Position numbers and translations under genes: made by a program
Shown here: positions 1 through 56,547 of the stretch, piece by piece
Layout: every line of letters starts with the position of its first letter
Position numbering within the stretch: the first letter of the stretch is position 1
Notes under the pieces: model-generated
Seen by the model: the letters and a program-made list of their open reading frames with translations, nothing else
Told to the model about the DNA's origin: nothing
The model's database searches: none
Virus record (IMG/VR): IMGVR_UViG_3300003894_000008
Span: 1-56,547 of that record
Length of the DNA: 56,547 nucleotides
Strand: one strand, 5' to 3'
Source: a virus

Positions 1-59
1 TCCCCACTATCACGCAGCCCCATTAAGTAATCGAAGTATTTCTGATCTTCCTTACTCAT
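1..59 (-). CDS. Small phage protein, N-terminal fragment cut by window edge
   Basis: The first 19 codons of a minus-strand gene begin at 59 and run off the left edge, starting MSKEDQKYFDYLMGLRDSG. An AGGAGG Shine-Dalgarno sits just upstream (about 66-72), so the start is well supported. The opening resembles a family of roughly 60-80 aa phage and alphaproteobacterial proteins that begin with a YLxxLRxSG motif and have no known function. It would be the last visible gene of the leftward accessory operon. The family assignment rests on recall of the motif and is tentative. Confidence 0.6.
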   Translation of the reverse strand, partial: MSKEDQKYFDYLMGLRDSG

Positions 60-68
60 TACGTCCTC

Positions 69-305
69 CTATATGTCTAATGCGTGAGGCTTAAGCCCCA
101 TTTCACGCTCGATGCGGATTGCGATGTTGTCTCGCGGCTCCGTATCCCAGATCTCGCCGTGGATCTTGGCAACCTTGTTCATCTCTTCGATGGTCGCCTT
201 GGTGATGCTCTTCTCGAACGGCGCTGCATATGTGCCTTTAACGATCTTATCGACAAGGCGCTGACAGGCTTGATCACCTGCCTCACTGAACATCTCGTAG
301 CTCAT
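69..305 (-). CDS. Hypothetical protein, 78 aa
   Basis: A small, mixed-charge soluble protein with no transmembrane segment or motif that I recognise. A GGAGGG Shine-Dalgarno lies upstream of the ATG. The start overlaps the stop of the upstream gene (302-305, ATGA), so translation is probably coupled. It is part of the leftward accessory operon. Function unknown. Confidence 0.75.
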   Translation of the reverse strand: MSYEMFSEAGDQACQRLVDKIVKGTYAAPFEKSITKATIEEMNKVAKIHGEIWDTEPRDNIAIRIEREMGLKPHALDI

Positions 306-733
306 GATGAACCCTCCCTCGCGGCGTTAAGTTTTGATGCCAACTCGCTGTCTGTTGCGAAGCACGAATCTATAAACTGCCAGTATTTCCCGTCGCGTCG
401 AGCAAACCAGTTCACAAGATTCCCTCGAATATGCTCGCAGACATGGAAGACGTTATAGCTCCCGACATCATGCCATCGTGAGGGTGGCAGGATGGATAGC
501 ATCTCATCGAAGCGCTCTTCCGTGATCTCGGTCGGCTTTGTTTTAAGATTCGATTCAAAGGCGTTGTCCAGTCTCTCCCATTCATTTTCACTTATCGCTT
601 TGATGGGGTGTGCGCATTTGTCGGCGTACTCTTCCAGCGTTAAGCCGTCGGTGTATGCAACGGTGCCGTCTGGCAGCATTACGCTCAAGACGGATCCCTT
701 GTATGGCTGGTCGGCTCTAATGATGAATTGCAT
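302..733 (-). CDS. DUF1419-like phage protein, 143 aa
   Basis: The start at 733 (MQFIIRAD) is chosen because AAGGAG stands 7-8 nt upstream; the longer reading to 781 has no ribosome site. The middle of the protein carries an LPPSRWHDVG motif followed by FHVCEHIRGNLVNWFARR. This resembles DUF1419, a family of unknown function found in alphaproteobacteria and their phages, whose members share an LPPxxWxxxG...F...E...G core. No catalytic residues are evident. The family assignment is by motif only. Confidence 0.75.
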   Translation of the reverse strand: MQFIIRADQPYKGSVLSVMLPDGTVAYTDGLTLEEYADKCAHPIKAISENEWERLDNAFESNLKTKPTEITEERFDEMLSILPPSRWHDVGSYNVFHVCEHIRGNLVNWFARRDGKYWQFIDSCFATDSELASKLNAAREGSS

Positions 734-743
734 GTCTCTCTCC

Positions 744-938
744 TTATGGTGTCTGAATGGCGAAACGAGTCCCGCCGTCAATGGTGATGATCCGCTCGCC
801 CTCTTCGGCCTTCGGGGGGCCGATGTGAATTAGCTTCTCGTCGAGCTTGTCCTGGATATCGCGCTGGTCAAGCCCGTAATCGCTGTAGTAACAAACGGCG
901 GCGTGCTTACTGACGAAATGGCAGGTGGCATAGATCAT
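744..938 (-). CDS. Hypothetical protein, 64 aa; paralogue of the mini-gene at 3660
   Basis: Begins MIYATCHFVSKHAAVCYYSD. The first 17 residues match the 22-aa product at 3660-3728 at 12 positions, so the two are diverged copies of one N-terminal segment. This copy continues for another 47 residues. GGAGGG lies upstream of the ATG, and the start overlaps the stop of the preceding gene. Function unknown; the short conserved N-terminus with a Cys suggests a small binding or peptide-like role, but nothing here proves it. Confidence 0.75.
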   Translation of the reverse strand: MIYATCHFVSKHAAVCYYSDYGLDQRDIQDKLDEKLIHIGPPKAEEGERIITIDGGTRFAIQTP

Positions 939-1231
939 GCTCCAACCCTCCGGAGGACTCGCTTTGCCTCCGCGACAAGCGCCTTGTGCGCCTTAGCGTC
1001 AACTGCGCGGTATTTCTCGTATCTCCCGCGAGAGACACACCAACCATCTAGCGGCTGATGTTCATCGCGAAAGCCCTCATCCTCACAAGCGAGCGTGCTT
1101 AGACAATACGAGCCAACCGTGAAGTCACGATCATGAACAGCGATAACAGGACCACCCTCCGGATATACCTTTGGCTTAGTTTCCAAAGTAAACGTGAGGT
1201 CTCCACATCTGGTTTTAAGTTTAACTTCCAT
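935..1231 (-). CDS. Hypothetical protein, 98 aa
   Basis: The ATG at 1231 is preferred over the TTG two codons upstream because GGAGGG lies 6 nt before it. The N-terminal half is beta-rich and begins MEVKLKTRCGDLTF; the C-terminal end is a basic helix ending KRVLRRVGA. No family recognised. It sits between two genes that have paralogues further along the operon, but I see no second copy of this one. Confidence 0.75.
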   Translation of the reverse strand: MEVKLKTRCGDLTFTLETKPKVYPEGGPVIAVHDRDFTVGSYCLSTLACEDEGFRDEHQPLDGWCVSRGRYEKYRAVDAKAHKALVAEAKRVLRRVGA

Positions 1232-1233
1232 TA

Positions 1234-1395
1234 TCAACCCTCCTTGCTGTCTGGCTTCACGACTCGAATGTCGCAGTAGCGGTAGATTTTCCGCAGCCGG
1301 TCGGCCTTGGCATAGGCTGGCAGTTCACGGTTAAAGCAACCGTGAACCGACAACTGGTTGTTTCGCAGCATGGCGACATAATAAAACCCGCTCAT
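1234..1395 (-). CDS. Hypothetical protein, 53 aa; paralogue of the gene at 4018
   Basis: The start at 1395 (MSGFYYVAMLRNN) has GGGAGG about 7 nt upstream and overlaps the stop of the upstream gene (ATGA). It shares FYxVAMxRNN, VHGCF and YCDIRV blocks with the 51-aa product at 4018-4173, so the two genes are duplicates. The spacing of HGCF and YCD could place two Cys near each other, but no zinc motif is complete. Function unknown. Confidence 0.8.
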   Translation of the reverse strand: MSGFYYVAMLRNNQLSVHGCFNRELPAYAKADRLRKIYRYCDIRVVKPDSKEG

Positions 1396-1757
1396 GCGCA
1401 GATCCTCCCACGAACATCCTCGTATATCTCGAACGGTCCATAACCCTTCGCGCCGTCCGTCAATAGACTCTCGTAGCATTTAGGCCAGTCACCATCCCAG
1501 AAACCCGCACCATGTCCGTTACGGGTCAACCAGAAGTCATGCCCAGCACGCTCGACGTAATCCTTATGGTGACGCTCATTCTCGATAGCGACGATATAAC
1601 ATCCGAAACGTCGCCAGAATGACCGGCAATCCGCCTTGATATCCAGAAGCGTCTCGGCGTGTATCTCCGCATCGCTCGCCGGTTGTCCTTCCTCGCCCGT
1701 GTCTGCGAAGTACATCGCCTCGATACAAGCGCCAGTGAAGCGTTTAAGGTTGTTCAT
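1392..1757 (-). CDS. Conserved phage protein with DFWLTRNGHGAGFWDGDW motif, 121 aa
   Basis: The motif DFWLTRNGHGAGFWD near residue 75 followed by a C-terminal GPFEIYEDVRG segment marks a family common in Proteobacteria phages and usually annotated as hypothetical. GGAGG lies upstream of the ATG. Members are small soluble proteins in early or accessory regions; no enzymatic role has been shown as far as I know. Start and stop both overlap neighbouring genes by ATGA. Confidence 0.85.
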   Translation of the reverse strand: MNNLKRFTGACIEAMYFADTGEEGQPASDAEIHAETLLDIKADCRSFWRRFGCYIVAIENERHHKDYVERAGHDFWLTRNGHGAGFWDGDWPKCYESLLTDGAKGYGPFEIYEDVRGRICA

Positions 1758-2296
1758 GCTGCTTCCTCCCTTGCCTTGGATTGTGGGGTGTGCTCCTTGA
1801 TAAGATCACGCAGGTATTCACGGCCCTCACCGATGGTCATCCATTCCCACGTTGAATATTGATAGCTACAGCCGCTCATTTCCGTACAACGAACCGCCCA
1901 GTCAAGCCTGAGCGCCTTACAGAGTGACCAGTAAACATCACCTGCCTCCGTTGAAGCGTCCTTCTCGATCTGCCGGTTGACCTTCTTGATGGTCTTGAGC
2001 ATCGAGGCGATCTCTTTCTCCTCGCAGCTATAGCGATTCATAAAAGCGGGTTGAAAACCGATCAGGCTATATCCACCCTCGTGGTGTTCGAAATAATGCC
2101 CACGTAGCGCCAAGCCGTTCACCGTCATATCAACCATGTGCTTAGGCGCATCCCAGATGTCGCTTTCAATATCTCTTCCGTTGATCGGGTGGTGCGCCTC
2201 ACCCTCGCGAACAAGAAGCCTCACGATGATGTATTGCGTGCCGTATTCTTCACACGCCTCTATTAAAGCGCCGTATGTCCTTTGTGTGTCATCCAT
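1754..2296 (-). CDS. Hypothetical protein, 180 aa; paralogue of the gene at 4170
   Basis: Shares RTYG, INxRDIESDIWxAPKHM, ALxLDW and EWxWMTxxEGR blocks, in order, with the 172-aa product at 4170-4688. The two are clearly duplicates that have diverged in between these blocks. AAGGAGGG precedes the ATG. No known domain is recognised; predicted soluble and mixed alpha/beta. In both copies the next gene downstream belongs to the same module, which points to block duplication. Confidence 0.8.
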   Translation of the reverse strand: MDDTQRTYGALIEACEEYGTQYIIVRLLVREGEAHHPINGRDIESDIWDAPKHMVDMTVNGLALRGHYFEHHEGGYSLIGFQPAFMNRYSCEEKEIASMLKTIKKVNRQIEKDASTEAGDVYWSLCKALRLDWAVRCTEMSGCSYQYSTWEWMTIGEGREYLRDLIKEHTPQSKAREEAA

Positions 2297-2537
2297 TACT
2301 TACGCCCTCCTTAATGATCGCCCCAGTTGGGCATTCGTCCGAAATGATCTTGATCCTGGATTCGTCTTCCAGCACTCGACCGATGATTTTCGCGGCCTTC
2401 CTGGCTGACGCCATGCTCACATGACCGCAGGTGACAAGCCCTCGCTCTTGGCGAGAAAGCTTGCCCAGCTCGACCGTTACCCAGTAAGCGCCGGAATATT
2501 CGCACCAAGGCGTGCCGTCTATGGTGATGTGTACCAT
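2289..2537 (-). CDS. Hypothetical protein, 82 aa
   Basis: A small soluble protein beginning MVHITIDGTPWCEYSG, with a helical middle and a C-terminal ESRIKIISDECPTGA segment. AGGGAG lies about 10 nt upstream of the ATG. Its stop codon overlaps the start of the downstream 180-aa gene. An overlapping 65-codon frame (2311-2508) lacks a ribosome site and is treated as a shadow. Function unknown. Confidence 0.7.
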   Translation of the reverse strand: MVHITIDGTPWCEYSGAYWVTVELGKLSRQERGLVTCGHVSMASARKAAKIIGRVLEDESRIKIISDECPTGAIIKEGVSNG

Positions 2538-2858
2538 TTACTCGGCTCCCTTGATGATGATGGTGCCCTCTGCGTAGATCACGTTCACCTTGTCGAAGCC
2601 GGTGAAAAATTCACAAACCTTCGCTCCCGTGATGTCGATGATCGGCTTGTCGGCTTTCCCGCTCACCTTGCTGGGCTTCGGATCGTGGTCGGCCTCGGCG
2701 CGAGTCAGGATCAATGTGCCGCTGGCAGTGTCCCAGACCTTGATGAAATATGTGTTTTTGGCGGTGAATCCGGCTTCCAAAAGCCTCCGCCCTTCGATCC
2801 AGATGCGGCTGCGTGAGCGCCCTTTAGCGGTGCCTAGCTTTGTTGTGAAGGTTTCCAT
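2538..2858 (-). CDS. Small protein with SymE-like segment, 106 aa
   Basis: The start at 2858 (METFTTKLG) has AAGGAG 8 nt upstream, so the longer upstream reading (to 3071) is rejected. Residues 17-52 (RIWIEGRRLLEAGF ... GTLILTR) resemble the IWIEGxxLxxAGF...xGxLxL pattern of SymE-type toxins and related phage proteins with an AbrB-like fold. This is a pattern match only, and the antitoxin RNA typical of SymE is not evident. A hairpin element (2881-2922) sits in its leader. Confidence 0.7.
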   Translation of the reverse strand: METFTTKLGTAKGRSRSRIWIEGRRLLEAGFTAKNTYFIKVWDTASGTLILTRAEADHDPKPSKVSGKADKPIIDITGAKVCEFFTGFDKVNVIYAEGTIIIKGAE

Positions 2859-2880
2859 GTCTCTATCTCCTTGTGGTTTG

Positions 2881-2922
2881 TTACTCTCACCCCTTAAGCC
2901 CCAACCGTTGCCGGTATGGGGC
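2881..2922 (-). repeat. Intergenic hairpin element, copy A
   Basis: Read on the minus strand, GCCCCATACCG, a GCAA tetraloop and CGGTTGGGGC form a stem of about 10 bp with one bulge. It is followed by TTAAGGGGTGAGAGTAACA and then the Shine-Dalgarno of the gene starting at 2858. Similar elements lie at 4706, 5562 and 6158, each in the leader of an accessory gene. The lack of a U-tract argues against a simple terminator; RNA processing or translational control is possible. Confidence 0.55.
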
Positions 2923-2944
2923 CGCTGGGGGCGTGCTGGAGCGC

Positions 2945-3370
2945 TTAACAGTCGTCCTCCGCTCCATCGGCGATGCGCTGGGCTATGGCTGCGTCTGCCT
3001 CGTCCTCGGCTTCCGAGGGCAATCCCAGACCGTTGCGGATGTCGTACATGGCCTCGCAGACAGCCGTCCATTCTGCGACGTATTCCTCGTCGTTCTCTTC
3101 ATACCGGCCTTGACCTATCCGGCCTCCGAGCGAGTTCTCCGCCCAGTCGCCCAGCGCGTCCCAGACAGTTGCAAGGTCTTGACGCGCTCCCTCGTATGCT
3201 TCTGGATCGAGGCCATAGTCACCGACCCAGTTTCCGTTCAGGTCGCGGATCACGCCTGATAGTTCGGCGTTGCCGACCCTGTTTGCGAGACTGGCGAGGA
3301 TGCGGTGAAGCTCGCTGGGGAGATTCATGAATGCGTCGTTTTCGCATTCGATTTCGATTTGGAATTTCAT
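2945..3370 (-). CDS. Conserved phage protein with RDLNGNWVGD motif, 141 aa; paralogue of gene at 4956
   Basis: Starts MKFQIEIECENDAF and carries RDLNGNWVG near residue 43, a hallmark of a family of uncharacterised phage proteins with the pattern xRDxNGNxVG. The C-terminal ADAAIAQRIADGAEDD is repeated almost exactly in the 97-aa product at 4956-5249, which also starts MKFKLEIE. The present copy has an extra acidic middle. AAAAGGAG precedes the ATG. Function unknown. Confidence 0.85.
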   Translation of the reverse strand: MKFQIEIECENDAFMNLPSELHRILASLANRVGNAELSGVIRDLNGNWVGDYGLDPEAYEGARQDLATVWDALGDWAENSLGGRIGQGRYEENDEEYVAEWTAVCEAMYDIRNGLGLPSEAEDEADAAIAQRIADGAEDDC

Positions 3371-3663
3371 GGTGTGACTCCTTTTGCTTTGGCGATGGCG
3401 GCTTCAATTTGTTGATCAAGTGGCCAGTCTCTGTTTAAGGCGCACTCTCGTTCCCAGCTATCGCCGTAACCGCAATAGTCAAGATGGTTTAGGGCGGCTT
3501 CCAATGCCTTCAACAAATCCGGCGCTGCGGCTGCGAGGCGACAATTTGCGTCGCGCTCCATCGGTATAGTTTCCCGGTTCTCCCGGTCGGCAAGCAAAAC
3601 CCTGCCCCTGTCGGCGTAGACTGAGCCATATTCGTATGTCCATGTTCCCGGTGTGTTACTCAT
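3367..3663 (-). CDS. Conserved phage/bacterial protein with NxRLxAAAPDLLxAL motif, 98 aa
   Basis: Residues around 40-60 read ANCRLAAAAPDLLKALEAAL, the signature of a widespread family of small proteins in phages and prophages of Proteobacteria (pattern ANARLIAAAPDLLxAL). No function has been assigned to it. The Shine-Dalgarno GAGGAGG lies inside the end of the preceding 22-aa mini-gene, which overlaps the start here by ATGA, so the two are probably co-translated. Confidence 0.85.
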   Translation of the reverse strand: MSNTPGTWTYEYGSVYADRGRVLLADRENRETIPMERDANCRLAAAAPDLLKALEAALNHLDYCGYGDSWERECALNRDWPLDQQIEAAIAKAKGVTP

Positions 3664-3728
3664 GCTGCTGCCTCCTCATAGCAAAGCGCCGTGTGCTTGC
3701 TGACAAAATAGCTGGTTCCGTAGATCAT
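3660..3728 (-). CDS. Mini-gene, 22 aa; truncated paralogue of the gene at 744
   Basis: An ATG at 3728 preceded by AGGAGG with good spacing opens a 22-codon frame, MIYGTSYFVSKHTALCYE followed by EAAA. Twelve of the first 17 residues match the 64-aa product at 744-938. The last codons double as the Shine-Dalgarno of the next gene. It could be a live micropeptide, a leader that couples translation, or a decayed copy kept for its ribosome-site function. Confidence 0.6.
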   Translation of the reverse strand: MIYGTSYFVSKHTALCYEEAAA

Positions 3729-3739
3729 GCTGCTGCCTC

Positions 3740-4021
3740 CTAGTTATAAAAAGAAACGTCGGGCCATTGATCGCGCACAATGCCTTTTGCGATCTCCCGG
3801 TTAAGCGCACGAAAGAACATGTGTGCGCACTCGTCGTCGTCGTTGGCCTCCGCTAAATAAAGCGGAGCGCCGACGCCCCAGTAAGCGCCGCCGTTATCGT
3901 AGCCGCCGGAATCAATGGCGACCTTGCGCAAGCGACACATGCCGCTTGGCTGCAAGCCGGGGTGACTGTTGCGGCGTCCCATTGGTGCGCCGTACTGGCT
4001 GGAAACGTTGGGGAGTTTCAT
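3740..4021 (-). CDS. Conserved phage protein with VSSQYGAPMGR motif, 93 aa
   Basis: The start at 4021 (MKLPNVSSQYGAPMGRR) has GGAGGG 6 nt upstream; the longer reading to 4057 is not needed. The N-terminal VSSxYGAPMGR followed by DSGGYDNGGAYWGVGAPLY typifies a family of small phage and plasmid proteins of unknown function. The stop region leads into the mini-gene at 3728. Part of the second copy of the duplicated accessory block, although I see no paralogue of this gene in the first. Confidence 0.85.
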   Translation of the reverse strand: MKLPNVSSQYGAPMGRRNSHPGLQPSGMCRLRKVAIDSGGYDNGGAYWGVGAPLYLAEANDDDECAHMFFRALNREIAKGIVRDQWPDVSFYN

Positions 4022-4173
4022 GCGCTGCCCTCCGGTGGGATTACGCGAATGTCGCAATATGGGTGCTGCATTTTCATGCGATGGCGCTTCGCAAAGGCCG
4101 CAAATTCATGACTAAAACAGCCGTGAACAGTCATGCGGTTGTTGCGATACATGGCGACTGTATAAAAGTTCAT
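4018..4173 (-). CDS. Hypothetical protein, 51 aa; paralogue of the gene at 1234
   Basis: Starts MNFYTVAMYRNNRMTVHGCF with GAGGAGG upstream of the ATG at 4173. It shares VAMxRNN, VHGCF and YCDIRV blocks with the 53-aa product at 1234-1395. Both ends overlap neighbouring genes (ATGA at 4018-4021 and 4170-4173). As in the first block, it lies downstream of the larger duplicated gene. Function unknown. Confidence 0.8.
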   Translation of the reverse strand: MNFYTVAMYRNNRMTVHGCFSHEFAAFAKRHRMKMQHPYCDIRVIPPEGSA

Positions 4174-4688
4174 GCTGCGGCCTCCTCTGGCTTTGCCTCT
4201 TGAATGATTGAACGAATGCGGTTGCGGCCTTCTGCTGGCGTCATCCAGTGCCATTCATTGTCGCTGTATGTGCAACGGTCGCCACTGGTGCGCTCGACTA
4301 CCCAGTCCAGTTTGAGCGCTGCGCAGAAAGCAAACAGAACGTCCCCCGGTTCGCGGGCTGCGTCTTTTTCGATGCGCATGTTCACCTTGGTGATGGTTTT
4401 CGCCATCGCTTTGATCTGGCGTTCTTCCATTTGAACAACGTCCCGGTAAAGCGCATAGTTGAATGAAATAAAATCTTGCGATCCAATGTCCGACCAGAAG
4501 CCCCACAAGCCCAAACCGTCGAGCGAAAGCCCGTCCATGTGTTTAGGTGCGCCCCAAATGTCCGACTCAATGTCGCGTGGGTTGATCGGACTGGGCGAGT
4601 CGTCTTCGCGAACCAATACTTTCGCTGTGACGTATGCGCTGCCGTGGCGTGTGTCTGTGCCTATCATTAGGCCGTATGTGCGTTTCAT
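4170..4688 (-). CDS. Hypothetical protein, 172 aa; paralogue of the gene at 1754
   Basis: Shares ordered blocks (RTYG, INPRDIESDIWGAPKHM, ALKLDW, EWHWMTPAEGR) with the 180-aa product at 1754-2296. An AGGAGA site precedes the ATG. The leader contains hairpin element B (4706-4755). No known domain; predicted soluble. Duplicate copies of both this gene and its downstream neighbour show that a block, not a single gene, was copied. Confidence 0.8.
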   Translation of the reverse strand: MKRTYGLMIGTDTRHGSAYVTAKVLVREDDSPSPINPRDIESDIWGAPKHMDGLSLDGLGLWGFWSDIGSQDFISFNYALYRDVVQMEERQIKAMAKTITKVNMRIEKDAAREPGDVLFAFCAALKLDWVVERTSGDRCTYSDNEWHWMTPAEGRNRIRSIIQEAKPEEAAA

Positions 4689-4705
4689 TGTTCTCTCCTA
4701 TTCAT

Positions 4706-4755
4706 GCGGGCCATTCCCGCACCCCTAAAGCCCGCAGGGCGAACCTAGCGGGCTT
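4706..4755 (-). repeat. Intergenic hairpin element, copy B
   Basis: Two hairpins in tandem: GCGGG-N5-CCCGC at 4706-4720 and AAGCCCGC-N12-GCGGGCTT at 4728-4755, both perfect. Between them, read on the minus strand, is TTTAGGGGTGCGGG, matching the AGGGGTG core of the other copies. It lies in the leader of the gene starting at 4688. Confidence 0.55.
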
Positions 4756-4776
4756 GTTGGGGGATTGGCTGCGCTG

Positions 4777-4926
4777 TTAGCTGTTGGAGCGCTTGCCCCG
4801 GCGTGAAGCGAAGCCGTGGCCCTTCGTCCAGCTAAACCCAGCGATCTTCGTGCGCTTGGCTGGTTCTTCAATGCGTCCCGCCTTAATGTTGCGGCGCTCG
4901 ATGCTGCGTTTGGTAATTGTCGTCAT
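4777..4926 (-). CDS. Very basic small protein, 49 aa
   Basis: An ATG at 4926 with AAGGAG 7 nt upstream opens a 49-codon frame, MTTITKRSIERRNIKAGR and onward, rich in Lys and Arg throughout. It fills the gap between the 97-aa gene and hairpin element B. The high positive charge suggests nucleic-acid binding, but no fold is recognised. Confidence 0.7.
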   Translation of the reverse strand: MTTITKRSIERRNIKAGRIEEPAKRTKIAGFSWTKGHGFASRRGKRSNS

Positions 4927-4955
4927 TTCAATCTCCTTGATTGTGGGTAAATGGT

Positions 4956-5249
4956 TCAGTTATCAAAATGCGGCGTGTCGCGGCGCCTCCAGTCCGTGTC
5001 GCTCTCTGCGCCATCTGCAATGCGCTGTGCGATGGCTGCGTCGGCGTCGGCGTCCATTTCGTCTTGCTCCTCCTGCGCCGTCATTTCATGCCAGAAGGAA
5101 CCGACGGTGTTACCGTTGTATTCACGCACCTTGCCTTCTGTGCGCCCGTGGCTTACTGCCTCCGCAACGTCGGCAATGATGCGCCGCAATTCGTCGGGAT
5201 TGTCTTCAAAAGCTGCGCCGACAATTTCGATTTCGAGTTTGAATTTCAT
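4956..5249 (-). CDS. Conserved phage protein with NGNTVGSF motif, 97 aa; paralogue of gene at 2945
   Basis: Starts MKFKLEIEIVGAAF and carries EYNGNTVGSFWHE followed by an acidic C-terminus with DADAAIAQRIADGAES. Start, middle motif and C-terminal block all match the 141-aa product at 2945-3370, which has an extra internal segment. The ribosome site (AGGAA) is weaker than for its neighbours, and translation may be coupled to the 28-aa peptide that ends 4 nt upstream. Function unknown. Confidence 0.8.
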   Translation of the reverse strand: MKFKLEIEIVGAAFEDNPDELRRIIADVAEAVSHGRTEGKVREYNGNTVGSFWHEMTAQEEQDEMDADADAAIAQRIADGAESDTDWRRRDTPHFDN

Positions 5250-5253
5250 GGCT

Positions 5254-5340
5254 CTATTCCATTCCTAAAATGATTGTTGCCCAGATCGCGGCCCACATGA
5301 TGAAGCCGCCAAGAATGTCGTCTGTTGTGGGGCCGCTCAT
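5254..5340 (-). CDS. Single-span membrane micropeptide, 28 aa
   Basis: An ATG at 5340 overlaps the TGA of the upstream gene (ATGA) and opens MSGPTTDDILGGFIMWAAIW followed by ATIILGME. Residues 9-26 form one transmembrane segment. No strong Shine-Dalgarno is present, so translation would be coupled. It ends just before the next gene, leaving no dead space, which supports its being real. Role unknown; membrane perturbation or host-protein interaction are possibilities. Confidence 0.6.
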   Translation of the reverse strand: MSGPTTDDILGGFIMWAAIWATIILGME

Positions 5341-5537
5341 AACGACGCATCCATTTGCAATACTTCCCACTGGTGCGTTGGAACCATGAAGTTCATAACG
5401 GCGCTTGCGCGACGGTCGTGGTCGTGCTGGGTGGGCGCTTCGCGGAGGAATGTTTCAACCAGCGCCATGTAGTCAGCGCCGTTGTCGAAGGCTTCGCCAA
5501 TTTGGTCGAGGATGTGTTGCTCTTGGTTGCGGGTCAT
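5337..5537 (-). CDS. Hypothetical protein, 66 aa
   Basis: A small helical, acidic soluble protein starting MTRNQEQHILDQIGEAFDNG. AGGAGA lies upstream of the ATG, and hairpin element C (5562-5607) is in its leader. No family recognised. Confidence 0.7.
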   Translation of the reverse strand: MTRNQEQHILDQIGEAFDNGADYMALVETFLREAPTQHDHDRRASAVMNFMVPTHQWEVLQMDASL

Positions 5538-5561
5538 TGTCGTGTTCTCCTGTGGTTAAAT

Positions 5562-5607
5562 GTTGCTCTCACCCCTTTAGGCCCAGCGCTGGGGAGCGTC
5601 TGGGCCT
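5562..5607 (-). repeat. Intergenic hairpin element, copy C
   Basis: AGGCCCAG (5579-5586) pairs with CTGGGCCT (5600-5607), and the inside CGCT-GGGG-AGCG extends the stem to about 12 bp with one bulge. Read on the minus strand the hairpin is followed by AAAGGGGTGAGAGCAACA, matching copy A at nearly every position. It precedes the gene starting at 5537. Confidence 0.6.
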
Positions 5608-5627
5608 GTTGCGGGGTTGCGGGGCGT

Positions 5628-5903
5628 CTATGCTGGTTCGCCCTTCCAGCGCACGAATAAGGGGATCAGGACGAGCGCTGCGCCGCAGCCGATGAACGTC
5701 CCCAGCCCGAACACTGGATCAATGGGCAAGCCTCCAAGGAAGTCGCTCACGGCGTTGCCGATCCCTGCGCCGATAACTGCGCCAAGACCGACGGTTTTGA
5801 ATGGAAGGTATTTCTCGACTTCCAGCCCAGTGAAAGCGCCGACGATCAAAACGGCGTTGTCGATGAAGCCAAAGATTGATCCGTTGGTTAATGCTTCGAT
5901 CAT
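5628..5903 (-). CDS. Small membrane protein, 91 aa
   Basis: Three hydrophobic segments (about residues 15-28, 36-57 and 66-84) with glycine-zipper spacing such as GLGAVIGAGIGNAV. The segment NAVLIVGAFTGLEVEKYLP followed by AVSDFLGGLP resembles an uncharacterised family of small membrane proteins seen in phages and alphaproteobacteria. AAGGAGG precedes the ATG. Inner-membrane location is likely; function unknown. Confidence 0.75.
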   Translation of the reverse strand: MIEALTNGSIFGFIDNAVLIVGAFTGLEVEKYLPFKTVGLGAVIGAGIGNAVSDFLGGLPIDPVFGLGTFIGCGAALVLIPLFVRWKGEPA

Positions 5904-6139
5904 GCTGCGTCCTCCTTGTATGCTGCGTCCAGTTCAGCGCTGACGATTTTGGCGGTGCGTATCCATGCGTCACCGTCGATAAAACTGTTCTTCATGCTTT
6001 CGCGGATTTCGTCGGCGTTGTCTGCGACCTGTGCTGCGTACTTCTCAATGGCGCAGATAATGAATGACTGGGCGAGCGGTCCAGCCTTGGAAAATTCCAT
6101 GATCTCTGTGATTCTTTCGACGTTGGTTTTGCGTTTCAT
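5900..6139 (-). CDS. Conserved phage protein, 79 aa
   Basis: The start at 6139 (MKRKTNVERITEIMEFS) has AAGGAG 6 nt upstream; the longer reading to 6190 runs back through hairpin element D. The protein is helical with a FIICAIEKYAAQV core and FIDGDAWIRTAKIV, a pattern common among small phage proteins (xFVxxALxxYxxxV...FINGxAWxxxAxxI). Function unknown. Confidence 0.75.
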   Translation of the reverse strand: MKRKTNVERITEIMEFSKAGPLAQSFIICAIEKYAAQVADNADEIRESMKNSFIDGDAWIRTAKIVSAELDAAYKEDAA

Positions 6140-6157
6140 TTCTCTCTCCTTTGTTTC

Positions 6158-6197
6158 TACTACCGCCTCAAGCCCGCTGGGATCATCCATGCGGGGC
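6158..6197 (-). repeat. Intergenic hairpin element, copy D (degenerate)
   Basis: GCCCGC (6172-6177) pairs with GCGGGGC (6191-6197) with one bulged G. Read on the minus strand the hairpin is followed by TTGAGGCGGTAGTAGAAACA, a degenerate form of the TTAAGGGGTGAGAGTAACA of copy A. It lies in the leader of the gene starting at 6139. Confidence 0.45.
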
Positions 6198-6220
6198 GTT
6201 GGCGGGTGTGTGGGGTGGGG

Positions 6221-6430
6221 TCAGGCGCGATAGATGCGCCCGAATGTCTCGATGTATCGCCAGATCGGGCCATTGCGCTTGATGGTGCGCACATAGTCTC
6301 CGACGATCTGTTCTGCGTCGTTAAGCTTGCCGTCTGCGTCGAAGTATCCGGAAGCCTTGCCTTTGAAGTCTCCCGTGATGCCGTGGAGGAAGAAATCTCC
6401 GTTGCTGAATGGTGCGTGCTGGATGTTCAT
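6221..6430 (-). CDS. Hypothetical protein, 69 aa
   Basis: Starts MNIQHAPFSNGDFFLHG at 6430, where AAGGAG stands 8 nt upstream; an ATG two codons earlier is too close to that site. The C-terminal half (AEQIVGDYVRTIKRNG followed by WRYIETFGRIYRA) is basic and helical. Longer overlapping frames across 6221-6842 have no ribosome sites. Function unknown. Confidence 0.65.
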   Translation of the reverse strand: MNIQHAPFSNGDFFLHGITGDFKGKASGYFDADGKLNDAEQIVGDYVRTIKRNGPIWRYIETFGRIYRA

Positions 6431-6453
6431 GTTCATTGCTCCTTGGTGGTGGG

Positions 6454-6657
6454 TTATGCGCTGCGGTGGCGTTTGCCTTGGGTGTATCCAGACCAGAAGA
6501 TGTTGATCTGCCAGAACACGTAATCGGGGTGCGCTTGCCATGCGTCGGAATGGGACTTGTAAAGGCGGGGTGCGTCCATGCCTTCCGTGAATGCGTCGTG
6601 GAAAATCTCGGCTGCGTCGGCTGCGATCTGGTCGCGGGTTCCGTTGTCTGTCTGCAT
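6454..6657 (-). CDS. Hypothetical protein, 67 aa
   Basis: Starts MQTDNGTRDQIAADAAEIFH with AGGAGG eight bases upstream, located inside the end of the previous gene. Trp and aromatic-rich C-terminal half (YVFWQINIFWSGYTQGKR). No family recognised; probably soluble. Confidence 0.7.
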   Translation of the reverse strand: MQTDNGTRDQIAADAAEIFHDAFTEGMDAPRLYKSHSDAWQAHPDYVFWQINIFWSGYTQGKRHRSA

Positions 6658-6660
6658 GGC

Positions 6661-7137
6661 TCATGCCTCCTGCTGGGTTTTGTGTTCGCGAATGGCTTTG
6701 TAGAGGCTCTTGATGGCGCTGCGCTCTTGGCGGGTGCGATCCATCTCGTAATCGTTTTCGCGGTAGCGCTTGGATACGTAGTCCGTGATGTGGATCGGAA
6801 ACTTCGACGCTCTAACGATGCCAGTGATGCCACGTGAGCCATCTACGAATGCGATCCGTCCGTCTGGCAGTTCTCGGCACGCCATCAGTTGCTTCCACTC
6901 GTCGTACCAGCCGCCACCTTGAAAGATGTAAATGTCACTCCGGAGCTTGGCCTCTGCGTCGTCGCCAGTTTCCATTTCATCCAGAAGCACGTCGAAGCGC
7001 TCGATGTCGTCGCAGGATGCCGGATCGTCCGTCGCTGGTGTGATGTGCAGGAAACCCAGCATGTCCATGCTGGCTTCATATCGGGATGCTTTCGCGATCT
7101 TGTGAAAGTCTCTTGTGGTGATTCGTTCGGTGGTCAT
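6661..7137 (-). CDS. Hypothetical protein, 158 aa, first gene of leftward operon
   Basis: The start at 7137 (MTTERITTRDFHK) has GGGAG about 11 nt upstream. It is the first gene behind the leftward promoter at 7187-7215. The protein has a central DIYIFQGGGWYDEW segment with RIAFVDGSRGITG and a charged helical C-terminus with EMDRTRQERSAIKS. No domain recognised. First-gene position suggests early expression. Confidence 0.75.
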   Translation of the reverse strand: MTTERITTRDFHKIAKASRYEASMDMLGFLHITPATDDPASCDDIERFDVLLDEMETGDDAEAKLRSDIYIFQGGGWYDEWKQLMACRELPDGRIAFVDGSRGITGIVRASKFPIHITDYVSKRYRENDYEMDRTRQERSAIKSLYKAIREHKTQQEA

Positions 7138-7166
7138 TTTTTCTCTCTCCCATATGTGTTGTGTCA

Positions 7167-7179
7167 CGATCAATGATCG
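7167..7179. promoter_or_regulatory. Candidate operator palindrome at the leftward promoter
   Basis: CGATCA-A-TGATCG is a perfect 6-1-6 inverted repeat. It falls at about the predicted start site of the leftward transcript, where a bound protein would block initiation. Confidence 0.4.
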
Positions 7180-7186
7180 AGGGTTT

Positions 7187-7215
7187 ATTCTGCGCTCTTA
7201 TTTACTCAGAGTCAA
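7187..7215 (-). promoter_or_regulatory. Leftward sigma70-like promoter
   Basis: On the minus strand TTGACT (7210-7215) and CAGAAT (7187-7192) are separated by exactly 17 nt. It sits about 50 nt upstream of the first gene of the accessory operon and is the best promoter match in the region. Confidence 0.6.
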
Positions 7216-7393
7216 CGCAATATATATGGGATATACCTTTTGTGATCCAGTCAGGTAATTAAATTCGGTTTACTGGTAATTAAATCAGGTGAACACAATT
7301 TTATTCAATGGGCCTGAAACCCGCAGAAACCCTAGAGTCTTAGTAGTAATAATAATAATAAAATAATATAATAATATAATATACATAGACTCT

Positions 7394-7431
7394 CTCTCTC
7401 TTGGTGACTCCGCGAGAGAGGATTCTTTTTT
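7394..7431 (+). terminator. Hairpin with T-tract, possible terminator
   Basis: CTCTCTC (7394-7400) pairs with GAGAGAG (7414-7420) around a 13-nt loop, followed by TTCTTTTTT. It would stop any rightward read-through entering before the rightward promoter at 7491. The stem is weak in GC, so efficiency is uncertain. Confidence 0.4.
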
Positions 7432-7490
7432 AGACGATCAAACGGAAAACGTGATTTTATTATTTTATTCCGATGACGGGTCATAAGTGA

Positions 7491-7539
7491 TTGAAAGTAA
7501 AGGGGAAATCGGGATTTAATTTAATTCAGTTGCTGAATT
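7491..7539 (+). promoter_or_regulatory. Rightward promoter with overlapping palindrome
   Basis: TTGAAA (7491-7496) and TTTAAT (7515-7520) are 18 nt apart, each one mismatch from consensus. AATTCAG-TTG-CTGAATT (7523-7539), a perfect 7-3-7 inverted repeat, covers the predicted start site. Likely drives the nuclease and packaging genes under operator control. Confidence 0.5.
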
Positions 7540-7707
7540 TAATTATTTTTAATTCTGTAAGTTGTTGATATTCCACGATAATTATTCGTTTTTATTATTT
7601 CGGGTGAAGCGTTTAGCTGGGATCAACATTCCTGTTGGATCAAGGGGCGATTCGTGTATGGTGAGTGGAGAGGAAAGAGTGATGTCAATTCACCAGAGAG
7701 AGGCACA

Positions 7708-8094
7708 ATGTCCCAGTTGCTTAAACACGATCCCGAAGACACATCCGTTCGATGGTCAGAGGACGATATCCAGTTGGCAGTCGTCACATGGCTCCGGAAG
7801 CATAAGTTCATGTTCGCGGCGGATCAGAATGCTGGTCGTCGATCCAGACGCGATGGTGCAAGGCGGAAGGCACTCGGCATGGCGGCAGGTGAACCAGACT
7901 TGCGAGTGTATCGTCAAGGTGGCGTCGTCACGTTCATCGAGTTGAAGACGGCTCGTGGTCGGGTCAGCCCAGCGCAGAAGGATCGTATCCAATCGCTCAA
8001 CGATCTGGGGTTCGTCGCTGTCGTCGTCGCCGCATCGTGTCCAGCCGATGCGGTTCGAGATGTCGCGGCGGTTCTCGATGGGGGTGCAGCATGA
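7708..8094 (+). CDS. VRR-NUC family nuclease, 128 aa
   Basis: Carries a PD-(D/E)xK core of the VRR-NUC type: GEPDL near residue 60, then VTFIELKTARGRVSPAQKD, the E-x-K and Q residues expected in that order. VRR-NUC proteins are short Holliday-junction or flap nucleases used in phage DNA processing. The start at 7708 (MSQLLKHDP) follows AGAGAGG; an upstream ATG at 7654 lacks a ribosome site. It is the first gene of the rightward operon and overlaps the next gene by ATGA. Confidence 0.85.
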   Translation: MSQLLKHDPEDTSVRWSEDDIQLAVVTWLRKHKFMFAADQNAGRRSRRDGARRKALGMAAGEPDLRVYRQGGVVTFIELKTARGRVSPAQKDRIQSLNDLGFVAVVVAASCPADAVRDVAAVLDGGAA

Positions 8095-8576
8095 CGGACT
8101 CATACAAGCCATTCATGGATGTCAAAGGAGATCCGGCACAGTTCGAGCCGGTTAATTCAAAGGCGGGATCTGAAGTCAGGAAGCGCCGGTTGTCGCCAGC
8201 GCAGGATTGGTTCAAGCGAGAGATGATCGACAAGGAAGCGCTGGTCGCAGCCCAGCGTTTCGCCAAGGATTACGAGGAATCAGCCCTGAAACCGCGATAT
8301 ACGTCGAGTTCATGGGGAGTTGATCGTGTATCCGGTGGCGAAGAAGCTCCAGATCAGTGGTTTATGAGGCAGAAGGCGGCGGGTTCCGCCTTTTTAGCTG
8401 CTATCGAGGCAATACCGCCTCGCGCACGTCCGGCATCAGAAGCGCTGCTGGCTCAGGAGTTGAGCGTCAGGGAGTACGCCAGCGGCGGTGTGCAGGCGGC
8501 AGAGGCGCGAACGCTGGCTTTAATCGGGCTGGATGCGCTGGTCCTGCACTATGATCATGTAGTTTCGCGCCGGTAA
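8091..8576 (+). CDS. DUF6456-like phage protein, possible regulator, 161 aa
   Basis: Residues about 28-70 (RLSPAQDWFKREMIDKEALV then AAQRFAKDYEESALKPR) resemble the helical region of DUF6456 and related alphaproteobacterial phage proteins sometimes annotated as regulators. The C-terminal part (SVREYASGGVQAAEARTLAL) could pack as a helical DNA-binding unit. Starting by ATGA overlap with the nuclease, and followed by a 285-nt gap with a hairpin, it is placed where late-gene activators or antiterminators often lie. Both family and role are tentative. Confidence 0.6.
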   Translation: MTDSYKPFMDVKGDPAQFEPVNSKAGSEVRKRRLSPAQDWFKREMIDKEALVAAQRFAKDYEESALKPRYTSSSWGVDRVSGGEEAPDQWFMRQKAAGSAFLAAIEAIPPRARPASEALLAQELSVREYASGGVQAAEARTLALIGLDALVLHYDHVVSRR

Positions 8577-8641
8577 TCACTTTGATATGTTTCGATCAGG
8601 CTTCGGTTGGTGCGCCCAGTCGGGGCATTTCATTGTGGTTT

Positions 8642-8656
8642 TGGTGAATTTCACCA
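8642..8656. promoter_or_regulatory. Candidate operator palindrome TGGTGAATTTCACCA
   Basis: A perfect 7-1-7 inverted repeat in the gap before the packaging genes. Its half-site TTCACCA matches the core of the TTTTCACC(A/G)CT motif repeated beside the integrase and found at 55.7 kb, so one protein may bind all of them. Confidence 0.4.
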
Positions 8657-8761
8657 CATTGCTCATGGCAACTCATTGATATTGCAGCATTTGGAGATGC
8701 TGGGGCAGTATCTTAAGCGTTTTTTTCGATGGTGGCGGCTCTTTTTCATCCCAGACGGCAA

Positions 8762-8800
8762 GGGGGGGAGGGGGCCGAGATTGCGCGGGGCCTCCCCCCC
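8762..8800 (+). terminator. Strong G/C hairpin, possible terminator or attenuator
   Basis: GGGGGGGAGG (8762-8771) pairs perfectly with CCTCCCCCCC (8791-8800) around a 19-nt loop and is followed by TTCTATAT. The T-tract is imperfect, so this could be an attenuator overcome by an antiterminator rather than a full stop. The G-runs could also form a quadruplex. Confidence 0.4.
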
Positions 8801-8861
8801 TTCTATATACCCCCCACCCTCAAAAAAAATCGTTGGCGAAAAAAATCGAGGATAGAGGTTA

Positions 8862-9626
8862 ATGGCTTACGGTCGCGATGGCATCGGCAATGAGGGCGGT
8901 CAGACTGGCGGGGGCCATGCTGGTGACGGTTCTGATCACGAGTTAGGTGCTGCCGCACAGGCCAACCGCTCGCGGGAGGGCAGGGTTGGTCAGGAGATAC
9001 GTGACCGTGCTGCTGCTGCGGAACGGGTTGAGTTACGTGCGAAGGAAGAGCGTGCCAAGCGAGCACGCGCCAAAGAGATTGAAGATATTTCGTTGTTTAA
9101 GGAGGCCCAGCAAAGGGGTGTCTGGGGTGCGGCATTAAACCATGTGAAGGGTTTGTTGCCTGGTGTGAATGTTCAGGCGAGGAATTACAAGAATGCGACG
9201 ATCAAGGGGCAACCGATTGATGCCCCGAATGTTGTTGATGTCAGTGCGGCTCGTGCTGTTGGTGACGTTATGGGCTTGGCTTTTGGTGTTCCTGGGGTGG
9301 GTGACGTTGCTGACGCTGCTACGAAGTCCATTGGTTTTGATACGACGGTTAATGATTACACGAAGGGCATGAGTGGTCCGAGCAGCACGCCTTCCAAGAA
9401 GGGCACGCCTGTTGGCGGTGACACCACTTTCGCGTCACGAGTCGCTGCTCCGACGACATCGGTAGCTCAGGCGGCACCGGCTCCAACGGGGAGTTACGGC
9501 ACGTCTCCGAGTGGTTTGTTGAGTAAGAACGTTGATTTATCGGCTTCACGCATTGAGCGGTTATCGCCGGTAGATCGGTTTCGGTCTGATTATTACAACG
9601 GTTATTATGGGAACAGGTACGGATGA
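8862..9626 (+). CDS. Hypothetical protein before small terminase, 254 aa
   Basis: The N-terminal third is Gly-rich then a charged Arg/Glu/Ala helix (about residues 35-80). The middle holds a Gly-rich hydrophobic segment (AVGDVMGLAFGVPGVGDVAD), and the C-terminus is low complexity ending YYNGYYGNRYG. GAGG precedes the ATG. The hydrophobic glycine segment resembles those of ejected virion proteins, but the position upstream of the terminase is unusual for that. No family recognised. Confidence 0.7.
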   Translation: MAYGRDGIGNEGGQTGGGHAGDGSDHELGAAAQANRSREGRVGQEIRDRAAAAERVELRAKEERAKRARAKEIEDISLFKEAQQRGVWGAALNHVKGLLPGVNVQARNYKNATIKGQPIDAPNVVDVSAARAVGDVMGLAFGVPGVGDVADAATKSIGFDTTVNDYTKGMSGPSSTPSKKGTPVGGDTTFASRVAAPTTSVAQAAPAPTGSYGTSPSGLLSKNVDLSASRIERLSPVDRFRSDYYNGYYGNRYG

Positions 9627-10210
9627 AGCGGTCGAGGGAAGAGCGCAAGGCTGAGAATTTGGCTGTTAAGGAGAATGAGATTGCTGTTGTTGCGGCTGAG
9701 AATGAGGCCAAGCGCGGCATGACGACGGTTCCGACGCCTTACAGTCCGGAGGTTGCTGAGGAGATTTTCGAGTGTCTGGCGAATGGTCAGAGTTTACGGG
9801 AGATCTGCAAGCGGCCTGAGATGCCTGCCCGTGGGAATGTTTACGCTTGGATACGGCATAATACGAATGGCTTTGCGGATCATTGGCGTGATGCGAAGCT
9901 GGCTGGCATTGAGTCGTTGGCTGATGACATTCTTGACATTGCTGATGATGGCACGAACGACTGGATGGAGCGTGCTGGCAAGGATGGCAAGGTTGAGGTT
10001 GTTGCTGACAAGGAGCATATTCAGCGTTCCAAGGTCCGGATTGACACGCGCAAGTGGTTGTTGGCGAAGTTGCTTCCGAAGGTTTACGGGGACAGTACGA
10101 AGGTACAGGTTGAGGATGTTACGGTTCGGGATCTGTCGGACGACCAGTTGCTGAAGAAGATTGCTTCGATGCAGAAGGTTATCGCTGATGGCACTGTCAT
10201 TGACGGCTGA
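9623..10210 (+). CDS. terS: Terminase small subunit, Sf6 gp1-like, 195 aa
   Basis: Residues about 40-75 form a helix-turn-helix (VAEEIFECLANGQSLREICK then PARGNVYAWI), and the C-terminal half has RSKVRIDTRKWLLAKLLPKV followed by YGD, both diagnostic of Sf6 gp1-like small terminases. This protein recognises the packaging site and hands DNA to the large subunit. It overlaps the upstream gene by ATGA, and its last 23 codons overlap the start of the large-subunit gene. Confidence 0.88.
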   Translation: MKRSREERKAENLAVKENEIAVVAAENEAKRGMTTVPTPYSPEVAEEIFECLANGQSLREICKRPEMPARGNVYAWIRHNTNGFADHWRDAKLAGIESLADDILDIADDGTNDWMERAGKDGKVEVVADKEHIQRSKVRIDTRKWLLAKLLPKVYGDSTKVQVEDVTVRDLSDDQLLKKIASMQKVIADGTVIDG

Positions 10211-10949
10211 TTCTTCTGGTTTGGCTCAGTTGAGTCGGAAAGAGCTTGAAGAGTACATGGCTGCTCTTGAGGAGCAGAAGCGGCGGATACAGCGGCGGTA
10301 TTACTACACGTTGTTTCCGGATGATGGGCCGTTGCGGCGGGATTTATATCCGAAGCACGTAGAGTTTTTTGCTGCTGGCATTGATTGTCGGGAGCGGTGT
10401 TTTATGGCTGCCAACCGTGTTGGCAAGACGGTTTCCGGTGGTTTTGAACTGACGGCTCACTTGACGGGTGAATATCCTGACTGGTGGGAGGGTCGGCGGT
10501 TTGACAGGCCGATACGGGCTTGGGCTGCTGGTAAGACGAACGAGACGGCGCGAGATATTGTCCAGATGAAGTTACTGGGGAAGATCACGCACGCTGATGG
10601 GCCGAGGAAGAAGCCTGACGGCACTGGAATTATTCCTGGTGATCTGCATGGCAGTTGCACATGGAAGCAGGGCATCACGGATTTTATTGATACGATTTAT
10701 GTGAAGCATGTTCCGACTGGCGAGTGGTCGCTGCTGGGGTTGAAGTCCTATCAGCAGGGGCGCGGGTCGTTTGAGGGAACGGAGCAGGATGTTATCTGGC
10801 TGGACGAAGAGCCGCCGGAGGATGTTTACGGTGAGTGTTTAATCAGGACGGCGACGACGAAGGGGTTGATTATGTTGTCGTTTACGCCGTTGGAGGGCAT
10901 GTCGTCGGTTGTGTTGTCGTACATGCCGCAGGAGATCAGGCCGGATTAG
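10188..10949 (+). CDS. terL: Terminase large subunit, N-terminal ATPase part, 253 aa (split gene)
   Basis: The ATPase motor of the packaging terminase. Walker A is AANRVGKT at residues 74-81, Walker B is VIWLDEE with D206/E207, and SFTPLEG at about 231-237 is the coupling motif. The frame stops at 10949 just after the ATPase domain, whereas large terminases normally continue into an RNase H-like nuclease. That nuclease lies in a separate ORF at 12307-13053, 1357 bp away. The start at 10188 has AAGG 9 nt upstream. Two-chain function is inferred. Confidence 0.88.
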   Translation: MALSLTADSSGLAQLSRKELEEYMAALEEQKRRIQRRYYYTLFPDDGPLRRDLYPKHVEFFAAGIDCRERCFMAANRVGKTVSGGFELTAHLTGEYPDWWEGRRFDRPIRAWAAGKTNETARDIVQMKLLGKITHADGPRKKPDGTGIIPGDLHGSCTWKQGITDFIDTIYVKHVPTGEWSLLGLKSYQQGRGSFEGTEQDVIWLDEEPPEDVYGECLIRTATTKGLIMLSFTPLEGMSSVVLSYMPQEIRPD

Positions 10950-11004
10950 GTTCGCCGCTAAATAGGCGCGACGGCTGCTACGGTAAGCGGCTACTGGGGC
11001 AATT

Positions 11005-11175
11005 ATGAAAATAGTTTTGTTGATTGTGACGTTGTATTTCGGCGGCGGTGAGTTGCGGTTGATTGCTGGAATCACGCATGAGGCAAGGGCCTGCGCGGAG
11101 ATGCGGCAGGATCTGTTAAGGGAAAACACGCTCTTGGTTGAGGGTGATGTGCGCTGCGCGAGGATTACGTTGTAG
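11005..11175 (+). CDS. Small protein in terL insertion, 56 aa
   Basis: Starts MKIVLLIVTLYFGGGELRLI, a hydrophobic N-terminus that could be a signal or anchor, followed by a charged segment with two Cys (HEARACAEMRQDLL and GDVRCARITL). The stop abuts the ATG of the next gene at 11176. The ribosome site is weak (GGGG). Function unknown; possibly periplasmic. Confidence 0.6.
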   Translation: MKIVLLIVTLYFGGGELRLIAGITHEARACAEMRQDLLRENTLLVEGDVRCARITL

Positions 11176-11493
11176 ATGAAAAACAAGGCGGCTGAGGCAG
11201 GCAGGGACGGTCACAACTGGCTCTCTAATGGTCGGTCGCTGCGTGAGGAGCTGGGTGACTGGCTATCTCCGAGGGACACTTCGGAGGAGGATCAGGCGAT
11301 TGAGGATCTGAAGGCTGTTTTGCAGGCGATCATCAAGATCCGGCAGGAGCGTAATGAGTTCATGCGGAATAACCCGCAGCACACGATGAGGGCTGAGGTT
11401 GAGTTTGATGTCGAGAGGCGGATTGCGCTCCTTTCGCGGGAGGGTGATTGCATTCTGGCATTCCTTGAGGCGCTGAACGGTAAGCCGCGATGA
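11176..11493 (+). CDS. Hypothetical protein in terL insertion, 105 aa
   Basis: A mainly helical, charged soluble protein starting MKNKAAEAGRDGHNWLSNG. Residues 40-100 look like two long amphipathic helices (AIEDLKAVLQAIIKIRQER and VERRIALLSREGDCILAFLE). It overlaps the next gene by ATGA. No family recognised. Confidence 0.7.
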   Translation: MKNKAAEAGRDGHNWLSNGRSLREELGDWLSPRDTSEEDQAIEDLKAVLQAIIKIRQERNEFMRNNPQHTMRAEVEFDVERRIALLSREGDCILAFLEALNGKPR

Positions 11494-11624
11494 CGGACTT
11501 GCAGGCGATATTACTGGGTTTTGGTTGGGGCGCTTTTATCGGCGTCCCTTTTGGTTATGGGGTTGTTGCGATTCTGTGGCGCATCGAGAAGCGCAGCATG
11601 GAGAAAGAGGGGAAGAATGGTTGA
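11490..11624 (+). CDS. Single-span membrane protein in terL insertion, 44 aa
   Basis: Starts by ATGA overlap at 11490 and reads MTDLQAILLGFGWGAFIGVP onward, giving one transmembrane segment (about residues 5-30) followed by a basic tail (RIEKRSMEKEGKNG), so the tail is probably cytoplasmic. Too small to place in a family; a holin-like or membrane-modifying role is only a guess. Confidence 0.6.
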   Translation: MTDLQAILLGFGWGAFIGVPFGYGVVAILWRIEKRSMEKEGKNG

Positions 11625-11817
11625 TTATGCAAGGCGGGATTTCCGCAAGTGGCAGAACAGGCCGCGAGGCACGGCGGAGATTTCGCCGGAAGCAGTTGAG
11701 CGCTTGGCTGAAAAGCGGAGGGCGCTGGTTATTAAACGACAGAATCGGTATGCGCGAGCGCACCCAGGAGAGTTCCTGAGTCGCAAGGAAACGCCGCGCC
11801 ATATTGCGGAAGGGTAG
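11617..11817 (+). CDS. Basic small protein in terL insertion, 66 aa
   Basis: The start at 11617 (MVDYARRDFRKWQNRPRG) has AGAGGGG upstream and overlaps the membrane protein gene by 8 nt. Strongly basic and helical (VERLAEKRRALVIKRQNRY). Possibly nucleic-acid binding. A longer frame from 11521 has no ribosome site. Confidence 0.65.
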   Translation: MVDYARRDFRKWQNRPRGTAEISPEAVERLAEKRRALVIKRQNRYARAHPGEFLSRKETPRHIAEG

Positions 11818-11822
11818 ACGTT

Positions 11823-12011
11823 ATGGGCCAGCGTGATCGTTACGGAGAGATCGCACTGGGGATTGCGTCAAGGGAACTTAGCAGGGAATGCGAACACGGT
11901 TATCGCCGCTCACAACTGGCATGGCGCTGGGTTGATGTGATGGCGCATGACCATGAATTGCAATTACCGCCAGAAGAGATGGAAGAGTATGAGAGCCTTC
12001 AAGATCGTTGA
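11823..12011 (+). CDS. Hypothetical protein in terL insertion, 62 aa
   Basis: Begins MGQRDRYGEIALGIASREL. Mixed-charge, helical, soluble; no motif recognised. Its last 23 nt overlap the start of the next gene in another frame. Confidence 0.6.
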   Translation: MGQRDRYGEIALGIASRELSRECEHGYRRSQLAWRWVDVMAHDHELQLPPEEMEEYESLQDR

Positions 12012-12306
12012 GGCCGATGAGGCTGGTATACGGACGTTATTTCACGGCCTGAACGGCAGTCGCACGATTGAGAAGGGTGTATGGCTGAAGGCTGACAAGA
12101 AGATGGTTAAGGATGGCACCAGCAAGACCACGTACTTGTCTGGCTGGCATGTTCTACCGACCTATGAGGACTGCGCGGAATACATGACGCGGTTCACGAA
12201 GCGTCTTGATTTGCTGAAGATTGTTGAGTGTGAGGTTCGGGATACGAGGCCGAAGGAGCATTCTCCGTCGCCAGTGTTGCTGGCTGATTACATGAAGTTG
12301 GTTTAG
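11989..12306 (+). CDS. Conserved phage protein with LFHGLNGSR motif, 105 aa
   Basis: The start at 11989 (MRAFKIVEADEAGIRTLFHG) follows GGAAG. LFHGLNGSRTIEKGVWLKAD and YLSGWHVLPTYEDCAEYM are characteristic of a family of about 100-aa phage proteins of unknown function found in many alphaproteobacterial and environmental phages. The stop directly abuts the start of the terminase nuclease ORF, so expression is probably coupled. Confidence 0.8.
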   Translation: MRAFKIVEADEAGIRTLFHGLNGSRTIEKGVWLKADKKMVKDGTSKTTYLSGWHVLPTYEDCAEYMTRFTKRLDLLKIVECEVRDTRPKEHSPSPVLLADYMKLV

Positions 12307-13053
12307 ATGCCGAGAATTAGCGCATCGAAATATCTGGTCAACGCTGGCTGGGATGATGTGCCGCATCTTGACGAACAAACGAAGTCGGAATTGCTGGAAG
12401 CAACGCCGCCGTTTCTGAGGGACGCCAGAACGAAGGGCATCCCGTCGCTGGGGGCTGGTGCGATTTATCCGGTTGTCGAGAGTTCTGTTGTCTGTGATCC
12501 GTTTGAGATCCCTGAATACTGGCCCCGCTGTTACGGGCTTGACGTTGGCTGGAAGAAGACGGCGGCTGTGTGGGGCGCTTGGGACCGTGATGATGATGTT
12601 GTTTACATCTACACGGAGCATTACCGAGGGCAGGCAGAACCGGCGATACACGCGGCTGCGATTAACGCTCGCGGCACATGGATACCAGGAGTTATTGACC
12701 CCGCCAGTCGCGGCAGGGGTCAGAAGGACGGCGAGATGCTGTTCGAGGAATATGAGGGCCTTGGTCTAACGCTAGACAAGGCTGACAACGCCGTGGAGGC
12801 AGGCATTCACAAGATCTGGATGCGGCTTTCAACGGGCAGGCTAAAGATCTTTAGCACTTGCCAGAACTGGTTTTCGGAATATCGGCTTTATCGCCGGAAC
12901 GAGAACGGCAAGGTCGTTAAAGAGTTTGATCACTTAATGGACGCCACTCGCTACATGATTGCGAGCGGCTTGGACGTTGCGGAGGTTCAACCGATGAATC
13001 GGAGTTCCTTCACGACAAGGCCACACGCAGGCGACCAAGTAGCGGGATATTAG
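12307..13053 (+). CDS. terL: Terminase large subunit, C-terminal nuclease part, 248 aa (split gene)
   Basis: The RNase H-like headful nuclease that normally follows the ATPase in one chain. Acidic motifs are seen at GLDVGW (D79), VIDPASRG (D131) and EFDHLMDATRYM (D208/D212), the order expected for a terminase nuclease. The leading WDDVPHL and RDARTKGIPSLGAGAIYPV are linker and nuclease features of intact large terminases. The ATG follows directly after the previous stop with only a weak ribosome site. With 253 + 248 aa the two parts add up to a typical 500-aa enzyme. Confidence 0.88.
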   Translation: MPRISASKYLVNAGWDDVPHLDEQTKSELLEATPPFLRDARTKGIPSLGAGAIYPVVESSVVCDPFEIPEYWPRCYGLDVGWKKTAAVWGAWDRDDDVVYIYTEHYRGQAEPAIHAAAINARGTWIPGVIDPASRGRGQKDGEMLFEEYEGLGLTLDKADNAVEAGIHKIWMRLSTGRLKIFSTCQNWFSEYRLYRRNENGKVVKEFDHLMDATRYMIASGLDVAEVQPMNRSSFTTRPHAGDQVAGY

Positions 13054-13054
13054 T

Positions 13055-15127
13055 ATGAGCAACGGAAAAACCGACGCAAAGACGAAAGCGCCCATCGAGG
13101 AACAGATGCGTGCGATTGTTTATTCTTTGCAGACGCTTGCTGATGAGCAGGTGAAAAAGAAGGTTAGCACGGAAGACCGCTGGCTTGAAGATCTACAGAA
13201 TTATCATGGTCAGTATGATGCGGATACGCTGGCTAACTTAAAGGCGTCGAACAGTTCGCAGGTATTTGTGAATCTGACTCGATCAAAAACGAACGCTTGG
13301 GAAGCGCGTCTTTCAGACATGCTGTTTCCGACCGATGATAAGAACTGGGGCGTTAAACCGACGCCGGTTCCTGAGTTGGCTCAGGCGATTCAACGGGGTG
13401 ACGACACCGCACCTGATGAACATGCGGTAGCAGAAACTTCATCGAAAGCGATGGAGATTGAAATTGAGGATCAGTTTCGCGAGTGTCGTTACAACATAAA
13501 ATCGCGTGACATCATTCGCGACAGTTGTGTGCTTGGTTCCGGCATTATGAAGGGGCCGCTCACGTCTGAAAAAATGAAGCGCAAGTGGGTCGCTCCGCAG
13601 GAGGGTGGAGCGTTCGAGTTGACGCAGGTTGCAGATCCTGCGCCGAGCATGGAATGGGTTGATCCTTGGAATTACTTCCCTGACATGAACGCTCGCCGCA
13701 AGGGTGAGGAGGAATTTGAGTTCGAGCGCCACCTTCTGAACAAGAAGAAGATGCGCCAGCTTGCGAAGCGCCCAGGATTTTACAGGGACGCCATTCGCGA
13801 GATTCTGAAAGAAGATGCGGCGGAAGGCTTGCCTTCTTACGTTGCCCAGTTGAAGGCGATCACGGGCAGCGGCGAAACGATTGATCAGCGGTATCATGTC
13901 TGGGAATACCACGGTCCGATATCCGGTGAAGATCTGAAGTTGCTGTGTGAATGCCACGGCGAAAATGAGATGGCGAAAGCCTATGAGGATGATCCGCTTG
14001 AAGAGCTGAACGTGATTGTTTGGTTTTGTCAGGGCAAGATCCTGAAGTTTGCCGAGCATCCGCTCGACAGTGCCGAGAGCATGTACAGCGTGTTTAATCT
14101 GGAAAAGGACGACAGTTCCATTTTCGGTTATGGCGTGCCGTACCTGATGCGGAACAGCCAGAAGGTTATCAACTCTTCATGGCGCATGGTTCTGGACAAC
14201 AGTGGCCTTTCGACGGGACCGCAGGTTGTTGTGAACAACCAGATGATTGAGCCTGCTGATGGCGACTGGAAGCTGACGCCGCGCAAGTTGTGGAAGGCCA
14301 AGAACAAGAGCAATATCCCGATGGATCATGCTTTCAAGGTCTATCACATTGACGGCAGGCAGGAGCAATTGCTTCGCGTGATTGACGTTGCAAAGAGCTT
14401 TGCTGACGAAGAGACGAACCTGCCGTTGGTTGCGCAGGGCGAAAGCGGCTCGCACCAGACGCAGACATCCGGTGGCATGTCGATGCTGATGAACAGCGTC
14501 AACGTGGTTTTCCGGCGCGTTGTTAAGAACTTTGACGATGACTTCACCACGCCGAACATCCGGCGCATTTACGACTGGAACATGCAGTTTTCACCGAAGG
14601 AGCACATCAAGGGTGACTATGCTGTTGATGCTCGTGGTTCGAGCGTTCTCCTGGTTCGTGAAGTGCAGGCGCAGAACCTGATGCAGATCTTGGTTCAGTT
14701 CTCCGCGCATCCGGTGCTTGGTCCTTTGACGAAGGCTGCGAGCGGGTATCGCCAGATGGCGCAGGCTCACATGCTATCGGCTGACAGTCTGGTTAAGACT
14801 GATGAGGAACTGGAACTTGAAGCGAAGCAGGCGGCAGAAAATCCGCCTCCGCCAGATCCGGAAACAATGAAGATTCAGGCGCAGATGGAGCTTTCCAACA
14901 TGGAGTTGGAGGGCAAGATTGCGCTGGCAGAGATGGATCGCGAGACGAAGCTTATGGCTCTTGCGGCACAGAACGATATGCGGCTTGAAGATCTGCGCAC
15001 CAAGCTTGGTATGCACCAGATCGCCATCGACTCCAAGGAGCGTATGGAGCAGCACAAGACGGCTTCCAAGGAGCGGATCTTTGCTGCCGAAGCTGGCATG
15101 AAGCAGAAATACGGTGAGGGCATCTAA
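13055..15127 (+). CDS. Portal protein, 690 aa
   Basis: The dodecameric DNA gate at the head vertex. Length and context (directly after the large terminase, before scaffold and capsid) fit a podovirus portal of the P22/Sf6 type. The N-terminus (TEDRWLEDLQNYHGQYD) and central DDSSIFGYGVPYLMRNSQKV are typical. The last 120 residues are a long charged Met/Gln-rich coiled coil, as in the barrel region of P22-type portals. The stop overlaps the next start (TAATG). Confidence 0.88.
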   Translation: MSNGKTDAKTKAPIEEQMRAIVYSLQTLADEQVKKKVSTEDRWLEDLQNYHGQYDADTLANLKASNSSQVFVNLTRSKTNAWEARLSDMLFPTDDKNWGVKPTPVPELAQAIQRGDDTAPDEHAVAETSSKAMEIEIEDQFRECRYNIKSRDIIRDSCVLGSGIMKGPLTSEKMKRKWVAPQEGGAFELTQVADPAPSMEWVDPWNYFPDMNARRKGEEEFEFERHLLNKKKMRQLAKRPGFYRDAIREILKEDAAEGLPSYVAQLKAITGSGETIDQRYHVWEYHGPISGEDLKLLCECHGENEMAKAYEDDPLEELNVIVWFCQGKILKFAEHPLDSAESMYSVFNLEKDDSSIFGYGVPYLMRNSQKVINSSWRMVLDNSGLSTGPQVVVNNQMIEPADGDWKLTPRKLWKAKNKSNIPMDHAFKVYHIDGRQEQLLRVIDVAKSFADEETNLPLVAQGESGSHQTQTSGGMSMLMNSVNVVFRRVVKNFDDDFTTPNIRRIYDWNMQFSPKEHIKGDYAVDARGSSVLLVREVQAQNLMQILVQFSAHPVLGPLTKAASGYRQMAQAHMLSADSLVKTDEELELEAKQAAENPPPPDPETMKIQAQMELSNMELEGKIALAEMDRETKLMALAAQNDMRLEDLRTKLGMHQIAIDSKERMEQHKTASKERIFAAEAGMKQKYGEGI

Positions 15128-15324
15128 TGTCAATTGAACCCTTCTCACTCACATGGATGACGATTGATGAGTGGGCTAGGGGAGAGATTGAGGATGCTCG
15201 CGACAACCTAGAAGAATACGACGACGAAGCGCTACGAGGCAGGATCGCGGCTTTACGCGAATTACTGGCCTTGGGTGATTCCGAGCAAAAAGAAGAAATT
15301 ACGTCAGTCGATTACTCGAACTGA
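15127..15324 (+). CDS. Small conserved protein after portal, 65 aa
   Basis: Starts by TAATG overlap with the portal gene. The sequence (WMTIDEWARGEIEDARDNLE then LRGRIAALRELLAL) matches a small helical protein often found after portal genes in phages of this kind. No role is known; an accessory in portal or scaffold assembly is possible from context. The 70 nt after it hold no gene. Confidence 0.75.
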   Translation: MSIEPFSLTWMTIDEWARGEIEDARDNLEEYDDEALRGRIAALRELLALGDSEQKEEITSVDYSN

Positions 15325-15394
15325 TGGGCCGTTGGCATTGTGCCGACCGCCATTTAACTGAGCCGCTTAACTGCCGCTCCGAAAGGCCAAGTCT

Positions 15395-16291
15395 ATGCGA
15401 TTAGATCAAGACGGTAATGAACCCCAAGCAGAGGAAACATTAGACGACTTTGAGGCTGAGTTTGCAGCTATGACTTCTGAAGCACCAGAAGATGAGCCGC
15501 AGCCTGAGCCACAACCAGAGCCGGAAGATGCTCCGATGGACAGTGAGGAATTACCTGCTGACGATGGTGAAGACGACGATGCACAAGGCGACGATCCGGA
15601 TGAACCGGACGCCGAAGAAGATAGTCCGGAAGATCCTGTAGCCGCCCTTGAGGCCGCTAAAGCTGAGATTCAGGAGTTGCAGCATCGTGCGAACTCAAAC
15701 GCGGGCCGGATAGCTGCGTACCAAAGACAGATTGCAACACTCTCTGCTCCTAAGCCTGAGAAGGCTGAAGAGGAAGAGAAGGGGCCGGAAGATCCGGATC
15801 TGGTTGCATTCCGTGAAGAGTACCCAGAAGTCGCAGGCCCGATGGACAAACTACGCCAGCGAGACGCAGAAAAGATCGCATCACTTGAAAGGCAGATCTC
15901 CGCGCTTACGGAAGATCAAGCTGCCAGAGCGGTTGCTTCGCAGGAAGACTTCCTGACAAGGCAACATGGTGACTGGCTTGATGTAGTCGGCTCTGAGGAC
16001 TTTATGGAGTGGGTGTCCAAACAGCCTAAATTCATTCATGACGCAGCGTTGCGCAATGGCGAGCGGATTGTAGACGGCGAAGAAGCCGCTACGGTTGTCA
16101 GTCTCTACAAAGCCTTCAATCGTCAGAATGAACCTGAACCGCAGCCAAGTGCTGCATCACAAAAAACTGCTGATAAGCGTAAACGTCAACTCAAGTCTGC
16201 GGCGACTGTTCCGCAGGGTGACGCCGGTTCTACGACTGGTGTTCCCGAAGACTTCGAGGCGGCATTTAATTTTTACGCCAGCGAAGGTTAA
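15395..16291 (+). CDS. Capsid scaffolding protein, 298 aa
   Basis: Extremely acidic N-terminal half with a PQPEPQPEPED repeat, a central coiled coil (about residues 85-190), and a basic C-terminus (KRKRQLKSAAT). This arrangement and the location between portal and capsid are what scaffolding proteins of P22 and N4-like phages show; the basic C-terminal tail normally binds the capsid protein. AAAGG precedes the ATG. Confidence 0.8.
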   Translation: MRLDQDGNEPQAEETLDDFEAEFAAMTSEAPEDEPQPEPQPEPEDAPMDSEELPADDGEDDDAQGDDPDEPDAEEDSPEDPVAALEAAKAEIQELQHRANSNAGRIAAYQRQIATLSAPKPEKAEEEEKGPEDPDLVAFREEYPEVAGPMDKLRQRDAEKIASLERQISALTEDQAARAVASQEDFLTRQHGDWLDVVGSEDFMEWVSKQPKFIHDAALRNGERIVDGEEAATVVSLYKAFNRQNEPEPQPSAASQKTADKRKRQLKSAATVPQGDAGSTTGVPEDFEAAFNFYASEG

Positions 16292-16305
16292 AGGAAACCT
16301 GAAAT

Positions 16306-17301
16306 ATGACCACGACTGCTTATGGCGATATTAGCCAGCGTACCGCTGCCTACGCCGCAAAAACGATGCTGTCTCACGCCGAGCCGGTATTGATCCTTCA
16401 GAAATTCGGCATGACGAAGCCGGTTCCGAAGAACACCGCGAACAACGTTAAGTTCCGTCGCCCTGTTCCGTTCTCCGCTGAGACGACTCCGTTGGTTGAA
16501 GGCGTTACGCCGACCGCCCAGCAGATGTCTTACGAAGATGTCTCTGCCACGCTGTACCAGTATGGCAAGCCCATCGAGATCACGGATCAGGTTGCCGATA
16601 TGTCGGAAGATCCTGTTCTTAAGGATGCCGCCATGCTGGCTGGCGAGCAGGCTGCTCTGACCACTGAAATGGTCACTTACGGCGCAGTCAAAGCCGGAAC
16701 GAGTGTTTTCTATGCTAACGGCTCCGCCCGTACATCTGTCAACACCGCGATCTCGCTGAATAAACAGCGTGCCGTGACTCGTTCGCTCAAGGCTCAGAAG
16801 GCCAAGAAGATCACCAGCATCCTTGATGGTAATGTCAACTACAACACCACGCCGATTGAAGCGGCTTATGTTGCTGTTGCTCACACCGATCTGGAAGCTG
16901 ACCTTCGCGGTCTGACCGGCTTCACGCCTGTTGCCGAATATGGTAGCCGCAAGCCGATCTGTGCTGAAGAAATCGGTTCTGTTGAAGACGTGCGCTACGT
17001 CCTCTCTCCGGAACTGTCTCCGTTCCAGGCTGGCGGTTCCGCCACTCTGAACGGCATGGTCGCTGATGACTCAACGAACGTTGATGTATATCCGGTCCTG
17101 TTCTTCGGTCGTGAGGCCTTCGGTGTTGTTCCGCTTAAGGGCGCGAACTCCATGACGCCGATGGTGATCAATCCTGGCACTCCTTCGAAGTCTGATCCTC
17201 TGGGTCAGCGCGGTTACGTTTCTTGGAAATGTTACCACGCTGCCGTGATCCTGAACCAGACTTGGATGGCTCGTTTGGAAGTTGGCGTTACCGACCTGTA
17301 G
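16306..17301 (+). CDS. Major capsid protein, N4-gp56 family, 331 aa
   Basis: Matches the N4-gp56/P22-type capsid family by its N-terminal KFRRPVPFSAETTPLVEGVT, followed by QMSYEDVSATLYQYGKPIEI, and AAYVAVAHTDLEADLRGLTGF. HK97-fold capsid subunit expected. AAAGGAAAC precedes the ATG. A strong intrinsic terminator follows (17328-17355), as is usual after the most abundant virion gene. Confidence 0.9.
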   Translation: MTTTAYGDISQRTAAYAAKTMLSHAEPVLILQKFGMTKPVPKNTANNVKFRRPVPFSAETTPLVEGVTPTAQQMSYEDVSATLYQYGKPIEITDQVADMSEDPVLKDAAMLAGEQAALTTEMVTYGAVKAGTSVFYANGSARTSVNTAISLNKQRAVTRSLKAQKAKKITSILDGNVNYNTTPIEAAYVAVAHTDLEADLRGLTGFTPVAEYGSRKPICAEEIGSVEDVRYVLSPELSPFQAGGSATLNGMVADDSTNVDVYPVLFFGREAFGVVPLKGANSMTPMVINPGTPSKSDPLGQRGYVSWKCYHAAVILNQTWMARLEVGVTDL

Positions 17302-17327
17302 GCCGGTAGCACTATAAACCCTTAAAG

Positions 17328-17355
17328 GGGCGCTCTTAACGGAGCGCCCTTTTTT
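17328..17355 (+). terminator. Intrinsic terminator after capsid gene
   Basis: GGGCGCTC (17328-17335) pairs perfectly with GAGCGCCC (17342-17349) around a 6-nt loop, followed directly by six T. It is a canonical rho-independent terminator. Confidence 0.85.
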
Positions 17356-17378
17356 CTTAGATATAAGGAATCCTGAAA

Positions 17379-17696
17379 ATGGAAATCAAGATTGGTACGG
17401 TTGAGGGAACTGGTTCCGCGATCAACGTTTCGTGTGGCTTTATTCCCGATTATGTCGAAATCATCAACATCGACAGTGCTGCTGGCTTTGAAAAAGGCGA
17501 GTGGATCACTGGCATGGCTGATCCTTCGGCTTACAAAACTGTTGCTGCTGGTACTCGCACGAAGATCACCAGCACGGGCATCGGCACTTATGCCGGTTCC
17601 ACGACTGCCGGTAAGGGCTTCACCATTGGCGCAGATACGGATCTGAATGTCAGCGGCGAAACCATTGCTTATCGCGCAATTCGTAACGTTCTGTAA
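17379..17696 (+). CDS. Probable capsid decoration protein, 105 aa
   Basis: A beta-rich, Gly/Thr-rich small protein starting MEIKIGTVEGTGSAINVSCG and continuing FIPDYVEIINID, a pattern shared with small proteins encoded after capsid genes in related phages. AAGGAA lies upstream, and the gene is flanked by two terminators, suggesting independent dosage. Decoration or head-fibre role is inferred from size, composition and place. Confidence 0.7.
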   Translation: MEIKIGTVEGTGSAINVSCGFIPDYVEIINIDSAAGFEKGEWITGMADPSAYKTVAAGTRTKITSTGIGTYAGSTTAGKGFTIGADTDLNVSGETIAYRAIRNVL

Positions 17697-17745
17697 AACC
17701 CCTCCTTCGCTCTCTCTCTCCCCTCCCTGTGGTGAGCGAAGGGAT

Positions 17746-17787
17746 GGCGGCTCCACTGTGATACGGCGGTGGAGCCGCCTTTTTATT
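17746..17787 (+). terminator. Intrinsic terminator
   Basis: GGCGGCTCCAC (17746-17756) and GTGGAGCCGCC (17769-17779) form a perfect 11-bp stem with a 12-nt loop, followed by TTTTTATTT. A canonical rho-independent terminator. Confidence 0.85.
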
Positions 17788-17803
17788 TAGGAGAATAAAT
17801 GCA

Positions 17804-18115
17804 ATGGCAAAGTCGCCAGCGAAAGAAGCGAAGCCCACGAAAAAACGTGCGCACAAAGAAGATGGAAAGTTTAAGGCTGATGATCCGTCAACGCCGGATG
17901 TTAATGAAGCATTTGAACAGCCTGTGGAAGAAGCGCCTAAACCGGCGAAGGCTTCCGTAAAGAACGTAACTGTTGTGGTTTCTCACAAAGATCAGGTCTT
18001 TGTGAACGTCAATGGTCGTCGTCGCGACATCGAGCGTGGCGTTCCCACAAGCATCCCAGCCGAAATGGTTGACGTGCTTATCAATGGCGGTGTGTCCGTC
18101 GAAATCAAGAAATAA
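17804..18115 (+). CDS. Hypothetical head/neck-region protein, 103 aa
   Basis: The first 50 residues are Lys/Pro/Glu-rich and probably disordered; the rest (NVTVVVSHKDQVFVNVNGRR onward) is a small beta domain. The AGGAG site lies 11 nt before this ATG. An earlier ATG at 17798 opens a different frame that looks random. The place between capsid and head-tail genes suggests a head-completion role; not proven. Confidence 0.7.
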   Translation: MAKSPAKEAKPTKKRAHKEDGKFKADDPSTPDVNEAFEQPVEEAPKPAKASVKNVTVVVSHKDQVFVNVNGRRRDIERGVPTSIPAEMVDVLINGGVSVEIKK

Positions 18116-18125
18116 GGAAAAGAAC

Positions 18126-18641
18126 ATGGCAGACGGCATGAGAGATGTCGCTCTCGAAGATGCGACAGTGGATGACCTGACTTGGCACGCCAAGAACGTG
18201 CTGGGTCTTGATATTTATCCTGGAACGGGCAAGCCGAAGCTTCTGGCGAAGATCAAAGAGGCTGGCTGGGAGCGTGCAAACATTAGCGTTCCAGTGGAGG
18301 CAAAGCCGGTTGACGGTGAATTTGTCAAGCCGACTTCACCAACGCCAGCGCCTCAGAAGATTGGCGAGGACAGGTCAGGAAAGAATGATCCAATGGTTAA
18401 GATCATGATTCCAAAGCAAGCTGGTCCTGGCGGTGATCGTCCGGTTTCCGTTGGCGTGAACGGCACACACATCCTTATCCCTCGCGAGGAAGAGGTTGAG
18501 GTTGCTGCTCGCTATGTTTTGGTTCTTCAAAACGCTGTGCAGACGGAATATTTGCAGAACGAAGAAACCAATGAGGTCATTGGTCGCGATGTTCTGATGC
18601 ACCCCTTTAACATTTTGTCGGGACGTGAACACGTACAATGA
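18126..18641 (+). CDS. Head-tail region protein with HeH/SAP-like helix, 171 aa
   Basis: The start at 18126 (MADGMRDVALEDATVDD) follows AAGGAAAAG. Residues 12-42 (LTWHAKNVLGLDIYPGTGKP followed by KLLAKIKEAGW) resemble a HeH/LEM-type helix-extended-helix. The C-terminal part has VNGTHILIPREEEVEV, YVLVLQNAVQTEY and a terminal FNIL segment, as in small virion proteins of related phages. Possible head-completion protein. Overlaps the next gene by ATGA. Confidence 0.7.
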   Translation: MADGMRDVALEDATVDDLTWHAKNVLGLDIYPGTGKPKLLAKIKEAGWERANISVPVEAKPVDGEFVKPTSPTPAPQKIGEDRSGKNDPMVKIMIPKQAGPGGDRPVSVGVNGTHILIPREEEVEVAARYVLVLQNAVQTEYLQNEETNEVIGRDVLMHPFNILSGREHVQ

Positions 18642-19309
18642 GTACATTCCTTGAACTCTGTCAGGATGTAGCACGCGAAAGTGGCACTATATCCGGAACT
18701 CAGCCCACAACCGTAGCCAGCCAGACAGGACGTTTGGCGAAGATTGTTGACTGGACGATTGATGCTTGGCGTCGAATCCAGAATGATCGCAACGCATGGA
18801 AGTGGATGAGGACAGAGTTCTCTGGAAGCATCACATCGGGAACGGCGCGGTACACTGCCGCATCGTTCTCGTTATCCCGCCATGCTCGCTGGCTGACAGA
18901 CGCCAATAACCTGACGATCTACAAGACGGCGACGGGCGTATCTGATGAAAGCGCCTTGACGGTTATAAGCTGGGATACATGGCGACAGACATACGGGCGC
19001 GGTAGCCAGACGAACAACCGGCCTGTTTCCTATGCAGTGTCTCCGTCCGGAGAACTGTGCTTTGGTCCGATTCCGGATGACAGTTACACCATTAATGGTG
19101 AATACTACAAATCCCCCCAGATACTAGCAGACAACACTGATGAGCCGGAATGTCCTGCTCGCTTCCATCAGATCATTGTGCAGAGGGCGCTTGTGTCGCT
19201 CGCAGAGCATGACGAGGCACTGGTGACGGCTGCTGCTGCTCAGAAGAACTACAATGAGATCATGCTCGACCTTGAGAGTGATCAGCTTCCAACCATTGCT
19301 CTAGGCTAA
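18638..19309 (+). CDS. Head-to-tail adaptor protein, 223 aa
   Basis: Begins MSTFLELCQDVARESGTIS and continues with VDWTIDAWRRIQNDRNAWKW, the signature of the gp6-like adaptor found in podoviruses after the capsid genes. It would sit beneath the portal and provide the platform for the tail tube. About 220 aa is the usual family length. Stop is followed by a 5-nt gap before the next gene. Confidence 0.8.
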   Translation: MSTFLELCQDVARESGTISGTQPTTVASQTGRLAKIVDWTIDAWRRIQNDRNAWKWMRTEFSGSITSGTARYTAASFSLSRHARWLTDANNLTIYKTATGVSDESALTVISWDTWRQTYGRGSQTNNRPVSYAVSPSGELCFGPIPDDSYTINGEYYKSPQILADNTDEPECPARFHQIIVQRALVSLAEHDEALVTAAAAQKNYNEIMLDLESDQLPTIALG

Positions 19310-19314
19310 TCATA

Positions 19315-19740
19315 ATGGCTCAGAAGACGCATTACTTCGCCTTTAAAGGTGGGCTTGATCTTGTCACGCCTTCAATTACCAAGCCGGAAGGTGCGTTGAT
19401 TCAGGGTTTGAATTATGAGCCTGTGTCGCGCGGCTACAGGCGCGTTGACGGCTACGAGCGCTTTGATGGTCAGCCACAGCCGTCGCAACAGCAGTATTGG
19501 ACGCTTGCGTTTACGTCAGGCCAGAACGAGCCGACTGTTGGATATGTGGTTACTGGCGCTACGAGCGGCGCAACTGGCGTTGTGGTAGATGTGGTCGTTT
19601 CAAGCGGCTCATGGGCTGGCAATGACGCTGTTGGATACATCGTTATACGACTCGCCACGGGGACGTACTCAGCGTCCGAAAACATAACATTATCTGCGCC
19701 TGTCAGTTTCGACAGCGGCTTTACATCGGGATTCTACTAA
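19315..19740 (+). CDS. Tail protein, N-terminal part, 141 aa (split gene)
   Basis: Starts MAQKTHYFAFKGGLDLVTPS and includes LNYEPVSRGYRRVDGYERFD, hallmarks of the N-terminus of a large tail/neck protein that in other phages of this type continues as one chain for about 700 residues. Here the frame stops after a VTGATSGATGVVVDVVVSSG block. The matching remainder appears at 20423-22108, which contains its own VxTGGTSGAT...TSGDWSTNDAVGY block. The split lies between the two repeated blocks. Confidence 0.75.
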   Translation: MAQKTHYFAFKGGLDLVTPSITKPEGALIQGLNYEPVSRGYRRVDGYERFDGQPQPSQQQYWTLAFTSGQNEPTVGYVVTGATSGATGVVVDVVVSSGSWAGNDAVGYIVIRLATGTYSASENITLSAPVSFDSGFTSGFY

Positions 19741-19741
19741 T

Positions 19742-20419
19742 ATGGCTGATACTGAAAGAACACTCACCTCTCTACAGACGCTTATGGCGGATAACGCGAC
19801 AGGTGACATTAGTCCGCAAGATATTCGTGATATGCTCGTTTCAACGTCCAGCGAGAAAATCTTGAAGGCGGCGACGACACCTTTGTATGACGATTACATT
19901 ATCCCCGGTATTTCGCTTGGGAAGACAGCCACGAACCCGCCTGATCTTGTGGAACTCAGGAATGGAATCTACCTGAATGCGTTCGATCAGACCACATCCG
20001 AACAGGGTTTTTTCGCGGTTCATCTCCTGCACGATCTTAAATATGGAACGGATATGACGTGGCATGTGCATTGGACACACAACAACGCATCTCCTTCCGG
20101 CGCTGTAAAATGGAACATTGATTACTCAATGGCGAAGGGCTACGAAACGGACACTTTCGACGCGCCAACAACGATCACAACCACTCAAACTGCGGCGGCA
20201 CAATACACGCACCATATCACTCCGGACGATATGACTGTTCCATTTTCAGCTTCGATGGAACCTGACAGTGTTATCATAGGGCGCATCTACCGCGACGCTG
20301 GTGACGCCGCCGACACGTTTGCAGATGACGCATTCCTGATCCAGTTCGACCTTCATTATCAAATGGCTCAATATGGCACAGAAGAGCGCAACAGGCCGTT
20401 CACTTCGGCGGGCTGGTAA
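19742..20419 (+). CDS. Virion protein inserted in the split tail gene, 225 aa
   Basis: Starts MADTERTLTSLQTLMADNAT and includes GDISPQDIRDMLVS, an N-terminal pattern seen in phage tail or head-fibre proteins that attach to virions. The rest (FFAVHLLHDLKYGTDMTWHV followed by HWTHNN, and later FLIQFDLHYQ) is a beta-sandwich-like domain. It begins one base after the stop of the N-terminal tail part and has no Shine-Dalgarno. A fibre or decoration role is inferred. Confidence 0.7.
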   Translation: MADTERTLTSLQTLMADNATGDISPQDIRDMLVSTSSEKILKAATTPLYDDYIIPGISLGKTATNPPDLVELRNGIYLNAFDQTTSEQGFFAVHLLHDLKYGTDMTWHVHWTHNNASPSGAVKWNIDYSMAKGYETDTFDAPTTITTTQTAAAQYTHHITPDDMTVPFSASMEPDSVIIGRIYRDAGDAADTFADDAFLIQFDLHYQMAQYGTEERNRPFTSAGW

Positions 20420-20422
20420 GCA

Positions 20423-22108
20423 ATGAGCGTTGTTACTGTTGGTGTTGCGACTGGGGCCGCAAGCCTTTCAGGAGCGGCTACTGACGCGCTTGACTCGACA
20501 TACACGCAGGCCGCTATTGAGGCTGCTCGATCATTGATAAGCTCGCCAACCGGCTCCGGCTCTGTTCTTGGCGTGTGGCGATATAACGGCAAGACATACG
20601 CTTTTCGGAACAATGCAGGCGGCACTGCCTGCGATATGTTTGAAAGCAGTTCAAGCGGCTGGTCACAGATCACGCTTGGCAACACGGTTGATTTTACTGC
20701 TGGCACGACAGCCTTCGCTGTTGGCGAAACCTTGACAGGCGGGACATCCGGCGCGACTTCAATTATTAGCAATGTGGTGGTTACATCTGGCGACTGGTCA
20801 ACGAATGATGCAGTCGGCTATTTGGTTATCGGCACAGTGACAGGCGGGCCTTATCAGGCGGAGACAGGAACCAGTGTGTCGGGTAGCGCGACGATAGCAG
20901 CCGAGGCAGCTATCACGCTACAGCCCAGCGGTCGCTTTGACTTTGTGAACAACAACTTTGGCGGCTCTGCCGGTTCCGTGAAGATGTACGGCGTCGATGG
21001 CGTGTCAGAGGGTTTCGAGTGGGATGGCACGGTGTTCACGCCGATCCGCACCGGAATGTCCACGGATACGCCGACAAGGGTGTTCGCGCACAAGAAGCAC
21101 CTTGTATACGCTTATCCTGGCGGCTCTTTGCAGCATTCGGGCATAGGAACGCCCTATGTCTGGACTTTGCTCTCTGGGGCGGCGGAAATCGGCTTAGGTG
21201 ACGAAATAACAGGCTTTATTAATGCCGCTGGTGTCCTTGGCATATACACGAAGCGCACGACATCCTTCCTTTACGGATCGAGCGCCGCTGACTGGGAATT
21301 GAAAACGCTCAGTCAGGAATCAGGTGCGCATGACTGGACGATGCAAGAAGTCGCTGGAAAGTATGTTCACACCGACGCTGCTGGTGTTCGCGATCTCAGC
21401 GCAACCACGGCATATGGCGACTTTGATATCGGGCGCATGTCGTTCTTAACAGATCCTTGGTTTGATACTGTAAAGACGACTGGCGGAAGTCTCGCGGCTA
21501 CAACTCGCGTTAAGGCGAAAAACCAGTATCGGATCTTCTACGACAATGGCTCCGGCATGACGATGGACATGAGTAAGGGGGTTGCTGAATTTGTACCTTT
21601 TAATCTTGGTATCACAGTTACATGCGCCTGTTCTGTTGAGGATGATGATGGAACTGAGTGGGTGCTTGTGGGCGCAAGCAATGGATATGTCTATCGGCTG
21701 GACGTTGGCACCAGTTTCGATGGAAGTGCCGTAACAGCTTATGTTCGCTTCTCGTTCAATAGTGTGAAGTCGCATTCGTACAATAAGCGTTTCCACAAGG
21801 CTTTGCTTGAACTTGAAGCGGGTCCGTCAACTGTTGTGAAGATCTCCGCAGACTTTGCGTATGGAGATCCTAATGCGCCGTCACAGATCGAGGAATCATT
21901 CACCGTGTCTGGTGGTGGTGGTTTCTGGGGTGAGGCCAACTGGAATGAATTTTATTGGTCGTCGCAGGCAGAGGGGCTTGCAGATGCCGACATCGACGGA
22001 TTCGGCAACAACGTCAGTATCGTGCTGGCGTCTGAAGCAACTTACGAAGAACCCCATACCCTGCACGGTATGACCATTTATTACTCAGATCGAGGATTGA
22101 AGCGGTGA
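20423..22108 (+). CDS. Tail protein, C-terminal part, 561 aa (split gene)
   Basis: Carries the rest of the large tail protein: GSVLGVWRYNGKTYAFRNNA near residue 47, then beta-rich repeats and a C-terminal half with LVGASNGYVYRLDVGTSFDG and KRFHKALLELEAG. The opening MSVVTVGVATGAASLSGAAT begins mid-protein relative to single-chain versions. A GGTSGAT / SGDWSTNDAVGYLVIG block at about residues 95-140 repeats one in the N-terminal part. Probably forms the tail tube or hub. Confidence 0.75.
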   Translation: MSVVTVGVATGAASLSGAATDALDSTYTQAAIEAARSLISSPTGSGSVLGVWRYNGKTYAFRNNAGGTACDMFESSSSGWSQITLGNTVDFTAGTTAFAVGETLTGGTSGATSIISNVVVTSGDWSTNDAVGYLVIGTVTGGPYQAETGTSVSGSATIAAEAAITLQPSGRFDFVNNNFGGSAGSVKMYGVDGVSEGFEWDGTVFTPIRTGMSTDTPTRVFAHKKHLVYAYPGGSLQHSGIGTPYVWTLLSGAAEIGLGDEITGFINAAGVLGIYTKRTTSFLYGSSAADWELKTLSQESGAHDWTMQEVAGKYVHTDAAGVRDLSATTAYGDFDIGRMSFLTDPWFDTVKTTGGSLAATTRVKAKNQYRIFYDNGSGMTMDMSKGVAEFVPFNLGITVTCACSVEDDDGTEWVLVGASNGYVYRLDVGTSFDGSAVTAYVRFSFNSVKSHSYNKRFHKALLELEAGPSTVVKISADFAYGDPNAPSQIEESFTVSGGGGFWGEANWNEFYWSSQAEGLADADIDGFGNNVSIVLASEATYEEPHTLHGMTIYYSDRGLKR

Positions 22109-24861
22109 CGAACGGATTTTTTAACCATACGAACACTGTTACAGACCATACCCTTGCCCGTGGCAGCGATATAAATAATATTGCTGATAGCGTTGAGGCC
22201 GGTTTTGATAAGCTTCCCACGGAAGCGGAGTTAAAGGCGAATACGGATTACGCGCCTTCTGACACAGGCGCGGCTGATGCTTATGTCGTATCATTGACAT
22301 ACGCTCCCAGCGCTTATGCTGCTGGCATGAAGGTAATGTTTAAGCCTGCCAACACGTCTACAGGCGCGAGTACCATTAACGTTAATAGCCTGGGCGCGGT
22401 GGCAATCAAGCAGTATGACGGCACCGCAATCGAGGCTGGTGACATCACGGCAGGCCGGATGGTTGAGTTGCGCCATGACGGCACGAACTTTGTTTTAAAT
22501 GCACCCACGGATGCAGCGGCAAACGCCACTGCTGCTGCTGCTTCAGCTTCCGCCGCTTCTACCAGTGAAACGAACGCTGCTTCATCTGCCAGCGCAGCCT
22601 CCACGAGTGAAACGAATGCTGGCACGTCTGAAACGAATGCAGCAGCATCTGCGTCTGCCGCTTCTACAAGCGCGTCCAATGCCTCCACATCAGAAACGAA
22701 TGCCGGAACTTCAGCTTCTAATGCCTCAACGAGCGAAACGAACGCAGGGACTTCAGAAACGAATGCTGCCGCTTCTGCTGCGGCTGCTTCAACATCAGAA
22801 ACGAATGCGGCGGCTTCAGCGAGCGCCGCTTCAACCAGCGAAACAAACGCGTCTACCTCGGAGACGAATGCTGCTGCGTCTGCTTCTGCCGCTTCGACCA
22901 GCGCATCCAATGCGTCCACTTCAGAGACGAATGCTGCTGCGTCTGAAAGTGCTGCGGCGACTTCTGCAAGTGCTGCTGAGGCCGCTGCTGCTTCTGTATT
23001 CTGGAACTTCGACAGCACGACGACGATGGCTGATCCTGGCACGGGTGATATTCGCCTGAACCATGCAACGATTGCCAGCGTGACGCAAATCGCGGTTAGC
23101 GCAAATTCAGCATCGACAGGTAATCCTGACGTGTCAGATTTCGTGACGGTTTGGGATGATAGCAATAACGCAACGGCAAAAGGTTATATTGTCATGCGGG
23201 AAGCTGGCGCACCGGATACGGTGTGTGTGTTCGCTGTATCAGGAACGATAACGGACAACACAACCTGGCTGCAAATTCCTGTCACGCATATTTCCAGTTC
23301 CGGCACCCTAACGGCTGGCGATGACCTGTATTGTTCATTCTCCCGTTCTGGAGATGATGGCGCTGGTTCTGGTGATCTGCTTGCTGTTAACAACCTCTCT
23401 GATGTATCTAATGCAGCCACATCCAGATCAAATCTTGCTGCTGCTGGGACTGGTGTCTCTAACACCTTCACCAACATCCAGACGATTGAAATCGGTGGTG
23501 GTTCTGGAACTGCTGCTAATACGTCAATGGATGATCTGGTTATTGACAGCAACGGAAGTGCTGTAGGCATCAATATCCTTGGTGGACTTAATAACATTGG
23601 CTACCTCGGATGGGGTGATAACGCTTCAGCAATTGGAGGTTATCAGCAATATTCCCATGCCACGAATGAACACATGTGGGCGGCTGGTGGTTCCGCAAGG
23701 ATGCGTCTTGCCACTGGTATGTGGATGGAAGGTGCCACAGGTACGGATCAAGGCGCTGGCACAATTAATGCCACAGGTGTTTACGTTAACGGTACGGAGC
23801 TTTCAACTAACCCAGCTCCTGCTCAGAACCTTATTATCAACGGTGCAATGCAAGTAGGGCAGCGAGGCACTGTTGGAGGGCTAACGGGTGGTGGTTATGG
23901 TGGTGCTGATAGGTTCCCCACAGCTACAAGTGGCCATGGGACTTGGCAGTTATCTAATGATACAGATGCCCCTACAGGATACGGGCTGATTAAATGTCAA
24001 AACGCAACTTGTGCTTCTGGTGGCGGCTCTCCTGCTGCGGGTGATCTACAGGCGATGAATTACAGGTTTGAAGGACAAGACATCCAATCAATTAAAAAGG
24101 GGACTGCTAATGCTGAACAGGTGACGTTACAATTTTGGGTAAGGTCTACTCAGACAGGAACAGCTATTGTTGAGTTATATGACAGCGACAATAGCCGTCA
24201 TGTAGCTGCTTCTTATACCATTGATGTGGCGAATACTTGGGAGCAGAAAAACGTCACGTTCCCTGCCGATACTACTGGAACCTTTGATAATGATACTGCT
24301 TCATCCATGACTATCGTTTGGTGGATGGATGCAGGAACTACTTACACTGGTGGTACACTTGCTACTACTTGGGCGTCTGTTGTTAACGGCAATCGTGCTG
24401 CTGGTCTAACTCTTGCTTGTGGCCGAAATACCAACGACAATTTCAAACTAACCGGCGTGGGTTTATATGTTGGCGACACAGCCCCGTCCTCCTTTGTAGC
24501 GGCTGGTGGTGGTTCTTACGGTGCAGAATTGGCCTTGTGTCATAGGTATTTCTGGAAGTACACATCCGATACTTCTAATGAAACAATTGCAACGGGAGTA
24601 TGGGATAGCTCAACTGTATTCCTCCCTGTTGTTAATTACCCAGTTATGATGCGAACAGATGCACCAACACTTGCGTCTAGTGGGACATGGCAAGTCAGGC
24701 ACAATTCATCTAACAGAAGTGTTTCAGCAATTTCCACTTCAGGCAGAACTACAAATACAACATTCGCTCTTAGTGTCACGTCTTCCAGTGGTGTTGGCGG
24801 CGAGTGTGGGAACCTGATGTCTACCAGTGGCGCAACGCTGTCATTTAGCTCGGAGTTATAA
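22105..24861 (+). CDS. Tail fibre / receptor-binding protein, 918 aa
   Basis: Starts with GTG overlapping the previous stop (GTGA) and GAGG upstream. Residues about 130-295 are an Ala/Ser/Thr/Glu/Asn repeat array (unit ASTSETNA), typical of trimeric fibre shafts. At about residue 575 the motif NLIINGAMQVGQRGT begins a beta-rich C-terminal region of the kind seen in fibres of marine phages, presumably the receptor-binding tip. The last third is richer in A and T than the rest, suggesting exchange. Four Cys are in the tip. Confidence 0.85.
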   Translation: MTNGFFNHTNTVTDHTLARGSDINNIADSVEAGFDKLPTEAELKANTDYAPSDTGAADAYVVSLTYAPSAYAAGMKVMFKPANTSTGASTINVNSLGAVAIKQYDGTAIEAGDITAGRMVELRHDGTNFVLNAPTDAAANATAAAASASAASTSETNAASSASAASTSETNAGTSETNAAASASAASTSASNASTSETNAGTSASNASTSETNAGTSETNAAASAAAASTSETNAAASASAASTSETNASTSETNAAASASAASTSASNASTSETNAAASESAAATSASAAEAAAASVFWNFDSTTTMADPGTGDIRLNHATIASVTQIAVSANSASTGNPDVSDFVTVWDDSNNATAKGYIVMREAGAPDTVCVFAVSGTITDNTTWLQIPVTHISSSGTLTAGDDLYCSFSRSGDDGAGSGDLLAVNNLSDVSNAATSRSNLAAAGTGVSNTFTNIQTIEIGGGSGTAANTSMDDLVIDSNGSAVGINILGGLNNIGYLGWGDNASAIGGYQQYSHATNEHMWAAGGSARMRLATGMWMEGATGTDQGAGTINATGVYVNGTELSTNPAPAQNLIINGAMQVGQRGTVGGLTGGGYGGADRFPTATSGHGTWQLSNDTDAPTGYGLIKCQNATCASGGGSPAAGDLQAMNYRFEGQDIQSIKKGTANAEQVTLQFWVRSTQTGTAIVELYDSDNSRHVAASYTIDVANTWEQKNVTFPADTTGTFDNDTASSMTIVWWMDAGTTYTGGTLATTWASVVNGNRAAGLTLACGRNTNDNFKLTGVGLYVGDTAPSSFVAAGGGSYGAELALCHRYFWKYTSDTSNETIATGVWDSSTVFLPVVNYPVMMRTDAPTLASSGTWQVRHNSSNRSVSAISTSGRTTNTTFALSVTSSSGVGGECGNLMSTSGATLSFSSEL
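22520..22990 (+). repeat. Coding repeats in the tail-fibre shaft
   Basis: About twenty degenerate copies of a unit reading ASTSETNA or AAASASAA. The DNA is repetitive and GCT/GCA-rich, so slippage and recombination could change shaft length. It also gives an unbroken antisense frame, which is not a gene. Confidence 0.8.
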
Positions 24862-24863
24862 AA

Positions 24864-25040
24864 ATGGCCTATGAAAATCCCCAATATTTTCAGAATGTTT
24901 TCGGTGATGTGGTGGCAATAAACTGCCAAGTGAATAGTGAGAATGTATCCATTCCGATCAACGACGAAAACACCGACTATCAAGAAATCATGAGACAGGT
25001 AAACGAGGAAGGGCTTGTTATCCAGCCCTATGAGGGGTAG
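24864..25040 (+). CDS. Small protein after tail fibre, 58 aa
   Basis: Begins MAYENPQYFQNVFGDVVAIN, two bases after the fibre stop. It includes VSIPINDENTDYQEIMRQV, a pattern of small proteins that follow fibre genes in marine podoviruses. Possibly a fibre chaperone or accessory. No strong ribosome site, consistent with coupling. Confidence 0.7.
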   Translation: MAYENPQYFQNVFGDVVAINCQVNSENVSIPINDENTDYQEIMRQVNEEGLVIQPYEG

Positions 25041-25049
25041 GTCAGTGAC

Positions 25050-25403
25050 ATGAGTGACGGCGATCATATGGCGTTATCTAAGGACATCGGCAAGGTTGCC
25101 GCTGCTCTTGAAGGATTGACAGGTAAGTTCGAGCAATTCGAGAAGTATGCTCATGAACGCAACCATGAGATATTGAATCATATGCAGGGTCGTGATGGTC
25201 AGATTCATGTGCTGAACAACAAGATCGACCTGATTGTTGCGCGGCTTGATGATCATGGTGAGGAAATCACAATCATTAATGGGCATGTCGAAAACTTTAA
25301 AGCGCTCCGCAATAAAGGCGCTGGGATCTTAATAGCTGTTGCAGTAGCGGCTAGTGCGCTTGGCCCGATTTTACAGAGTGTGTGGAGTGCCGTTACAAAA
25401 TGA
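25050..25403 (+). CDS. Coiled-coil protein with C-terminal membrane anchor, 117 aa
   Basis: A long coiled coil (about residues 12-80) is followed by a C-terminal transmembrane segment (GAGILIAVAVAASALGPILQ). This topology fits accessory lysis proteins or putative holins of the type annotated in many phages after tail genes. The start could be residue 1 or M7; an ATGA overlap connects it to the next gene. Function not proven. Confidence 0.65.
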   Translation: MSDGDHMALSKDIGKVAAALEGLTGKFEQFEKYAHERNHEILNHMQGRDGQIHVLNNKIDLIVARLDDHGEEITIINGHVENFKALRNKGAGILIAVAVAASALGPILQSVWSAVTK

Positions 25404-25666
25404 GCGAGCAGTCAAAACACATTGCGAACTGGTTTAAATCATGGTGGTTCGCCATCGCCTTTGGATTATCTGTCCTGGGCGTGTCGATCACAACATGGTT
25501 CCAGTTGCAGTTTGTTATCGCGGCTGTGAATCCAGAGGCTATTGCTGAATATGAAGTCAGGCAAGCTGTATTAGAAGTTAAGCGTGAAGTGCGCTGGTGT
25601 CTTGGTAAATTGCTTATCGACGGGCAACCTATCTCAAAGCAATCAGTTTTAAAATGTGCAGATTAA
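25400..25666 (+). CDS. Single-span membrane protein, 88 aa
   Basis: Starts MSEQSKHIANWFKSWWFAIA by ATGA overlap. One transmembrane segment covers about residues 16-43, followed by a charged, probably periplasmic domain with two Cys (RWCLGKLL and VLKCAD). Together with the two neighbours it makes a small envelope-directed cassette. Function unknown. Confidence 0.6.
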   Translation: MSEQSKHIANWFKSWWFAIAFGLSVLGVSITTWFQLQFVIAAVNPEAIAEYEVRQAVLEVKREVRWCLGKLLIDGQPISKQSVLKCAD

Positions 25667-25677
25667 GGGGCGTGACA

Positions 25678-26028
25678 ATGCTGAAGATGATGGCCCTTGC
25701 AGGGGCCTTTTTTATTGGTTTAACGGGATCTGCGAACGCTTGGGAGGCGGGGTCACGTATCGCGGCTGCGACAATCTGCTGGGAACGGACTGATGCGCAT
25801 CATCTGGCATCGATGCACGAATCGAAAGGCCATGAAGCCGCCGCTGATGTGTTCTTTGAATACGTGATGTCTGGCAAGTGTGAGTATCATAAATCGCTTT
25901 TCACCGTATACCTTGTGAAGCGTTTGGAATCGTATGTGATTGATGGCGTTCATCACAGCTTATGGAGCGTCAACGACAAGAACCTATTCGGCTACATCAT
26001 TCTTCCAGCCGAAACCCGACAATCTTGA
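25678..26028 (+). CDS. Secreted protein with signal peptide, 116 aa
   Basis: Start at 25678 (MLKMMALAGAFFIGLTGSAN) with AAGGGG upstream. The first 21 residues are a classic Sec signal peptide with a SANA cleavage site before WEAG. The mature domain has two Cys (TICWER and SGKCEY), which could form a disulphide in the periplasm. No family recognised; possible roles include cell-wall processing or blocking superinfection. Confidence 0.7.
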   Translation: MLKMMALAGAFFIGLTGSANAWEAGSRIAAATICWERTDAHHLASMHESKGHEAAADVFFEYVMSGKCEYHKSLFTVYLVKRLESYVIDGVHHSLWSVNDKNLFGYIILPAETRQS

Positions 26029-26042
26029 ACGGAGAATAACAA

Positions 26043-26663
26043 ATGCCTTATGCAGCAGATGGAACGTGGACGCCTGACGATACAGATACGGCAACTCGCG
26101 TGAACAATCTCACGGCCCAGAACAGCCCTTTAATGCAGCAGGCTCGCACGCAAGCGAAGCAGGCATCCAATCAAAAGGGATTGCTTAACTCTTCTATGGC
26201 TGTGCAGGCTGGCGAGATGGCGGCTTACAACGCCGCATTGCCGATTGCGTCTCAGGACTCTACGCAGGCGCACGCGAGCAACCTTGCTAAGCAGAACTAT
26301 AAACATAGCAGCGACATCTCTGCGCAGGAGTATACGCAGAAGTCAGGGTTGCTTAACACTGAACTGGCAAGTCGCGAGAAGATCGCCGCTGAAGCGAATG
26401 AGATGGAGATCTCCAAGGCCAACATGAATGTGGCTGCGAACGACCGTGAGAAAGCAACGCAGTCGCTTGTGTCGATGGAGCAGGTGTATGCCGAGATGTT
26501 CAAGAGCATTGCAGGCAACGAAAACATCCCATCCGCTGCTCGTAACGCTTATACGGAGCATATCGGCAAGTTGCGTGATTCTTCGCTGGGTCTTGTTGAG
26601 CAGATGTTCAACATCAACTTGCAGTGGGGATCTTCCAATAGCACTGGCGGCGTGAATACTTAA
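26043..26663 (+). CDS. Internal virion protein, 206 aa
   Basis: Helical, Ala/Gln/Asn-rich. SPLMQQARTQAKQASNQKGL followed by LNSSMAVQAGEMAAYNAALP is the signature of an ejection protein family in podoviruses of Proteobacteria. Such proteins sit inside the head and enter the cell with the DNA. GGAG precedes the ATG. Overlaps the acetyltransferase gene by TAATG. Confidence 0.75.
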   Translation: MPYAADGTWTPDDTDTATRVNNLTAQNSPLMQQARTQAKQASNQKGLLNSSMAVQAGEMAAYNAALPIASQDSTQAHASNLAKQNYKHSSDISAQEYTQKSGLLNTELASREKIAAEANEMEISKANMNVAANDREKATQSLVSMEQVYAEMFKSIAGNENIPSAARNAYTEHIGKLRDSSLGLVEQMFNINLQWGSSNSTGGVNT

Positions 26664-27118
26664 TGATCAGGGTCGCGCTTTTTTCGGACATCCCGCGCTT
26701 GTGTGAGTTGCTGGATGAGATGCACGCTCGCAGTAAGTATGCGGAATACCCTGTCAGCAAGAAGAGGTTTAAGGATCTTTGTATGGAATCGATCCGTTCA
26801 GGCAATGGCTGCTTGTTCGTGGTTGAAAAGAACGAGGTTGTCGAGGGCTTCCTGATTGGAACTATGGACAACCTTTACCATGTCCTTCGCGTGAAATACG
26901 CGACGGATCTCTTCTTCTATATATCTGAGCGCACTCAGTACGGGGCGCTTGGGTTGATCAAGGAGTTTATTGACTGGGCGTTATCAAAGCCGGATGTGGT
27001 TTCGATACGCATGGGCGCAACCGATGCCATCGAGAACTTTAATAGGGTGGCGAAATTATACAAACGAAAGGGCCTTGTTCAAGAAGGCGTCATGTATGAA
27101 ATGAGGATTGAGCGATGA
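26663..27118 (+). CDS. GNAT-family acetyltransferase, 151 aa
   Basis: The N-terminus (MIRVALFSDIPRLCELLDEM), the central VEGFLIGTMDN and the C-terminal VSIRMGATDAIENFNRVAKL followed by YKRKGL fit the GNAT acetyl-CoA fold, with the last segment as the usual GNAT C-terminal helix. The Q/RxxGxG/A loop is poorly conserved (ERTQYGALG). Such genes are often found between internal virion genes in this phage type; the substrate is unknown. Confidence 0.8.
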   Translation: MIRVALFSDIPRLCELLDEMHARSKYAEYPVSKKRFKDLCMESIRSGNGCLFVVEKNEVVEGFLIGTMDNLYHVLRVKYATDLFFYISERTQYGALGLIKEFIDWALSKPDVVSIRMGATDAIENFNRVAKLYKRKGLVQEGVMYEMRIER

Positions 27119-27927
27119 GCGGAGTTTTTAAATCTGTAAAGAAGGTTTTCAAGAAGGTGGCAAAGGTCGCTAAGAAGGTTGCGCCTGTGGCAATTGCCGC
27201 TGGTGCCATCTACATGACAGCAGGCATGGCTCTTGGTAGCACGGGAATGATTCCTGGCTTTGGCCCAGGAGGCGCGGTCAGTGGATGGCTTAATAGTTCG
27301 TCGGGCGGCATAATGAGTAGCGTCTTAAAGGGCGCGGTCAAGCAGGCCAGTTATGGCGCTTTGATTGGTGGCGCAACGGCGGCTGTTACCGGCAATGATA
27401 TCGGTAAGGGTGTCATGCTTGGCGCGGCTGGTGGTGCTGTTACAGGCGGCATTACAGGCGGCTTGACGCATACGCCTACGACAAATCCCGCCGTCGCCGC
27501 TCCTGTTCCTGCCGGTCCTGGCGGCGCACCTGCTACACCCGCCACCCCGACTCCTCCTGTTGCTGGTGCCGCTCCCACTTCGACTGTGGCATCCACCCCA
27601 TCAACCATTGCGGAGTGGTTGAACTCTCCGACCGGCGCTGAAATGGCTGGCGGCTTAGTCAGTGGCGCTGCCAAGGGTGCAGGCGCTTATTTCGGTTCTG
27701 TTGCGGAAGCTGAGGCAATGGAAGAGGCCGCTAGGCTGGACATGGAAAAGGATCGTCGTGCTCGCGAATCCATTAACGCCAATTACGGCGGTGTCGGTGC
27801 TGGCCTTGTGAACACGACAAACACTGCACCGGCTGCTCCATCGCCACTACCGGCGAACACGCAGACATATACGCAAACCATGTGGCGCTACGATCCTGAG
27901 CAGGGCCGCATTGTAAAGATCGCATAA
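27115..27927 (+). CDS. Glycine-zipper internal virion protein, 270 aa
   Basis: Starts with a Lys-rich amphipathic helix (VFKSVKKVFKKVAKVAKKVA), then a membrane-prone Gly/Ala region (about residues 25-125) with GLIGGATAA- and GGAVTGG-type zippers, then a Pro/Ala linker and a polar C-terminus. This looks like a protein that inserts into or crosses the host membrane during DNA ejection. No catalytic motif. Overlaps the upstream gene by ATGA. Confidence 0.75.
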   Translation: MSGVFKSVKKVFKKVAKVAKKVAPVAIAAGAIYMTAGMALGSTGMIPGFGPGGAVSGWLNSSSGGIMSSVLKGAVKQASYGALIGGATAAVTGNDIGKGVMLGAAGGAVTGGITGGLTHTPTTNPAVAAPVPAGPGGAPATPATPTPPVAGAAPTSTVASTPSTIAEWLNSPTGAEMAGGLVSGAAKGAGAYFGSVAEAEAMEEAARLDMEKDRRARESINANYGGVGAGLVNTTNTAPAAPSPLPANTQTYTQTMWRYDPEQGRIVKIA

Positions 27928-27942
27928 CGTAAGGACGGAATA

Positions 27943-28464
27943 ATGCAACAGCAAGGACTCATTAAGCAGCAAGATCCAGTCGCTCCTGAAGTCGGCTATC
28001 AAGGCGAGCCGAACGTCACGCCGGAAGAGCAGGAACTGTATGATCAGGTGGTAGATAATGCCTACCAGATTATCTACGATCCCAAGACCACAGAAAATTT
28101 GCTGTCACGCATATCGCAGAGCGGCAATCCCGTTGAGGGTCTGGCGAGCGTTGCATTCATGGTTGTTACGACTTTAGAGAATAGTGCCGATCAAGCGGGA
28201 ATGCCTATTCCACAGGATGTCTTGTTTCATGCAGGTATCGAGATCCTTGAGGAAATAGCGGAGTTCGCAGAAGAGAAGGGGGTTCACTCCTTTTCTGATG
28301 AAGAGATCGAGCAGGCTTTGTTTTCCGCGCTGGATATGTACGGCGCACAAGCAGAGAGGTCTGGCAAAGTTGACAAGGAATCGGCGCAGGCGGAGTTTGC
28401 CGCTATCGAGAAGGCCGATAAAGACGGGACGCTCAAAGAGCAGATTCCCCAGTTAGGAGCGTAA
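27943..28464 (+). CDS. Virion-associated helical protein, 173 aa
   Basis: Acidic, helical, with VTPEEQELYDQVVDNAYQII and QDVLFHAGIEILEEIAEFAE, a pattern seen in small proteins encoded among internal virion genes of podoviruses. Its place between two ejection-type genes supports a structural role. GGACGGAA lies upstream of the ATG. Confidence 0.7.
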   Translation: MQQQGLIKQQDPVAPEVGYQGEPNVTPEEQELYDQVVDNAYQIIYDPKTTENLLSRISQSGNPVEGLASVAFMVVTTLENSADQAGMPIPQDVLFHAGIEILEEIAEFAEEKGVHSFSDEEIEQALFSALDMYGAQAERSGKVDKESAQAEFAAIEKADKDGTLKEQIPQLGA

Positions 28465-28466
28465 TC

Positions 28467-29429
28467 ATGGCTGGTCTTGGTGCATTTATGGGGAGAACAC
28501 TCGCAGGCGCTGCCGAGGGTGCTGGCGAAGCCCTAAAGCGGCGCGGTGCTGTTATGCGTGAGGATGCTCGACGCAAGGAGGATCGTGATCACGCCATTGC
28601 CTTGACGGATAAAAAGATCGCTGCCGATAAAGAGCAATGGCAAGCCAAGATTAAATCTGATGACGCGCAAGCTGCTGCTGGCCTGAAAAACAAGCTTGAC
28701 CTCCTGGAAATGCAGATTCAGTCGGCGGAAAGAGAGGGTGAACTTGATCGCCTGAATAAACTGAAGGTGCAGCAAGCGGGTATTGCTGGTGAGTTGGACG
28801 CCATCAAGGAACGCAATAAGGGTGCGCTTGAGGTTGCTGACGCTAATAATACGAGCCGCGAAAACATTACGGAAATGAATAATCAGAGCCGTGAAAAAGT
28901 CGCTGATTGGGCGAATAATGTTTCTAAGGAAATTGCCAACCTTAAAATCACATCTGCCGAGAAGATGCAGGGTATTAGCCTTAAAACTAAGTCTAGTGAT
29001 CTTATGGCTGAAATTTCTGCAAAGAAAGAAATGCTGCAATCCCAGCTAGAGGCGGAAGCGGATAATCTGGATCAGAAAATTGTTGCTGAATGGAAACAGA
29101 CGATCCAGAAACTTGCGTCTGCTGAACGTCAATTGGCTAAGAAGCTTGTATCCGCAGACAAGGATCGCACATCTAAGGAAGCCATGAACCGAGAGAATAA
29201 CGCGGTGGAGCTTGCCACGGGCGCTATGAAGGATCAGGGCTATGGCGGCAGCATGGACGCTCCCACGATGGGCGGCTTGTTCCAAGGTGCCAAGAAGGTT
29301 CTTGAGGGTGGTGAAGTTCCTCCTGCCGAAACGCCGCCTGCCAATTTAGTGCAGGAAGGCAAGGTGACGACATTTAAAAACGGCGAAAGCTGGACAAAGA
29401 AAGACGGTAAACTTTTAAGGGTTAATTAA
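28467..29429 (+). CDS. Coiled-coil internal virion protein, 320 aa
   Basis: After a Gly/Ala-rich N-terminus, residues about 25-240 form a nearly continuous Lys/Glu/Ala/Gln coiled coil. The C-terminus (FKNGESWTKKDGKLLRVN) is a short beta hairpin. Long coiled coils in this position are typical of proteins that line the ejection channel. It lies 2 nt before the giant gene. Confidence 0.7.
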   Translation: MAGLGAFMGRTLAGAAEGAGEALKRRGAVMREDARRKEDRDHAIALTDKKIAADKEQWQAKIKSDDAQAAAGLKNKLDLLEMQIQSAEREGELDRLNKLKVQQAGIAGELDAIKERNKGALEVADANNTSRENITEMNNQSREKVADWANNVSKEIANLKITSAEKMQGISLKTKSSDLMAEISAKKEMLQSQLEAEADNLDQKIVAEWKQTIQKLASAERQLAKKLVSADKDRTSKEAMNRENNAVELATGAMKDQGYGGSMDAPTMGGLFQGAKKVLEGGEVPPAETPPANLVQEGKVTTFKNGESWTKKDGKLLRVN

Positions 29430-29431
29430 GT

Positions 29432-32400
29432 ATGGCAAACGAATGGGAAGTTATTTCCGCCGTTCCATTCGATAGTGAAAAGCATTCACTTGTCGAAAGC
29501 AATGATCCGTGGGGTATTGCCAGTGTCGAGGACATTGCCGAGGAACCAGGCCGCATAACAACGGGCGTCAGTAACTTCGGTCGCGGTGTTGCGGATATTG
29601 TTTCTGGTATACCGAAATCCGTTTCCATACAACATGCGCAGAATGCCGATAAAGCGCTATCCATCTTTGATCGCATGGATGGAGGCGAGTTGCAGCAATA
29701 CTCCCCAGCCGAAAACGATACTGCCTTCGGCTTCGAGTTGGAGTTATCACGCTATCGAAGTGGAACGCCGGAAGAGCGAGCCGAAATTCGCAAGCGCGTC
29801 CAAGATGCGCGAGATCCCAGAAACTCAGACTTGTATAAAGCTGGCAAGTGGCTTGATGATGTCGTTGCCGATGCTCTGCCCGTAAACGAAGAATATCAAG
29901 ATGAGTTCTGGGCTACAAAGTTCTCTCGTGGTCTTGGCTCGATGGTCGGCTTTACTGGCGTTGGCTTGGTTGGTCGCGCTGCTGGCTTCGGGACGCTTGC
30001 CACAACCGGCACGTCTGGTATGGCGCTTGGCTCTGTTGAGGGTTTTGAAGATGCTGTACGCAATGGCGCGTCCCTGAAAGAAGCATACGAATCAGCAAAC
30101 CTGAATGGCGTTGTTGGCGTTTCTGAAGCGCTCCCTATCAGCCGCATGTTCAAGCGCCTCGATGATCTGTCGGGCGGAACTGTTGGCACAGCCATCAAGG
30201 AGGCCGTTAAGGAAGGCACTGAAGAGGCTATTCAGGAAGCGTTCCAAACAGTCATGGGCAATGTTATTGCCAATAATGATGCTTTAGGCGTTGGCTATGA
30301 TCCTGATCGCGGCACGTTCGAGGGATCAGGCGAGGGCGCTGCTGTCGGCTTTACAACTGGTGGCGTTGTCGGCTTTATCACTTCTCTGGTGTTCGGTCGT
30401 CGCGGCGGTCATAATGCTGGCGACGAAACGCCTCCGCCTCCTGGTATTCGTGAGAACGCCGCACCAGCACCGCTGACAGAAGCGGATCATAACTCCCCCA
30501 TCCCTGACGAACTTATTCAGCGTGGCAATGAAGAGATTGCCGACACAGATGCTATTGCATCAGCGAATGAGTCGCTGTCCAGATCTGGACTCCCAGAAAT
30601 CAATACGCATGTTGATGTTGATCTTGGCGACGGTCGGGGTGCGTCTAGGGGTGTTGTTACAGACGCCTTTGAATATGACGACCCCGTGGATGTAGGGGAG
30701 AAGGTTGCAGGCGTCACGATTGAGATGGCTGATGGTCGCAAGCTGCACAAGACAGCCAGTGAAATAGCGGCTACCGGCATACAAATCACACCGGCACAGG
30801 AAGAGACGCCTGTGACGCCCTCAGAAGAGGACACAGAGGCAACTGCCCCAGAGGCACCTGTCGCCCCAGAAGCTCCTATGGAGGACGCCACGCCCTCAGA
30901 TCCGGAGCCTGACGCTGCCCAGAGCATTGATTCTGACACAACGCCCGTTAAGCCTGAGCAAACGCTCGATGATGACGACCCATATGCGCCGCTCGATGAT
31001 GACAGTCTTGGCACTGATGAGCCGATGCCGGAAGAGGCGGCGCAGCCCCTTGAGCCGCAGTTGGCAAAAGGTGAGCTACCGATTATAGACGATAGGGAGC
31101 GCCAGCGCCTTGAAAACATTAAGGCGATGGAAGAGGCGCAGAAAGATAAACCGAAAGCTATCGGTCAAAACATCGACGGCGACGACATCTTTGAGGATGA
31201 TCGCGGTGTACGCCATATTGTGCGCGACGGCTTTAAGCACACCGAAAAAGTTGGCATCAAGCCTGACGGCAGTATCAGCGTTACACGCGACGACGACACG
31301 TACCTGACTGACGATGAACGAGCGCCAGCAAAAGAAGAGCAGGTAAAGACCAGCGCTTCCGATTCTGTCGTTGAGCATTTCCGCGCAGGTGGCAAGTTCA
31401 AGAATATCGTTGAGGCTCGCAAGTTTGTTCGTGAGCGCGATGGAGAACTGGACGATAAAGCTGTCGAGGAAGCGGTTGAAGCAGGCGTTGTAAAGCGTGC
31501 GCGTGAGATCGTGGCGGAAGGCAATGACGCCTCGGAGACGTACCAGCGCCTTGTCGATCTGTATTCATCGCAGCCCAACCTTAATACCCGCACCAGCACC
31601 AGCATCGAGAATCAGGCGTATAGCACGCCTGCGCCGTTGGCGTACTTGGCGTCACATGCGGCTGGTATCGACCAGAATACGACCGTTTATGAGCCGACCG
31701 CTGGCAATGGCATGTTGCTGATTGGTGCAGATCCAAGCAAATCAACTGCCAATGAATTAAATCCAGATCGCGTCAAGAGCCTAGAGGGGCAGGGCTTTAA
31801 GCCGTCTCAGGGCGATGCGATGGAGCATACGCCAAGCGGGAAGGTTGACGTTGTTATCGCTAATCCGCCTTTCGGCAGCGTCCTGATGGATGATGGCAAA
31901 ACAAACAAAACCTTTCCCTTGAGTGGCACGACGACAAATAAGATTGATGAAGCAATCTCCCTGCGTGCACTTGAGAGCATGAAGGATGATGGTCGTGCTG
32001 TCCTGATTATTGGCAGCAAACACGGCAGGAATGTAGACAGCACGCCACAAGAAGCAGCGATCAAGTATCGCTCTGGCAGGAAGTTCTTTAAGAAACTATA
32101 TGACGGCTACAATGTGATTGACCATTACACGGTCGATGGAAAGTTGTATAATAAGCAAGGCGCTCAATGGCCTGTCGATGTAATCGTTATTGAGGGCCGT
32201 GGCGGGTCTAAGCTTGATCTGCCAATGAAGACAGCCCCACAGGTCTTGAAGTCGTGGGATGATTTAAGGAGTAAGTTAGATGGCAGCAATCGCTTGGACA
32301 CCGCCGAGCAGCAAGATGGGGATGGGAACGATTCTGTTACGGAACGGTCTGAACAAGCCCCTGACGCTGGATCATTACAGGGGGGCGCTGGCGTCGCGAA

Positions 32401-35400
32401 TCGACCGGATGATTCGGAAGGAGTCTCCGGAAGTGGCAGCGGAAATGCTGAAAATAACGGACGAGCGGGAGAACCTACGGACGGACAACAACCTGAAAGC
32501 GGCAGGGGAGATACTGGCGGAGAACAGCGACCGCCTGATGTCGATGGCGGCACCAGGAATATTCCCAATGCAGGTGACGGAAGTGGAGAACAATCCAGCG
32601 GCCCATCAAATGATGAGGGAGGAAACGCTGGAGGACTTTCTGGCGATTCTGTATCCGTAGATCCCTTTGATGACATCTTCGATAGCGCTCTGAATGAAGC
32701 GTTTGGCGAGGAAGTCGAGAAAACTGCCCCGAAGGAAAAACCCAAAGCCGGTAAAGCAGCCAAGTCTGCCGCCGTGGAAACGGCAAAGGGGCTTGATGAT
32801 GTCACGGCTGGCCTTGCTGCGTTGTTCGGCGCAGATCCTAATCGTGTAAATTCCGGCTTGTCTTTCGATAAGGATACTTATGAGAAGGCGAAGCCGCTCT
32901 TTATCGCTGGTGTATCTCACTTCAAGACGGCTGGCGCTGATGTATCAGAAATGGTTAAGGCGCTGGTTGGTCACTTGGCTACGGTTGCCAAATTGCCCCG
33001 TGAGACGATTGAGCGTATGCGCCCATACGTCAAGCAGTTCATCGAGGATGTAAAATCTGGTGTTGTAGATCTGGCAGAGAAGGTAACGCCGAAGAAAAAG
33101 GCGCAAGCCAAGAAAGAAGATCCTTACGGCCTGACGGTTCCTGAGTACATCAACGTAGACAATGTTACAAACAGGCAAGAAATTCTTGATGCTGAAGAGC
33201 AAACTGATGCTCGTGAATTTGTCGCGGAGATTGTTAAACGTAAGATCTACGAGAACTTTGAAAGCTACGATCCCGAAAGCAAAGAAAGCAAAGCTGGCAT
33301 CCCGTGGTTTTATCAAGTGCGAAAGAAGTGGGAAGACAAGTACGACTCCAATGCTGACTATGTAAGTGCAAGCTGGGAGAAAGCGCCTAAAGGCGCAGAT
33401 GCCTCTAACTCTTTTAAAGGTTGGGTGCTGGCAGATGTGCTCGCTCTTAATCAAGCCATCAAAGAATACCGCAAGCTTACGAACAAAAGGCCAGAGCGTA
33501 AGGCTCCGGAAAAAGCAACTGATCGTGTGAATGAGGAAGTCGAGACGGACTTTCAGGTTCAATATGAGCCAACATCGCAGGCACGATATGCCGTTGGCAC
33601 ACTGGTTCCCCGCAACATGCAGACAGCTATGACCAGTGCGCTTGACGAACTGAAAGAGCGTGTTGGCGATATTGATGCTTATGTTGCTGATAAACTGGAT
33701 TACAGCGTTGATGAGGTTGTTGGCACAGACAAAGCGCCAGGATACTTCTCCGCCGAGCAGGTGGACGCCCTCGCGCTGGCTATCGACAACGTAGAGAACG
33801 GCGGCGGCTTTATCGTTGGTGATCAGACCGGCGTTGGCAAAGGTCGCTTTGTTGCCGGTATGCTCAAGTACGCCATGATGCAGGGCAAGACGCCTATCTT
33901 TGTTACAAAAAGTCCAGGATTGTTCGCTGATATGGTTCGCGATATGCGCGACATCGGCATGAATGACATCAGCGATAGGGTTATGGTGACGAACAATGGC
34001 TTGCGTAATGATAAAGCTATCCCGCTCGATGCAGATAATGCCGAAGATGTCCTCTCGTCTATGTCTAATGCGCAACAGAAGAGCGCGATGGAAAAGATTG
34101 AGTCCACTGGCGAATTGCCTGATGGCTCAGATATCCTTTTCACCAACTACAGCCAGATGCAATACATCAAAGGTCAAGATAATGTTCGGATGCGTGCGGT
34201 TCAGGCGCTCGCTCCTAACGCTGTAATCGTCCTTGATGAGAGCCATCTTGCAGGTGGTAGTGATGCCCCCAGAAGGATTAACCCTGAAACGGGCGAAGCA
34301 ATGCCAACAGGCGCTGACTTTGTGCGTGAAGTTTTGGAAGAAGCTCACGGCGTCGTTTACTCGTCTGCAACCTACGCTAAGAACCCTGCCGTTATGTCGC
34401 TGTACTTTAAGACCGACATCTCTCTTGGTGTAGATAATATCGGAGACTTGGCGGAAACCATTCGCGCTGGTGGCGTGCCGTTGCAGCAAGTCGTAGCGAA
34501 CATGCTGGTTGAATCTGGTCAGTACGCAAGACGTGAGCGCTCATTCGATGGCGTGAGCATCGAGCAAAGGCCACTTCCGACTGACCATGAAGCAGCAGAC
34601 ATCGCTTCTGATGCGCTTCGCAATATCTTTACGCTCGACAAGGATCTGATGACAGAAGCGCGTGAAGCCTTCATTGAAAGCTTTGCGCAGGCAGGCGCTG
34701 AGGGCGCGACTGACAATGCTGTAGGCGAGACGGGTGCCACGCAAACCGGCTTCTCTTCTATCATGCACAACGTCATCAACCAGATGCTCTTGGCTTTAAA
34801 AGCCGAGGCGGCTGTGGATCTCGCGATAGAACTACACAAGAACGGCGAAAAGCCCATCATCGCGCTCGCTAATACGAACGAGCAAATCATGCAGGACTAC
34901 ATCAGCGACCACAACATAGCGTTTGGCGATGAGATTAACGTCCCCTTTAACACCGTGCTTGAGCGTTACGTGCATCGTCTTCGTCGCATTACGATCAAGG
35001 ATGAGAACGACGAGAAGCAGCATATCACCATGACGGATGAGCAAGTCGCTGAATATGGCGGCGCTGATGCCTTGTCTGAACTGAAGCGTGTTGAGCAACT
35101 GGTCAAGGAGGCCAACCTTTCGCACCTGCCAGGAAGTCCTATCGACTACATTGCTGGCAGACTAAAGAAAGCAGGCGTCAATGTTGGCGAGATAACGGGG
35201 CGCTCGATCATCATCGAGGACGGACGGCTTACAAAGCGAGCCGGATCTGAGGCCGAGAAAAAACGGATTATGAACGGCTACAATAGCGGCGAGTTGGATT
35301 CATTGATTATCAATCAGTCTGGCTCTACTGGCTATTCCATGCACGCAACGGACAAAGCGGGGAATGACGGCAAGCAGCGACACTTGATTGTTCTGCAACC

Positions 35401-38400
35401 TGACGGGAACATTGACGTGTTCATGCAGATTCTTGGTCGTATCCACAGAACAGGCCAGATCAAGCTTCCAAATTACACTATCGGCATATCTGACTTGTCT
35501 GTTGAAAAGCGCCTTGCCGCCGTGCTGATGCGTAAGATGGCATCCCTTAACGCCAACACCACGGCTTCTAAGGACTCTGCGGTCAGCCTGAAAGAATCGG
35601 TGGACTTCCTGAACAGGTATGGCGACGAGATCGTGCAAGAATATCTGACAGAAAATCCTGAGATCGCCTCCATGACTGACATGGAAGAAAAGGCCACTGA
35701 CGGGATAGCTGCCAAGTTTACAGGCAGGCTGGCAATCATTGAGCCGGAAGTTGTCGAAAAGATATATGACGAGATCGAGGCGAACTACGTGGCGCATATC
35801 GAGGCGCTTGACCGTATGGGGATGAACACCCTTGAAGCCAAGACACTTGAACTGGATGCCAAGACGATAGACGAGATGGAACTGGTTCCTGCTGTTGATG
35901 ATGGCGATTCTCCGTTCACGGGCGCTGCTGTTGCAGAGACAGTTGATGTCAAGAAGCTTGGAAAGCCTTTCACAGAGGAAGAATTAAAAGCTGAAGGCGA
36001 AAAAATTCTTGATGGCAAAAGCCCCAGTGATTTTGTTGATGAGCAAATCGCAGAGATCAAGGCGAAGATGCCTCCATATATCGAGACTATCGACAAAAAG
36101 ATTGATGCTGCTGAACAGCTTGGTCAGGAATTAATGCTGGAAGCTGATGCAAAAGCTGCCGCCTTAGCAGAGGCGAGGGGTGAAGAATATAACGGAGTCC
36201 ACAAAAGCACAGCGAAAGAAAGAAAAGCATCCGAGACTAAAGCGCTATGGGAACTCAATAAACGCACCGCACAAGCCAAGCTGAATGTTATTCTGGACAA
36301 GCTTGAGCAATATAAGCCAGGAAAGTCTTTGCGTATCCGTGTGGCTGATGGTGAAAATGCGCAGTATCTCTACGCTGTTTCCCTTGGCGTGAACATTAAG
36401 GGTGTGTCGCACAACCCGACTGCTGCAAGTTCGTACAAGGTTCGCTTTGCTATTGCAGATTCAGGCCGTGAAATCACGATACCTCTATCCAAGATAGTTG
36501 GTGAGGAAGCATCATATTCGACAGAGGCTGTTGATCAAAGCACAGTCCTTGGCTTCTTCCGTGACGGCTTCCATGAATCCCGCGAAACGCGGCAGATGAT
36601 CACGGGCAACCTGCTACGTGGTTACGCCCAGTTTAAGAAGGGCCAGATCGTAATGTTCACTCGTGAGGATGGCTCAATCGAGCAGGGCATCCTCATGCCG
36701 AAAGAGTTCGACACGGCGACAGAGCTAGCGAAGCAGCCCGTTGAGTTCAAGGCGGCTAATCAAGTCCTTGAGTTTTTAAGGGATGGTCTTAATAGGCGGG
36801 TTCACTCCAAAGATGAAGTGATGTCATTCACCTATGAGCGCGGCATGTATGGCGGTGCGCCTAAGTGGAAGCTGCAAGTCAAGACTCGTGGCGGAAAGTC
36901 GTACTACCTGAACAAAGCTGTTCGCAAGCTGACCGGCGATTTTGTCAAAAGAAAAGGCGTTATGAGCGTTGAGATCAAGAGCGAGAACGATCTCAGGAAG
37001 ATCTTTGATATCTACCAAGAAAACCTTGGCACACGCTACGAAACCAAGACACACAAGCCAGAGGCGCGTGCGGTTACTGGTCAGGAAATTAAGGGTGAGG
37101 ATAAAGGTCAGGAAAAATTCTCGCGCCGCGACGATCTTCGCGCAGACGTTCTCGACCGCCTGCCGCGCATCGAGGCTGAATTGCAGGAGCGCCTTAAAGC
37201 GCTTGGCCTGAGCGGGAAGATCGCGTTGCGTTTTGTTGAAGCCATCAAGGCAAGGAATGAGGATGGCTCGTTCAGCCTTGCTGATGGCGTGTATCACCGC
37301 AAGCTGATCCGCATTGCGATGGATACGCTGGACAAGACGTTCACATTCAACCACGAAATCATTCACGCCTTACGAGATCTTGGCGTGCTGCGTGACATGG
37401 AATGGCGGAAGCTGGAGCAGGCTGCGCTGGCTGACACGCAAATGATGGATCGCGTTCGCCGCGAGAATGAAGGCGCTAACCTGACGGAAGAGCAGCTTAT
37501 CGAGGAAGCTGTTGCCAATATGTTTGGTGAGCGCAACGCCCAGAATGGCGGCTTCTTTAAACGCGCAATGAAACGCATCTCTGCATTCTTCAAAGCTGTT
37601 AGGGCTGCGTTCTCCAAGGAAGGCTACAAGACTGCCGAAGACATCTTCGAGGGCATCGAGGAAGGTTATGTCGGGCGGCGCTCCGGCAAGGGGCGTGGTG
37701 GCGTAGCTGACCGCATGGCATACTCCCGCCGCTTCGAGCATGGCGTGGAGATGCCGAAGCGCGACAGCGAGGCGCGGTGGCGTGACGCAACGAACGGCGT
37801 GAGCGATGCGTCAACACTGGTTGATCGCTTGAATGAATGGTTTGACGCGGTGATCCAAGGGTTCTCGCGCCACTACAAGCACCTTCCTAACGACCGCCGC
37901 TTTGCTAACGTTAAAGAGCAGTTGCGCAAGATGGAGGCCGCGCCGCAGGCTGCGAAGGATGACATCGTGCGTATGCTCCGTGACATCACGGAAGGCATGA
38001 CACCAGCGGATCTGGATCTCTTTACTCGTAAGGTTGTCCTTGAGGATCTTCTCTGGGAAGCGCAGAACGACCACGACCTGCCATTCGGCTTAAAGGATGA
38101 AGCAGGCGTTCGCGAGGCTCTTGCCGCCGTTGACTCCGCTTTGCAGGGGCGTGCAGATCTACAGGAGAAGCTGCGCAAGAGGCAAGCGCTGTCCTCACGT
38201 ATCGCGGCGGCAATGGTTGAGGCTGGCGTGCTGACTAAAGAGCAGGTCGCCAACCCGTCATATTACCGGCACATGGTCCTCGAACATGCACGTTCGCAGA
38301 ACGCATTTGTTTCGGACGCAACCAAGAAAATTAAAAGCCCGTTCTGGTTCGCTCGCAAAGGCTCAAAGAAGGACATCAACGCGAACCTTCTGGAAGCCGA

Positions 38401-40825
38401 GTTCGACTGGATGCACAAAGCGCTTGTGGATATTCAGACAGCCAAGACGATTGAAGCTATTAAGAAGTCGAAGCTGAACATCCGCGACAAGGTGGTTGCG
38501 GCAGCTAAAAGGCTCAACGCTGAGATGATGCAGCGCTTGATCAACGAGGACATCGACAAGAACGGTTACGACAAGCTGAACTCTAAGGGTGAAGTCGAGC
38601 GCACCAGCCCCATGAATGAGCAGATGAAGGCTTATAAGCAGCAGATAGCTATGGGCCTGAACTTTGTTGCGCAGGCGCTTGAGGATAATGAGATCCGCAT
38701 CCCTGCACGCTTTGAATCCACTGTCGAGGGCTTGCTCGATAAGGATGCTGAAAGCGGTGGAGAGTTGTTCCCGTTCCTGACATGGCTTCTCGATAACGGA
38801 CTTCCAGGATCTAACGGGGCGGCTGTGGTTTACAAGGCAGTGAACGCAAGGAAAGCTTGGGTTAAGGAGTCTCTGGGATCTGATTACACAAACCCGCTCA
38901 AGATTGATGAGTTGATCGCTCGCGGCCTAGCGCCTGAAGGGTATACGTCCTGGCAACCGGAAGAAGGCAAGATCCTTTACACGGCTCAGACGCTTTCTGA
39001 ACACGCGCAACAGAAGATGTTACGCACGATCATGCAATCGCCTTCGGATTATATGCCGAAAGATATTGCTGATGTTGTAAGCGCTGAACTGAGTGATCAC
39101 CTGACTGAATCATTGGTTGTCGGTGGCGATAAATACAAGCTTATCATTCCAGAAGAACTCGCAGTGACGCTTGACAGTATGCGTGATGTGCCAGCGAGCA
39201 ATGCGCTTTCATACACAACCGGCAAGACGCTTTCAGCTTGGAAGATCTGGACGCTTATCAACCCGCGCCGCGTTATTAAGTACAACCTGAACAACCTGTC
39301 TGGCGACCTTGATGCTGTAATTGCTGGCAATCCTAGCGCACTGAAGCATATGGGGCAGGCGATCCGCGAATTGACGGACGTGATGCTCAAAGGCAATGAG
39401 CCTTCTGCACGCTACCGCGAAGCCGTTGATCGAGGTGTGTTTGATAGCGGCATGTCTATTCAGGAAGTTCCGGACATCTCCTTCCTTGGTGAGTTCGAGC
39501 ATTTGCGCGATCAATCAAATCGGCTCGACAAGCTGAGTGCACGGGCAATCAAGAAGATCTGGCGCGGCATGAAGAAGGGGACTCAATGGCGTGAGAACTG
39601 GTTGCGTTACGCTGCGTATCTCGATTATGCGGAGCGCCTTGAGGCAGGCGAAAGCATGGAATCGGTTGGGTATGGCGCTGCCATTCCTGAGATCGTTGAT
39701 AACGTTCACGACAATAAAGACAAGGCTGCGCTGCTTGCTCGTGAACTGGTTGGCGATTACGGAAATGTTTCTGAAATCGGTCAAGGGCTGCGCCGCCATG
39801 TGATGCCGTTCTATTCGTGGATAGAGATCAACACCAAGCGTTACTGGCGCTTGAACGCGAACGCATGGAGCCAGGGCGTAGCTAAGGGTGCCGCAACATC
39901 AGGCGGTCTGGCTGTCGCGAAAGGCGCACGGTTTACAGCGTGGGCATATATCCGAATGGCAATGGTCTATGGCCTTGTCTCGATGTGGAACAACCTGTTC
40001 TTTGGGGATGAAGAGGAAGAACTGGACGAAGCGGATCGCGTTCGCCTCCACATCAACCTTGGCAAGTGGGACGGCGAGATCCATACGATTAAGTTCCAAG
40101 GCGCATTGTCTGACTTTATGGGCTGGGTTGGCTTCGAAGATGCAATGACAATGTACCTGAAGATTGATGAAGGCAAGGCGGATTGGGGCGATGTCGCGGA
40201 GAAAATATACAAAGCGCCAGTCAATAGGCTGGTCAGTGCGGTACGCCCTGACTTTAAGTTGCCTGTTGAATTGCTTGGCGAAATAAGCTTCTACCCTGAC
40301 GCCTTTGAGCCGAGCAGTCTACGCGATGGATGGCGTCACACCTTCCGCACATTCTCCTTCGAGCATGAGTATGATCTTGTTGCAGGCAAGCCTTCGCGTG
40401 GATATGCGCAGTCCCTGAAGAACACGGTTGTATATACGCGAGATCCCAATGAGGTCGCTTATAATGCCGCACGCAAGCTGGCAATTGATTGGAATCAAGA
40501 GCGCCTTGGGATGTCTGGCAGTGGCGGATACCACACAGAGCGTGGCGATCTGGTTTACCAGATCAAGAAGGCGGTTCGCTTTAAAGATAAGGCTGTACGG
40601 GCTGCGAAGGAGCAGGAGCTTCGTGATCTGATTAAGCGTGATAATGCTAGTGGCCTGCGCAAGCGAACAAGCTTCGAGAAGGTTATTCAGTCATCAGTCA
40701 AAAGGGCGCATCCCCTCTATAGAATCCCGAAAGGTCTGCGCATGACGTACCTGCGAACCCTTTCGAGCGCTGACAGAAGGGCGTTAAACACAGCAATTCA
40801 ATGGTGGGAAAAGGTATATAAATAG
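29432..40825 (+). CDS. Giant ejected polyprotein: methyltransferase, SF2 helicase, zincin (DarB-like), 3797 aa
   Basis: One frame of 3797 codons. Residues 1-310 are Gly/Ala-rich and membrane-prone, like phage ejection proteins. An N6-adenine methyltransferase follows, with YEPTAGNG (motif I, near 753) and NPPF (811-814). Residues 950-1077 are a low-complexity linker. A strawberry-notch-like SF2 helicase has GDQTGVGKGR (1463-1472), DESH (1602-1605), SAT (1645-1647) and GRIHRTGQ (2002-2009). HEIIH (2641-2645) with EE at 2691-2692 suggests a zincin protease. The remainder is helical with a hydrophobic stretch near 3490-3530. P1 DarB, which is injected and protects DNA from type I restriction, has the same methyltransferase-helicase pairing, so anti-restriction after injection is the favoured inference. 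Confidence 0.85.
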   Translation: MANEWEVISAVPFDSEKHSLVESNDPWGIASVEDIAEEPGRITTGVSNFGRGVADIVSGIPKSVSIQHAQNADKALSIFDRMDGGELQQYSPAENDTAFGFELELSRYRSGTPEERAEIRKRVQDARDPRNSDLYKAGKWLDDVVADALPVNEEYQDEFWATKFSRGLGSMVGFTGVGLVGRAAGFGTLATTGTSGMALGSVEGFEDAVRNGASLKEAYESANLNGVVGVSEALPISRMFKRLDDLSGGTVGTAIKEAVKEGTEEAIQEAFQTVMGNVIANNDALGVGYDPDRGTFEGSGEGAAVGFTTGGVVGFITSLVFGRRGGHNAGDETPPPPGIRENAAPAPLTEADHNSPIPDELIQRGNEEIADTDAIASANESLSRSGLPEINTHVDVDLGDGRGASRGVVTDAFEYDDPVDVGEKVAGVTIEMADGRKLHKTASEIAATGIQITPAQEETPVTPSEEDTEATAPEAPVAPEAPMEDATPSDPEPDAAQSIDSDTTPVKPEQTLDDDDPYAPLDDDSLGTDEPMPEEAAQPLEPQLAKGELPIIDDRERQRLENIKAMEEAQKDKPKAIGQNIDGDDIFEDDRGVRHIVRDGFKHTEKVGIKPDGSISVTRDDDTYLTDDERAPAKEEQVKTSASDSVVEHFRAGGKFKNIVEARKFVRERDGELDDKAVEEAVEAGVVKRAREIVAEGNDASETYQRLVDLYSSQPNLNTRTSTSIENQAYSTPAPLAYLASHAAGIDQNTTVYEPTAGNGMLLIGADPSKSTANELNPDRVKSLEGQGFKPSQGDAMEHTPSGKVDVVIANPPFGSVLMDDGKTNKTFPLSGTTTNKIDEAISLRALESMKDDGRAVLIIGSKHGRNVDSTPQEAAIKYRSGRKFFKKLYDGYNVIDHYTVDGKLYNKQGAQWPVDVIVIEGRGGSKLDLPMKTAPQVLKSWDDLRSKLDGSNRLDTAEQQDGDGNDSVTERSEQAPDAGSLQGGAGVANRPDDSEGVSGSGSGNAENNGRAGEPTDGQQPESGRGDTGGEQRPPDVDGGTRNIPNAGDGSGEQSSGPSNDEGGNAGGLSGDSVSVDPFDDIFDSALNEAFGEEVEKTAPKEKPKAGKAAKSAAVETAKGLDDVTAGLAALFGADPNRVNSGLSFDKDTYEKAKPLFIAGVSHFKTAGADVSEMVKALVGHLATVAKLPRETIERMRPYVKQFIEDVKSGVVDLAEKVTPKKKAQAKKEDPYGLTVPEYINVDNVTNRQEILDAEEQTDAREFVAEIVKRKIYENFESYDPESKESKAGIPWFYQVRKKWEDKYDSNADYVSASWEKAPKGADASNSFKGWVLADVLALNQAIKEYRKLTNKRPERKAPEKATDRVNEEVETDFQVQYEPTSQARYAVGTLVPRNMQTAMTSALDELKERVGDIDAYVADKLDYSVDEVVGTDKAPGYFSAEQVDALALAIDNVENGGGFIVGDQTGVGKGRFVAGMLKYAMMQGKTPIFVTKSPGLFADMVRDMRDIGMNDISDRVMVTNNGLRNDKAIPLDADNAEDVLSSMSNAQQKSAMEKIESTGELPDGSDILFTNYSQMQYIKGQDNVRMRAVQALAPNAVIVLDESHLAGGSDAPRRINPETGEAMPTGADFVREVLEEAHGVVYSSATYAKNPAVMSLYFKTDISLGVDNIGDLAETIRAGGVPLQQVVANMLVESGQYARRERSFDGVSIEQRPLPTDHEAADIASDALRNIFTLDKDLMTEAREAFIESFAQAGAEGATDNAVGETGATQTGFSSIMHNVINQMLLALKAEAAVDLAIELHKNGEKPIIALANTNEQIMQDYISDHNIAFGDEINVPFNTVLERYVHRLRRITIKDENDEKQHITMTDEQVAEYGGADALSELKRVEQLVKEANLSHLPGSPIDYIAGRLKKAGVNVGEITGRSIIIEDGRLTKRAGSEAEKKRIMNGYNSGELDSLIINQSGSTGYSMHATDKAGNDGKQRHLIVLQPDGNIDVFMQILGRIHRTGQIKLPNYTIGISDLSVEKRLAAVLMRKMASLNANTTASKDSAVSLKESVDFLNRYGDEIVQEYLTENPEIASMTDMEEKATDGIAAKFTGRLAIIEPEVVEKIYDEIEANYVAHIEALDRMGMNTLEAKTLELDAKTIDEMELVPAVDDGDSPFTGAAVAETVDVKKLGKPFTEEELKAEGEKILDGKSPSDFVDEQIAEIKAKMPPYIETIDKKIDAAEQLGQELMLEADAKAAALAEARGEEYNGVHKSTAKERKASETKALWELNKRTAQAKLNVILDKLEQYKPGKSLRIRVADGENAQYLYAVSLGVNIKGVSHNPTAASSYKVRFAIADSGREITIPLSKIVGEEASYSTEAVDQSTVLGFFRDGFHESRETRQMITGNLLRGYAQFKKGQIVMFTREDGSIEQGILMPKEFDTATELAKQPVEFKAANQVLEFLRDGLNRRVHSKDEVMSFTYERGMYGGAPKWKLQVKTRGGKSYYLNKAVRKLTGDFVKRKGVMSVEIKSENDLRKIFDIYQENLGTRYETKTHKPEARAVTGQEIKGEDKGQEKFSRRDDLRADVLDRLPRIEAELQERLKALGLSGKIALRFVEAIKARNEDGSFSLADGVYHRKLIRIAMDTLDKTFTFNHEIIHALRDLGVLRDMEWRKLEQAALADTQMMDRVRRENEGANLTEEQLIEEAVANMFGERNAQNGGFFKRAMKRISAFFKAVRAAFSKEGYKTAEDIFEGIEEGYVGRRSGKGRGGVADRMAYSRRFEHGVEMPKRDSEARWRDATNGVSDASTLVDRLNEWFDAVIQGFSRHYKHLPNDRRFANVKEQLRKMEAAPQAAKDDIVRMLRDITEGMTPADLDLFTRKVVLEDLLWEAQNDHDLPFGLKDEAGVREALAAVDSALQGRADLQEKLRKRQALSSRIAAAMVEAGVLTKEQVANPSYYRHMVLEHARSQNAFVSDATKKIKSPFWFARKGSKKDINANLLEAEFDWMHKALVDIQTAKTIEAIKKSKLNIRDKVVAAAKRLNAEMMQRLINEDIDKNGYDKLNSKGEVERTSPMNEQMKAYKQQIAMGLNFVAQALEDNEIRIPARFESTVEGLLDKDAESGGELFPFLTWLLDNGLPGSNGAAVVYKAVNARKAWVKESLGSDYTNPLKIDELIARGLAPEGYTSWQPEEGKILYTAQTLSEHAQQKMLRTIMQSPSDYMPKDIADVVSAELSDHLTESLVVGGDKYKLIIPEELAVTLDSMRDVPASNALSYTTGKTLSAWKIWTLINPRRVIKYNLNNLSGDLDAVIAGNPSALKHMGQAIRELTDVMLKGNEPSARYREAVDRGVFDSGMSIQEVPDISFLGEFEHLRDQSNRLDKLSARAIKKIWRGMKKGTQWRENWLRYAAYLDYAERLEAGESMESVGYGAAIPEIVDNVHDNKDKAALLARELVGDYGNVSEIGQGLRRHVMPFYSWIEINTKRYWRLNANAWSQGVAKGAATSGGLAVAKGARFTAWAYIRMAMVYGLVSMWNNLFFGDEEEELDEADRVRLHINLGKWDGEIHTIKFQGALSDFMGWVGFEDAMTMYLKIDEGKADWGDVAEKIYKAPVNRLVSAVRPDFKLPVELLGEISFYPDAFEPSSLRDGWRHTFRTFSFEHEYDLVAGKPSRGYAQSLKNTVVYTRDPNEVAYNAARKLAIDWNQERLGMSGSGGYHTERGDLVYQIKKAVRFKDKAVRAAKEQELRDLIKRDNASGLRKRTSFEKVIQSSVKRAHPLYRIPKGLRMTYLRTLSSADRRALNTAIQWWEKVYK
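32280..32660 (+). CDS. Nested overprinted gene inside the giant ORF, 126 aa
   Basis: In the +1 frame relative to the giant gene, an ATG at 32280 has AAGGAG exactly 8 nt upstream and opens a 126-codon frame, starting MAAIAWTPPSSKMGMG. It has the look of a real protein: Leu/Met hydrophobics, charged helices (LTLDHYRGALASRIDRMIRK, TDERENLRTDNNLKAAGEIL) and a defined end (LEDFLAILYP). The giant frame over the same bases gives only low-complexity Gly/Asp/Ser. Codon use in both frames is unlike the surroundings, as expected for dual coding. No family recognised. Confidence 0.65.
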   Translation: MAAIAWTPPSSKMGMGTILLRNGLNKPLTLDHYRGALASRIDRMIRKESPEVAAEMLKITDERENLRTDNNLKAAGEILAENSDRLMSMAAPGIFPMQVTEVENNPAAHQMMREETLEDFLAILYP

Positions 40826-41910
40826 TGAGTGACATTGATGCAGCGGCAGAGGCCGTGAGATCTGGGGCGATGTCTCAACGTGCGGCGTCAAAGAAGTATG
40901 ACGTGCCACGTACAACTCTAAGGAGGCACTTAGCGCGTGCTGAGGTTCCTGACGGCTTTATGGTGAAGGGAACAAGCACGCTGGTAGATCCGAATGGAGC
41001 CGTTAAGCTGCAATGGATCAAGATGTCGGCAGATATGGAGCGGCAGAAAGCCATGCTCATGGAAACTGTCGAGGCCATGAAAGAGAGTATGCCACGTATG
41101 AAGCCGGTGAGTGCACCGAAGAAGGCGCTCGATGAACTGGTTAATACATACGTCATTACAGATTTCCACTACGGGATGCTCGCTCATTACCGTGAGGGCG
41201 GGGCCAACTGGGACTTGAAGATCGCAGAGAAAACCCTCCTTGGCTGCTTCTCGCACATGATGGCTGGCGCTCCGAATGCTAAGGTGGGGATCATTGCCCA
41301 GCTAGGGGATTTCCTACATCAAGACAGCATAGCGCCAATGACAGGCACGGTCGGCACCACACACACGGTTGATGCTGACGGACGCTTCTCTAAGATTGTG
41401 AGATCCGCGATTAAGTCTCTTCGTGCCATTGTGGATATGGCGCTGGCAAAGCATGAACGTGTTCACGTCCTGATGGCAGAGGGCAATCACGACCTATCAA
41501 GCAGCATCTGGCTCAGATCGCTATTCGCGGCGCTGTACGAGAACGAGCCGCGAGTAACGATTGATGATTCTGATCTGCCGTTTTACGCATATCAGCACGG
41601 CAACACGATGCTTGCTTTTCATCATGGACATTTGAAAAAGTTTGCCGCACTGACAAACCTTTTCGCCGCTGAGTTCGCCCAGATGTGGGGCGCGACGACA
41701 CACCGTTACGGTCATTGCGGTCACTTACATCACAAAGAATCCAAAGAGGATATGGGGATGACGATCACCCAGCACCGCACGCTCGCTGCAAGGGACTCAT
41801 TCTCTTCGAGGCACGGCTACCACTCGAACAGAGGCGCACAATGCGTCACCTACCATTCCAAGTATGGAGAGGCAGGAACAAACAACGTAACACCGGAGAT
41901 GATTCAATGA
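40825..41910 (+). CDS. Metallophosphoesterase with N-terminal helix-turn-helix, 361 aa
   Basis: GTG start at 40825 overlaps the giant gene's TAG by one base. Residues 7-37 (AVRSGAMSQRAASKKYDVPR followed by TTLRRHLA) form a psq-type helix-turn-helix. The calcineurin-like phosphoesterase core has DFHYG, LGDF, GNHD, HHGH and GHCGHLHH motifs in order, giving the two-metal site. Similar phage proteins are common and often misnamed oxidoreductase. A DNA-directed nuclease or phosphatase is possible; the substrate is unknown. Confidence 0.85.
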   Translation: MSDIDAAAEAVRSGAMSQRAASKKYDVPRTTLRRHLARAEVPDGFMVKGTSTLVDPNGAVKLQWIKMSADMERQKAMLMETVEAMKESMPRMKPVSAPKKALDELVNTYVITDFHYGMLAHYREGGANWDLKIAEKTLLGCFSHMMAGAPNAKVGIIAQLGDFLHQDSIAPMTGTVGTTHTVDADGRFSKIVRSAIKSLRAIVDMALAKHERVHVLMAEGNHDLSSSIWLRSLFAALYENEPRVTIDDSDLPFYAYQHGNTMLAFHHGHLKKFAALTNLFAAEFAQMWGATTHRYGHCGHLHHKESKEDMGMTITQHRTLAARDSFSSRHGYHSNRGAQCVTYHSKYGEAGTNNVTPEMIQ

Positions 41911-42062
41911 GGGTAGATGAAGTTAAGGTTAAGGATATTCGCGCAGAGCGGGTTGATGGCGTTAAGTCGCTTGTAATCGAAGATGAGATGGAGAGGCAGG
42001 TCATCTTCATACCCGACGAGAAATGGACGGTATTGGTTGACGAAATGGATAAGCTGAGATGA
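41907..42062 (+). CDS. Hypothetical protein, 51 aa
   Basis: Starts by ATGA overlap at 41907 (MRVDEVKVKDIRAERVDGVK). Charged, beta-prone, soluble. It is flanked by overlaps on both sides, so it is probably translated with its neighbours. A longer frame from 41685 lies inside the phosphoesterase gene and is rejected. Function unknown. Confidence 0.65.
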   Translation: MRVDEVKVKDIRAERVDGVKSLVIEDEMERQVIFIPDEKWTVLVDEMDKLR

Positions 42063-42493
42063 GTTATTCATTTGGCAAAGCTTCAAGCCGCAGGCTCGCA
42101 ACCTGTCATCGCGATATATTTATGATCGTTAATGTGGTCATCACCAGGACGCCAGTAGATTTCACTGTTGCTGATGGAAGGCGCGGTCGAGTAGCGCAAG
42201 AGGCCGCGTTCGAGGCTGGCAATAGCAAGGCGCGTTACGGTGAGTCTCCGCATAACGCCGCGCCTCTTTCGCTGGCTGTCGATCTGGTGCCGTACATCGA
42301 CGGGCGGCTGGCTTATGAAAACGATGAGGCTTTTGATCAGCTTCACGACTGCGTTCGTGAGGTTGAGGGGGAGTTGTTAAGTGACGATGTGATCACAAAC
42401 CGGCTTGACTGGGGCGGTGACTGGTCAGGCTTTGTAGATAAACCGCACTGGCAGATTCGTGGCTGGCGCAAGATGGTGAAGGAGGCGGCGTAA
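42059..42493 (+). CDS. Endolysin, M15 (VanY/L-Ala-D-Glu) peptidase, 144 aa
   Basis: A whole-protein match to M15C-type phage endolysins: SSRRLATCHRD near the start, SKARYGESPHN, LAVDL and KPHWQ. The zinc ligands would be H65, D75 and H130. The enzyme cleaves the peptide cross-links of peptidoglycan. No signal peptide, so release needs the holin encoded next. Overlaps both neighbours (ATGA and TAATG). Confidence 0.9.
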   Translation: MSYSFGKASSRRLATCHRDIFMIVNVVITRTPVDFTVADGRRGRVAQEAAFEAGNSKARYGESPHNAAPLSLAVDLVPYIDGRLAYENDEAFDQLHDCVREVEGELLSDDVITNRLDWGGDWSGFVDKPHWQIRGWRKMVKEAA

Positions 42494-42867
42494 TGATCGG
42501 GATTTTAGCAAGCATCCTCGGCAACGGGGATGTTATCAGCAAGGGCATGGAATTGATTGATGATGCCTTTGAAAGCGACGAAGAAAAGCGGGAAAGCAAG
42601 ACCAAGGCGAAGATTGATCTTATGAAGGCGTATGCACCTTTTAAGGTGGCGCAGCGTTATCTGGCTTTGATGTTCGGCTTTACCTATCTGTCCAGCTTCT
42701 TCCTTGTTCTGGGCATGACGCTTTACGGCTCCCCTGTCGAGCATGTATTCGCAGTCCTTGAAGAGTTTCAGGTGGGCTGGATTATGATGGCGATCATTAT
42801 GTTCTACTTCGGCGGTGGCATGGCTGAAAGTTTCGGCAACGCCGGTAAGAAGATGAAAACGAAATGA
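42493..42867 (+). CDS. Holin, GTA-type three-TM family, 124 aa
   Basis: After an acidic N-terminal helix (residues 15-45) the sequence KIDLMKAYAPFKVAQRYLAL leads into two clear transmembrane segments (about 57-78 and 93-115). This matches the holin family annotated in gene transfer agents and alphaproteobacterial phages. It starts on the last base of the endolysin stop. It would permeabilise the inner membrane to release the endolysin. Confidence 0.82.
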   Translation: MIGILASILGNGDVISKGMELIDDAFESDEEKRESKTKAKIDLMKAYAPFKVAQRYLALMFGFTYLSSFFLVLGMTLYGSPVEHVFAVLEEFQVGWIMMAIIMFYFGGGMAESFGNAGKKMKTK

Positions 42868-42947
42868 AACCCGGCAAGGTCGAACAATGGTATTTAGACA
42901 ACAAAGAAGAAGTCTTGATGCTTCTTCGCAAGGCGCTGTTTAAATGA
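42864..42947 (+). CDS. Micropeptide in lysis cassette, 27 aa
   Basis: ATG at 42864 overlaps the holin stop (ATGA), and the frame reads MKPGKVEQWYLDNKEEVLML followed by LRKALFK. Its own stop overlaps the next gene's start (ATGA), so it fills the gap exactly. An amphipathic helix is likely. Possibly a holin modulator or a coupling leader. Confidence 0.6.
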   Translation: MKPGKVEQWYLDNKEEVLMLLRKALFK

Positions 42948-43381
42948 CCTTCCTAGCAGCCCCTCTCCTTGCCCTGTGGCGCTTATCTGATGGTGGGTGG
43001 CACCGTCTGCCCTACGGCTCCAACATCGTCGGCTACGGCCTCTGTGTGGGCTTCTCGTATATGGCTGTTGACCACTGGTTCGGCATCATCGTGGGGCTGC
43101 TTTATGGTCGAGGCTTAACTCAGGGCTACCGAGACTGGAACTCTTTCGACGAACAGATGCTTCGATCTTGGTATGCCTTCGCTGTCGGGGTCGTTTTATT
43201 CGCTTTCGCCACGTATGGCATGTACGATTTCACCTTGTGGATGATGGCTGTTGTTGCCCTGCCGATAATCGGAAATGTCATCCAGCCTTGGTTGCGTAAA
43301 CAGTTTGACGGACATGCTTCGAACCGTGTTGCCGAGACATTCGAAGGCTTCTGCGTGGGGCTGGCTATAGCCTGTCTTTAA
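42944..43381 (+). CDS. Membrane protein at end of lysis cassette, 145 aa
   Basis: Four hydrophobic segments (about residues 24-44, 47-60, 78-100 and 102-116) and a short polar C-terminus. The N-terminal LLALWRLSDGGWHRLPYGSN resembles small phage membrane proteins of unknown role. Position after holin suggests lysis timing or superinfection exclusion. Its 3' end overlaps a convergent small gene by 17 nt. Confidence 0.7.
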   Translation: MTFLAAPLLALWRLSDGGWHRLPYGSNIVGYGLCVGFSYMAVDHWFGIIVGLLYGRGLTQGYRDWNSFDEQMLRSWYAFAVGVVLFAFATYGMYDFTLWMMAVVALPIIGNVIQPWLRKQFDGHASNRVAETFEGFCVGLAIACL

Positions 43382-43535
43382 GACTTAATCTGGCGGCTTT
43401 TCGATCCCGCCTATTCATTTTCTTTTTAATAGTTTTTGTCACGCCGGGGCGGGAGCAATAGACGAGGATTTTACGCCATTTACTTACAACGTCCCATTCA
43501 TCCCCACCCTTCAGCTTTTGTCTGCGCCCCATCAT
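43365..43535 (-). CDS. Small basic protein, 56 aa
   Basis: ATG at 43535 with AAGGAAG upstream. The product starts MMGRRQKLKGGDEWDVVSKW and ends in a highly basic tail (KTIKKKMNRRDRKAARLSLK). It resembles a family of short phage proteins with a WR...PGxxKxIKxxxNRRxRR pattern. Last gene of the leftward replication operon; its end overlaps the convergent lysis membrane protein gene. Function unknown. Confidence 0.65.
   Translation of the reverse strand: MMGRRQKLKGGDEWDVVSKWRKILVYCSRPGVTKTIKKKMNRRDRKAARLSLKDRL
43392..43427. terminator. Weak hairpin between convergent operons
   Basis: GGCGG (43392-43396) and CCGCC (43407-43411) with T-rich sequence after on the plus strand. It lies where the rightward late operon should end, but it is inside the small minus-strand gene and the stem is only 5 bp. 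Confidence 0.35.
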
Positions 43536-43553
43536 CGTTATCTTCCTTTTACG

Positions 43554-43877
43554 TTATTTCTGATTAACGTCATCTGATGGTTGCTTTTTATAAACAACGA
43601 ACCAATCAAGCCCGTAAGCGGGGCAGACAAGCAGTTTGTTAGGCATCCCGTTCCTGTCCTTCTCGCCACTTTCGCCACAGATGAAGAAACCGCCTGATTG
43701 TTCAGGAAACGCAGCCTTCAACACGGTGGCTTGCTTGTCACATTTGTCACGCAGCCTTTCGATTTCCTCTTGTGCGTCTAGTAACGCCTTGCGAGTGGCC
43801 TCAGTTCTTTCTTCTTCTCTTTTAAGCATCTGTTCGAGGTAGTCCACTTCAAGATAAAGGTTGCTTCTACCTGTCAT
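43554..43877 (-). CDS. Coiled-coil hypothetical protein, 107 aa
   Basis: Residues 8-55 form a coiled coil (VDYLEQMLKREEERTEATRK onward), followed by a Cys-containing beta-rich part (GGFFICGESGEKDRNG, LLVCPAYGLDW). Related in style to small phage accessory proteins. Start overlaps the stop of the upstream gene. Function unknown. Confidence 0.7.
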   Translation of the reverse strand: MTGRSNLYLEVDYLEQMLKREEERTEATRKALLDAQEEIERLRDKCDKQATVLKAAFPEQSGGFFICGESGEKDRNGMPNKLLVCPAYGLDWFVVYKKQPSDDVNQK

Positions 43878-44176
43878 CCTTCCTGCTCCGTTTTCTCGGA
43901 CGTTTTCAGGGCGCGGATGGCGTTGATAACGTCGATAACTTTCTTCGACGGCATCTCGCCTTGGTCTGGTCCACCAATTTGCAGGGCCACCTTCGCCGCC
44001 TCTTCCAGCGCCTCGTTCCTGATGGTGTCCCGACAGGCGGCAAGGGCGGCTTTGGCTTGTGCGCGATATTGTATGATCGCGACCTTGAAGTGACGGTCAT
44101 CGACGCCTAAGCCAAACTTATCGGCCTTATGGATAGACTGCATAATCGCTTCTATTAGCTGTTCGTCAGTGGTCAT
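43874..44176 (-). CDS. Hypothetical phage protein, 100 aa
   Basis: Helical, with a QYRAQAKAALAACRDTIRNE then ALEEAAKVAL segment common in small phage proteins whose C-terminal half reads EALEEAAxxA...AIRALK. AAGGAG precedes the ATG. No function known. Confidence 0.75.
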   Translation of the reverse strand: MTTDEQLIEAIMQSIHKADKFGLGVDDRHFKVAIIQYRAQAKAALAACRDTIRNEALEEAAKVALQIGGPDQGEMPSKKVIDVINAIRALKTSEKTEQEG

Positions 44177-44194
44177 CGGGGGTCTCCTTTTTGG

Positions 44195-44374
44195 CTAAAT
44201 AAATTCGGTTTTGCATAAACGACAGACCCATACGAAATCATAGCTAGATGTTGTTCTAACCTCGATCTGGTCTGTATGACATTTCGGGCAGGGACGCCTG
44301 TGGCTCTCCACAAAATCCTTCCGGCGTTCTCCTTGGTGTGCTGCTGCTGCAATATCTAATTTACTTAACTTCAT
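44195..44374 (-). CDS. Small zinc-ribbon protein, 59 aa
   Basis: The start at 44374 (MKLSKLDIAAAAHQGERRKD) has GAGGAG upstream. CPKC and CRLC pairs separated by about 20 residues make a four-Cys zinc ribbon in the C-terminal half. Such proteins bind nucleic acid or partner proteins. The longer frame from 44572 is antisense-like and rejected. Confidence 0.75.
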   Translation of the reverse strand: MKLSKLDIAAAAHQGERRKDFVESHRRPCPKCHTDQIEVRTTSSYDFVWVCRLCKTEFI

Positions 44375-44813
44375 CGGGGTTCTCCTCTGCATATGGGCAA
44401 TGCCGCAACGACGGAATATCCGGCGCACACGTCTGGTCTTCCGAGCCGCAGACTGGGCAGGTGATATGGTTCTCCTGTGCCAAGGCACGTAATATCGCAG
44501 CGACCCATGCTCGGCTTGGCGTGGGGGCTTCGCTATAGAATTTTCTGTTGGGCCAGTAGTACACCTTTGCATAGCTTTCTTCTGGCTGGACCTTTATATC
44601 TGCGATCCACTTAGGCAACACCGCATTGTGTATGGTACGGGCTGCGTTAAGAGAGCCGTTAAGGGCATTACGGATTACAGTTCTGTAGGAGGCATCAAGA
44701 TCAAGGACATCCGCTATAACAAAATGCAGCGCCTTTAATTTTCCATCTTTCAGATAACCTACATAGCGTTCACCGGCTTCCACACGATCCGCAAGGGCGT
44801 TAAGGTTTGTCAT
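44361..44813 (-). CDS. Hypothetical protein with C-terminal Cys cluster, 150 aa
   Basis: The start at 44813 (MTNLNALADRVEAGERYVGY) has AAGGAGG upstream. The first 110 residues are helical with LNGSLNAARTIHNAVLPKW and RAWVAAILRALA, a combination common in phage proteins described as having a DUF551-like or similar early domain. The C-terminus has CPVCGSEDQTC followed by HCPYAEENP, likely a zinc site. Function unknown. Confidence 0.75.
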   Translation of the reverse strand: MTNLNALADRVEAGERYVGYLKDGKLKALHFVIADVLDLDASYRTVIRNALNGSLNAARTIHNAVLPKWIADIKVQPEESYAKVYYWPNRKFYSEAPTPSRAWVAAILRALAQENHITCPVCGSEDQTCAPDIPSLRHCPYAEENPDEVK

Positions 44814-45294
44814 CACCCGCCTCCTTGCCTGTGAAGTACCACACAAGGTCATCGTGCATTTCTTTAAGGAGGGTTGCGTCTTCGGTGGGGAAGTGGATGG
44901 TGCCTTGTTGTTGACTAAACAAGTAACTTCTCCAACGAAGCTGATTGGAGTCATGGTCAAAGTAGACGCACCATTTCTCCTGATTATCATCACCCCAATC
45001 AGGCTTAAACCCGCCAGCCCTCCTACGCAACTCAGCCTCAATCCGTAGGCGTCTGGCGTGGTCAAGGGCTTCCTGTTCGGTGCGGAAGATGTTGCCCATA
45101 GATCGACGGTCTGTATCGAAACCTGCGCCTTCCCATGCGCCTTCCCACCCACGTCCCCATGTATCCAAGTGCCAATATTCATCACCCATTTGAGGCCACG
45201 ACTTCGGTGGGTCTTCCGCTTTACCCTTCAGCTTCTCGATTTCTGCCAACAGGTTGTTGGCGATTTCTTCAAGGTGTTCGATGGGTTGGGTCAT
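44800..45294 (-). CDS. Conserved phage protein, 164 aa
   Basis: The start at 45294 (MTQPIEHLEEIANNLLAEIE) follows GGAAG and overlaps the upstream 54-aa gene by ATGA. After an N-terminal helix the sequence PQMGDEYWHLDTWGRGW ... MGNIFRTEQEALDHARRLRI ... DWGDDNQEKWCVYFDHDSNQ matches a well-spread phage family (GDxYWxL...GNVFxTxEEAExARxRLKxxAELRR). No function is assigned. Confidence 0.85.
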   Translation of the reverse strand: MTQPIEHLEEIANNLLAEIEKLKGKAEDPPKSWPQMGDEYWHLDTWGRGWEGAWEGAGFDTDRRSMGNIFRTEQEALDHARRLRIEAELRRRAGGFKPDWGDDNQEKWCVYFDHDSNQLRWRSYLFSQQQGTIHFPTEDATLLKEMHDDLVWYFTGKEAGDDKP

Positions 45295-45455
45295 TTCTCT
45301 TCCTTCCTTAAACAAATCCATTGAGGGTTCTGGTCCTGGGTCGGCTTCATTTCAGCGCGAGCATGAAAGCAGTCCATGATCGAGTCGTATGCGCCCTTGT
45401 CCTGAGCGACAGGGCCAACATTCGTTAAGGCAATGTAGATAAGAATCCACTTCAT
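45291..45455 (-). CDS. Small protein with hydrophobic N-terminus, 54 aa
   Basis: ATG at 45455 opens MKWILIYIALTNVGPVAQDK and continues to a polar half with two Cys (DCFHARAE, WICLRKEEK). The N-terminus may be a signal or anchor. It overlaps the next gene by ATGA. A weak GGAG site is upstream. Confidence 0.6.
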   Translation of the reverse strand: MKWILIYIALTNVGPVAQDKGAYDSIMDCFHARAEMKPTQDQNPQWICLRKEEK

Positions 45456-45456
45456 A

Positions 45457-45648
45457 TTTTCACCACTCCGTTTTGTAAGTGCCTGATAACACTTGACATT
45501 ATTTAGTGATGAAAAGCGGTGAAAGCGTTGATTTAATTGAAGCTTCTAGCCTTCGGGGCGGTTGCTCCACTCCAATAAAATCAATGACTTAGGGGGCCGT
45601 TTTCACCACTTTCCTTTTTCACCAGTTTTCTAGTAAAGATTCACCACT
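45457..45648. other. Candidate attP with repeated arm-type sites
   Basis: Directly downstream of int. TTTTCACCACT or close variants appear at 45457-45467, 45600-45610, 45616-45626 and 45638-45648 in one direction, and at 45505-45515 and 45515-45524 reversed. This is the arrangement of arm-type integrase sites on both sides of a core. The centre (about 45541-45590) includes a possible core ending in AATAAAATCAATGACTTA, a string also seen near tRNA integration sites in my recollection. The 45456-45629 gap contains no gene. Confidence 0.5.
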
Positions 45649-46709
45649 TTTTTGTTCGCGGAGTGTTCACTTCTTGTCCACTCTGCATATCGGCTCATCG
45701 CCGTTTGCGCAAGCTTCATCTGACTGATCTGACGAGCATAATAATTCACCGTCTCATTCGTCTGCCCCGTGATAGATCCGGCCTCTGGGATCGTCACACC
45801 CAGCATCAACATCCGAATGACGGCATTCTTGCGAAGGCCATGCGTCTTCAGAGACGACTCCGCACCAAGAATACGCCTGCGCTCCGCCGTGTACTGCGAC
45901 CAGAAGTTATTGTAACGCAGCCGCACACCCGTCTCCGACATGAACAGATACTCACCCGCTCGCCCCATCCCGTCCCATAACGAAACAAGATCCGGATGCA
46001 GCGGGATATACAACTCCTTGCCAGTCTTCTGCTGCTTCACATACAGAACATCATCGTCACTCCGATCAGCATGGCGGATCATCAGGACATCACCGACACG
46101 CTGCCCCGTCAGCACGCACGTCAGCATCACCTGACGCACACGATCCGTTGTCTCGGCAAGAAAACGCTCAAGCACATCTTCAGGCCAAGGCATGTGTTCC
46201 CCCGTGCCAAGCTTGCGGATCGTCGTGCCTGAGAAGTCGGCAGGATTATGCTTGACCCTGCCCCTCGGTATAGACCAGCCGTAGATGATACGGATCACCT
46301 TCATCAACTGGTTCGCCTTTCCTGGCATATCCGCATAAGCGTCACGGATCTCCAAGATCTGCGGCATGTCAATGTCGGACGCATCTTCGTGACCCAGCAA
46401 CTCAACAGCTAGATCAATCGAATAACGATACTGCTGGCGGGTACGCCTGCCGAGGTTCAGGTAATCCTGAGATCCCATATAAGCAACGGCAAGATCGCGG
46501 AAGCTGCCGTCCAGTATCACCGTGTCGGCTGGCTGAACCGCTGCCTTCGGCTCCTCGTAACTGCTTAGGGCGTGCGCATAATCCACGATGAAGTCAGGAT
46601 CACTCGGAGCGCCGCGAAGACGTAAACGAGTGCTCCCTCTACGGAAATAATAATATCCCCGCTCGTACTTAACGTATTTAAGTTTTACGGTTTTGCTTGA
46701 TTCTGGCAT
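45630..46709 (-). CDS. int: Tyrosine-family site-specific integrase, 359 aa
   Basis: Catalyses phage integration and excision. The core shows R204 (TGQRVGD), K228 (QQKTGKE), H290 and R293 (THGLRK), and Y323/Y324 (NYYARQ) in the expected order. The usual H/W before the Tyr is Q316 here (TGQ). The N-terminal 60-160 region is the SAM-like core-binding domain, and the first 50 residues a small arm-binding region. Start at 46709 with GGAG upstream. A candidate attP follows its 3' end. Confidence 0.92.
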   Translation of the reverse strand: MPESSKTVKLKYVKYERGYYYFRRGSTRLRLRGAPSDPDFIVDYAHALSSYEEPKAAVQPADTVILDGSFRDLAVAYMGSQDYLNLGRRTRQQYRYSIDLAVELLGHEDASDIDMPQILEIRDAYADMPGKANQLMKVIRIIYGWSIPRGRVKHNPADFSGTTIRKLGTGEHMPWPEDVLERFLAETTDRVRQVMLTCVLTGQRVGDVLMIRHADRSDDDVLYVKQQKTGKELYIPLHPDLVSLWDGMGRAGEYLFMSETGVRLRYNNFWSQYTAERRRILGAESSLKTHGLRKNAVIRMLMLGVTIPEAGSITGQTNETVNYYARQISQMKLAQTAMSRYAEWTRSEHSANKKVVNLY

Positions 46710-46941
46710 CAATCCTCTCCTTCATTGTGCTAGAAGTCTCTATTATACCACAATCATGTTGTATCCCGCTCAACTTATCGAGCGTCAGGTCTATTTTTTT
46801 CTTGTCGTAAACCTTCCGCGCCCCCAACTGAATCGGCTTCGGAAACCGACCAAGCCGCACATACGACCGGAACGTGTTCACCGAAACACCAACATAACAC
46901 GCCGCCTCCTTGGCGCTGATCAGGCGAGGAGGCAGGCTCAT
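46678..46941 (-). CDS. Excisionase-like helix-turn-helix protein, 87 aa
   Basis: RLISAKEAACYVGVSVNTFR followed by SYVRLGRFPKPIQLG is a typical HTH_17/AlpA winged-helix motif (KEAAxYxGVSxxTxxxxVxxGxxP). It overlaps int by 32 nt, the usual arrangement for a recombination directionality factor. The C-terminus is basic (KERIDARIKQNRKT). Xis or AlpA-type activator of int are the two likely roles. Confidence 0.8.
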   Translation of the reverse strand: MSLPPRLISAKEAACYVGVSVNTFRSYVRLGRFPKPIQLGARKVYDKKKIDLTLDKLSGIQHDCGIIETSSTMKERIDARIKQNRKT

Positions 46942-47297
46942 TCGCCCCTCCCCATAGGCCAGACCACATCAACACCACGCCGTAACGCCTGATCCGCCAT
47001 ATTCCGCGTCCCAGCGCCACCAGGAAACGCAATCACAACATCCGGATCACCATCATCCAGCATCTGCTTGTTGCGAATAGGACCAGCCGCACGACCATGC
47101 GCCGACCAGTCGGCAGGATAAGGACGACACGCAATGCCGCGCAGGTTCGCCCATAACCCCGCCAAGCCATCAGCGCCACGCGCCGCACCATGAATAAGTA
47201 AACTCACCGGCTGCTCCTTGTGGAATTTATTCAGAGCCTCGGTCAGCCCATCCACATCACGGAAGTCCCTGCCGCCACATACCAATACCTTCGTCAT
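46938..47297 (-). CDS. DUF2493/SLOG-family nucleotide-binding protein, 119 aa
   Basis: A full-length match to DUF2493 (YspA-like, SLOG superfamily): VLVCGGRDFRD at the N-terminus, LLIHGAARGADGLAGLWA, GRAAGPIRNKQML and VVIAFPGGAGTRNMADQA in order. These form a Rossmann-like pocket thought to bind nucleotide-derived ligands. Phage versions are frequent, and SLOG proteins in general may sense or process signalling nucleotides. A role in counter-defence is speculation. Confidence 0.85.
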   Translation of the reverse strand: MTKVLVCGGRDFRDVDGLTEALNKFHKEQPVSLLIHGAARGADGLAGLWANLRGIACRPYPADWSAHGRAAGPIRNKQMLDDGDPDVVIAFPGGAGTRNMADQALRRGVDVVWPMGRGE

Positions 47298-47476
47298 AAG
47301 CCTGCCTCATATGCCTCGACATCCTTCATCTTGTAACGAACGATGCCATCAAGTTTAACCCAGCGCGGCCCCTTACCCTTCTTGCGCCAACCATGAACAG
47401 TCTGCGTTTTCAGGCGCAGCCGCTCCGCCAGTTCATCCGTTGTCAGCCAGATCTGGACCTCATTCTCCTTCGTCAT
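47294..47476 (-). CDS. Second HTH_17 excisionase-like protein, 60 aa
   Basis: Start at 47476 with AGGGG upstream. IWLTTDELAERLRLKTQTVH followed by GWRKKGKGPRWVKL is an HTH_17 domain filling the entire protein, as in Xis/AlpA proteins. Together with the 87-aa HTH protein it gives two candidates for the directionality factor around the SLOG gene. Confidence 0.8.
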   Translation of the reverse strand: MTKENEVQIWLTTDELAERLRLKTQTVHGWRKKGKGPRWVKLDGIVRYKMKDVEAYEAGL

Positions 47477-47811
47477 GGCAAATCCCCTGCGGTCGGGAAA
47501 GGCGGTCGGCAGTAGTTGGCAAGCGTCTCTGTATACGCACCAGCAAAGCAAAGGCAGAACTGGTCCCACTCCGCCTGTGACGGGATGCGGTTGAAAGACA
47601 AGCCAATGGATTCCGCATATTGCATAGCGGCTGAACCCCCCTTCATGGCAGACATCTTCTCATTCGGTGTCGGGTCTATCATCTTGTGTGATTCCTTAAA
47701 TACAAATTCAAGCCAGTGCATATGCGCCATCGAGCAGGCCATTGCCTTCAGTCTCCGTGACGGCATGAAGCCGAAGCCCCGCGCCTCCCGATGGCACACA
47801 CGACACAGCAT
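47473..47811 (-). CDS. DUF6511-like zinc-binding protein, 112 aa
   Basis: Begins CRVCHREARGFGFMPSRRLK after the Met-Leu, followed by ACSMAHMHW, the C-x2-C...CS pattern of DUF6511. The second half has AAMQYAESIGLSF and QAEWDQFCLCFAGAYTETLA, also family-like. DUF6511 is a phage and prophage family without known function, probably zinc binding. Stop overlaps the next gene by ATGA. Confidence 0.8.
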   Translation of the reverse strand: MLCRVCHREARGFGFMPSRRLKAMACSMAHMHWLEFVFKESHKMIDPTPNEKMSAMKGGSAAMQYAESIGLSFNRIPSQAEWDQFCLCFAGAYTETLANYCRPPFPTAGDLP

Positions 47812-48338
47812 TACCCCAGCACCACAGCGTCAATCTTATGGGTCAGATCCTGAATGGTTCCCTCGTTGTAAAGAACCGCATCAGGCTCAAAGCCATACAG
47901 AGTCTCGCTGGCATGACTATCATCATGCTTGATCCCAGGACGCATGATCTCGATCAGGATGCCACCCATGCTGCGCACGGCTGCGGCCTCATTCTCGAAA
48001 CGCACATCATCGGCAACAAGCACACCATCATGGTCCAGCACATCCCGCGCAACACGCTCCCACTGGAGAACCCAGAAGTCCTCACCCATGCAGTCGCGAC
48101 CCCACTCCGTTCCCAGCGACTGCATCGCCCAGCGCGGCGTGTTGCCATCCAGCAACGGCGACGGCTTCTCCTTCAGGCTTCCCTCGATATGCGCCTCACC
48201 CAGCCCCAGCGACCGGAGCATGGTCTTCAGCGGCTGCGCAAACTTGACCAGCGTGAAGCCAGCCCCTTCGACAAGGTAGCTTGACGCCACACCCTTGCCG
48301 CTTCCCTTCCTGCCACACAGGCCGACTACCTTTTGCAT
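47811..48338 (-). CDS. Deoxynucleoside monophosphate kinase, 175 aa
   Basis: P-loop GRKGSGKG at residues 9-16, followed by the family motifs FAQPLKTMLRSLG, LQSLGTEWGRD and VLVADDVRFENEA. This matches phage deoxynucleotide monophosphate kinases (T4 gp1-like), which phosphorylate dNMPs to feed replication. The start region overlaps the 37-aa gene upstream. Confidence 0.87.
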   Translation of the reverse strand: MQKVVGLCGRKGSGKGVASSYLVEGAGFTLVKFAQPLKTMLRSLGLGEAHIEGSLKEKPSPLLDGNTPRWAMQSLGTEWGRDCMGEDFWVLQWERVARDVLDHDGVLVADDVRFENEAAAVRSMGGILIEIMRPGIKHDDSHASETLYGFEPDAVLYNEGTIQDLTHKIDAVVLG

Positions 48339-48439
48339 TTACGCGCATACCTTTTTGTCCAGAGGAATCCATCAAGTTTACAAACCATGCGAGCGAACAG
48401 GCGCACAGGGTAGGAATGCCAAAACAGGCTTCTATTCAA
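48326..48439 (-). CDS. Small very basic protein with TTG start, 37 aa
   Basis: A TTG at 48439 overlaps the TGA of the previous gene (TTGA) with GGAG about 8 nt upstream. The product reads NRSLFWHSYPVRLFARMVCK after the initiator and ends RYARKCKR, with two Cys and many Arg/Lys. It could bind RNA or DNA. The evidence is the ribosome site and tight packing; no homologue is recognised. Confidence 0.45.
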   Translation of the reverse strand: MNRSLFWHSYPVRLFARMVCKLDGFLWTKRYARKCKR

Positions 48440-48576
48440 TTTAACTTCTCCAATATGTCGAGGGTTACACACATGCCATCCAGCTTGCTTGCCGCCGTCA
48501 GGCAGATGTCGAGGTTGTGAAAGGTCCGGATCAGGTCGTAATAACCGTGATGCAGGACGATCAGGGCGAAGGTCAT
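48436..48576 (-). CDS. Hypothetical protein, 46 aa
   Basis: ATG at 48576 with GGGGAAG upstream, overlapping the previous stop. The product (MTFALIVLHHGYYDLIRTFH onward, ending VTLDILEKLN) is helical and neutral. It fills an otherwise empty stretch. No family recognised. Confidence 0.6.
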   Translation of the reverse strand: MTFALIVLHHGYYDLIRTFHNLDICLTAASKLDGMCVTLDILEKLN

Positions 48577-48836
48577 TTGTCTTCCCCTATCATCTGAACG
48601 ACATCTCTCTCAGCCCAACGATACGTCCTCCCCGTCTCGTGAGGTTCGCACGTCCTGAGACTGCGGATATGCTTGGATACGGTTACATTGCAGATCCGAT
48701 GACCAGCGACTTCAAAGATGTCGTCAGAAATTTCCACAGCGCAAGGCGTGCGCCTGAGTTGTGTGCTTAACTTGTGATACGAGCGCCACACCATGAAGCT
48801 GTTCACGATGCCATCAATCTCATGCTTGGTCTTCAT
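48573..48836 (-). CDS. Small winged-helix-like protein, 87 aa
   Basis: Start at 48836 (MKTKHEIDGIVNSFMVWRSY) with GGGAGG upstream. The helical N-terminus followed by VTVSKHIRSLRTCEPHETGR then TYRWAERDV has the look of a winged helix with a beta wing, and may bind DNA. Longer frames from 49025 lack a ribosome site. Function uncertain. Confidence 0.65.
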   Translation of the reverse strand: MKTKHEIDGIVNSFMVWRSYHKLSTQLRRTPCAVEISDDIFEVAGHRICNVTVSKHIRSLRTCEPHETGRTYRWAERDVVQMIGEDK

Positions 48837-49351
48837 GCGATCCTCCCGTAGAACTTGGCGGGGCCAAAGTAATTCTTGTCGAACAACGCCCACATGCAGT
48901 TTTCCTTGCCGACCTGACCGTTCCCCATCCAGGAAACACGCCCAACCGGCACGATGGATTGACACCGCTGGATGCACGCGCTCGACTGCTTGGTGAACAG
49001 CCAGTCCGAATAGAACAGCAACCATGTCGGCGCGATGTTGCTCAGGTGATCAATGATGTCGTGCAGCATCGGCGTTGCCCAAGGCGGATTGGTGATGAAC
49101 ACGTCACCGCGACAGTGCTGGACATCAAAAAGATTCTGCGTCTCGATGTCCTGACGCTGAGGCTCGATGTCCGTCATGCCGCCAGCGTGATGCCCGAAGG
49201 ACTGAAGAACATCGACCAGCGCCCCATCGCCTGCACACGGCTCATGGAAGACGGTTTCCGGACGCAGGTGCGACAGCAAAGGGATGACGGCGCTCTTCGG
49301 CGTCTGGTAAAAGTCTCTCGGCTTGCGCTCGAAGTTGGAATACTTACCCAT
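48833..49351 (-). CDS. DNA adenine methyltransferase-like enzyme, 172 aa
   Basis: Class I methyltransferase with motif I FHEPCAGDGAL (residues about 35-45) and catalytic motif ITNPPWA (about 86-92). The opening PRDFYQTPKSAVIPLLSHL is common to phage single-domain adenine methylases. No restriction partner nearby, so it is an orphan enzyme, perhaps for self-marking against host restriction. Its start lacks a strong ribosome site. Confidence 0.8.
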   Translation of the reverse strand: MGKYSNFERKPRDFYQTPKSAVIPLLSHLRPETVFHEPCAGDGALVDVLQSFGHHAGGMTDIEPQRQDIETQNLFDVQHCRGDVFITNPPWATPMLHDIIDHLSNIAPTWLLFYSDWLFTKQSSACIQRCQSIVPVGRVSWMGNGQVGKENCMWALFDKNYFGPAKFYGRIA

Positions 49352-49547
49352 AATGTTGAAACCCCCAGTAAACGGCGATGTTCCTGAGAACAGCGGCGAC
49401 GGTATAGATTGATGTGATTAACAGGCTCACCGACTTGCGGCGTGCGGCGTGCAGGCCAAACAGGGGGAGCATGTAATAAGTGAGGAGCAGGCTGATAAAG
49501 AAACCAACCCCCACGTTGACGAACGAGAACACTGTCGATTCAAGCAA
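49344..49547 (-). CDS. Two-TM membrane protein, DUF7220-like, 67 aa
   Basis: A TTG at 49547 with GGAGG 6 nt upstream begins LESTVFSFVNVGVGFFISLL after the initiator. Two transmembrane segments (about 8-30 and 38-58) flank a basic loop (LHAARRKSVS), giving a helical hairpin. The pattern ESxxNxxxGFxxSLxxxxxxxPxxG ... IYTVxSxxRxYxxR-like fits a small phage membrane family (DUF7220 by recollection). The long frame to 49778 is antisense to the helicase. Confidence 0.7.
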   Translation of the reverse strand: MLESTVFSFVNVGVGFFISLLLTYYMLPLFGLHAARRKSVSLLITSIYTVAAVLRNIAVYWGFQHYG

Positions 49548-51126
49548 ACTCAACCTCCATGATCTTCGAGTATTTGCCCTCTGGCTTGACCTTGATACGG
49601 ACAGGTGACGGGGCATATTGACGGGATTGCTCGATAGCGTGCTGGCAATCGAGCGGCGCAGCGGCACCAGGAAATCTTGTTGACCACCACTGCTGCGCCT
49701 TCTGGCGTGCGTAACCTTCATGTTCGAAACAAACCCACTCGCTAAACTTTTCGCGACCAGCGGCGCACATATAATCAACGCGCATGGAACGGGTTTTTCC
49801 TGGACGTGCGTGCATCGAGTAATTGGTGAACATCACATCCCAGATCATCGGCCTGATCTGGCTGGTCAGGATGGCGTCTGTCGCGGCGGAGCGTGACAGC
49901 TTGATTTCCGGTGGCGGGAACTCATGCTCGCACACCGGACAGATCCTGACGGCTGCGTGCAGGATCGTGTCGCAGTCGGGGCAGATTTTTATTGGCGCTT
50001 CTCCGTCGCCGTCGCCCTTCACTTCCTTGACGTTCAATTGATCGAGGGGGCCGTGTCGTGCAACGTTACGAGCGAAGTCCAGAACGAGGCAATCCTCCTT
50101 GCCCTCGGCAATGCGCGTGCCGCGACCGATCATCTGCACATGCAGGCCAGTGGATTCTGTCGGGCGCATCAGCGCAATCAAGTCCGTGCCAGGAGCGTTG
50201 AAGCCCGTGGTCAGGACATTGGCATTGGTCAGGGCGCGAAGCCTGCCAGCCTTGAAGTCGGCAATGATGCGGTCGCGCTCGGCTGGGTTGGTTTCACCAA
50301 GAACGGTTTCGCACGAATAACCTTTTTCACGGATCGCCTTGGCAACGGCTTGGGCGTGCTTTACGCCGGAGCAAAAGATCAACCAAGACCCTCGCTCCTG
50401 TCCCTGCTCGATGATCTCATTGACAGCGGCCTCTGTGATCTCGTCATTGTTGACAGCGGCCTCCAGTTCGCCAGCAATGAACTCACCGCCGCGACGGTGC
50501 ACGCCATCAACACTTAATTCTGTAACGGTTTGTTTCGGGACTGGTGCGCAGAGATAACCCTGCTCGATCATGTCAGCGATGCCAGCCTCGTAACAGATGT
50601 CCGTGAAGATCGCGCCATCGCCCTTGTGCAGCATCCCGCTATCAAGGCGGTATGGCGTAGCGGTCAGGCCGATAACCTTAAGGCGCGGGTTCTTTTCCTG
50701 CATGGCAGCAAGCGCCTTGCCATACATCGTGTTCGCGTTGCGCGGGATCAAGTGCGCTTCGTCAATGATAACCAGATCGAAGCGATTAAAACTCGATACT
50801 TTTCTGACAAAAGACTGGATGCCAGCATAGACAATCTGCGAATACATATCGCGGCGACCGACACCGGCAGAGTAGATCCCTGCCGGTGCGTGAGGCCACA
50901 GGCCAATGAGTTCGTCGTAATTCTGCGCGATCAATTCCTTAACGTGAGTCAGCATCAGGACTCGCGTCGAGGGATAACGCTCAATGGCAGAGCGAACGAA
51001 CTCGCCCAAGACGATTGACTTCCCCGTACCAGTCGGCAGAACGATCAGCGGGTTGCCATCGTTCGACATGAAATACTGGTAGATGGAGTCAATCGACTCG
51101 CGCTGGTATGGCCTGAGTTCAATCAT
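49540..51126 (-). CDS. SF2 DEAD/DEAH helicase with C-terminal zinc ribbon, 528 aa
   Basis: Start at 51126 (MIELRPYQRESIDSIYQYFM), overlapping the upstream stop. Walker A PTGTGKS (31-37), DEAH (122-125), LTATPYR and the C-terminal helicase motif HVQMIGRGTR are all present. A CPDC...CPVC zinc ribbon lies near residue 395-415, followed by a 110-aa tail. This is the usual form of phage ATP-dependent helicases acting in replication or recombination. Confidence 0.9.
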   Translation of the reverse strand: MIELRPYQRESIDSIYQYFMSNDGNPLIVLPTGTGKSIVLGEFVRSAIERYPSTRVLMLTHVKELIAQNYDELIGLWPHAPAGIYSAGVGRRDMYSQIVYAGIQSFVRKVSSFNRFDLVIIDEAHLIPRNANTMYGKALAAMQEKNPRLKVIGLTATPYRLDSGMLHKGDGAIFTDICYEAGIADMIEQGYLCAPVPKQTVTELSVDGVHRRGGEFIAGELEAAVNNDEITEAAVNEIIEQGQERGSWLIFCSGVKHAQAVAKAIREKGYSCETVLGETNPAERDRIIADFKAGRLRALTNANVLTTGFNAPGTDLIALMRPTESTGLHVQMIGRGTRIAEGKEDCLVLDFARNVARHGPLDQLNVKEVKGDGDGEAPIKICPDCDTILHAAVRICPVCEHEFPPPEIKLSRSAATDAILTSQIRPMIWDVMFTNYSMHARPGKTRSMRVDYMCAAGREKFSEWVCFEHEGYARQKAQQWWSTRFPGAAAPLDCQHAIEQSRQYAPSPVRIKVKPEGKYSKIMEVEFA

Positions 51127-51797
51127 GTGATGTCGATGCGAACAGGCTGACGACGAACCAGTGCCAGCCTGCACTTGGCTGGGTTGACAGTTACGCCTGT
51201 GCTTTTATCCTCAAGCACGGGATCATAGCCATCAAGCTCGCACGCCTTAATCGCACTCTCATAGGCACGCCACGCCTTTTGAAGATCTGCAATTGGGTCT
51301 TTAAACTCGATGATAGGAAGATTCGGTTGGGTGGGAGTCTTGGCCTTCTTTGTCGGCCCATCGCCAACAATTGAAGAAAGATCAATCTCTATGCTTTTGC
51401 CATGCTGGAATGCAGCTTCAAGAACAGTGATCTTGGATTTATAGCGTGCTGGGAAGTTGGCTTTTTGTTTCGCGAGTTGAGCAAAGGCAATCTCGGTGCC
51501 AGCTTGTAAAACTTTTAGAGCAATCTTCACGCCATTGATCTGGTCAGTTGTGACCCTTAAAACTTTTCGGCTCGCGATGTACTTAGCAATAACCCTGTCG
51601 TGAATGGTGAACCCTGCGCCCATAAGGTCGGGCATCTCTATGTTTATGTGAATCGCTTCACCTGTGATCGAGGTTCTAACGGGGATCACACCAGCCTCTG
51701 AACTGGCCTGCTTTTCTCTGTTCTTGAAAAAATTAACTTGATTTGAGTTAAGTTTTTTTTCTGACACTTCTATTGCGTTAGCTAATGCGGTAGTCAT
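51123..51797 (-). CDS. Hypothetical protein in replication operon, 224 aa
   Basis: The start at 51797 (MTTALANAIEVSEKK) has GAAGG upstream and overlaps the nuclease gene. Central beta-rich region with ASRKVLRVTTDQINGVKIAL, then helices and a Lys-rich linker (KKAKTPTQPN). No domain recognised. It sits between nuclease and helicase, so a role with recombination or repair proteins is possible. Confidence 0.65.
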   Translation of the reverse strand: MTTALANAIEVSEKKLNSNQVNFFKNREKQASSEAGVIPVRTSITGEAIHINIEMPDLMGAGFTIHDRVIAKYIASRKVLRVTTDQINGVKIALKVLQAGTEIAFAQLAKQKANFPARYKSKITVLEAAFQHGKSIEIDLSSIVGDGPTKKAKTPTQPNLPIIEFKDPIADLQKAWRAYESAIKACELDGYDPVLEDKSTGVTVNPAKCRLALVRRQPVRIDIT

Positions 51798-52756
51798 CCT
51801 TCGTCCTTCCATGTAGTGCCGTCTGGCATTGTGTATTCCACCCAGTTCCCTTCATCGCTTCCGCCGGAAACGGTTCCAGGAATAAGGCAGGGGAGGTAGC
51901 GCTGCTCTTCGCAGCCGACTTCTTGAAGCTCAGGCGATATGAATTGACCGCTTCGATTGCACGCCCAGCCACCCTCTTCGCAGACGATGGCGTGCAGGCA
52001 TGTGCGACAGTTGCGATCAGCCGCCTTTCCTTCGTGGCATATCTCTGAGAAATCACACCAGCGGCACTTGTAGAAATCAGGTGTGCCGATTCTTTCCGGT
52101 GCGGAATCAGAGAAGATGATCCGCTTCGCCTTCTCTTTTAAGTTCTGTGCTTCGTTCGGATCTTCGTTTGTGCGGACGCTGGTATAAGCGCGACCGCCAG
52201 GAGTGCAGGCTGTCAGGTAGTGGCGGGAGTATCCGCCGTATTCCATATAAAGGACGCCCTGCGCGTAGTACACTTGGTCCCATTGGCGCAGGGCGCTCTT
52301 TTCCCCCACCTTATCTTTCAAGTCATTTAGTTTCTTAAACTTCTTCTCGTTGATTGACTTGTGTTCCCACACATGCGGCGTCACGGGAGCCTGCAAGATC
52401 CCCGTAATGTCGCCGTCCATGTGGCCCCGAAAGTGACCGCCGAAATCGGAGTATCCGATCTGGCGACCACTCGCAGGATCTAGCGTCAGGAGAGTAACGC
52501 CAGAGATTGCACGCAGACGTTCAATCGCAACGTCCTCTTGCGTGAAGCCGTCATCAAAGGCGCGGAGAGTTGACGCCTTGAAGACGACATTCATAGCCCA
52601 GCGAAACTGATACCAAAGCATCCGTGCGCATTCGTTGCCAATCGAGGACATGCCAAGGTAGAGACGCCGCTTCTTCCGGCGGCTTATCTCGACCATCGCA
52701 TCATCCATAGCGTCGAGCGTCGGGTCAGTTTCGGGGGGCCATGTAACATTCGTCAT
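51794..52756 (-). CDS. PD-(D/E)xK exonuclease, Cas4/RecB-like, 320 aa
   Basis: GMSSIGNECARMLWYQFRW near residue 35, GHMDG at about 111 and WEHKSI at about 130 are the N-terminal Cys, D and E-x-K parts of a Cas4/RecB-type nuclease. The C-terminal CRWCDFSEICHEG, followed by more Cys, gives the iron-sulphur or zinc cluster. Likely processes DNA ends for the single-strand annealing system encoded upstream. It begins right after the stop of the 41-aa gene. Confidence 0.8.
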   Translation of the reverse strand: MTNVTWPPETDPTLDAMDDAMVEISRRKKRRLYLGMSSIGNECARMLWYQFRWAMNVVFKASTLRAFDDGFTQEDVAIERLRAISGVTLLTLDPASGRQIGYSDFGGHFRGHMDGDITGILQAPVTPHVWEHKSINEKKFKKLNDLKDKVGEKSALRQWDQVYYAQGVLYMEYGGYSRHYLTACTPGGRAYTSVRTNEDPNEAQNLKEKAKRIIFSDSAPERIGTPDFYKCRWCDFSEICHEGKAADRNCRTCLHAIVCEEGGWACNRSGQFISPELQEVGCEEQRYLPCLIPGTVSGGSDEGNWVEYTMPDGTTWKDEG

Positions 52757-52882
52757 TTAATCTTCCTTCGCCTCTTCACAAGGAGGGCATTCGGGATTGT
52801 CGTGGAAGCCTTCGAGTTGTTGAGGGACCAGCGGCCCCTCAACTTCGACAACGGTTACGCCGTCACTCGCCCAGACCTTCAT
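52757..52882 (-). CDS. Small Cys-containing protein, 41 aa
   Basis: ATG at 52882 overlaps the upstream stop (ATGA). The sequence MKVWASDGVTVVEVEGPLVP ends in ECPPCEEAKED, giving a C-x2-C pair. It exactly fills the gap between two well supported genes. Function unknown. Confidence 0.6.
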   Translation of the reverse strand: MKVWASDGVTVVEVEGPLVPQQLEGFHDNPECPPCEEAKED

Positions 52883-53424
52883 CCCCAAGGTGCCGATCCG
52901 GCTGGAGGTGTGGCTGGCGTTGCGGGTGCAGCGGGGAAGCCGCCTGCGGCTTGCTCTGCCGCAGGAGCGGCAGCAGCAGCAGCGGAAGCAGCAGCGGCCT
53001 CGGCGGCAGTAGGAGCAGCAGGAGCAGCAGGAGCCGCCGCTTCAGGCATGATGAAACGCGCAATGTCGTTGCGGGTTGGATCATTCTTCTGCAAGCGAAC
53101 AGATGCCACACACACGCGCCCTGCGAGTTCATTCACATCGTTATTGATGCGAGGAACGCCACAGGCCAGCGCCATGTTTCCAAGATCACGCATACCCATC
53201 TCACGCACATCGGTCTTTGCGTGGAAGATGTTAATGTTGAACCACAGCTTGCGGCCTTGGAACTCGGCGGGATTAACCACGTCGAACTCGCAGACCACAC
53301 CGCCGCCAGTGCTGTTTGTCTTGGCGGTAGTGAACATCAACTGGTAGTCGCCAACCGGCAGCGGCTCAAATTCTCCGCCGCCAGCGTGATCAGCAGCTTC
53401 AAAGGGGGTTTGTAATTGCGTCAT
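52879..53424 (-). CDS. DUF669 single-strand-binding-like protein, 181 aa
   Basis: Residues 18-125 match DUF669: FEPLPVGDYQLMF, CEFDVVNPAEFQGRKLWFNI and VASVRLQKNDPTRNDIARFI in order. DUF669 proteins accompany Sak4 and recombinases in phages and are thought to act as single-strand-binding partners. The last 55 residues are an Ala/Pro tail ending APWG, as disordered SSB tails do. The adjoining Sak4-like gene supports the link. Confidence 0.82.
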   Translation of the reverse strand: MTQLQTPFEAADHAGGGEFEPLPVGDYQLMFTTAKTNSTGGGVVCEFDVVNPAEFQGRKLWFNINIFHAKTDVREMGMRDLGNMALACGVPRINNDVNELAGRVCVASVRLQKNDPTRNDIARFIMPEAAAPAAPAAPTAAEAAAASAAAAAAPAAEQAAGGFPAAPATPATPPAGSAPWG

Positions 53425-54206
53425 TCTGCAATTCCTTTCTGATTAAAAAACGGGATAGTGTTTGAGAGGGAGTCCCATGCGAGCGGCATATCCGCAGGCA
53501 TGGCGTAGCGATTCTTGGCCTGAAAGGCCGGTCGCTCTTCGGTGTAGAGAAGCCGCTCACCAGATCCGATGGCGCGTGTCTTCTTGTTCCCGAAACCTTG
53601 ATCGCTCTGAGTCGTGGCGACTCGATAGTTTGTGAAGAGAATGCAATCGGCCCATTCACGCACCTTGGCGCTCGCGCCCTTGTGCAGCTTCACTTGATAG
53701 CGGTCGTAGGGTTCGCTTGATGGATCATCGAAGCGTTTGACTTCGCTGTGCGCTACGAGGATGACTGCCATCCCCTTTTCGTCGCGCAGGTAGTTAAGCG
53801 CCTTGATGAAATCCAGCCAGTAATCGAGGGCGATGCCGTAGCCCTTACCGAAGCCGTAATCATCAATGTGATTAACAGCGTGACCCTTCTCATTGGTCGG
53901 GTGCTTGGTGAGGGTGTGCTGCCAGACCAGATTCTCTAACCAGTCAAGCGAGTCGACAACCAGCGTCTTGTATTTGTGATCTTCGGTAGCCAGCGAGGAC
54001 ATCGCCTCGATCACATCTTCGTAGGTCTTCGCGAGAGGAAAGTGCGGGACATCAATCACGCCCAGCCCGTCCTCGGTTTGGATAAAGATCGCATCCGGAG
54101 CCGCAGCGGCGAGCGATGTCTTGCCGATGCCTTCCACCCCGTACACGATCATTCGAGGCGGCGTAGATGTTGCCCCCTGCGAAATGTCTTTAAGAGACAA
54201 CGCCAT
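53421..54206 (-). CDS. Sak4-like RecA-fold ATPase, 261 aa
   Basis: Walker A GVEGIGKT (residues 23-30), Walker B YKTLVVDSLDWLE (about 80-92), and AVILVAHSEVKRF as the sensor strand. This matches phage AAA/RecA-fold proteins of the Sak4 group, single-strand annealing or strand-exchange proteins. Overlaps DUF669 by ATGA, the usual functional pair. Confidence 0.83.
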   Translation of the reverse strand: MALSLKDISQGATSTPPRMIVYGVEGIGKTSLAAAAPDAIFIQTEDGLGVIDVPHFPLAKTYEDVIEAMSSLATEDHKYKTLVVDSLDWLENLVWQHTLTKHPTNEKGHAVNHIDDYGFGKGYGIALDYWLDFIKALNYLRDEKGMAVILVAHSEVKRFDDPSSEPYDRYQVKLHKGASAKVREWADCILFTNYRVATTQSDQGFGNKKTRAIGSGERLLYTEERPAFQAKNRYAMPADMPLAWDSLSNTIPFFNQKGIAE

Positions 54207-54694
54207 TATTCAGCGTCCTTTCGTTTTATCTTGAATGTGGTTTTGCCAGGAGCAACGGTTCGGGCAGGGTTGAAAGATGCCTGCCAGTCTGGCGGTAGCG
54301 CCTGATAGGTACGCTCCTGAACGCCATACTTGACGCTCACGTACTTATCGGGGTCGGTGATTGCGGGATCTGCGACCAGTCGCTCGCGGAGGTCGCCCAG
54401 CTTTTCTTGATCCCAGTTCACACGGCGGGGTTTATCCACGCTCAATGTTATTGTGTCAGAATCAATGTGAACGACGCCGAGAGGCTCGTCCTTGTTCAGA
54501 TAAGCTTCTTTAATGGCTTCTTTAAACTTGAGTTCGATAGCTGCATCGAGCATAAAGCGTATGGAATCGAGAACTGATTTTTCTGCTTTTAGTTGCTCTG
54601 TAATCGTGGCGAAAACGCTATCGGGTAGTTCGCTCACGTCTTCAACTGACATAGCCAGAAGGTCATGCAGTTGTGGAGTATTGGGGATATTCAT
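54206..54694 (-). CDS. Hypothetical protein, first gene of leftward replication operon, 162 aa
   Basis: Acidic helical N-terminus (PQLHDLLAMSVEDVSELPDS), a central segment (ITLSVDKPRRVNWDQEKLGD) and a basic C-terminus. The pattern resembles proteins found upstream of Sak4 and DUF669 in other phages, without a known function. AGGA precedes the ATG. It is the first gene behind the operator region at 54.7 kb and so would be directly repressed. Confidence 0.7.
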   Translation of the reverse strand: MNIPNTPQLHDLLAMSVEDVSELPDSVFATITEQLKAEKSVLDSIRFMLDAAIELKFKEAIKEAYLNKDEPLGVVHIDSDTITLSVDKPRRVNWDQEKLGDLRERLVADPAITDPDKYVSVKYGVQERTYQALPPDWQASFNPARTVAPGKTTFKIKRKDAE

Positions 54695-54712
54695 TGTTTA
54701 TCCTCGTATAGA

Positions 54713-54729
54713 GTTTAGCCTGACTAAAC
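54713..54729. promoter_or_regulatory. Inverted repeat GTTTAG-N5-CTAAAC in cI operator region
   Basis: A perfect 6-5-6 inverted repeat 19 nt upstream of the first leftward replication gene. Its spacing differs from the two N8 repeats further right, so it may bind a different protein. Confidence 0.4.
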
Positions 54730-54734
54730 GCACC

Positions 54735-54756
54735 ATGCGTAAATCGGCATACGCAT
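54735..54756. promoter_or_regulatory. Candidate CI operator O1 (ATGCGTA-N8-TACGCAT)
   Basis: Perfect 7-8-7 inverted repeat between the divergent repressor and leftward operon. Its core GTAAA....ATAC is shared with the repeat at 54782-54801. Confidence 0.5.
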
Positions 54757-54781
54757 AATCGCAGAGATAAACAAAATAGGA

Positions 54782-54801
54782 ATAGTAAAAAATGATACTA
54801 T
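54782..54801. promoter_or_regulatory. Candidate CI operator O2 (ATAGTA-N8-TACTAT)
   Basis: Perfect 6-8-6 inverted repeat with the same 8-nt spacing and the same GTAAA....ATAC core as O1. The centres of the two sites lie about 46 nt apart. Confidence 0.5.
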
Positions 54802-54816
54802 ATGCTAAAATATCTT

Positions 54817-54846
54817 TTGACACTGGGGAGTGCAGGGCAATACTTT
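54817..54846 (+). promoter_or_regulatory. Candidate promoter for the repressor gene
   Basis: TTGACA (54817-54822) is a consensus -35, and TACTTT (54841-54846) is a moderate -10 at 18-nt spacing. It lies about 40 nt before the repressor start and next to O2. Confidence 0.45.
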
Positions 54847-54888
54847 TCGCGATTCGTATCACAGGGGATATGCAAAGGAGAGATTGCT

Positions 54889-55515
54889 ATGAAGTCCATT
54901 GACGGAGAATGGTTTAAAGAAAGACTTAGAGAGATTAGAAAGTCACAAGCTGGATTATCTCGGCACATAGGAGCGAACACAGCGACCGTTAATCACATGC
55001 TGCATGGTCGTCGTACAATGTTGCTACCGGAGGTAGAGGACATTGCACGTTATTTAGAGGTCACACCTGCTGAGATCTTGATGCGTGTCGGCCTCCCTAT
55101 CGTCGCCATCCCTGAGAACACCCAGGCCATACCATTAGCGGAAGATAGCGACGGCGAACTCAAGGCGTCGGGATCTAATGGCTGGATCATTCCGAAAGAT
55201 TTTATCTCGAACAACCTGAACGCCACCCCAGAGGGGCTGGTCATTACTGAAGTTAAGGACGATTGCATGTCGCCGACCATGCGCGTTGGTGATCGTGTGC
55301 TGATCGACACTAGCCACACAAAACCAACACCGGCTGGCGTGTTCGCTATCAATGATGGGTTCGGGGTGTCGCTAAAGAGGATTGCGCATCTGCTGCACAG
55401 CAACCCGCCAGAACTGCGCGTCACGTCTGATTCTTCTGATGAAGACGCCGCCACAGTCCCAGCGAGTGACCTTAAAATCTTAGGCCGCGCTGTCTGCGTC
55501 TTGAATAGACTCTGA
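54889..55515 (+). CDS. CI/LexA-type phage repressor with atypical peptidase site, 208 aa
   Basis: Start at 54889 (MKSIDGEWFKERLREIRKSQ) with AAAGGAG upstream. Residues 10-65 are an HTH_3 DNA-binding domain (AGLSRHIGANTATVNHMLHG). Residues 115-208 are an S24-type domain: EVKDDCMSPTMRVGDRVLID and VSLKRI, with K163 at the usual Lys position. The residue where the catalytic Ser normally precedes Met is Cys126 (codon TGC). Self-cleavage on SOS induction may therefore be altered. It is divergent from the replication operon, as in lambda-like switches. Confidence 0.88.
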   Translation: MKSIDGEWFKERLREIRKSQAGLSRHIGANTATVNHMLHGRRTMLLPEVEDIARYLEVTPAEILMRVGLPIVAIPENTQAIPLAEDSDGELKASGSNGWIIPKDFISNNLNATPEGLVITEVKDDCMSPTMRVGDRVLIDTSHTKPTPAGVFAINDGFGVSLKRIAHLLHSNPPELRVTSDSSDEDAATVPASDLKILGRAVCVLNRL

Positions 55516-55650
55516 TTCGTTTAGCATTCTGCCGATGGTTTCGTCTGCTAAGTATAGAAGGCTGGTGACGGTCGCTCGTTCTCGTTTGTCATCAGCCAAT
55601 CTTGCGCCACGAATCAGCGCCGCAAGATTGTGTATTTCAAAATTATCCAT
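55480..55650 (-). CDS. Hypothetical protein opposite cI, 56 aa
   Basis: ATG at 55650 opens MDNFEIHNLAALIRGARLAD and continues helically to a stop that overlaps the repressor 3' end by 36 nt on the other strand. A weak AGGG lies 8 nt upstream. It could be the last gene of the leftward early region, or regulated with the promoter at about 55.7 kb. Function unknown. Confidence 0.6.
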   Translation of the reverse strand: MDNFEIHNLAALIRGARLADDKRERATVTSLLYLADETIGRMLNESESIQDADSAA

Positions 55651-55696
55651 TAACACACCCTATAATTATATTTATCTGAAATAATTATGCCCCTTA

Positions 55697-55736
55697 CACC
55701 GCTTAGATATTATTGAGCGGTGAAAAAACATACTCA
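55697..55736 (-). promoter_or_regulatory. Leftward promoter with CACCGCT-N12-AGCGGTG inverted repeat
   Basis: On the minus strand TTGAGT and AATAAT stand 17 nt apart. A perfect 7-12-7 inverted repeat (55697-55722) overlaps the -10 region. The repeat half (TTTTTTCACCGCT on the minus strand) matches the TTTTCACC(A/G)CT motif of the candidate attP, so the same protein may bind both. Confidence 0.4.
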
Positions 55737-55756
55737 AAATATTTGCAACAAGTGAT

Positions 55757-56547
55757 TTAGTCCAGCGCGACATAAGCAACCCTCGGTCGCCCAGCCTTGC
55801 CTGTATGGATTGTCTCCTTTGATGCGAGTTCGGCATCAACCAATGCCGACAGGATCTCCTTCATGTCCTTTGGTTTATGTGTGCTGAACGGTGGGCGCTT
55901 CTGCATTTCCGTCCATGAAACGCCATGCTCACCGGCTTCTCTTATAGCGAGCAAGATGGATTTCTTATTCCCTTCAAACTCAGATCCGGATACGCGCATC
56001 TTGAGGACTGATATCGTCTGATTGACACAGAACTTGACGTATTCCATCGCCCAGTTCGTCTCGATGTCCTCGATCACGGTCGCATCCGGATCTTTTGCAA
56101 GAGCGCATATCAAAGCGATCCTCATGGAAAATTCCCTGATCCGTGAGGGCAATTCCTCCAAGCCGTAAGGCTCAAGCTCATTGCACATCGACACGCGCAG
56201 CTTATCAAACTCCTTAAGCACCCTTGTCGCGGGACCACTGAAGGGTATTGTGATAATGTCAGGTCGTTCTGATGAAGACACCGTTCCAGCGTCATAACCT
56301 GCTCTTCTATTCACCTTCTCGATCCAGTCAGTGATTCTATGTGGCACTTCGATAATGCCCTTTAATTCGTGAACCATTCTCGGTTGGTTCGATTGATGAA
56401 TTAAAAGCCTGCCGATAAAACCATCTGCAACACTCGTGGAGTTTAGATTCCGATACAGCGTCACGGGAGTCGTCATTGCTAACATCGTGATCGCTGGGTT
56501 GTGTACTTTACGGTTTATTAATTCTTCTGCCTTGTCCTTGGTCAATC
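55757..56547 (-). CDS. DUF3987-type primase/helicase, C-terminal part (cut by window edge)
   Basis: The visible 263 codons read through the right edge without a start; the TTG at 56545 is in all likelihood an internal Leu. ITMLAMTTPVTLYRNLNSTS followed by VADGFIGRLLIHQSN is the signature near the end of DUF3987, a family often fused to primase or helicase domains in phages. The C-terminal 80 residues look like a winged helix (HGVSWTEMQKRPPFSTHKPK). The N-terminal catalytic part lies outside the window. Confidence 0.78.
   Translation of the reverse strand, partial: LTKDKAEELINRKVHNPAITMLAMTTPVTLYRNLNSTSVADGFIGRLLIHQSNQPRMVHELKGIIEVPHRITDWIEKVNRRAGYDAGTVSSSERPDIITIPFSGPATRVLKEFDKLRVSMCNELEPYGLEELPSRIREFSMRIALICALAKDPDATVIEDIETNWAMEYVKFCVNQTISVLKMRVSGSEFEGNKKSILLAIREAGEHGVSWTEMQKRPPFSTHKPKDMKEILSALVDAELASKETIHTGKAGRPRVAYVALD

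Follow-up and report, generated by a model that had tools for sequence, protein, structure and literature searches.

A phage large terminase encoded as two genes and divided within its ATPase domain

The large terminase subunit (TerL) is the DNA-pumping enzyme of the phage shell. It is one protein in textbook phages, is regarded as a single chain, and commonly serves as a one-gene marker when phages are classified. In the environmental record IMGVR_UViG_3300003894_000008, analysed here over its whole length of 56,547 nucleotides (the window), TerL lies in two open reading frames with six small ORFs between them. This raises the question of whether the locus holds a genuine two-gene terminase, an independent motor and nuclease, a broken gene, or a gene whose product is made whole again by splicing or fusion. 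The packaging region is laid out as follows.

9623 to 10210, + strand: TerS (terminase small subunit) gene (Pfam Sf6_terminase, 9.1e-35; PHROG 1482, 8.4e-39)
10188 to 10949, + strand: TerL N-ORF, ATG start, TAG stop (Terminase_6N, 7e-13; positions 6-234 of the 484 in the family profile of intact relatives)
10950 to 12306, + strand: inserted segment between the TerL ORFs, 1357 bp, six small ORFs
12307 to 13053, + strand: TerL C-ORF (Terminase_6C, 2.2e-14; positions 242-474 of 484)
13055 to 15127, + strand: portal / head-tail connector gene (PHROG 332, 1.6e-38; Pfam SU10_portal, 4.6e-08)

On checking, the coordinates of the two TerL ORFs and of the insert with its six small ORFs agree with a preliminary description of this DNA. 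Jointly the ORFs span positions 6-474 of the 484-position profile, that is, the full length, which bears out the claim that this is a real split TerL. A six-frame search of the whole window with the intact-relative profile gave just these two pieces, so that the claim that no complete TerL lies elsewhere also stands, and the Terminase_6N and Terminase_6C matches agree with its placing of Walker A and B on one ORF and the RNase H acidic residues on the other. The ORFs are in different frames and do not form the single polypeptide that is usual, if not strictly defining, for TerL. The 3' end of the TerS gene overlaps the N-ORF start by 23 nt, and the portal gene adjoins the 3' end of the C-ORF, as it does in most split relatives with a detected portal. 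Motifs, predicted folds and the order TerS - TerL - portal are shared with the P22/Sf6-like TerL (Terminase_6N plus Terminase_6C), but the latter is a single chain, whereas in the window there is a break within the ATPase domain and six genes occupy the gap. Intact relatives include EBPR podovirus 1 gp39 and Chlorobiaceae phage CV-1-33.

The position of the break determines what each ORF can contribute. The relevant features within the two ORFs are these.

10407 to 10430, + strand: Walker A, AANRVGKT, read from the sequence; N, R, G and K nearly or fully invariant in intact relatives
10788 to 10811, + strand: Walker B and catalytic Glu, DVIWLDEE, read from the sequence; D182, E183 and E184 invariant in intact relatives
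10878 to 10898, + strand: coupling motif, SFTPLEG, read from the sequence; T, P and G invariant in intact relatives
12328 to 12456, + strand: C-ORF residues 8-50, last strand and lid of the ATPase domain, from alignment with intact relatives, an intact-relative model and the P74-26 ATPase domain match
12541 to 12942, + strand: nuclease acidic residues D79 (12541), E104 (12616), D131 (12697) and D212 (12940), invariant in 20 split relatives

The N-ORF consists of N-terminal helices and an ASCE P-loop ATPase core with Walker A, Walker B with its Glu and the coupling motif all in place; its last element is the helix downstream of that motif. The final strand of the ATPase and the lid are on the C-ORF, together with a linker and an RNase H-like nuclease that is recognised by the Terminase_6C match and the four acidic residues. 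Between them the two pieces retain all catalytic motifs. The break falls in a surface loop between the helix that follows the coupling motif and the next strand. In the model of an intact relative this loop comprises residues 222-234 (pLDDT 91), followed by a strand (235-240) and helices (250-270). All of these lie within the ATPase domain: Terminase_6N spans residues 55-285 of the intact protein, and in a structure comparison the P74-26 ATPase domain aligns with residues 22-276 of an intact relative (Z 21.1). When the C-ORF is modelled alone its nuclease is well folded, with the P22 nuclease domain 4dkw as the best structural match (Z 25.6), and its residues 1-50 are strandless with pLDDT 31-65, to which the shallower alignment (20 vs 66 rows) may contribute. 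Structure matches to NAT10 and to the SSU processome were set aside as generic P-loop folds.

The preliminary description had placed the split at the boundary between ATPase and nuclease and had inferred that motor and nuclease could be regulated separately. Separate ORFs with their own start codons, 1357 bp apart, would fit a model of a free-standing motor and a free-standing nuclease, each expressed and regulated by itself, but the Terminase_6N match of the N-ORF covers only profile positions 1-145 of 215, against 212 or 213 in intact relatives, and the lid sits on the nuclease ORF. With the cut inside an ATPase-domain loop, the C-ORF carries part of the ATPase, its last strand and the lid, besides the nuclease; the N-ORF alone is therefore an incomplete motor and should not make a complete one. 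We consider this model quite unlikely on these grounds. The halves probably form one composite motor.

A divided gene might also be a decayed one, disabled by mutation in a prophage that is dead, or an assembly error, and several of the relatives are indeed prophages or metagenome assemblies. A survey of related phages for the same split, which the preliminary description had called for, found it in 77 of 153 non-redundant relatives, the other 76 being intact. The two ORFs overlap or adjoin in 32 of the split relatives (gap -23 to +8 nt) and are parted by an insert in 45 (gap 68-6138 bp). In the split relatives the junction always falls within one and the same variable loop. An unbiased search of 385 genomes of one class with the full-length profile found TerL in 21, whole in 11 and as half-length pieces in 10; all of the pieces end at 231-243 or start at 235-244, and both halves are present in eight genomes. 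In the tree the window falls in a well-supported, all-split set of 38 rows, whose members are mostly from alphaproteobacterial prophages. Well-supported branches force at least six changes between the intact and split states across the family, and a separate tree analysis gave 13 changes by parsimony, at least five of them forced. As judged from these sequence comparisons, the split is old, extends over the whole clade and recurs elsewhere in the family, and the tree requires that intact and split forms have replaced one another on several separate occasions. Decay is difficult to reconcile with some 38 diverged clade members that are all split, with invariant catalytic residues and with dN/dS values of 0.05-0.49 in both halves, well below 1, where dS is unsaturated. 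The same arrangement, one N and one C part with no intact copy, is found in 12 bacterial genomes (11 titled isolates and one uncultured Kordiimonas assembly). It is also found in a closed circular plasmid-phage of Endozoicomonas gorgoniicola, in which the parts lie 10 nt apart and are annotated as 'terminase family protein' and 'hypothetical protein'. A defective or misassembled gene is thus very unlikely. Reassortment of the split halves was also considered, as N and C distances seemed decoupled in the gapped forms; the well-supported conflicting branches were no more numerous than in intact controls, so we retain it for one clear case only, the Azospirillum pair L005/L165.

The segment between the halves in the window contains the following ORFs.

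11005 to 11175, + strand: small ORF 1 (56 aa), without recognised family
11176 to 11493, + strand: small ORF 2 (105 aa), without recognised family
11490 to 11624, + strand: small ORF 3 (44 aa), hydrophobic, ATGA overlap with small ORF 2
11617 to 11817, + strand: small ORF 4 (66 aa from the ATG at 11617), frame open from 11521
11823 to 12011, + strand: small ORF 5 (62 aa)
11989 to 12306, + strand: small ORF 6 (105 aa), frame open from 11947

These ORFs overlap or abut, except for one 5-nt gap. None of the six has a significant Pfam or PHROG match, small ORF 4 having been scanned as the longer 11521-11817 frame, which includes 11617-11817. Two of them, small ORF 2 included, have no relatives in the viral contigs searched. 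Promoters and terminators between the TerL halves show no excess over chance. The TAG of small ORF 6 immediately precedes the ATG of the C-ORF, and the suggestion that the nuclease ORF is positioned for translational coupling gains support from the relatives: in 29 of the 45 with inserts the C-ORF-type start lies at most 12 nt after, or at most 8 nt before, an upstream ORF stop, whereas 198 of 1475 random ATGs are so placed. The enrichment of Shine-Dalgarno-like sites ahead of the C start is only modest: they precede 31 of 77 split starts, occur at the corresponding position in 18 of 76 intact genes, and are found at 15% of random codons.

Interruption of a terminase gene has precedents in which a single chain is restored. 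The terL genes of Jug phages and Bastillevirinae are split by group I introns (PMC12363816, PMC11878797), and the herpesvirus terminase gene UL15/UL89, with whole genes in its intron, is spliced to a single chain in eukaryotic cells (PMC6466031). The window resembles the former in that other DNA interrupts the coding sequence and the latter in having several whole genes between two coding parts, and a group I or II intron would yield TerL as one chain. However, Rfam detects no intron in the window or the insert at either gathering or permissive thresholds (at gathering threshold the window has no match; positions 10.7-12.5 kb gave one chance-level snoRNA, E = 1.2). The insertions in Jug phages and Bastillevirinae often hold endonuclease genes, whereas neither an intron nor an endonuclease was found here: no homing endonuclease or transposon was detected among the window's small ORFs and 30 insert ORFs (Pfam) or in 10 insert ORFs (PHROGs). 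The inserts are largely unrelated, only 17 of 990 insert pairs being alike at all. Some relatives with this break have ORFs that overlap by 4-23 nt or abut, which leaves no room for an intron. The C-ORF also has a conserved start of its own: of 44 clade members, 42 have a start codon in the start column, where intact proteins usually have a gap and never Met. These overlapping forms, independent start codons and the lack of an Rfam intron disfavour splicing, and an intron is hardly to be expected here. Phage terL genes can be interrupted by inteins (PMC5050341), and a split intein could rejoin the halves by protein trans-splicing. We regard this as extremely unlikely, as only a few residues flank the junction on each side, about the ordinary loop length in intact relatives, which leaves no intein space, and no intein domain was found with Pfam or PHROG. 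The view that neither intron nor intein is involved, already held in the preliminary description, is thus upheld. Ribosomal frameshifting or stop-codon readthrough could join the products in some relatives, given the short overlaps with a difference in frame and the lone in-frame TAA that separates the halves in Kordiimonas. Such a fusion is impossible for the 44 other relatives with inserts of at least 68 bp and for the window, where the two ORFs are in different frames and are separated by 1357 bp that contain stop codons, and as a general explanation it has next to no probability.

A further parallel may be the genes-in-pieces phage enzymes, such as Aeh1 NrdA, the T4 topoisomerase gene 39/60 and phage 25 gp43A/B, in which a conserved enzyme is made as two chains that come together without splicing; reassembly into an active enzyme is established for Aeh1 NrdA and phage 25 gp43 only (PMC2988022). 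Those are replication or nucleotide enzymes tied to homing endonucleases, whereas here the enzyme is a packaging motor, the searches gave no endonuclease, and many lineages share the break but differ in cargo. For TerL the overlapping split forms, the clade-wide split and the conserved C-ORF start point towards independently translated chains. We favour, with a probability of about 0.86, a genuine two-cistron TerL. The N-ORF would give the P-loop (ASCE) core of the packaging ATPase and the C-ORF the last ATPase strand, lid, linker and RNase H nuclease. A single late packaging transcript (TerS, N, cargo, C, portal) would serve for the separate translation of the two polypeptides, that of the C-ORF often being coupled to the preceding gene's stop, and the polypeptides would dock non-covalently to rebuild the complete ATPase subunit of the motor. 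Non-covalent assembly, proposed in the preliminary description, stays the best inference. The fission may have begun with ORFs that overlapped or abutted, and the junction would later have become a slot that gains and loses cargo genes, for example the six small ORFs of the window.

We tentatively speculate further, while thinking it rather doubtful, that the loop between core and lid is a recurrent natural breakpoint of phage packaging motors, the lid-nuclease an exchangeable part whose supply or identity is controllable separately from the core, and the gap a permanent point of entry for cargo genes. The literature searched, which lay mostly outside subscription papers, describes terL genes split by introns and other phage enzymes in pieces, but a TerL made from two genes without an intron was not found in it. 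In many prophages of alphaproteobacteria and some of gammaproteobacteria, TerL is missed or mislabelled by automated annotation, and the split junction marks a cargo slot in the packaging operon. The lid is believed to pass on the power stroke (review: PMC5727402), and a whole clade with TerL as two genes, cut between P-loop core and lid, amounts to a natural split motor, in which the way ATP hydrolysis, lid motion and nuclease are coupled is directly testable by mixing and exchanging parts. As the two-piece design is common to many related phages, a supposedly indivisible motor appears to tolerate being built from parts.

The large terminase (TerL) of the window is encoded by two ORFs, and on re-reading the coordinates and motifs given for them in the preliminary description are correct. 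The features are as follows.

9623-10210, small terminase subunit (TerS), overlapping the start of the TerL N-ORF
10188-10949, TerL N-ORF, positions 6-234 of the 484 in the TerL profile
1357 bp insert between the TerL halves, six tightly packed small ORFs
12307-13053, TerL C-ORF, profile positions 242-474 of 484
from 13055, portal gene, after the C-ORF

When a profile of 66 intact relatives is run on six frames of the whole window, it finds exactly these two pieces, and no complete terminase elsewhere in the phage. The six small insert ORFs have no significant match in Pfam or PHROG, and a search of viral contigs with two of them found no relative.

The TerL split is real and common. Relatives were gathered by scanning viral contigs with each of the two halves and bacterial genomes with a C-half alignment, and were sorted by whether both halves lie in one ORF. 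After removal of near-copies, 76 of 153 TerLs are intact, 32 are split with a gap of -23 to +8 nt (many are -4 ATGA/GTGA overlaps) and 45 are split with a gap of 68 to 6138 bp. As an unbiased check, a full-length profile, which presumes no break point, was run on 385 genomes of Azospirillum agricola's class. This TerL is carried by 21, in one frame in 11 and in pieces in 10; eight of the latter have both halves (one has two pairs) and two a single half. All pieces end at profile positions 231-243 or start at 235-244. Each of 12 genomes from which loci were drawn has a single N part and a single C part, and none has an intact copy; 11 carry isolate titles and the other is an uncultured Kordiimonas assembly. 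In Endozoicomonas gorgoniicola, a closed circular plasmid-phage has the pair 10 nt apart, and the second half is annotated as a hypothetical protein. In GenBank MW202785 two adjoining ORFs are each annotated as large terminase. One alphaproteobacterial genome has two different prophages on contig C3 (17768-19229 and 563039-564375), both with a split TerL.

The window falls within a well-supported set of 38 rows, all split, whose known hosts are mostly Alphaproteobacteria (Azospirillum, Metarhizobium, Aminobacter, Fulvimarina, Sphingopyxis, Novosphingobium). Across the sampled family, well-supported branches require at least six switches between the intact and split states; in a larger tree parsimony gives 13, at least five of them forced. 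Some may be re-fusions, since the tree gives no direction. Abutting split forms occur both near and inside the window's clade, which fits a path in which overlapping ORFs came first and later became a cargo slot. An intact TerL from a Cupriavidus basilensis KF708 prophage is nested among split ones, and its linker contains SRVSDSKYLVMAGWDDV, which resembles the start of split C-ORFs and suggests a re-fused gene. Two sister rows, one split (348 bp insert) and one intact, share 85% (N) and 75% (C) identity; this change is comparatively recent. In an Azospirillum agricola prophage (L005/L165) the N half groups with L001, L031, L035 and L095 and the C half with other Azospirillum phages (70% identity to L168 in N, 88% in C), an apparent exchange of one half-terminase.

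An intron would restore one TerL chain, and group I introns are a known cause of split terL (PMC12363816, PMC11878797). However, some relatives have overlapping ORFs at this break point, with no space for an intron; only 17 of 990 insert pairs share sequence, and no Rfam intron family match was found in the window. Homing endonucleases are absent among the insert ORFs scanned, unlike the splits of Aeh1 NrdA and phage 25 gp43, which are associated with them. The insert products that were recognised are of phage type: a member of the gp49/gp66 family, a beta-helix protein and a virion structural protein. An intein is excluded because the residues on either side of the junction make up no more than an ordinary loop; the absence of intron and intein features noted earlier is thus borne out. 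Accidental breakage is argued against by purifying selection on both halves where dS is measurable (dN/dS 0.05-0.49), by four invariant nuclease acids, and by a C-ORF start codon kept in 42 of 44 clade members, at a column that in most intact proteins is a gap and in none is Met.

In an intact relative, L043, modelled with AlphaFold2 (mean pLDDT 91), the break maps to residues 222-234, a loop that links the helix following the coupling motif to a strand (235-240) putatively assigned to the core sheet; helices follow at 250-270 and the nuclease from near 300. TerL comprises an ATPase (ASCE core and lid), a linker and a nuclease (PMC5727402). The P74-26 ATPase domain matches residues 22-276 of the intact protein (Z 21.1), and Pfam Terminase_6N matches 55-285. 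Both extend past the break, so the C-ORF carries the end of the ATPase domain together with the lid. With the window C-ORF folded alone, most of the nuclease exceeds 90 pLDDT, residues 1-50 stay at 31-65 and the strand is not formed. The simplest reading, with a shallower alignment as a caveat, is that these residues would fold only upon the partner chain.

The two ORFs are conserved, correctly ordered and single copy. The chains would be translated separately and join non-covalently into the motor subunit. Separate regulation of motor and nuclease, as had been proposed, is unlikely, since the cut runs through the ATPase. The proposed translational coupling of the C half to the last inserted gene is likely: in inserted forms the C start is close to the preceding stop in 29 of 45 cases, whereas for random downstream ATGs the figure is 198 of 1475, and in the window a TAG abuts the ATG. 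A Shine-Dalgarno-like site precedes fewer than half of the C starts. In the Kordiimonas assembly the halves share a frame with a single TAA before the second ATG, so that readthrough could give a fused protein. Long minus-strand ORFs lie between the halves in L005 (5088-5984) and L031 (3713-5476), and no family matched them; if these are real genes, the halves there may need separate promoters.

Phage enzymes in pieces are already known, at least two of them active as two chains (Aeh1 NrdA and phage 25 gp43; PMC2988022), and in herpesviruses the intron of the spliced terminase gene contains whole genes (PMC6466031). The open-access literature yielded no description of a TerL encoded by two genes without an intron. 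Judged from sequence, the two-gene TerL is real, old and recurrent, and its assembly and activity are predicted.

Follow-up and report, generated by a model that had tools for sequence, protein, structure and literature searches.

Same-strand overprinted genes are known in phages from phiX174, where E lies within D, and from lambda, where Rz1 lies within Rz, fully nested genes on one strand being usually known as isolated, lineage-specific cases that are dropped by annotation pipelines. Small phage and plasmid proteins can also serve antirestriction, as do the acidic DNA mimics Ocr and ArdA. Polyvalent proteins of phages and conjugative elements, with P1 DarB as their archetype, can fuse an adenine methyltransferase to a SWI2/SNF2-type helicase; in the passages searched of the paper that treats them, this methylase-helicase dyad is linked to antirestriction through P1 DarB, the strawberry-notch helicase type is also mentioned, and no gene nested in the dyad is described (Iyer et al., 2017; PMC5512222).

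The giant gene analysed here likewise fuses an adenine methyltransferase, identified by a Pfam N6_Mtase match above the curated cut-off (E = 1.9e-4), to a SWI2/SNF2-type helicase of the strawberry-notch kind, identified by matches to AAA_34 (4e-22) and Helicase_C_4 (1e-18). It lies in a 56.5-kb virus record (the window, by which we mean the whole stretch of DNA analysed) that also has genes for a portal/head-tail adaptor, a major head protein, a tail fibre and an exonuclease. Comparative sequence analysis leads us to conclude that a 126-aa ORF in the +1 frame of this gene, in the linker between the N6-methyltransferase and the AAA_34/Helicase_C_4 helicase, is very probably a selected, separately initiated protein gene overprinted in that linker. 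It would resemble E within D and Rz1 within Rz in being a whole gene in another frame of the same strand with its own start. It differs from them in its protein, in its place within the linker of a gene for a giant enzyme, in its spread over phages, plasmids and the chromosomes of several phyla, and in that the host frame is here the weakly constrained one.

Features of the giant gene and of the ORF nested in it, in positions of the window.
Feature	Position	Strand	Remarks
Host gene, 3,797-aa polyvalent protein with N6-methyltransferase and strawberry-notch-type helicase domains	29432..40825	+	
N6-adenine DNA methyltransferase domain of host protein	31583..32026	+	aa 718-865 PHROG match; Pfam N6_Mtase aa 801-860
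Shine-Dalgarno sequence AAGGAG	32266..32271	+	8 nt 5' of nested ATG; conserved, codon-selected across relatives
Nested-frame TAG stop	32277..32279	+	abuts ATG; separates ORF from upstream +1 reading; same layout in 33/71 relatives
Nested gene, 126 aa	32280..32660	+	+1 frame of host gene, from ATG (32280) to TAG stop (32658-32660); homologous +1 ORFs in relatives
Host-frame reading of nested gene, low-complexity G/D/S/E/N linker	32282..32659	+	near-neutral, kept stop-free
AAA_34 and Helicase_C_4 (strawberry notch) domains of host protein	33749..35659	+	aa 1440-2076

A sequence-only reading of this DNA had described an ATG with AAGGAG 8 nt upstream, followed by 126 open codons in the +1 frame, in a stretch where the host frame encodes a low-complexity linker. 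Both descriptions held on re-examination, the linker being rich in G, D, S, E and N. Because a +1 TAG abuts the ATG, the open stretch runs exactly from ATG to stop, and it would encode a mildly acidic protein of 14.1 kDa (charge -4, pI 5.2). At this ORF the coding score of the nested frame reaches the highest +1 value of the giant gene and that of the host frame falls to its own minimum (0.15 vs 0.17 bits/codon), the near-equality of the two frames having been an early hint of coding.

Relatives gathered via the host gene comprised 80 viral loci, 77 bacterial contigs and eight plasmid regions. A +1 ORF of about 90-180 codons was present between both domains in all 80 viral loci and also in most bacterial contigs with both domains located, and the plasmids carrying it were those of Chroococcidiopsis, Picosynechococcus PCC 7002 and Thalassospira. 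Ten further viral contigs, found through the helicase region alone, carry it as well (nine by profile, one by eye), as do L106 and L107 on inspection and, less surely, L157. Essentially all relatives that belong to one large N6-methyltransferase/strawberry-notch-helicase clade have the linker +1 ORF (126 distinct linkers), the carriers being phages, prophages and plasmids, with Proteobacteria, Cyanobacteria, Bacteroidota and Desulfovibrionaceae represented. Examples are the nested product of plasmid pAQ6 of Picosynechococcus PCC 7002 (L184:3423-3974), with the N-terminal start MTIFSTVQLPSYSEYQ, and that of Bacteroides phage BS-TP4 and Phocaeicola massiliensis, MEQKYYVAKEGDICL..., the copy in P. 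massiliensis being chromosomal.

Relatives with the +1 frame broken and the host frame intact, which the sequence-only reading had named as evidence against a nested gene, were not encountered within this clade but do occur outside it, among distant relatives without the ORF: L004 (Acinetobacter phage MD-2021a), L170, L174-L177 and the proteobacterial plasmids L186-L188 and L190. Proteobacterial conjugative plasmids have a short linker with no match to the nested family; P1 darB likewise gave no match to it, and P1 DarB was therefore rejected as a carrier. On a quick, unrooted tree of 146 methyltransferase-helicase rows, which has long branches, the nested trait needs two changes, compared with a mean of 10.8 after shuffling. 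Since trait-negative loci lie on one side of this tree, a single gain or a single loss in one ancestor is likely, the unrooted tree giving no direction.

The family became visible only through the host gene. A search of the 126-aa sequence against phages, proposed in the sequence-only reading, was empty when run directly, with no tblastn match to the window product alone in 50,697 phage records and none in a pattern scan of IMG/VR, but relatives were reached through the host gene and profiles. Searched against 32,463 ORFs drawn from all frames, a profile built from bacterial contigs only retrieved the window ORF (E = 3.1e-5) and also recovered most other viral members; the reverse profile performed likewise. 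Profile matches outside annotated linkers came only from loci whose helicase was not located or was located elsewhere, or from truncated loci. Moreover, the window product is 35% identical to that of L203 over 131 columns, its full length (E = 7e-14 at a database size of 3e9 letters). Membership of the window ORF in the family is based on these profiles and pairwise matches, reached via the host gene. When linkers were redrawn with the host amino acids kept, none of 2,520 matched the family, compared with 63 of the 126 real linkers, and the family likeness is thus not imposed by the host protein.

The family is marked by several recurrent features, namely W-x-P close to the N-terminus, a helix with L..R...L, an F-P late in the sequence and a helix with L..W(V/L) at the C-terminus. 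Searches against Pfam, PHROGs, NCBIfam, PADLOC and PDB sequences yielded no shared significant match, and the scattered weak matches in PHROG, Pfam, NCBIfam and PADLOC were dropped, any one family hitting at most 2 of 71 members. No description of the nested gene was found in the literature searched, subscription journals and preprints lying outside it. By these searches the nested gene is unannotated and its predicted products form a protein family without described relatives.

Selection was compared in both frames. In the nested frame, 34 disjoint pairs differed at rates of 0.165, 0.133 and 0.274 at codon positions 1, 2 and 3, compared with 0.134, 0.097 and 0.397 at host positions 1, 2 and 3 of the neighbouring methyltransferase region. 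Host wobble sites, which coincide with nested position 2, thus vary least in the linker, opposite to what is seen in the methyltransferase region, and differences concentrate at the nested wobble sites (position 3). Analysis of dN/dS in both frames across relatives, which had been suggested as a check, favoured the nested frame: isolated single differences in 18 close pairs gave an omega-like ratio of 0.19 in the nested frame and one of 1.5 in the host linker, and conditional on a non-synonymous change in the other frame the corresponding ratios were 0.165 and 0.68 (p = 1e-23). With the nested protein kept and its codons redrawn, 6.8 host-frame stops per locus were expected and none occurs in intact genes, although the loci are related and not independent, so that products of such resampling probabilities are not P-values. 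The omega-like ratios and the absence of host stops together indicate that selection acts on the sequence of the nested frame and, in the host frame, on openness. Thus, purifying selection is specific to the nested frame, and the host linker evolves almost neutrally as long as it remains open.

The region of the putative start carries its own signature. Of 71 viral members, 38 have a Shine-Dalgarno (SD) sequence of 6-7 bases 5' of the ATG, and most others have one of 4-5 bases. At the SD site, the host lysine codon is AAG in 26 of 30 cases (60% gene-wide) and the glutamate codon GAG in 32 of 35 (49% gene-wide); as these two codons are exactly what the SD requires of the host K-E pair, the SD itself is selected at the codon level. 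The leucine preceding the ATG is encoded by CTA or TTA (NTA) in 23 of 39 cases, compared with 17% gene-wide, and these codons set a +1 stop directly ahead of the start. The start is weak or ambiguous in part of the family (5 GTG and 2 TTG by rule), and in ten members it was set by hand. Bacteroidota largely do without SD sequences, and in members from this phylum the ATG is conserved and the full SD mostly missing, as would be expected.

We infer from these patterns that the nested product is translated. Ribosomes would load internally on the giant mRNA at the conserved SD/ATG, or in Bacteroidota mostly at an ATG without an SD, and yield a separate product of 90-230 aa, usually acidic and folded; ribosomes in the giant frame would translate this stretch into a disordered spacer, for which staying open is the only requirement. 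That a second gene with its own start is present, as the sequence-only reading had proposed, is supported by the relatives and by selection in the nested frame.

Two explanations would dispense with such a gene. By length, the ORF could be a meaningless product of chance, since a linker this hydrophilic seldom has T at the second codon position and consequently offers few +1 stops: with the host amino acids kept and random synonymous codons drawn from the giant gene's own usage, an ATG ORF of 126 codons or more arose with a probability of 0.33 in this linker and 0.81 anywhere in the giant gene, and outside the linker the longest +1 ORFs of related giant genes reach a median of 120 aa. ORF length alone is therefore within chance expectation, whereas recurrence and product conservation in relatives are far beyond it. 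The conserved product sequence, the substitution pattern, the selected SD, the resampling and the predicted fold all argue against a chance ORF, which we rejected on the constraint in the nested frame and to which we assign virtually no probability. The other explanation, in which programmed +1 frameshifting would make the stretch a C-terminal tail of the methyltransferase half, could accommodate some GC-rich members (L002, L008 and L020) that lack a +1 stop for 30 codons 5' of the ATG. However, 53 of 71 members have a +1 stop within seven codons 5' of the start, in 33, the window included, a +1 stop abuts the start, and the homology of the window product with that of L203 starts at the ATG. 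The SD and ATG are, moreover, conserved and codon-selected, as needed for initiation, and with the adjoining +1 stop they favour independent initiation over frameshifting, which we consider very improbable.

Readings that accept the gene differ in what it does and where it came from. AlphaFold2 with the family alignment gave confident models for the window protein (pLDDT 88.2, pTM 0.82) and that of L053 (pLDDT 94.1, pTM 0.87), the former predicted to have a beta hairpin at its N-terminus and six helices after it. Foldseek found no match with E <= 0.001 in a PDB library, a viral structure library likewise gave none, and no clue to function came from family, structure or neighbour genes. As the gene has been found only inside this enzyme gene and the two would necessarily be expressed together, our best guess, though a tentative one, is that the product serves the methyltransferase-helicase as partner or regulator, acting in assembly or packaging or holding the enzyme in check. 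Ranking after this role, and in our estimate unlikely, is a counter-defence protein working independently of the enzyme, such as a DNA mimic of acidic type or a different inhibitor of host nucleases, that only shares an antirestriction locus. The family is indeed acidic (median net charge -10, pI 4.45, 94% negative), its products are small and fast-evolving, and they would resemble Ocr and ArdA as small acidic proteins tied to protection of incoming DNA; the DarB-like methyltransferase-helicase type of the host enzyme is also tied to antirestriction in the passages searched of PMC5512222. Nevertheless, the window member is only mildly acidic, the family has no sequence or fold match to Ocr or ArdA nor a fold match to any solved structure, and it is never found alone, unlike most counter-defence genes. 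As to origin, the sequence-only reading suggested that the small gene may predate the giant frame, which would read through it and fuse the methyltransferase and helicase parts; in this view the small gene once stood separately between methyltransferase and helicase genes. The constrained nested frame beside a near-neutral host linker and the short linkers of relatives without the nested gene agree with this, as does the mean codon-usage score (0.04 for the nested frame vs -0.17 for the host linker, the nested frame fitting better in 85 of 126 loci), but wobble overlap biases codon usage, present-day selection gives no date for either frame and the unrooted tree is blind to gain versus loss. 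Neither did 593 whole genomes or two viral scans contain a stand-alone homologue, and the greater age of the small gene seems doubtful to us.

Nested-gene profiles applied independently of the host gene found nine convincing copies in 301 genomes around Phocaeicola and 292 at the cyanobacterial level, all inside an open host frame, and a scan of IMG/VR with the nested alignment found 21 loci, all nested. Within the sampling done, copies that are always nested argue against a freely moving gene that landed here, and the gene is apparently obligately nested. We return to the partner or regulator role and suggest, with similar reserve, an ancient, obligately nested family, a small folded protein existing solely as the linker's second reading, that may have been kept across phages, plasmids and integrated elements of several phyla because it acts on the surrounding enzyme as a built-in regulator or chaperone.

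Compared with the isolated cases known, one nested family recurs here in well over 100 giant genes of phages, plasmids and bacterial contigs, and this makes for an exceptionally clean setting in which to measure selection in two frames simultaneously. The nested protein is a candidate for a missing component of DarB-like antirestriction enzymes, and its location suggests that disordered linkers in other polyvalent genes are worth searching for hidden genes too. The genome scans also turned up one weak match within a 775-aa ORF (L197). In two cyanobacterial copies (L124 and L129) the host frame is broken, and these look like decaying genes.

In two cyanobacterial contigs, L124 and L129, the giant frame is interrupted by a frameshift or stop; the nested frame remains open in L129 despite the broken giant frame and is disrupted together with it in L124, and both copies are probably decaying elements. 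The largest nested member seen, at the related locus L134, has a long additional N-terminal part, and the host linker (the low-complexity giant-frame reading of the shared bases) is lengthened along with it. Near the 5′ start of the giant gene lies another fairly long +1 open stretch, the length of which is within chance range.

Strawberry-notch helicase genes occur widely on plasmids, among them those of Acinetobacter, Pseudomonas, Xanthomonas and Rhizobiales, in a plasmid collection (788 records); the nested gene was absent from all four proteobacterial plasmid loci read (L186, L187, L188 and L190). On pAQ6 of Picosynechococcus PCC 7002 (L184), the strawberry-notch gene carries the nested ORF, and between this gene and an N-6 DNA methylase gene are a gene for a small hypothetical protein and one for a RelE/ParE-type toxin.

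Coordinates of the features described
Feature	Location	Length
Largest nested ORF	L134:10785-11483	about 233 aa
Second +1 open stretch	window 29556-29883	108 codons, stop to stop
Hypothetical and toxin gene pair	L184:2144-2726

Follow-up and report, generated by a model that had tools for sequence, protein, structure and literature searches.

A giant late gene and its neighbourhood

We analysed a window of 56,547 nt that comprises an entire IMG/VR record and whose gene content is that of a temperate, podovirus-like phage. Along the plus strand, the terminase is followed by a portal or head-tail adaptor gene (phrog_332, 13055..15127), the major capsid protein gene (phrog_1357, 16306..17301), the tail genes and finally a giant gene (29432..40825); we used the portal and capsid genes as markers of virion lineage. 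A CI-like repressor gene also lies on the plus strand, while the opposite strand encodes an integrase, a helicase, a Cas4-type exonuclease, a Sak4-type annealing protein, a single-strand binding protein and a primase. Searches for tRNA genes and Rfam families found none in the window.

Two of the virion genes are divided. The terminase large subunit gene (10161-13053) is split into an N-terminal half (10161-10949) and a C-terminal half (12307-13053), which match the large subunit of Stenotrophomonas phage StenR_269 at 48% and 54%, respectively. The halves are separated by an insert of about 1.4 kb with small ORFs and no Rfam intron, and the second lies in another frame; in record L099, the halves are nearly contiguous. 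A tail or 'stabilization' protein gene, present in one piece in its ctsTn925 match, corresponds to two ORFs of the window (19315-19740 and 20423-22108, within 19315-22108). A 225-aa ORF (19742-20419) is interposed at residue 126/129 of the homologue; it lacks a Pfam match and resembles part of record L020.

The giant gene had been described in a preliminary description as standing behind ejection-type genes. By position this holds, as the three late plus-strand genes directly upstream (27115-27927, 27943-28464 and 28467-29429, together 27115..29429) are candidate ejection genes, but none of the three gave a convincing match in family searches. A homologue of the middle gene stands upstream of the giant gene in L101, a related phage discussed below, and a search for the third gene among phages that bear the giant protein's C-terminal part was empty. 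Also in the late operon is a GNAT acetyltransferase gene (26663-27118), whose counterparts in L101 (55%) and in Pseudoalteromonas phage Y3 (26%) likewise lie close to the giant gene.

The giant gene opens with ATG and runs for 3797 codons with no internal stop, a run whose chance expectation is about 10^-80 at the window's base composition. We rejected a frameshift or assembly artefact because the gene is a single open frame and its homologues are mostly 3.4–6 kaa long. Its end is overlapped by a gene (40825-41910) whose product combines a Psq-type helix-turn-helix with a phosphoesterase-like domain and matches PHROG 704, 'DNA repair exonuclease' (E 6e-116).

Domains of the giant protein

An NPPF methylase, a complete set of SF2 helicase motifs and an HEIIH motif had been claimed for this one frame, and the frame, the motifs, Pfam and the homologues confirmed all of them. 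The first enzyme is an adenine-type DNA methylase with an N-terminal helical cap (residues 626-955; 31307..32296), recognised by alignment and by Pfam N6_Mtase (21.3 bits, cut-off 20.4). Its motifs are EPTAGNG at residue 754 and NPPF at residue 811 (31862-31873), the latter being motif IV, which is retained in 77 of 80 homologues. A linker rich in Gly, Asp and Asn comes after the methylase (residues 956-1120), and no folded target-recognition domain is evident in the protein.

The second enzyme is an SF2 helicase or translocase of the Strawberry-notch (SNO) type (residues 1371-2190; 33542..36001). Both Pfam families of this type score far above their cut-offs (AAA_34, 78.9 bits against 27; Helicase_C_4, 68.4 bits against 30.5), and the motifs comprise a Walker A of SNO form (GDQTGVGKGR at residue 1463; 33818-33847), DESH at residue 1602 (34235-34246) and motif VI (QILGRIHRTGQ at residue 1999; 35426-35458). 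The key motifs, including the SNO Walker A (GDxTGxGKG), are retained in 79 of 80 relatives. The region behind the helicase (residues 2191-2560; 36002..37111) is conserved together with the SNO module, according to a profile of that region and its alignment. Methylase and helicase reach up to about 50% identity in independent viral and plasmid records. The protein had no sequence match in the PDB, Pfam found neither an ArdC-type nor an LPD36 domain in it, and no LPD36 GxG[GAS] signature was seen ahead of the methylase.

The N-terminal part is less clearly defined. An iterated profile delineates a glycine-rich helical domain (residues 159-317; 29906..30382) that is common to about 36 other phage giants. 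In a leave-one-out test on about 90 proteins, it extends to the StenR_269 protein annotated as 'virion-associated RNA polymerase' (E 8e-8). This part had been called membrane-active, which is a weak label: the glycine-rich helices, modelled at low confidence, include just one strongly hydrophobic stretch (residues 302-322; 30335..30397). Next to it lies a small conserved domain (residues 322-455; 30395..30796) shared with L101, L102 and L097 (blastp E 1e-5 to 3e-13). Between methylase and helicase, there is a mobile helical domain (residues 1126-1212; 32807..33067), whose position differs in other giants.

Behind the helicase, residues 2561-2769 (37112..37738) are predicted to have the fold of a zincin-like metallopeptidase, as indicated by alignment, model and fold matches. 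The HEIIH motif (residues 2641-2645; 37352-37366) has an EE pair behind it, at residues 2691-2692 in the next helix, and the HExxH, or its H-E-H positions, is invariant in an alignment of 31 homologues. The best solved matches of the model are all metallopeptidases or their relatives (lethal factor, PPEP and IrrE/PprI types), at Z values of 5-7 that are middling and indicate the fold class only; among viral proteins, some of the best matches carry the annotation large polyvalent. The domain-wise structure prediction that the preliminary description had called for was thus informative for the zincin (AlphaFold pLDDT 85, with zincin-fold matches), but left the N-terminal region with a poor, low-confidence model (pLDDT 67).

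The remainder of the protein, its last ~1,030 residues (residues 2770-3797; 37739..40822), is an LPD38-like domain that we call the carrier. It is 41–55% identical among homologues, and its profile aligns with the LPD38 region at 94.7% in hhalign (E 6e-8), compared with at most 1.2% for unrelated control profiles; Pfam LPD38 itself gave no match.

This combination is familiar. Iyer et al. introduced the name polyvalent proteins in 2017 for phage products that unite several enzymes in one chain: they contain a methylase-SF2 dyad, a zincin and LPD domains, have late genes as neighbours and are believed to be injected (PMC5512222). The window protein brings together in one frame three unrelated activities, those of a methylase, an SNO helicase and a zincin, lies downstream of terminase, portal and capsid genes on the same strand, and carries a zincin HExxH with the glutamate in the following helix. 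Judged by its sequence, it belongs to the phage-type polyvalent proteins, a known class, and its zincin is a standard domain of that class rather than an oddity.

One carrier with exchanged payloads

We found the carrier in 29 viral contigs and in one prophage, that of Sphingopyxis flava R11H (L102). A survey of 298 genomes from the family of this Sphingopyxis genome returned only that genome and one marginal match, so the carrier is rare there. Among named phages, a tblastn search with the C-terminus matched Ruegeria phage 45A6 alone, through its zincin. A phrog_332-family portal was detected in 7 of 13 carrier phage records. About half of the carrier proteins, including those of L123 and L131, are without any methylase or helicase; in 15 of the 26 rows of the carrier tree, no methylase, helicase or zincin of the window type was recognised, some of these proteins being only 1.1–1.3 kaa long and others having unrecognised N-terminal parts.

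This distribution bears on whether the enzymes might instead act while new phage is being made, methylating progeny DNA in the producing cell ahead of its packaging, and reach virions at most incidentally. The gene does lie in the late operon, and any active late methylase would mark progeny DNA. However, a free methylase would be enough for that purpose, the fused carrier exists in many phages without methylase or helicase, and DarB-type relatives are virion proteins, gp69 of Burkholderia phage JC1 having been found in virions by mass spectrometry with 51 unique peptides (PMC9144972). We consider such a role in the producing cell quite improbable; the giant protein is probably packed in the particle and injected with the DNA.

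Where enzymes do accompany the carrier, they are of more than one kind. The payload is the methylase-SNO module in three cases (the window, L100 and L120), a DarB-type methylase-helicase in three (L097, L102 and L139) and DarA_C in one (L132). In the last, positions 2624-12760 encode a 3378-aa fusion of DarA_C (PF18789, E 7e-18) with a carrier of the window type. On the well supported branches of the carrier tree, at least three changes are needed for the SNO label and at least three for the DarB label. L100 (the same as L081) has the payload of the window with a different zincin (HExxxH).

The exchange is clearest among phages that resemble the window in their virion genes. Compared with the window giant, the proteins of L097, L102/L098 and L101 are 44–53% identical in the carrier and 36–46% in the zincin, while residues 456-2560 of the window giant gave no match to them at E<0.01. 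Capsid proteins are 62–67% (L097/L102) and 75% (L101) identical to that of the window, within a range of 58–75% for the nearest carrier-bearing phages, and portals are 43% identical in L097/L102 and 39–43% where found. By these sequence comparisons, the four form one virion lineage. In L097 and L102 the payload matches P1 DarB (BLAST: methylase E ~1e-18, helicase pieces E 1e-7 to 1e-13), and that of L102 is 43% identical to JC1 gp69 over 91%. L101, the window's nearest relative by the carrier tree, has neither methylase nor helicase. Farther away, Pseudoalteromonas phage Y3 (capsid 51%, portal 36%) holds in the equivalent slot a 3421-aa polyvalent protein with DdrB-ParB, ADP-ribosyltransferase and LPD5 domains, and in StenR_269 the slot holds the annotated virion-associated RNA polymerase. 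Hence several sorts of early-acting cargo occupy this slot.

DarB-type and DarA_C payloads on the window's own carrier support, by substitution, a virion-delivered and DarB-like role for the methylase-SNO giant. Substitution shows a shared slot and not a shared biochemical effect; the ParB, ART and RNA polymerase payloads of equivalent slots have other roles. An injected protein might instead aid genome entry or early transcription and replication, with the SNO motor pulling in the DNA, remodelling it or clearing proteins from it and the methylase marking phage DNA for the phage's own use, without countering restriction. SNF2-like motors do travel on double-stranded DNA (PMC5512222), and the polymerase in the StenR_269 slot is an early-transcription payload. 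We nevertheless regard this alternative as rather unlikely: the payloads that replace the methylase-SNO module, DarB-type and DarA_C, both belong to the P1 defence-against-restriction system, and L101 dispenses with methylase and helicase, which are therefore not required for entry.

The zincin allows a further explanation, in which the protein is an effector of host takeover or superinfection exclusion whose zincin cuts host proteins and whose methylase-SNO module acts on rival or host DNA. Polyvalent proteins have been proposed to include such effectors, and their MPTase domains may target host proteins (PMC5512222). Since the zincin adjoins the carrier and is kept through the change of payload, self-processing fits better, and we give the effector explanation very little credence.

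We hold, with moderate confidence, that the giant is a polyvalent protein in which an LPD38-like carrier and a zincin are joined to an exchangeable methylase-SNO payload, and that it is packed into the virion, ejected and used to defeat host restriction. For its working we infer a series of steps that follows a published scheme for the methylase-SWI2/SNF2 dyad (PMC5512222). The protein would be made late and packed into the head by way of the carrier, the N-terminal part or both, and would be ejected with or before the DNA. At some step the zincin would cleave the giant and release the payload. The SNO motor would then travel on the double-stranded DNA as it enters, with the methylase modifying adenines; alternatively, the complex would simply sit on the DNA. 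In either case, host restriction would fail.

A broader proposal, to which we give somewhat less than even odds, is that podovirus-like phages use the C-terminal ~1,000 residues as a general vehicle for delivering proteins. Payloads directed against restriction (methylase-SNO, DarB-type methylase-helicase and DarA_C) would be swapped on it like cartridges, with the SNO module taking over the function of DarB, and carrier and zincin together would amount to natural machinery by which large enzymes are injected into bacteria. The carrier recurs at about 30 loci with payloads of three types. Two of these types come from the P1 defence-against-restriction system, and this suggests that the methylase-SNO module, which is widespread, has an equivalent role; the pattern would make that role directly testable. 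Packaging and injection by the carrier could be assayed apart from the enzymes, using the carrier proteins that lack methylase and helicase, and one carrier prophage, in S. flava R11H, resides in a sequenced, named strain.

Comparison with known systems

Like the polyvalent proteins of Iyer et al., the window giant combines unrelated enzymes in one chain by late genes, with a methylase-SF2 dyad, a zincin and an end that resembles LPD38 by profile comparison. Strawberry-notch versions were then noted 'in a few instances' (PMC5512222), whereas we found methylase-SNO relatives in at least 306 viral contigs of IMG/VR using an alignment-based scan; a scan with the whole single protein returned nothing. 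Among 80 retained relatives, the SNO helicase is present in all 80, the methylase in 77, a zincin of the window's family in 58 and LPD38 in 50, and 41 have all four. Beyond the earlier work, the exchange of methylase-SNO, DarB-type and DarA_C payloads on one carrier is documented here. The protein itself fits the known class, and what is new is the anatomy, a shared carrier with exchanged payloads.

Plasmids carry the module as well. We found methylase-SNO relatives in 802 plasmid records, 353 of them predicted conjugative and 314 non-mobilizable, and the module is therefore not bound to virions. A Thalassospira lucentensis plasmid (L007) has a ~6,150-codon gene with the module at positions 18659-37123 of its record. 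WP_250017822 of Chroococcidiopsis plasmid pB, a 'strawberry notch C-terminal domain-containing protein', shares the methylase-SNO-post-helicase module at 37–43% identity, but it is plasmid-borne, has 2256 aa and matches neither the zincin nor the phage carrier.

Two named phages encode similar giants. Gp3 of Bacteroides phage BS-TP4 (5391 aa), whose gene directly precedes the portal gene, has the window's order of methylase, SNO helicase, zincin-like motif and LPD38; it differs in being only 28–35% identical over methylase and helicase, in its additional DdrB-ParB and inorganic pyrophosphatase domains, and in having HExxxH instead of HExxH. The 3912-aa protein of Ruegeria phage 45A6 shares the N-terminal domain, the zincin, a mobile domain of 95 residues and the LPD38 end, but its helicase lies ahead of the methylase, and the C-terminal part of that helicase resembles DarB.

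The giant had been proposed to be a DarB-like anti-restriction effector. In P1, DarB resides in the head, counters EcoK/EcoB and bears a capsid-targeting sequence of about 30 residues at its N-terminus (PMC9024508). Like the window giant, P1 DarB and the DarB-like proteins of Bcep22-like phages (JC1 gp69, PEp14 gp27 and Parlo) place an SF2 motor after a methylase of the gamma adenine type. The motors, however, belong to different families: a DarB-type helicase profile matches DarB, PEp14, L097 and L102 but not the window giant, which is matched by the SNO profiles. The profiles of zincin and carrier do not match P1 DarB either, and it matches the window giant only weakly, in the methylase part (E=0.005). 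We rejected the designation of P1 DarB homologue because the helicase families differ. At the NPPF site of gamma adenine methylases, P1 darB (L095:10469-17236) reads NVPF, and P1 DarB may be an inactive methylase; its relatives L102 and PEp14 keep NPPF. The DarB-type proteins of P1 and JC1 occur in virions (PMC9024508, PMC9144972). The proposal thus stands in part: the giant is not a member of the DarB family, given its SNO helicase and weak methylase match, but its methylase-helicase module is plausibly DarB-like in role, since phages of the same lineage (L097/L102) bear a DarB-type module on the shared carrier, which in another phage bears DarA_C.
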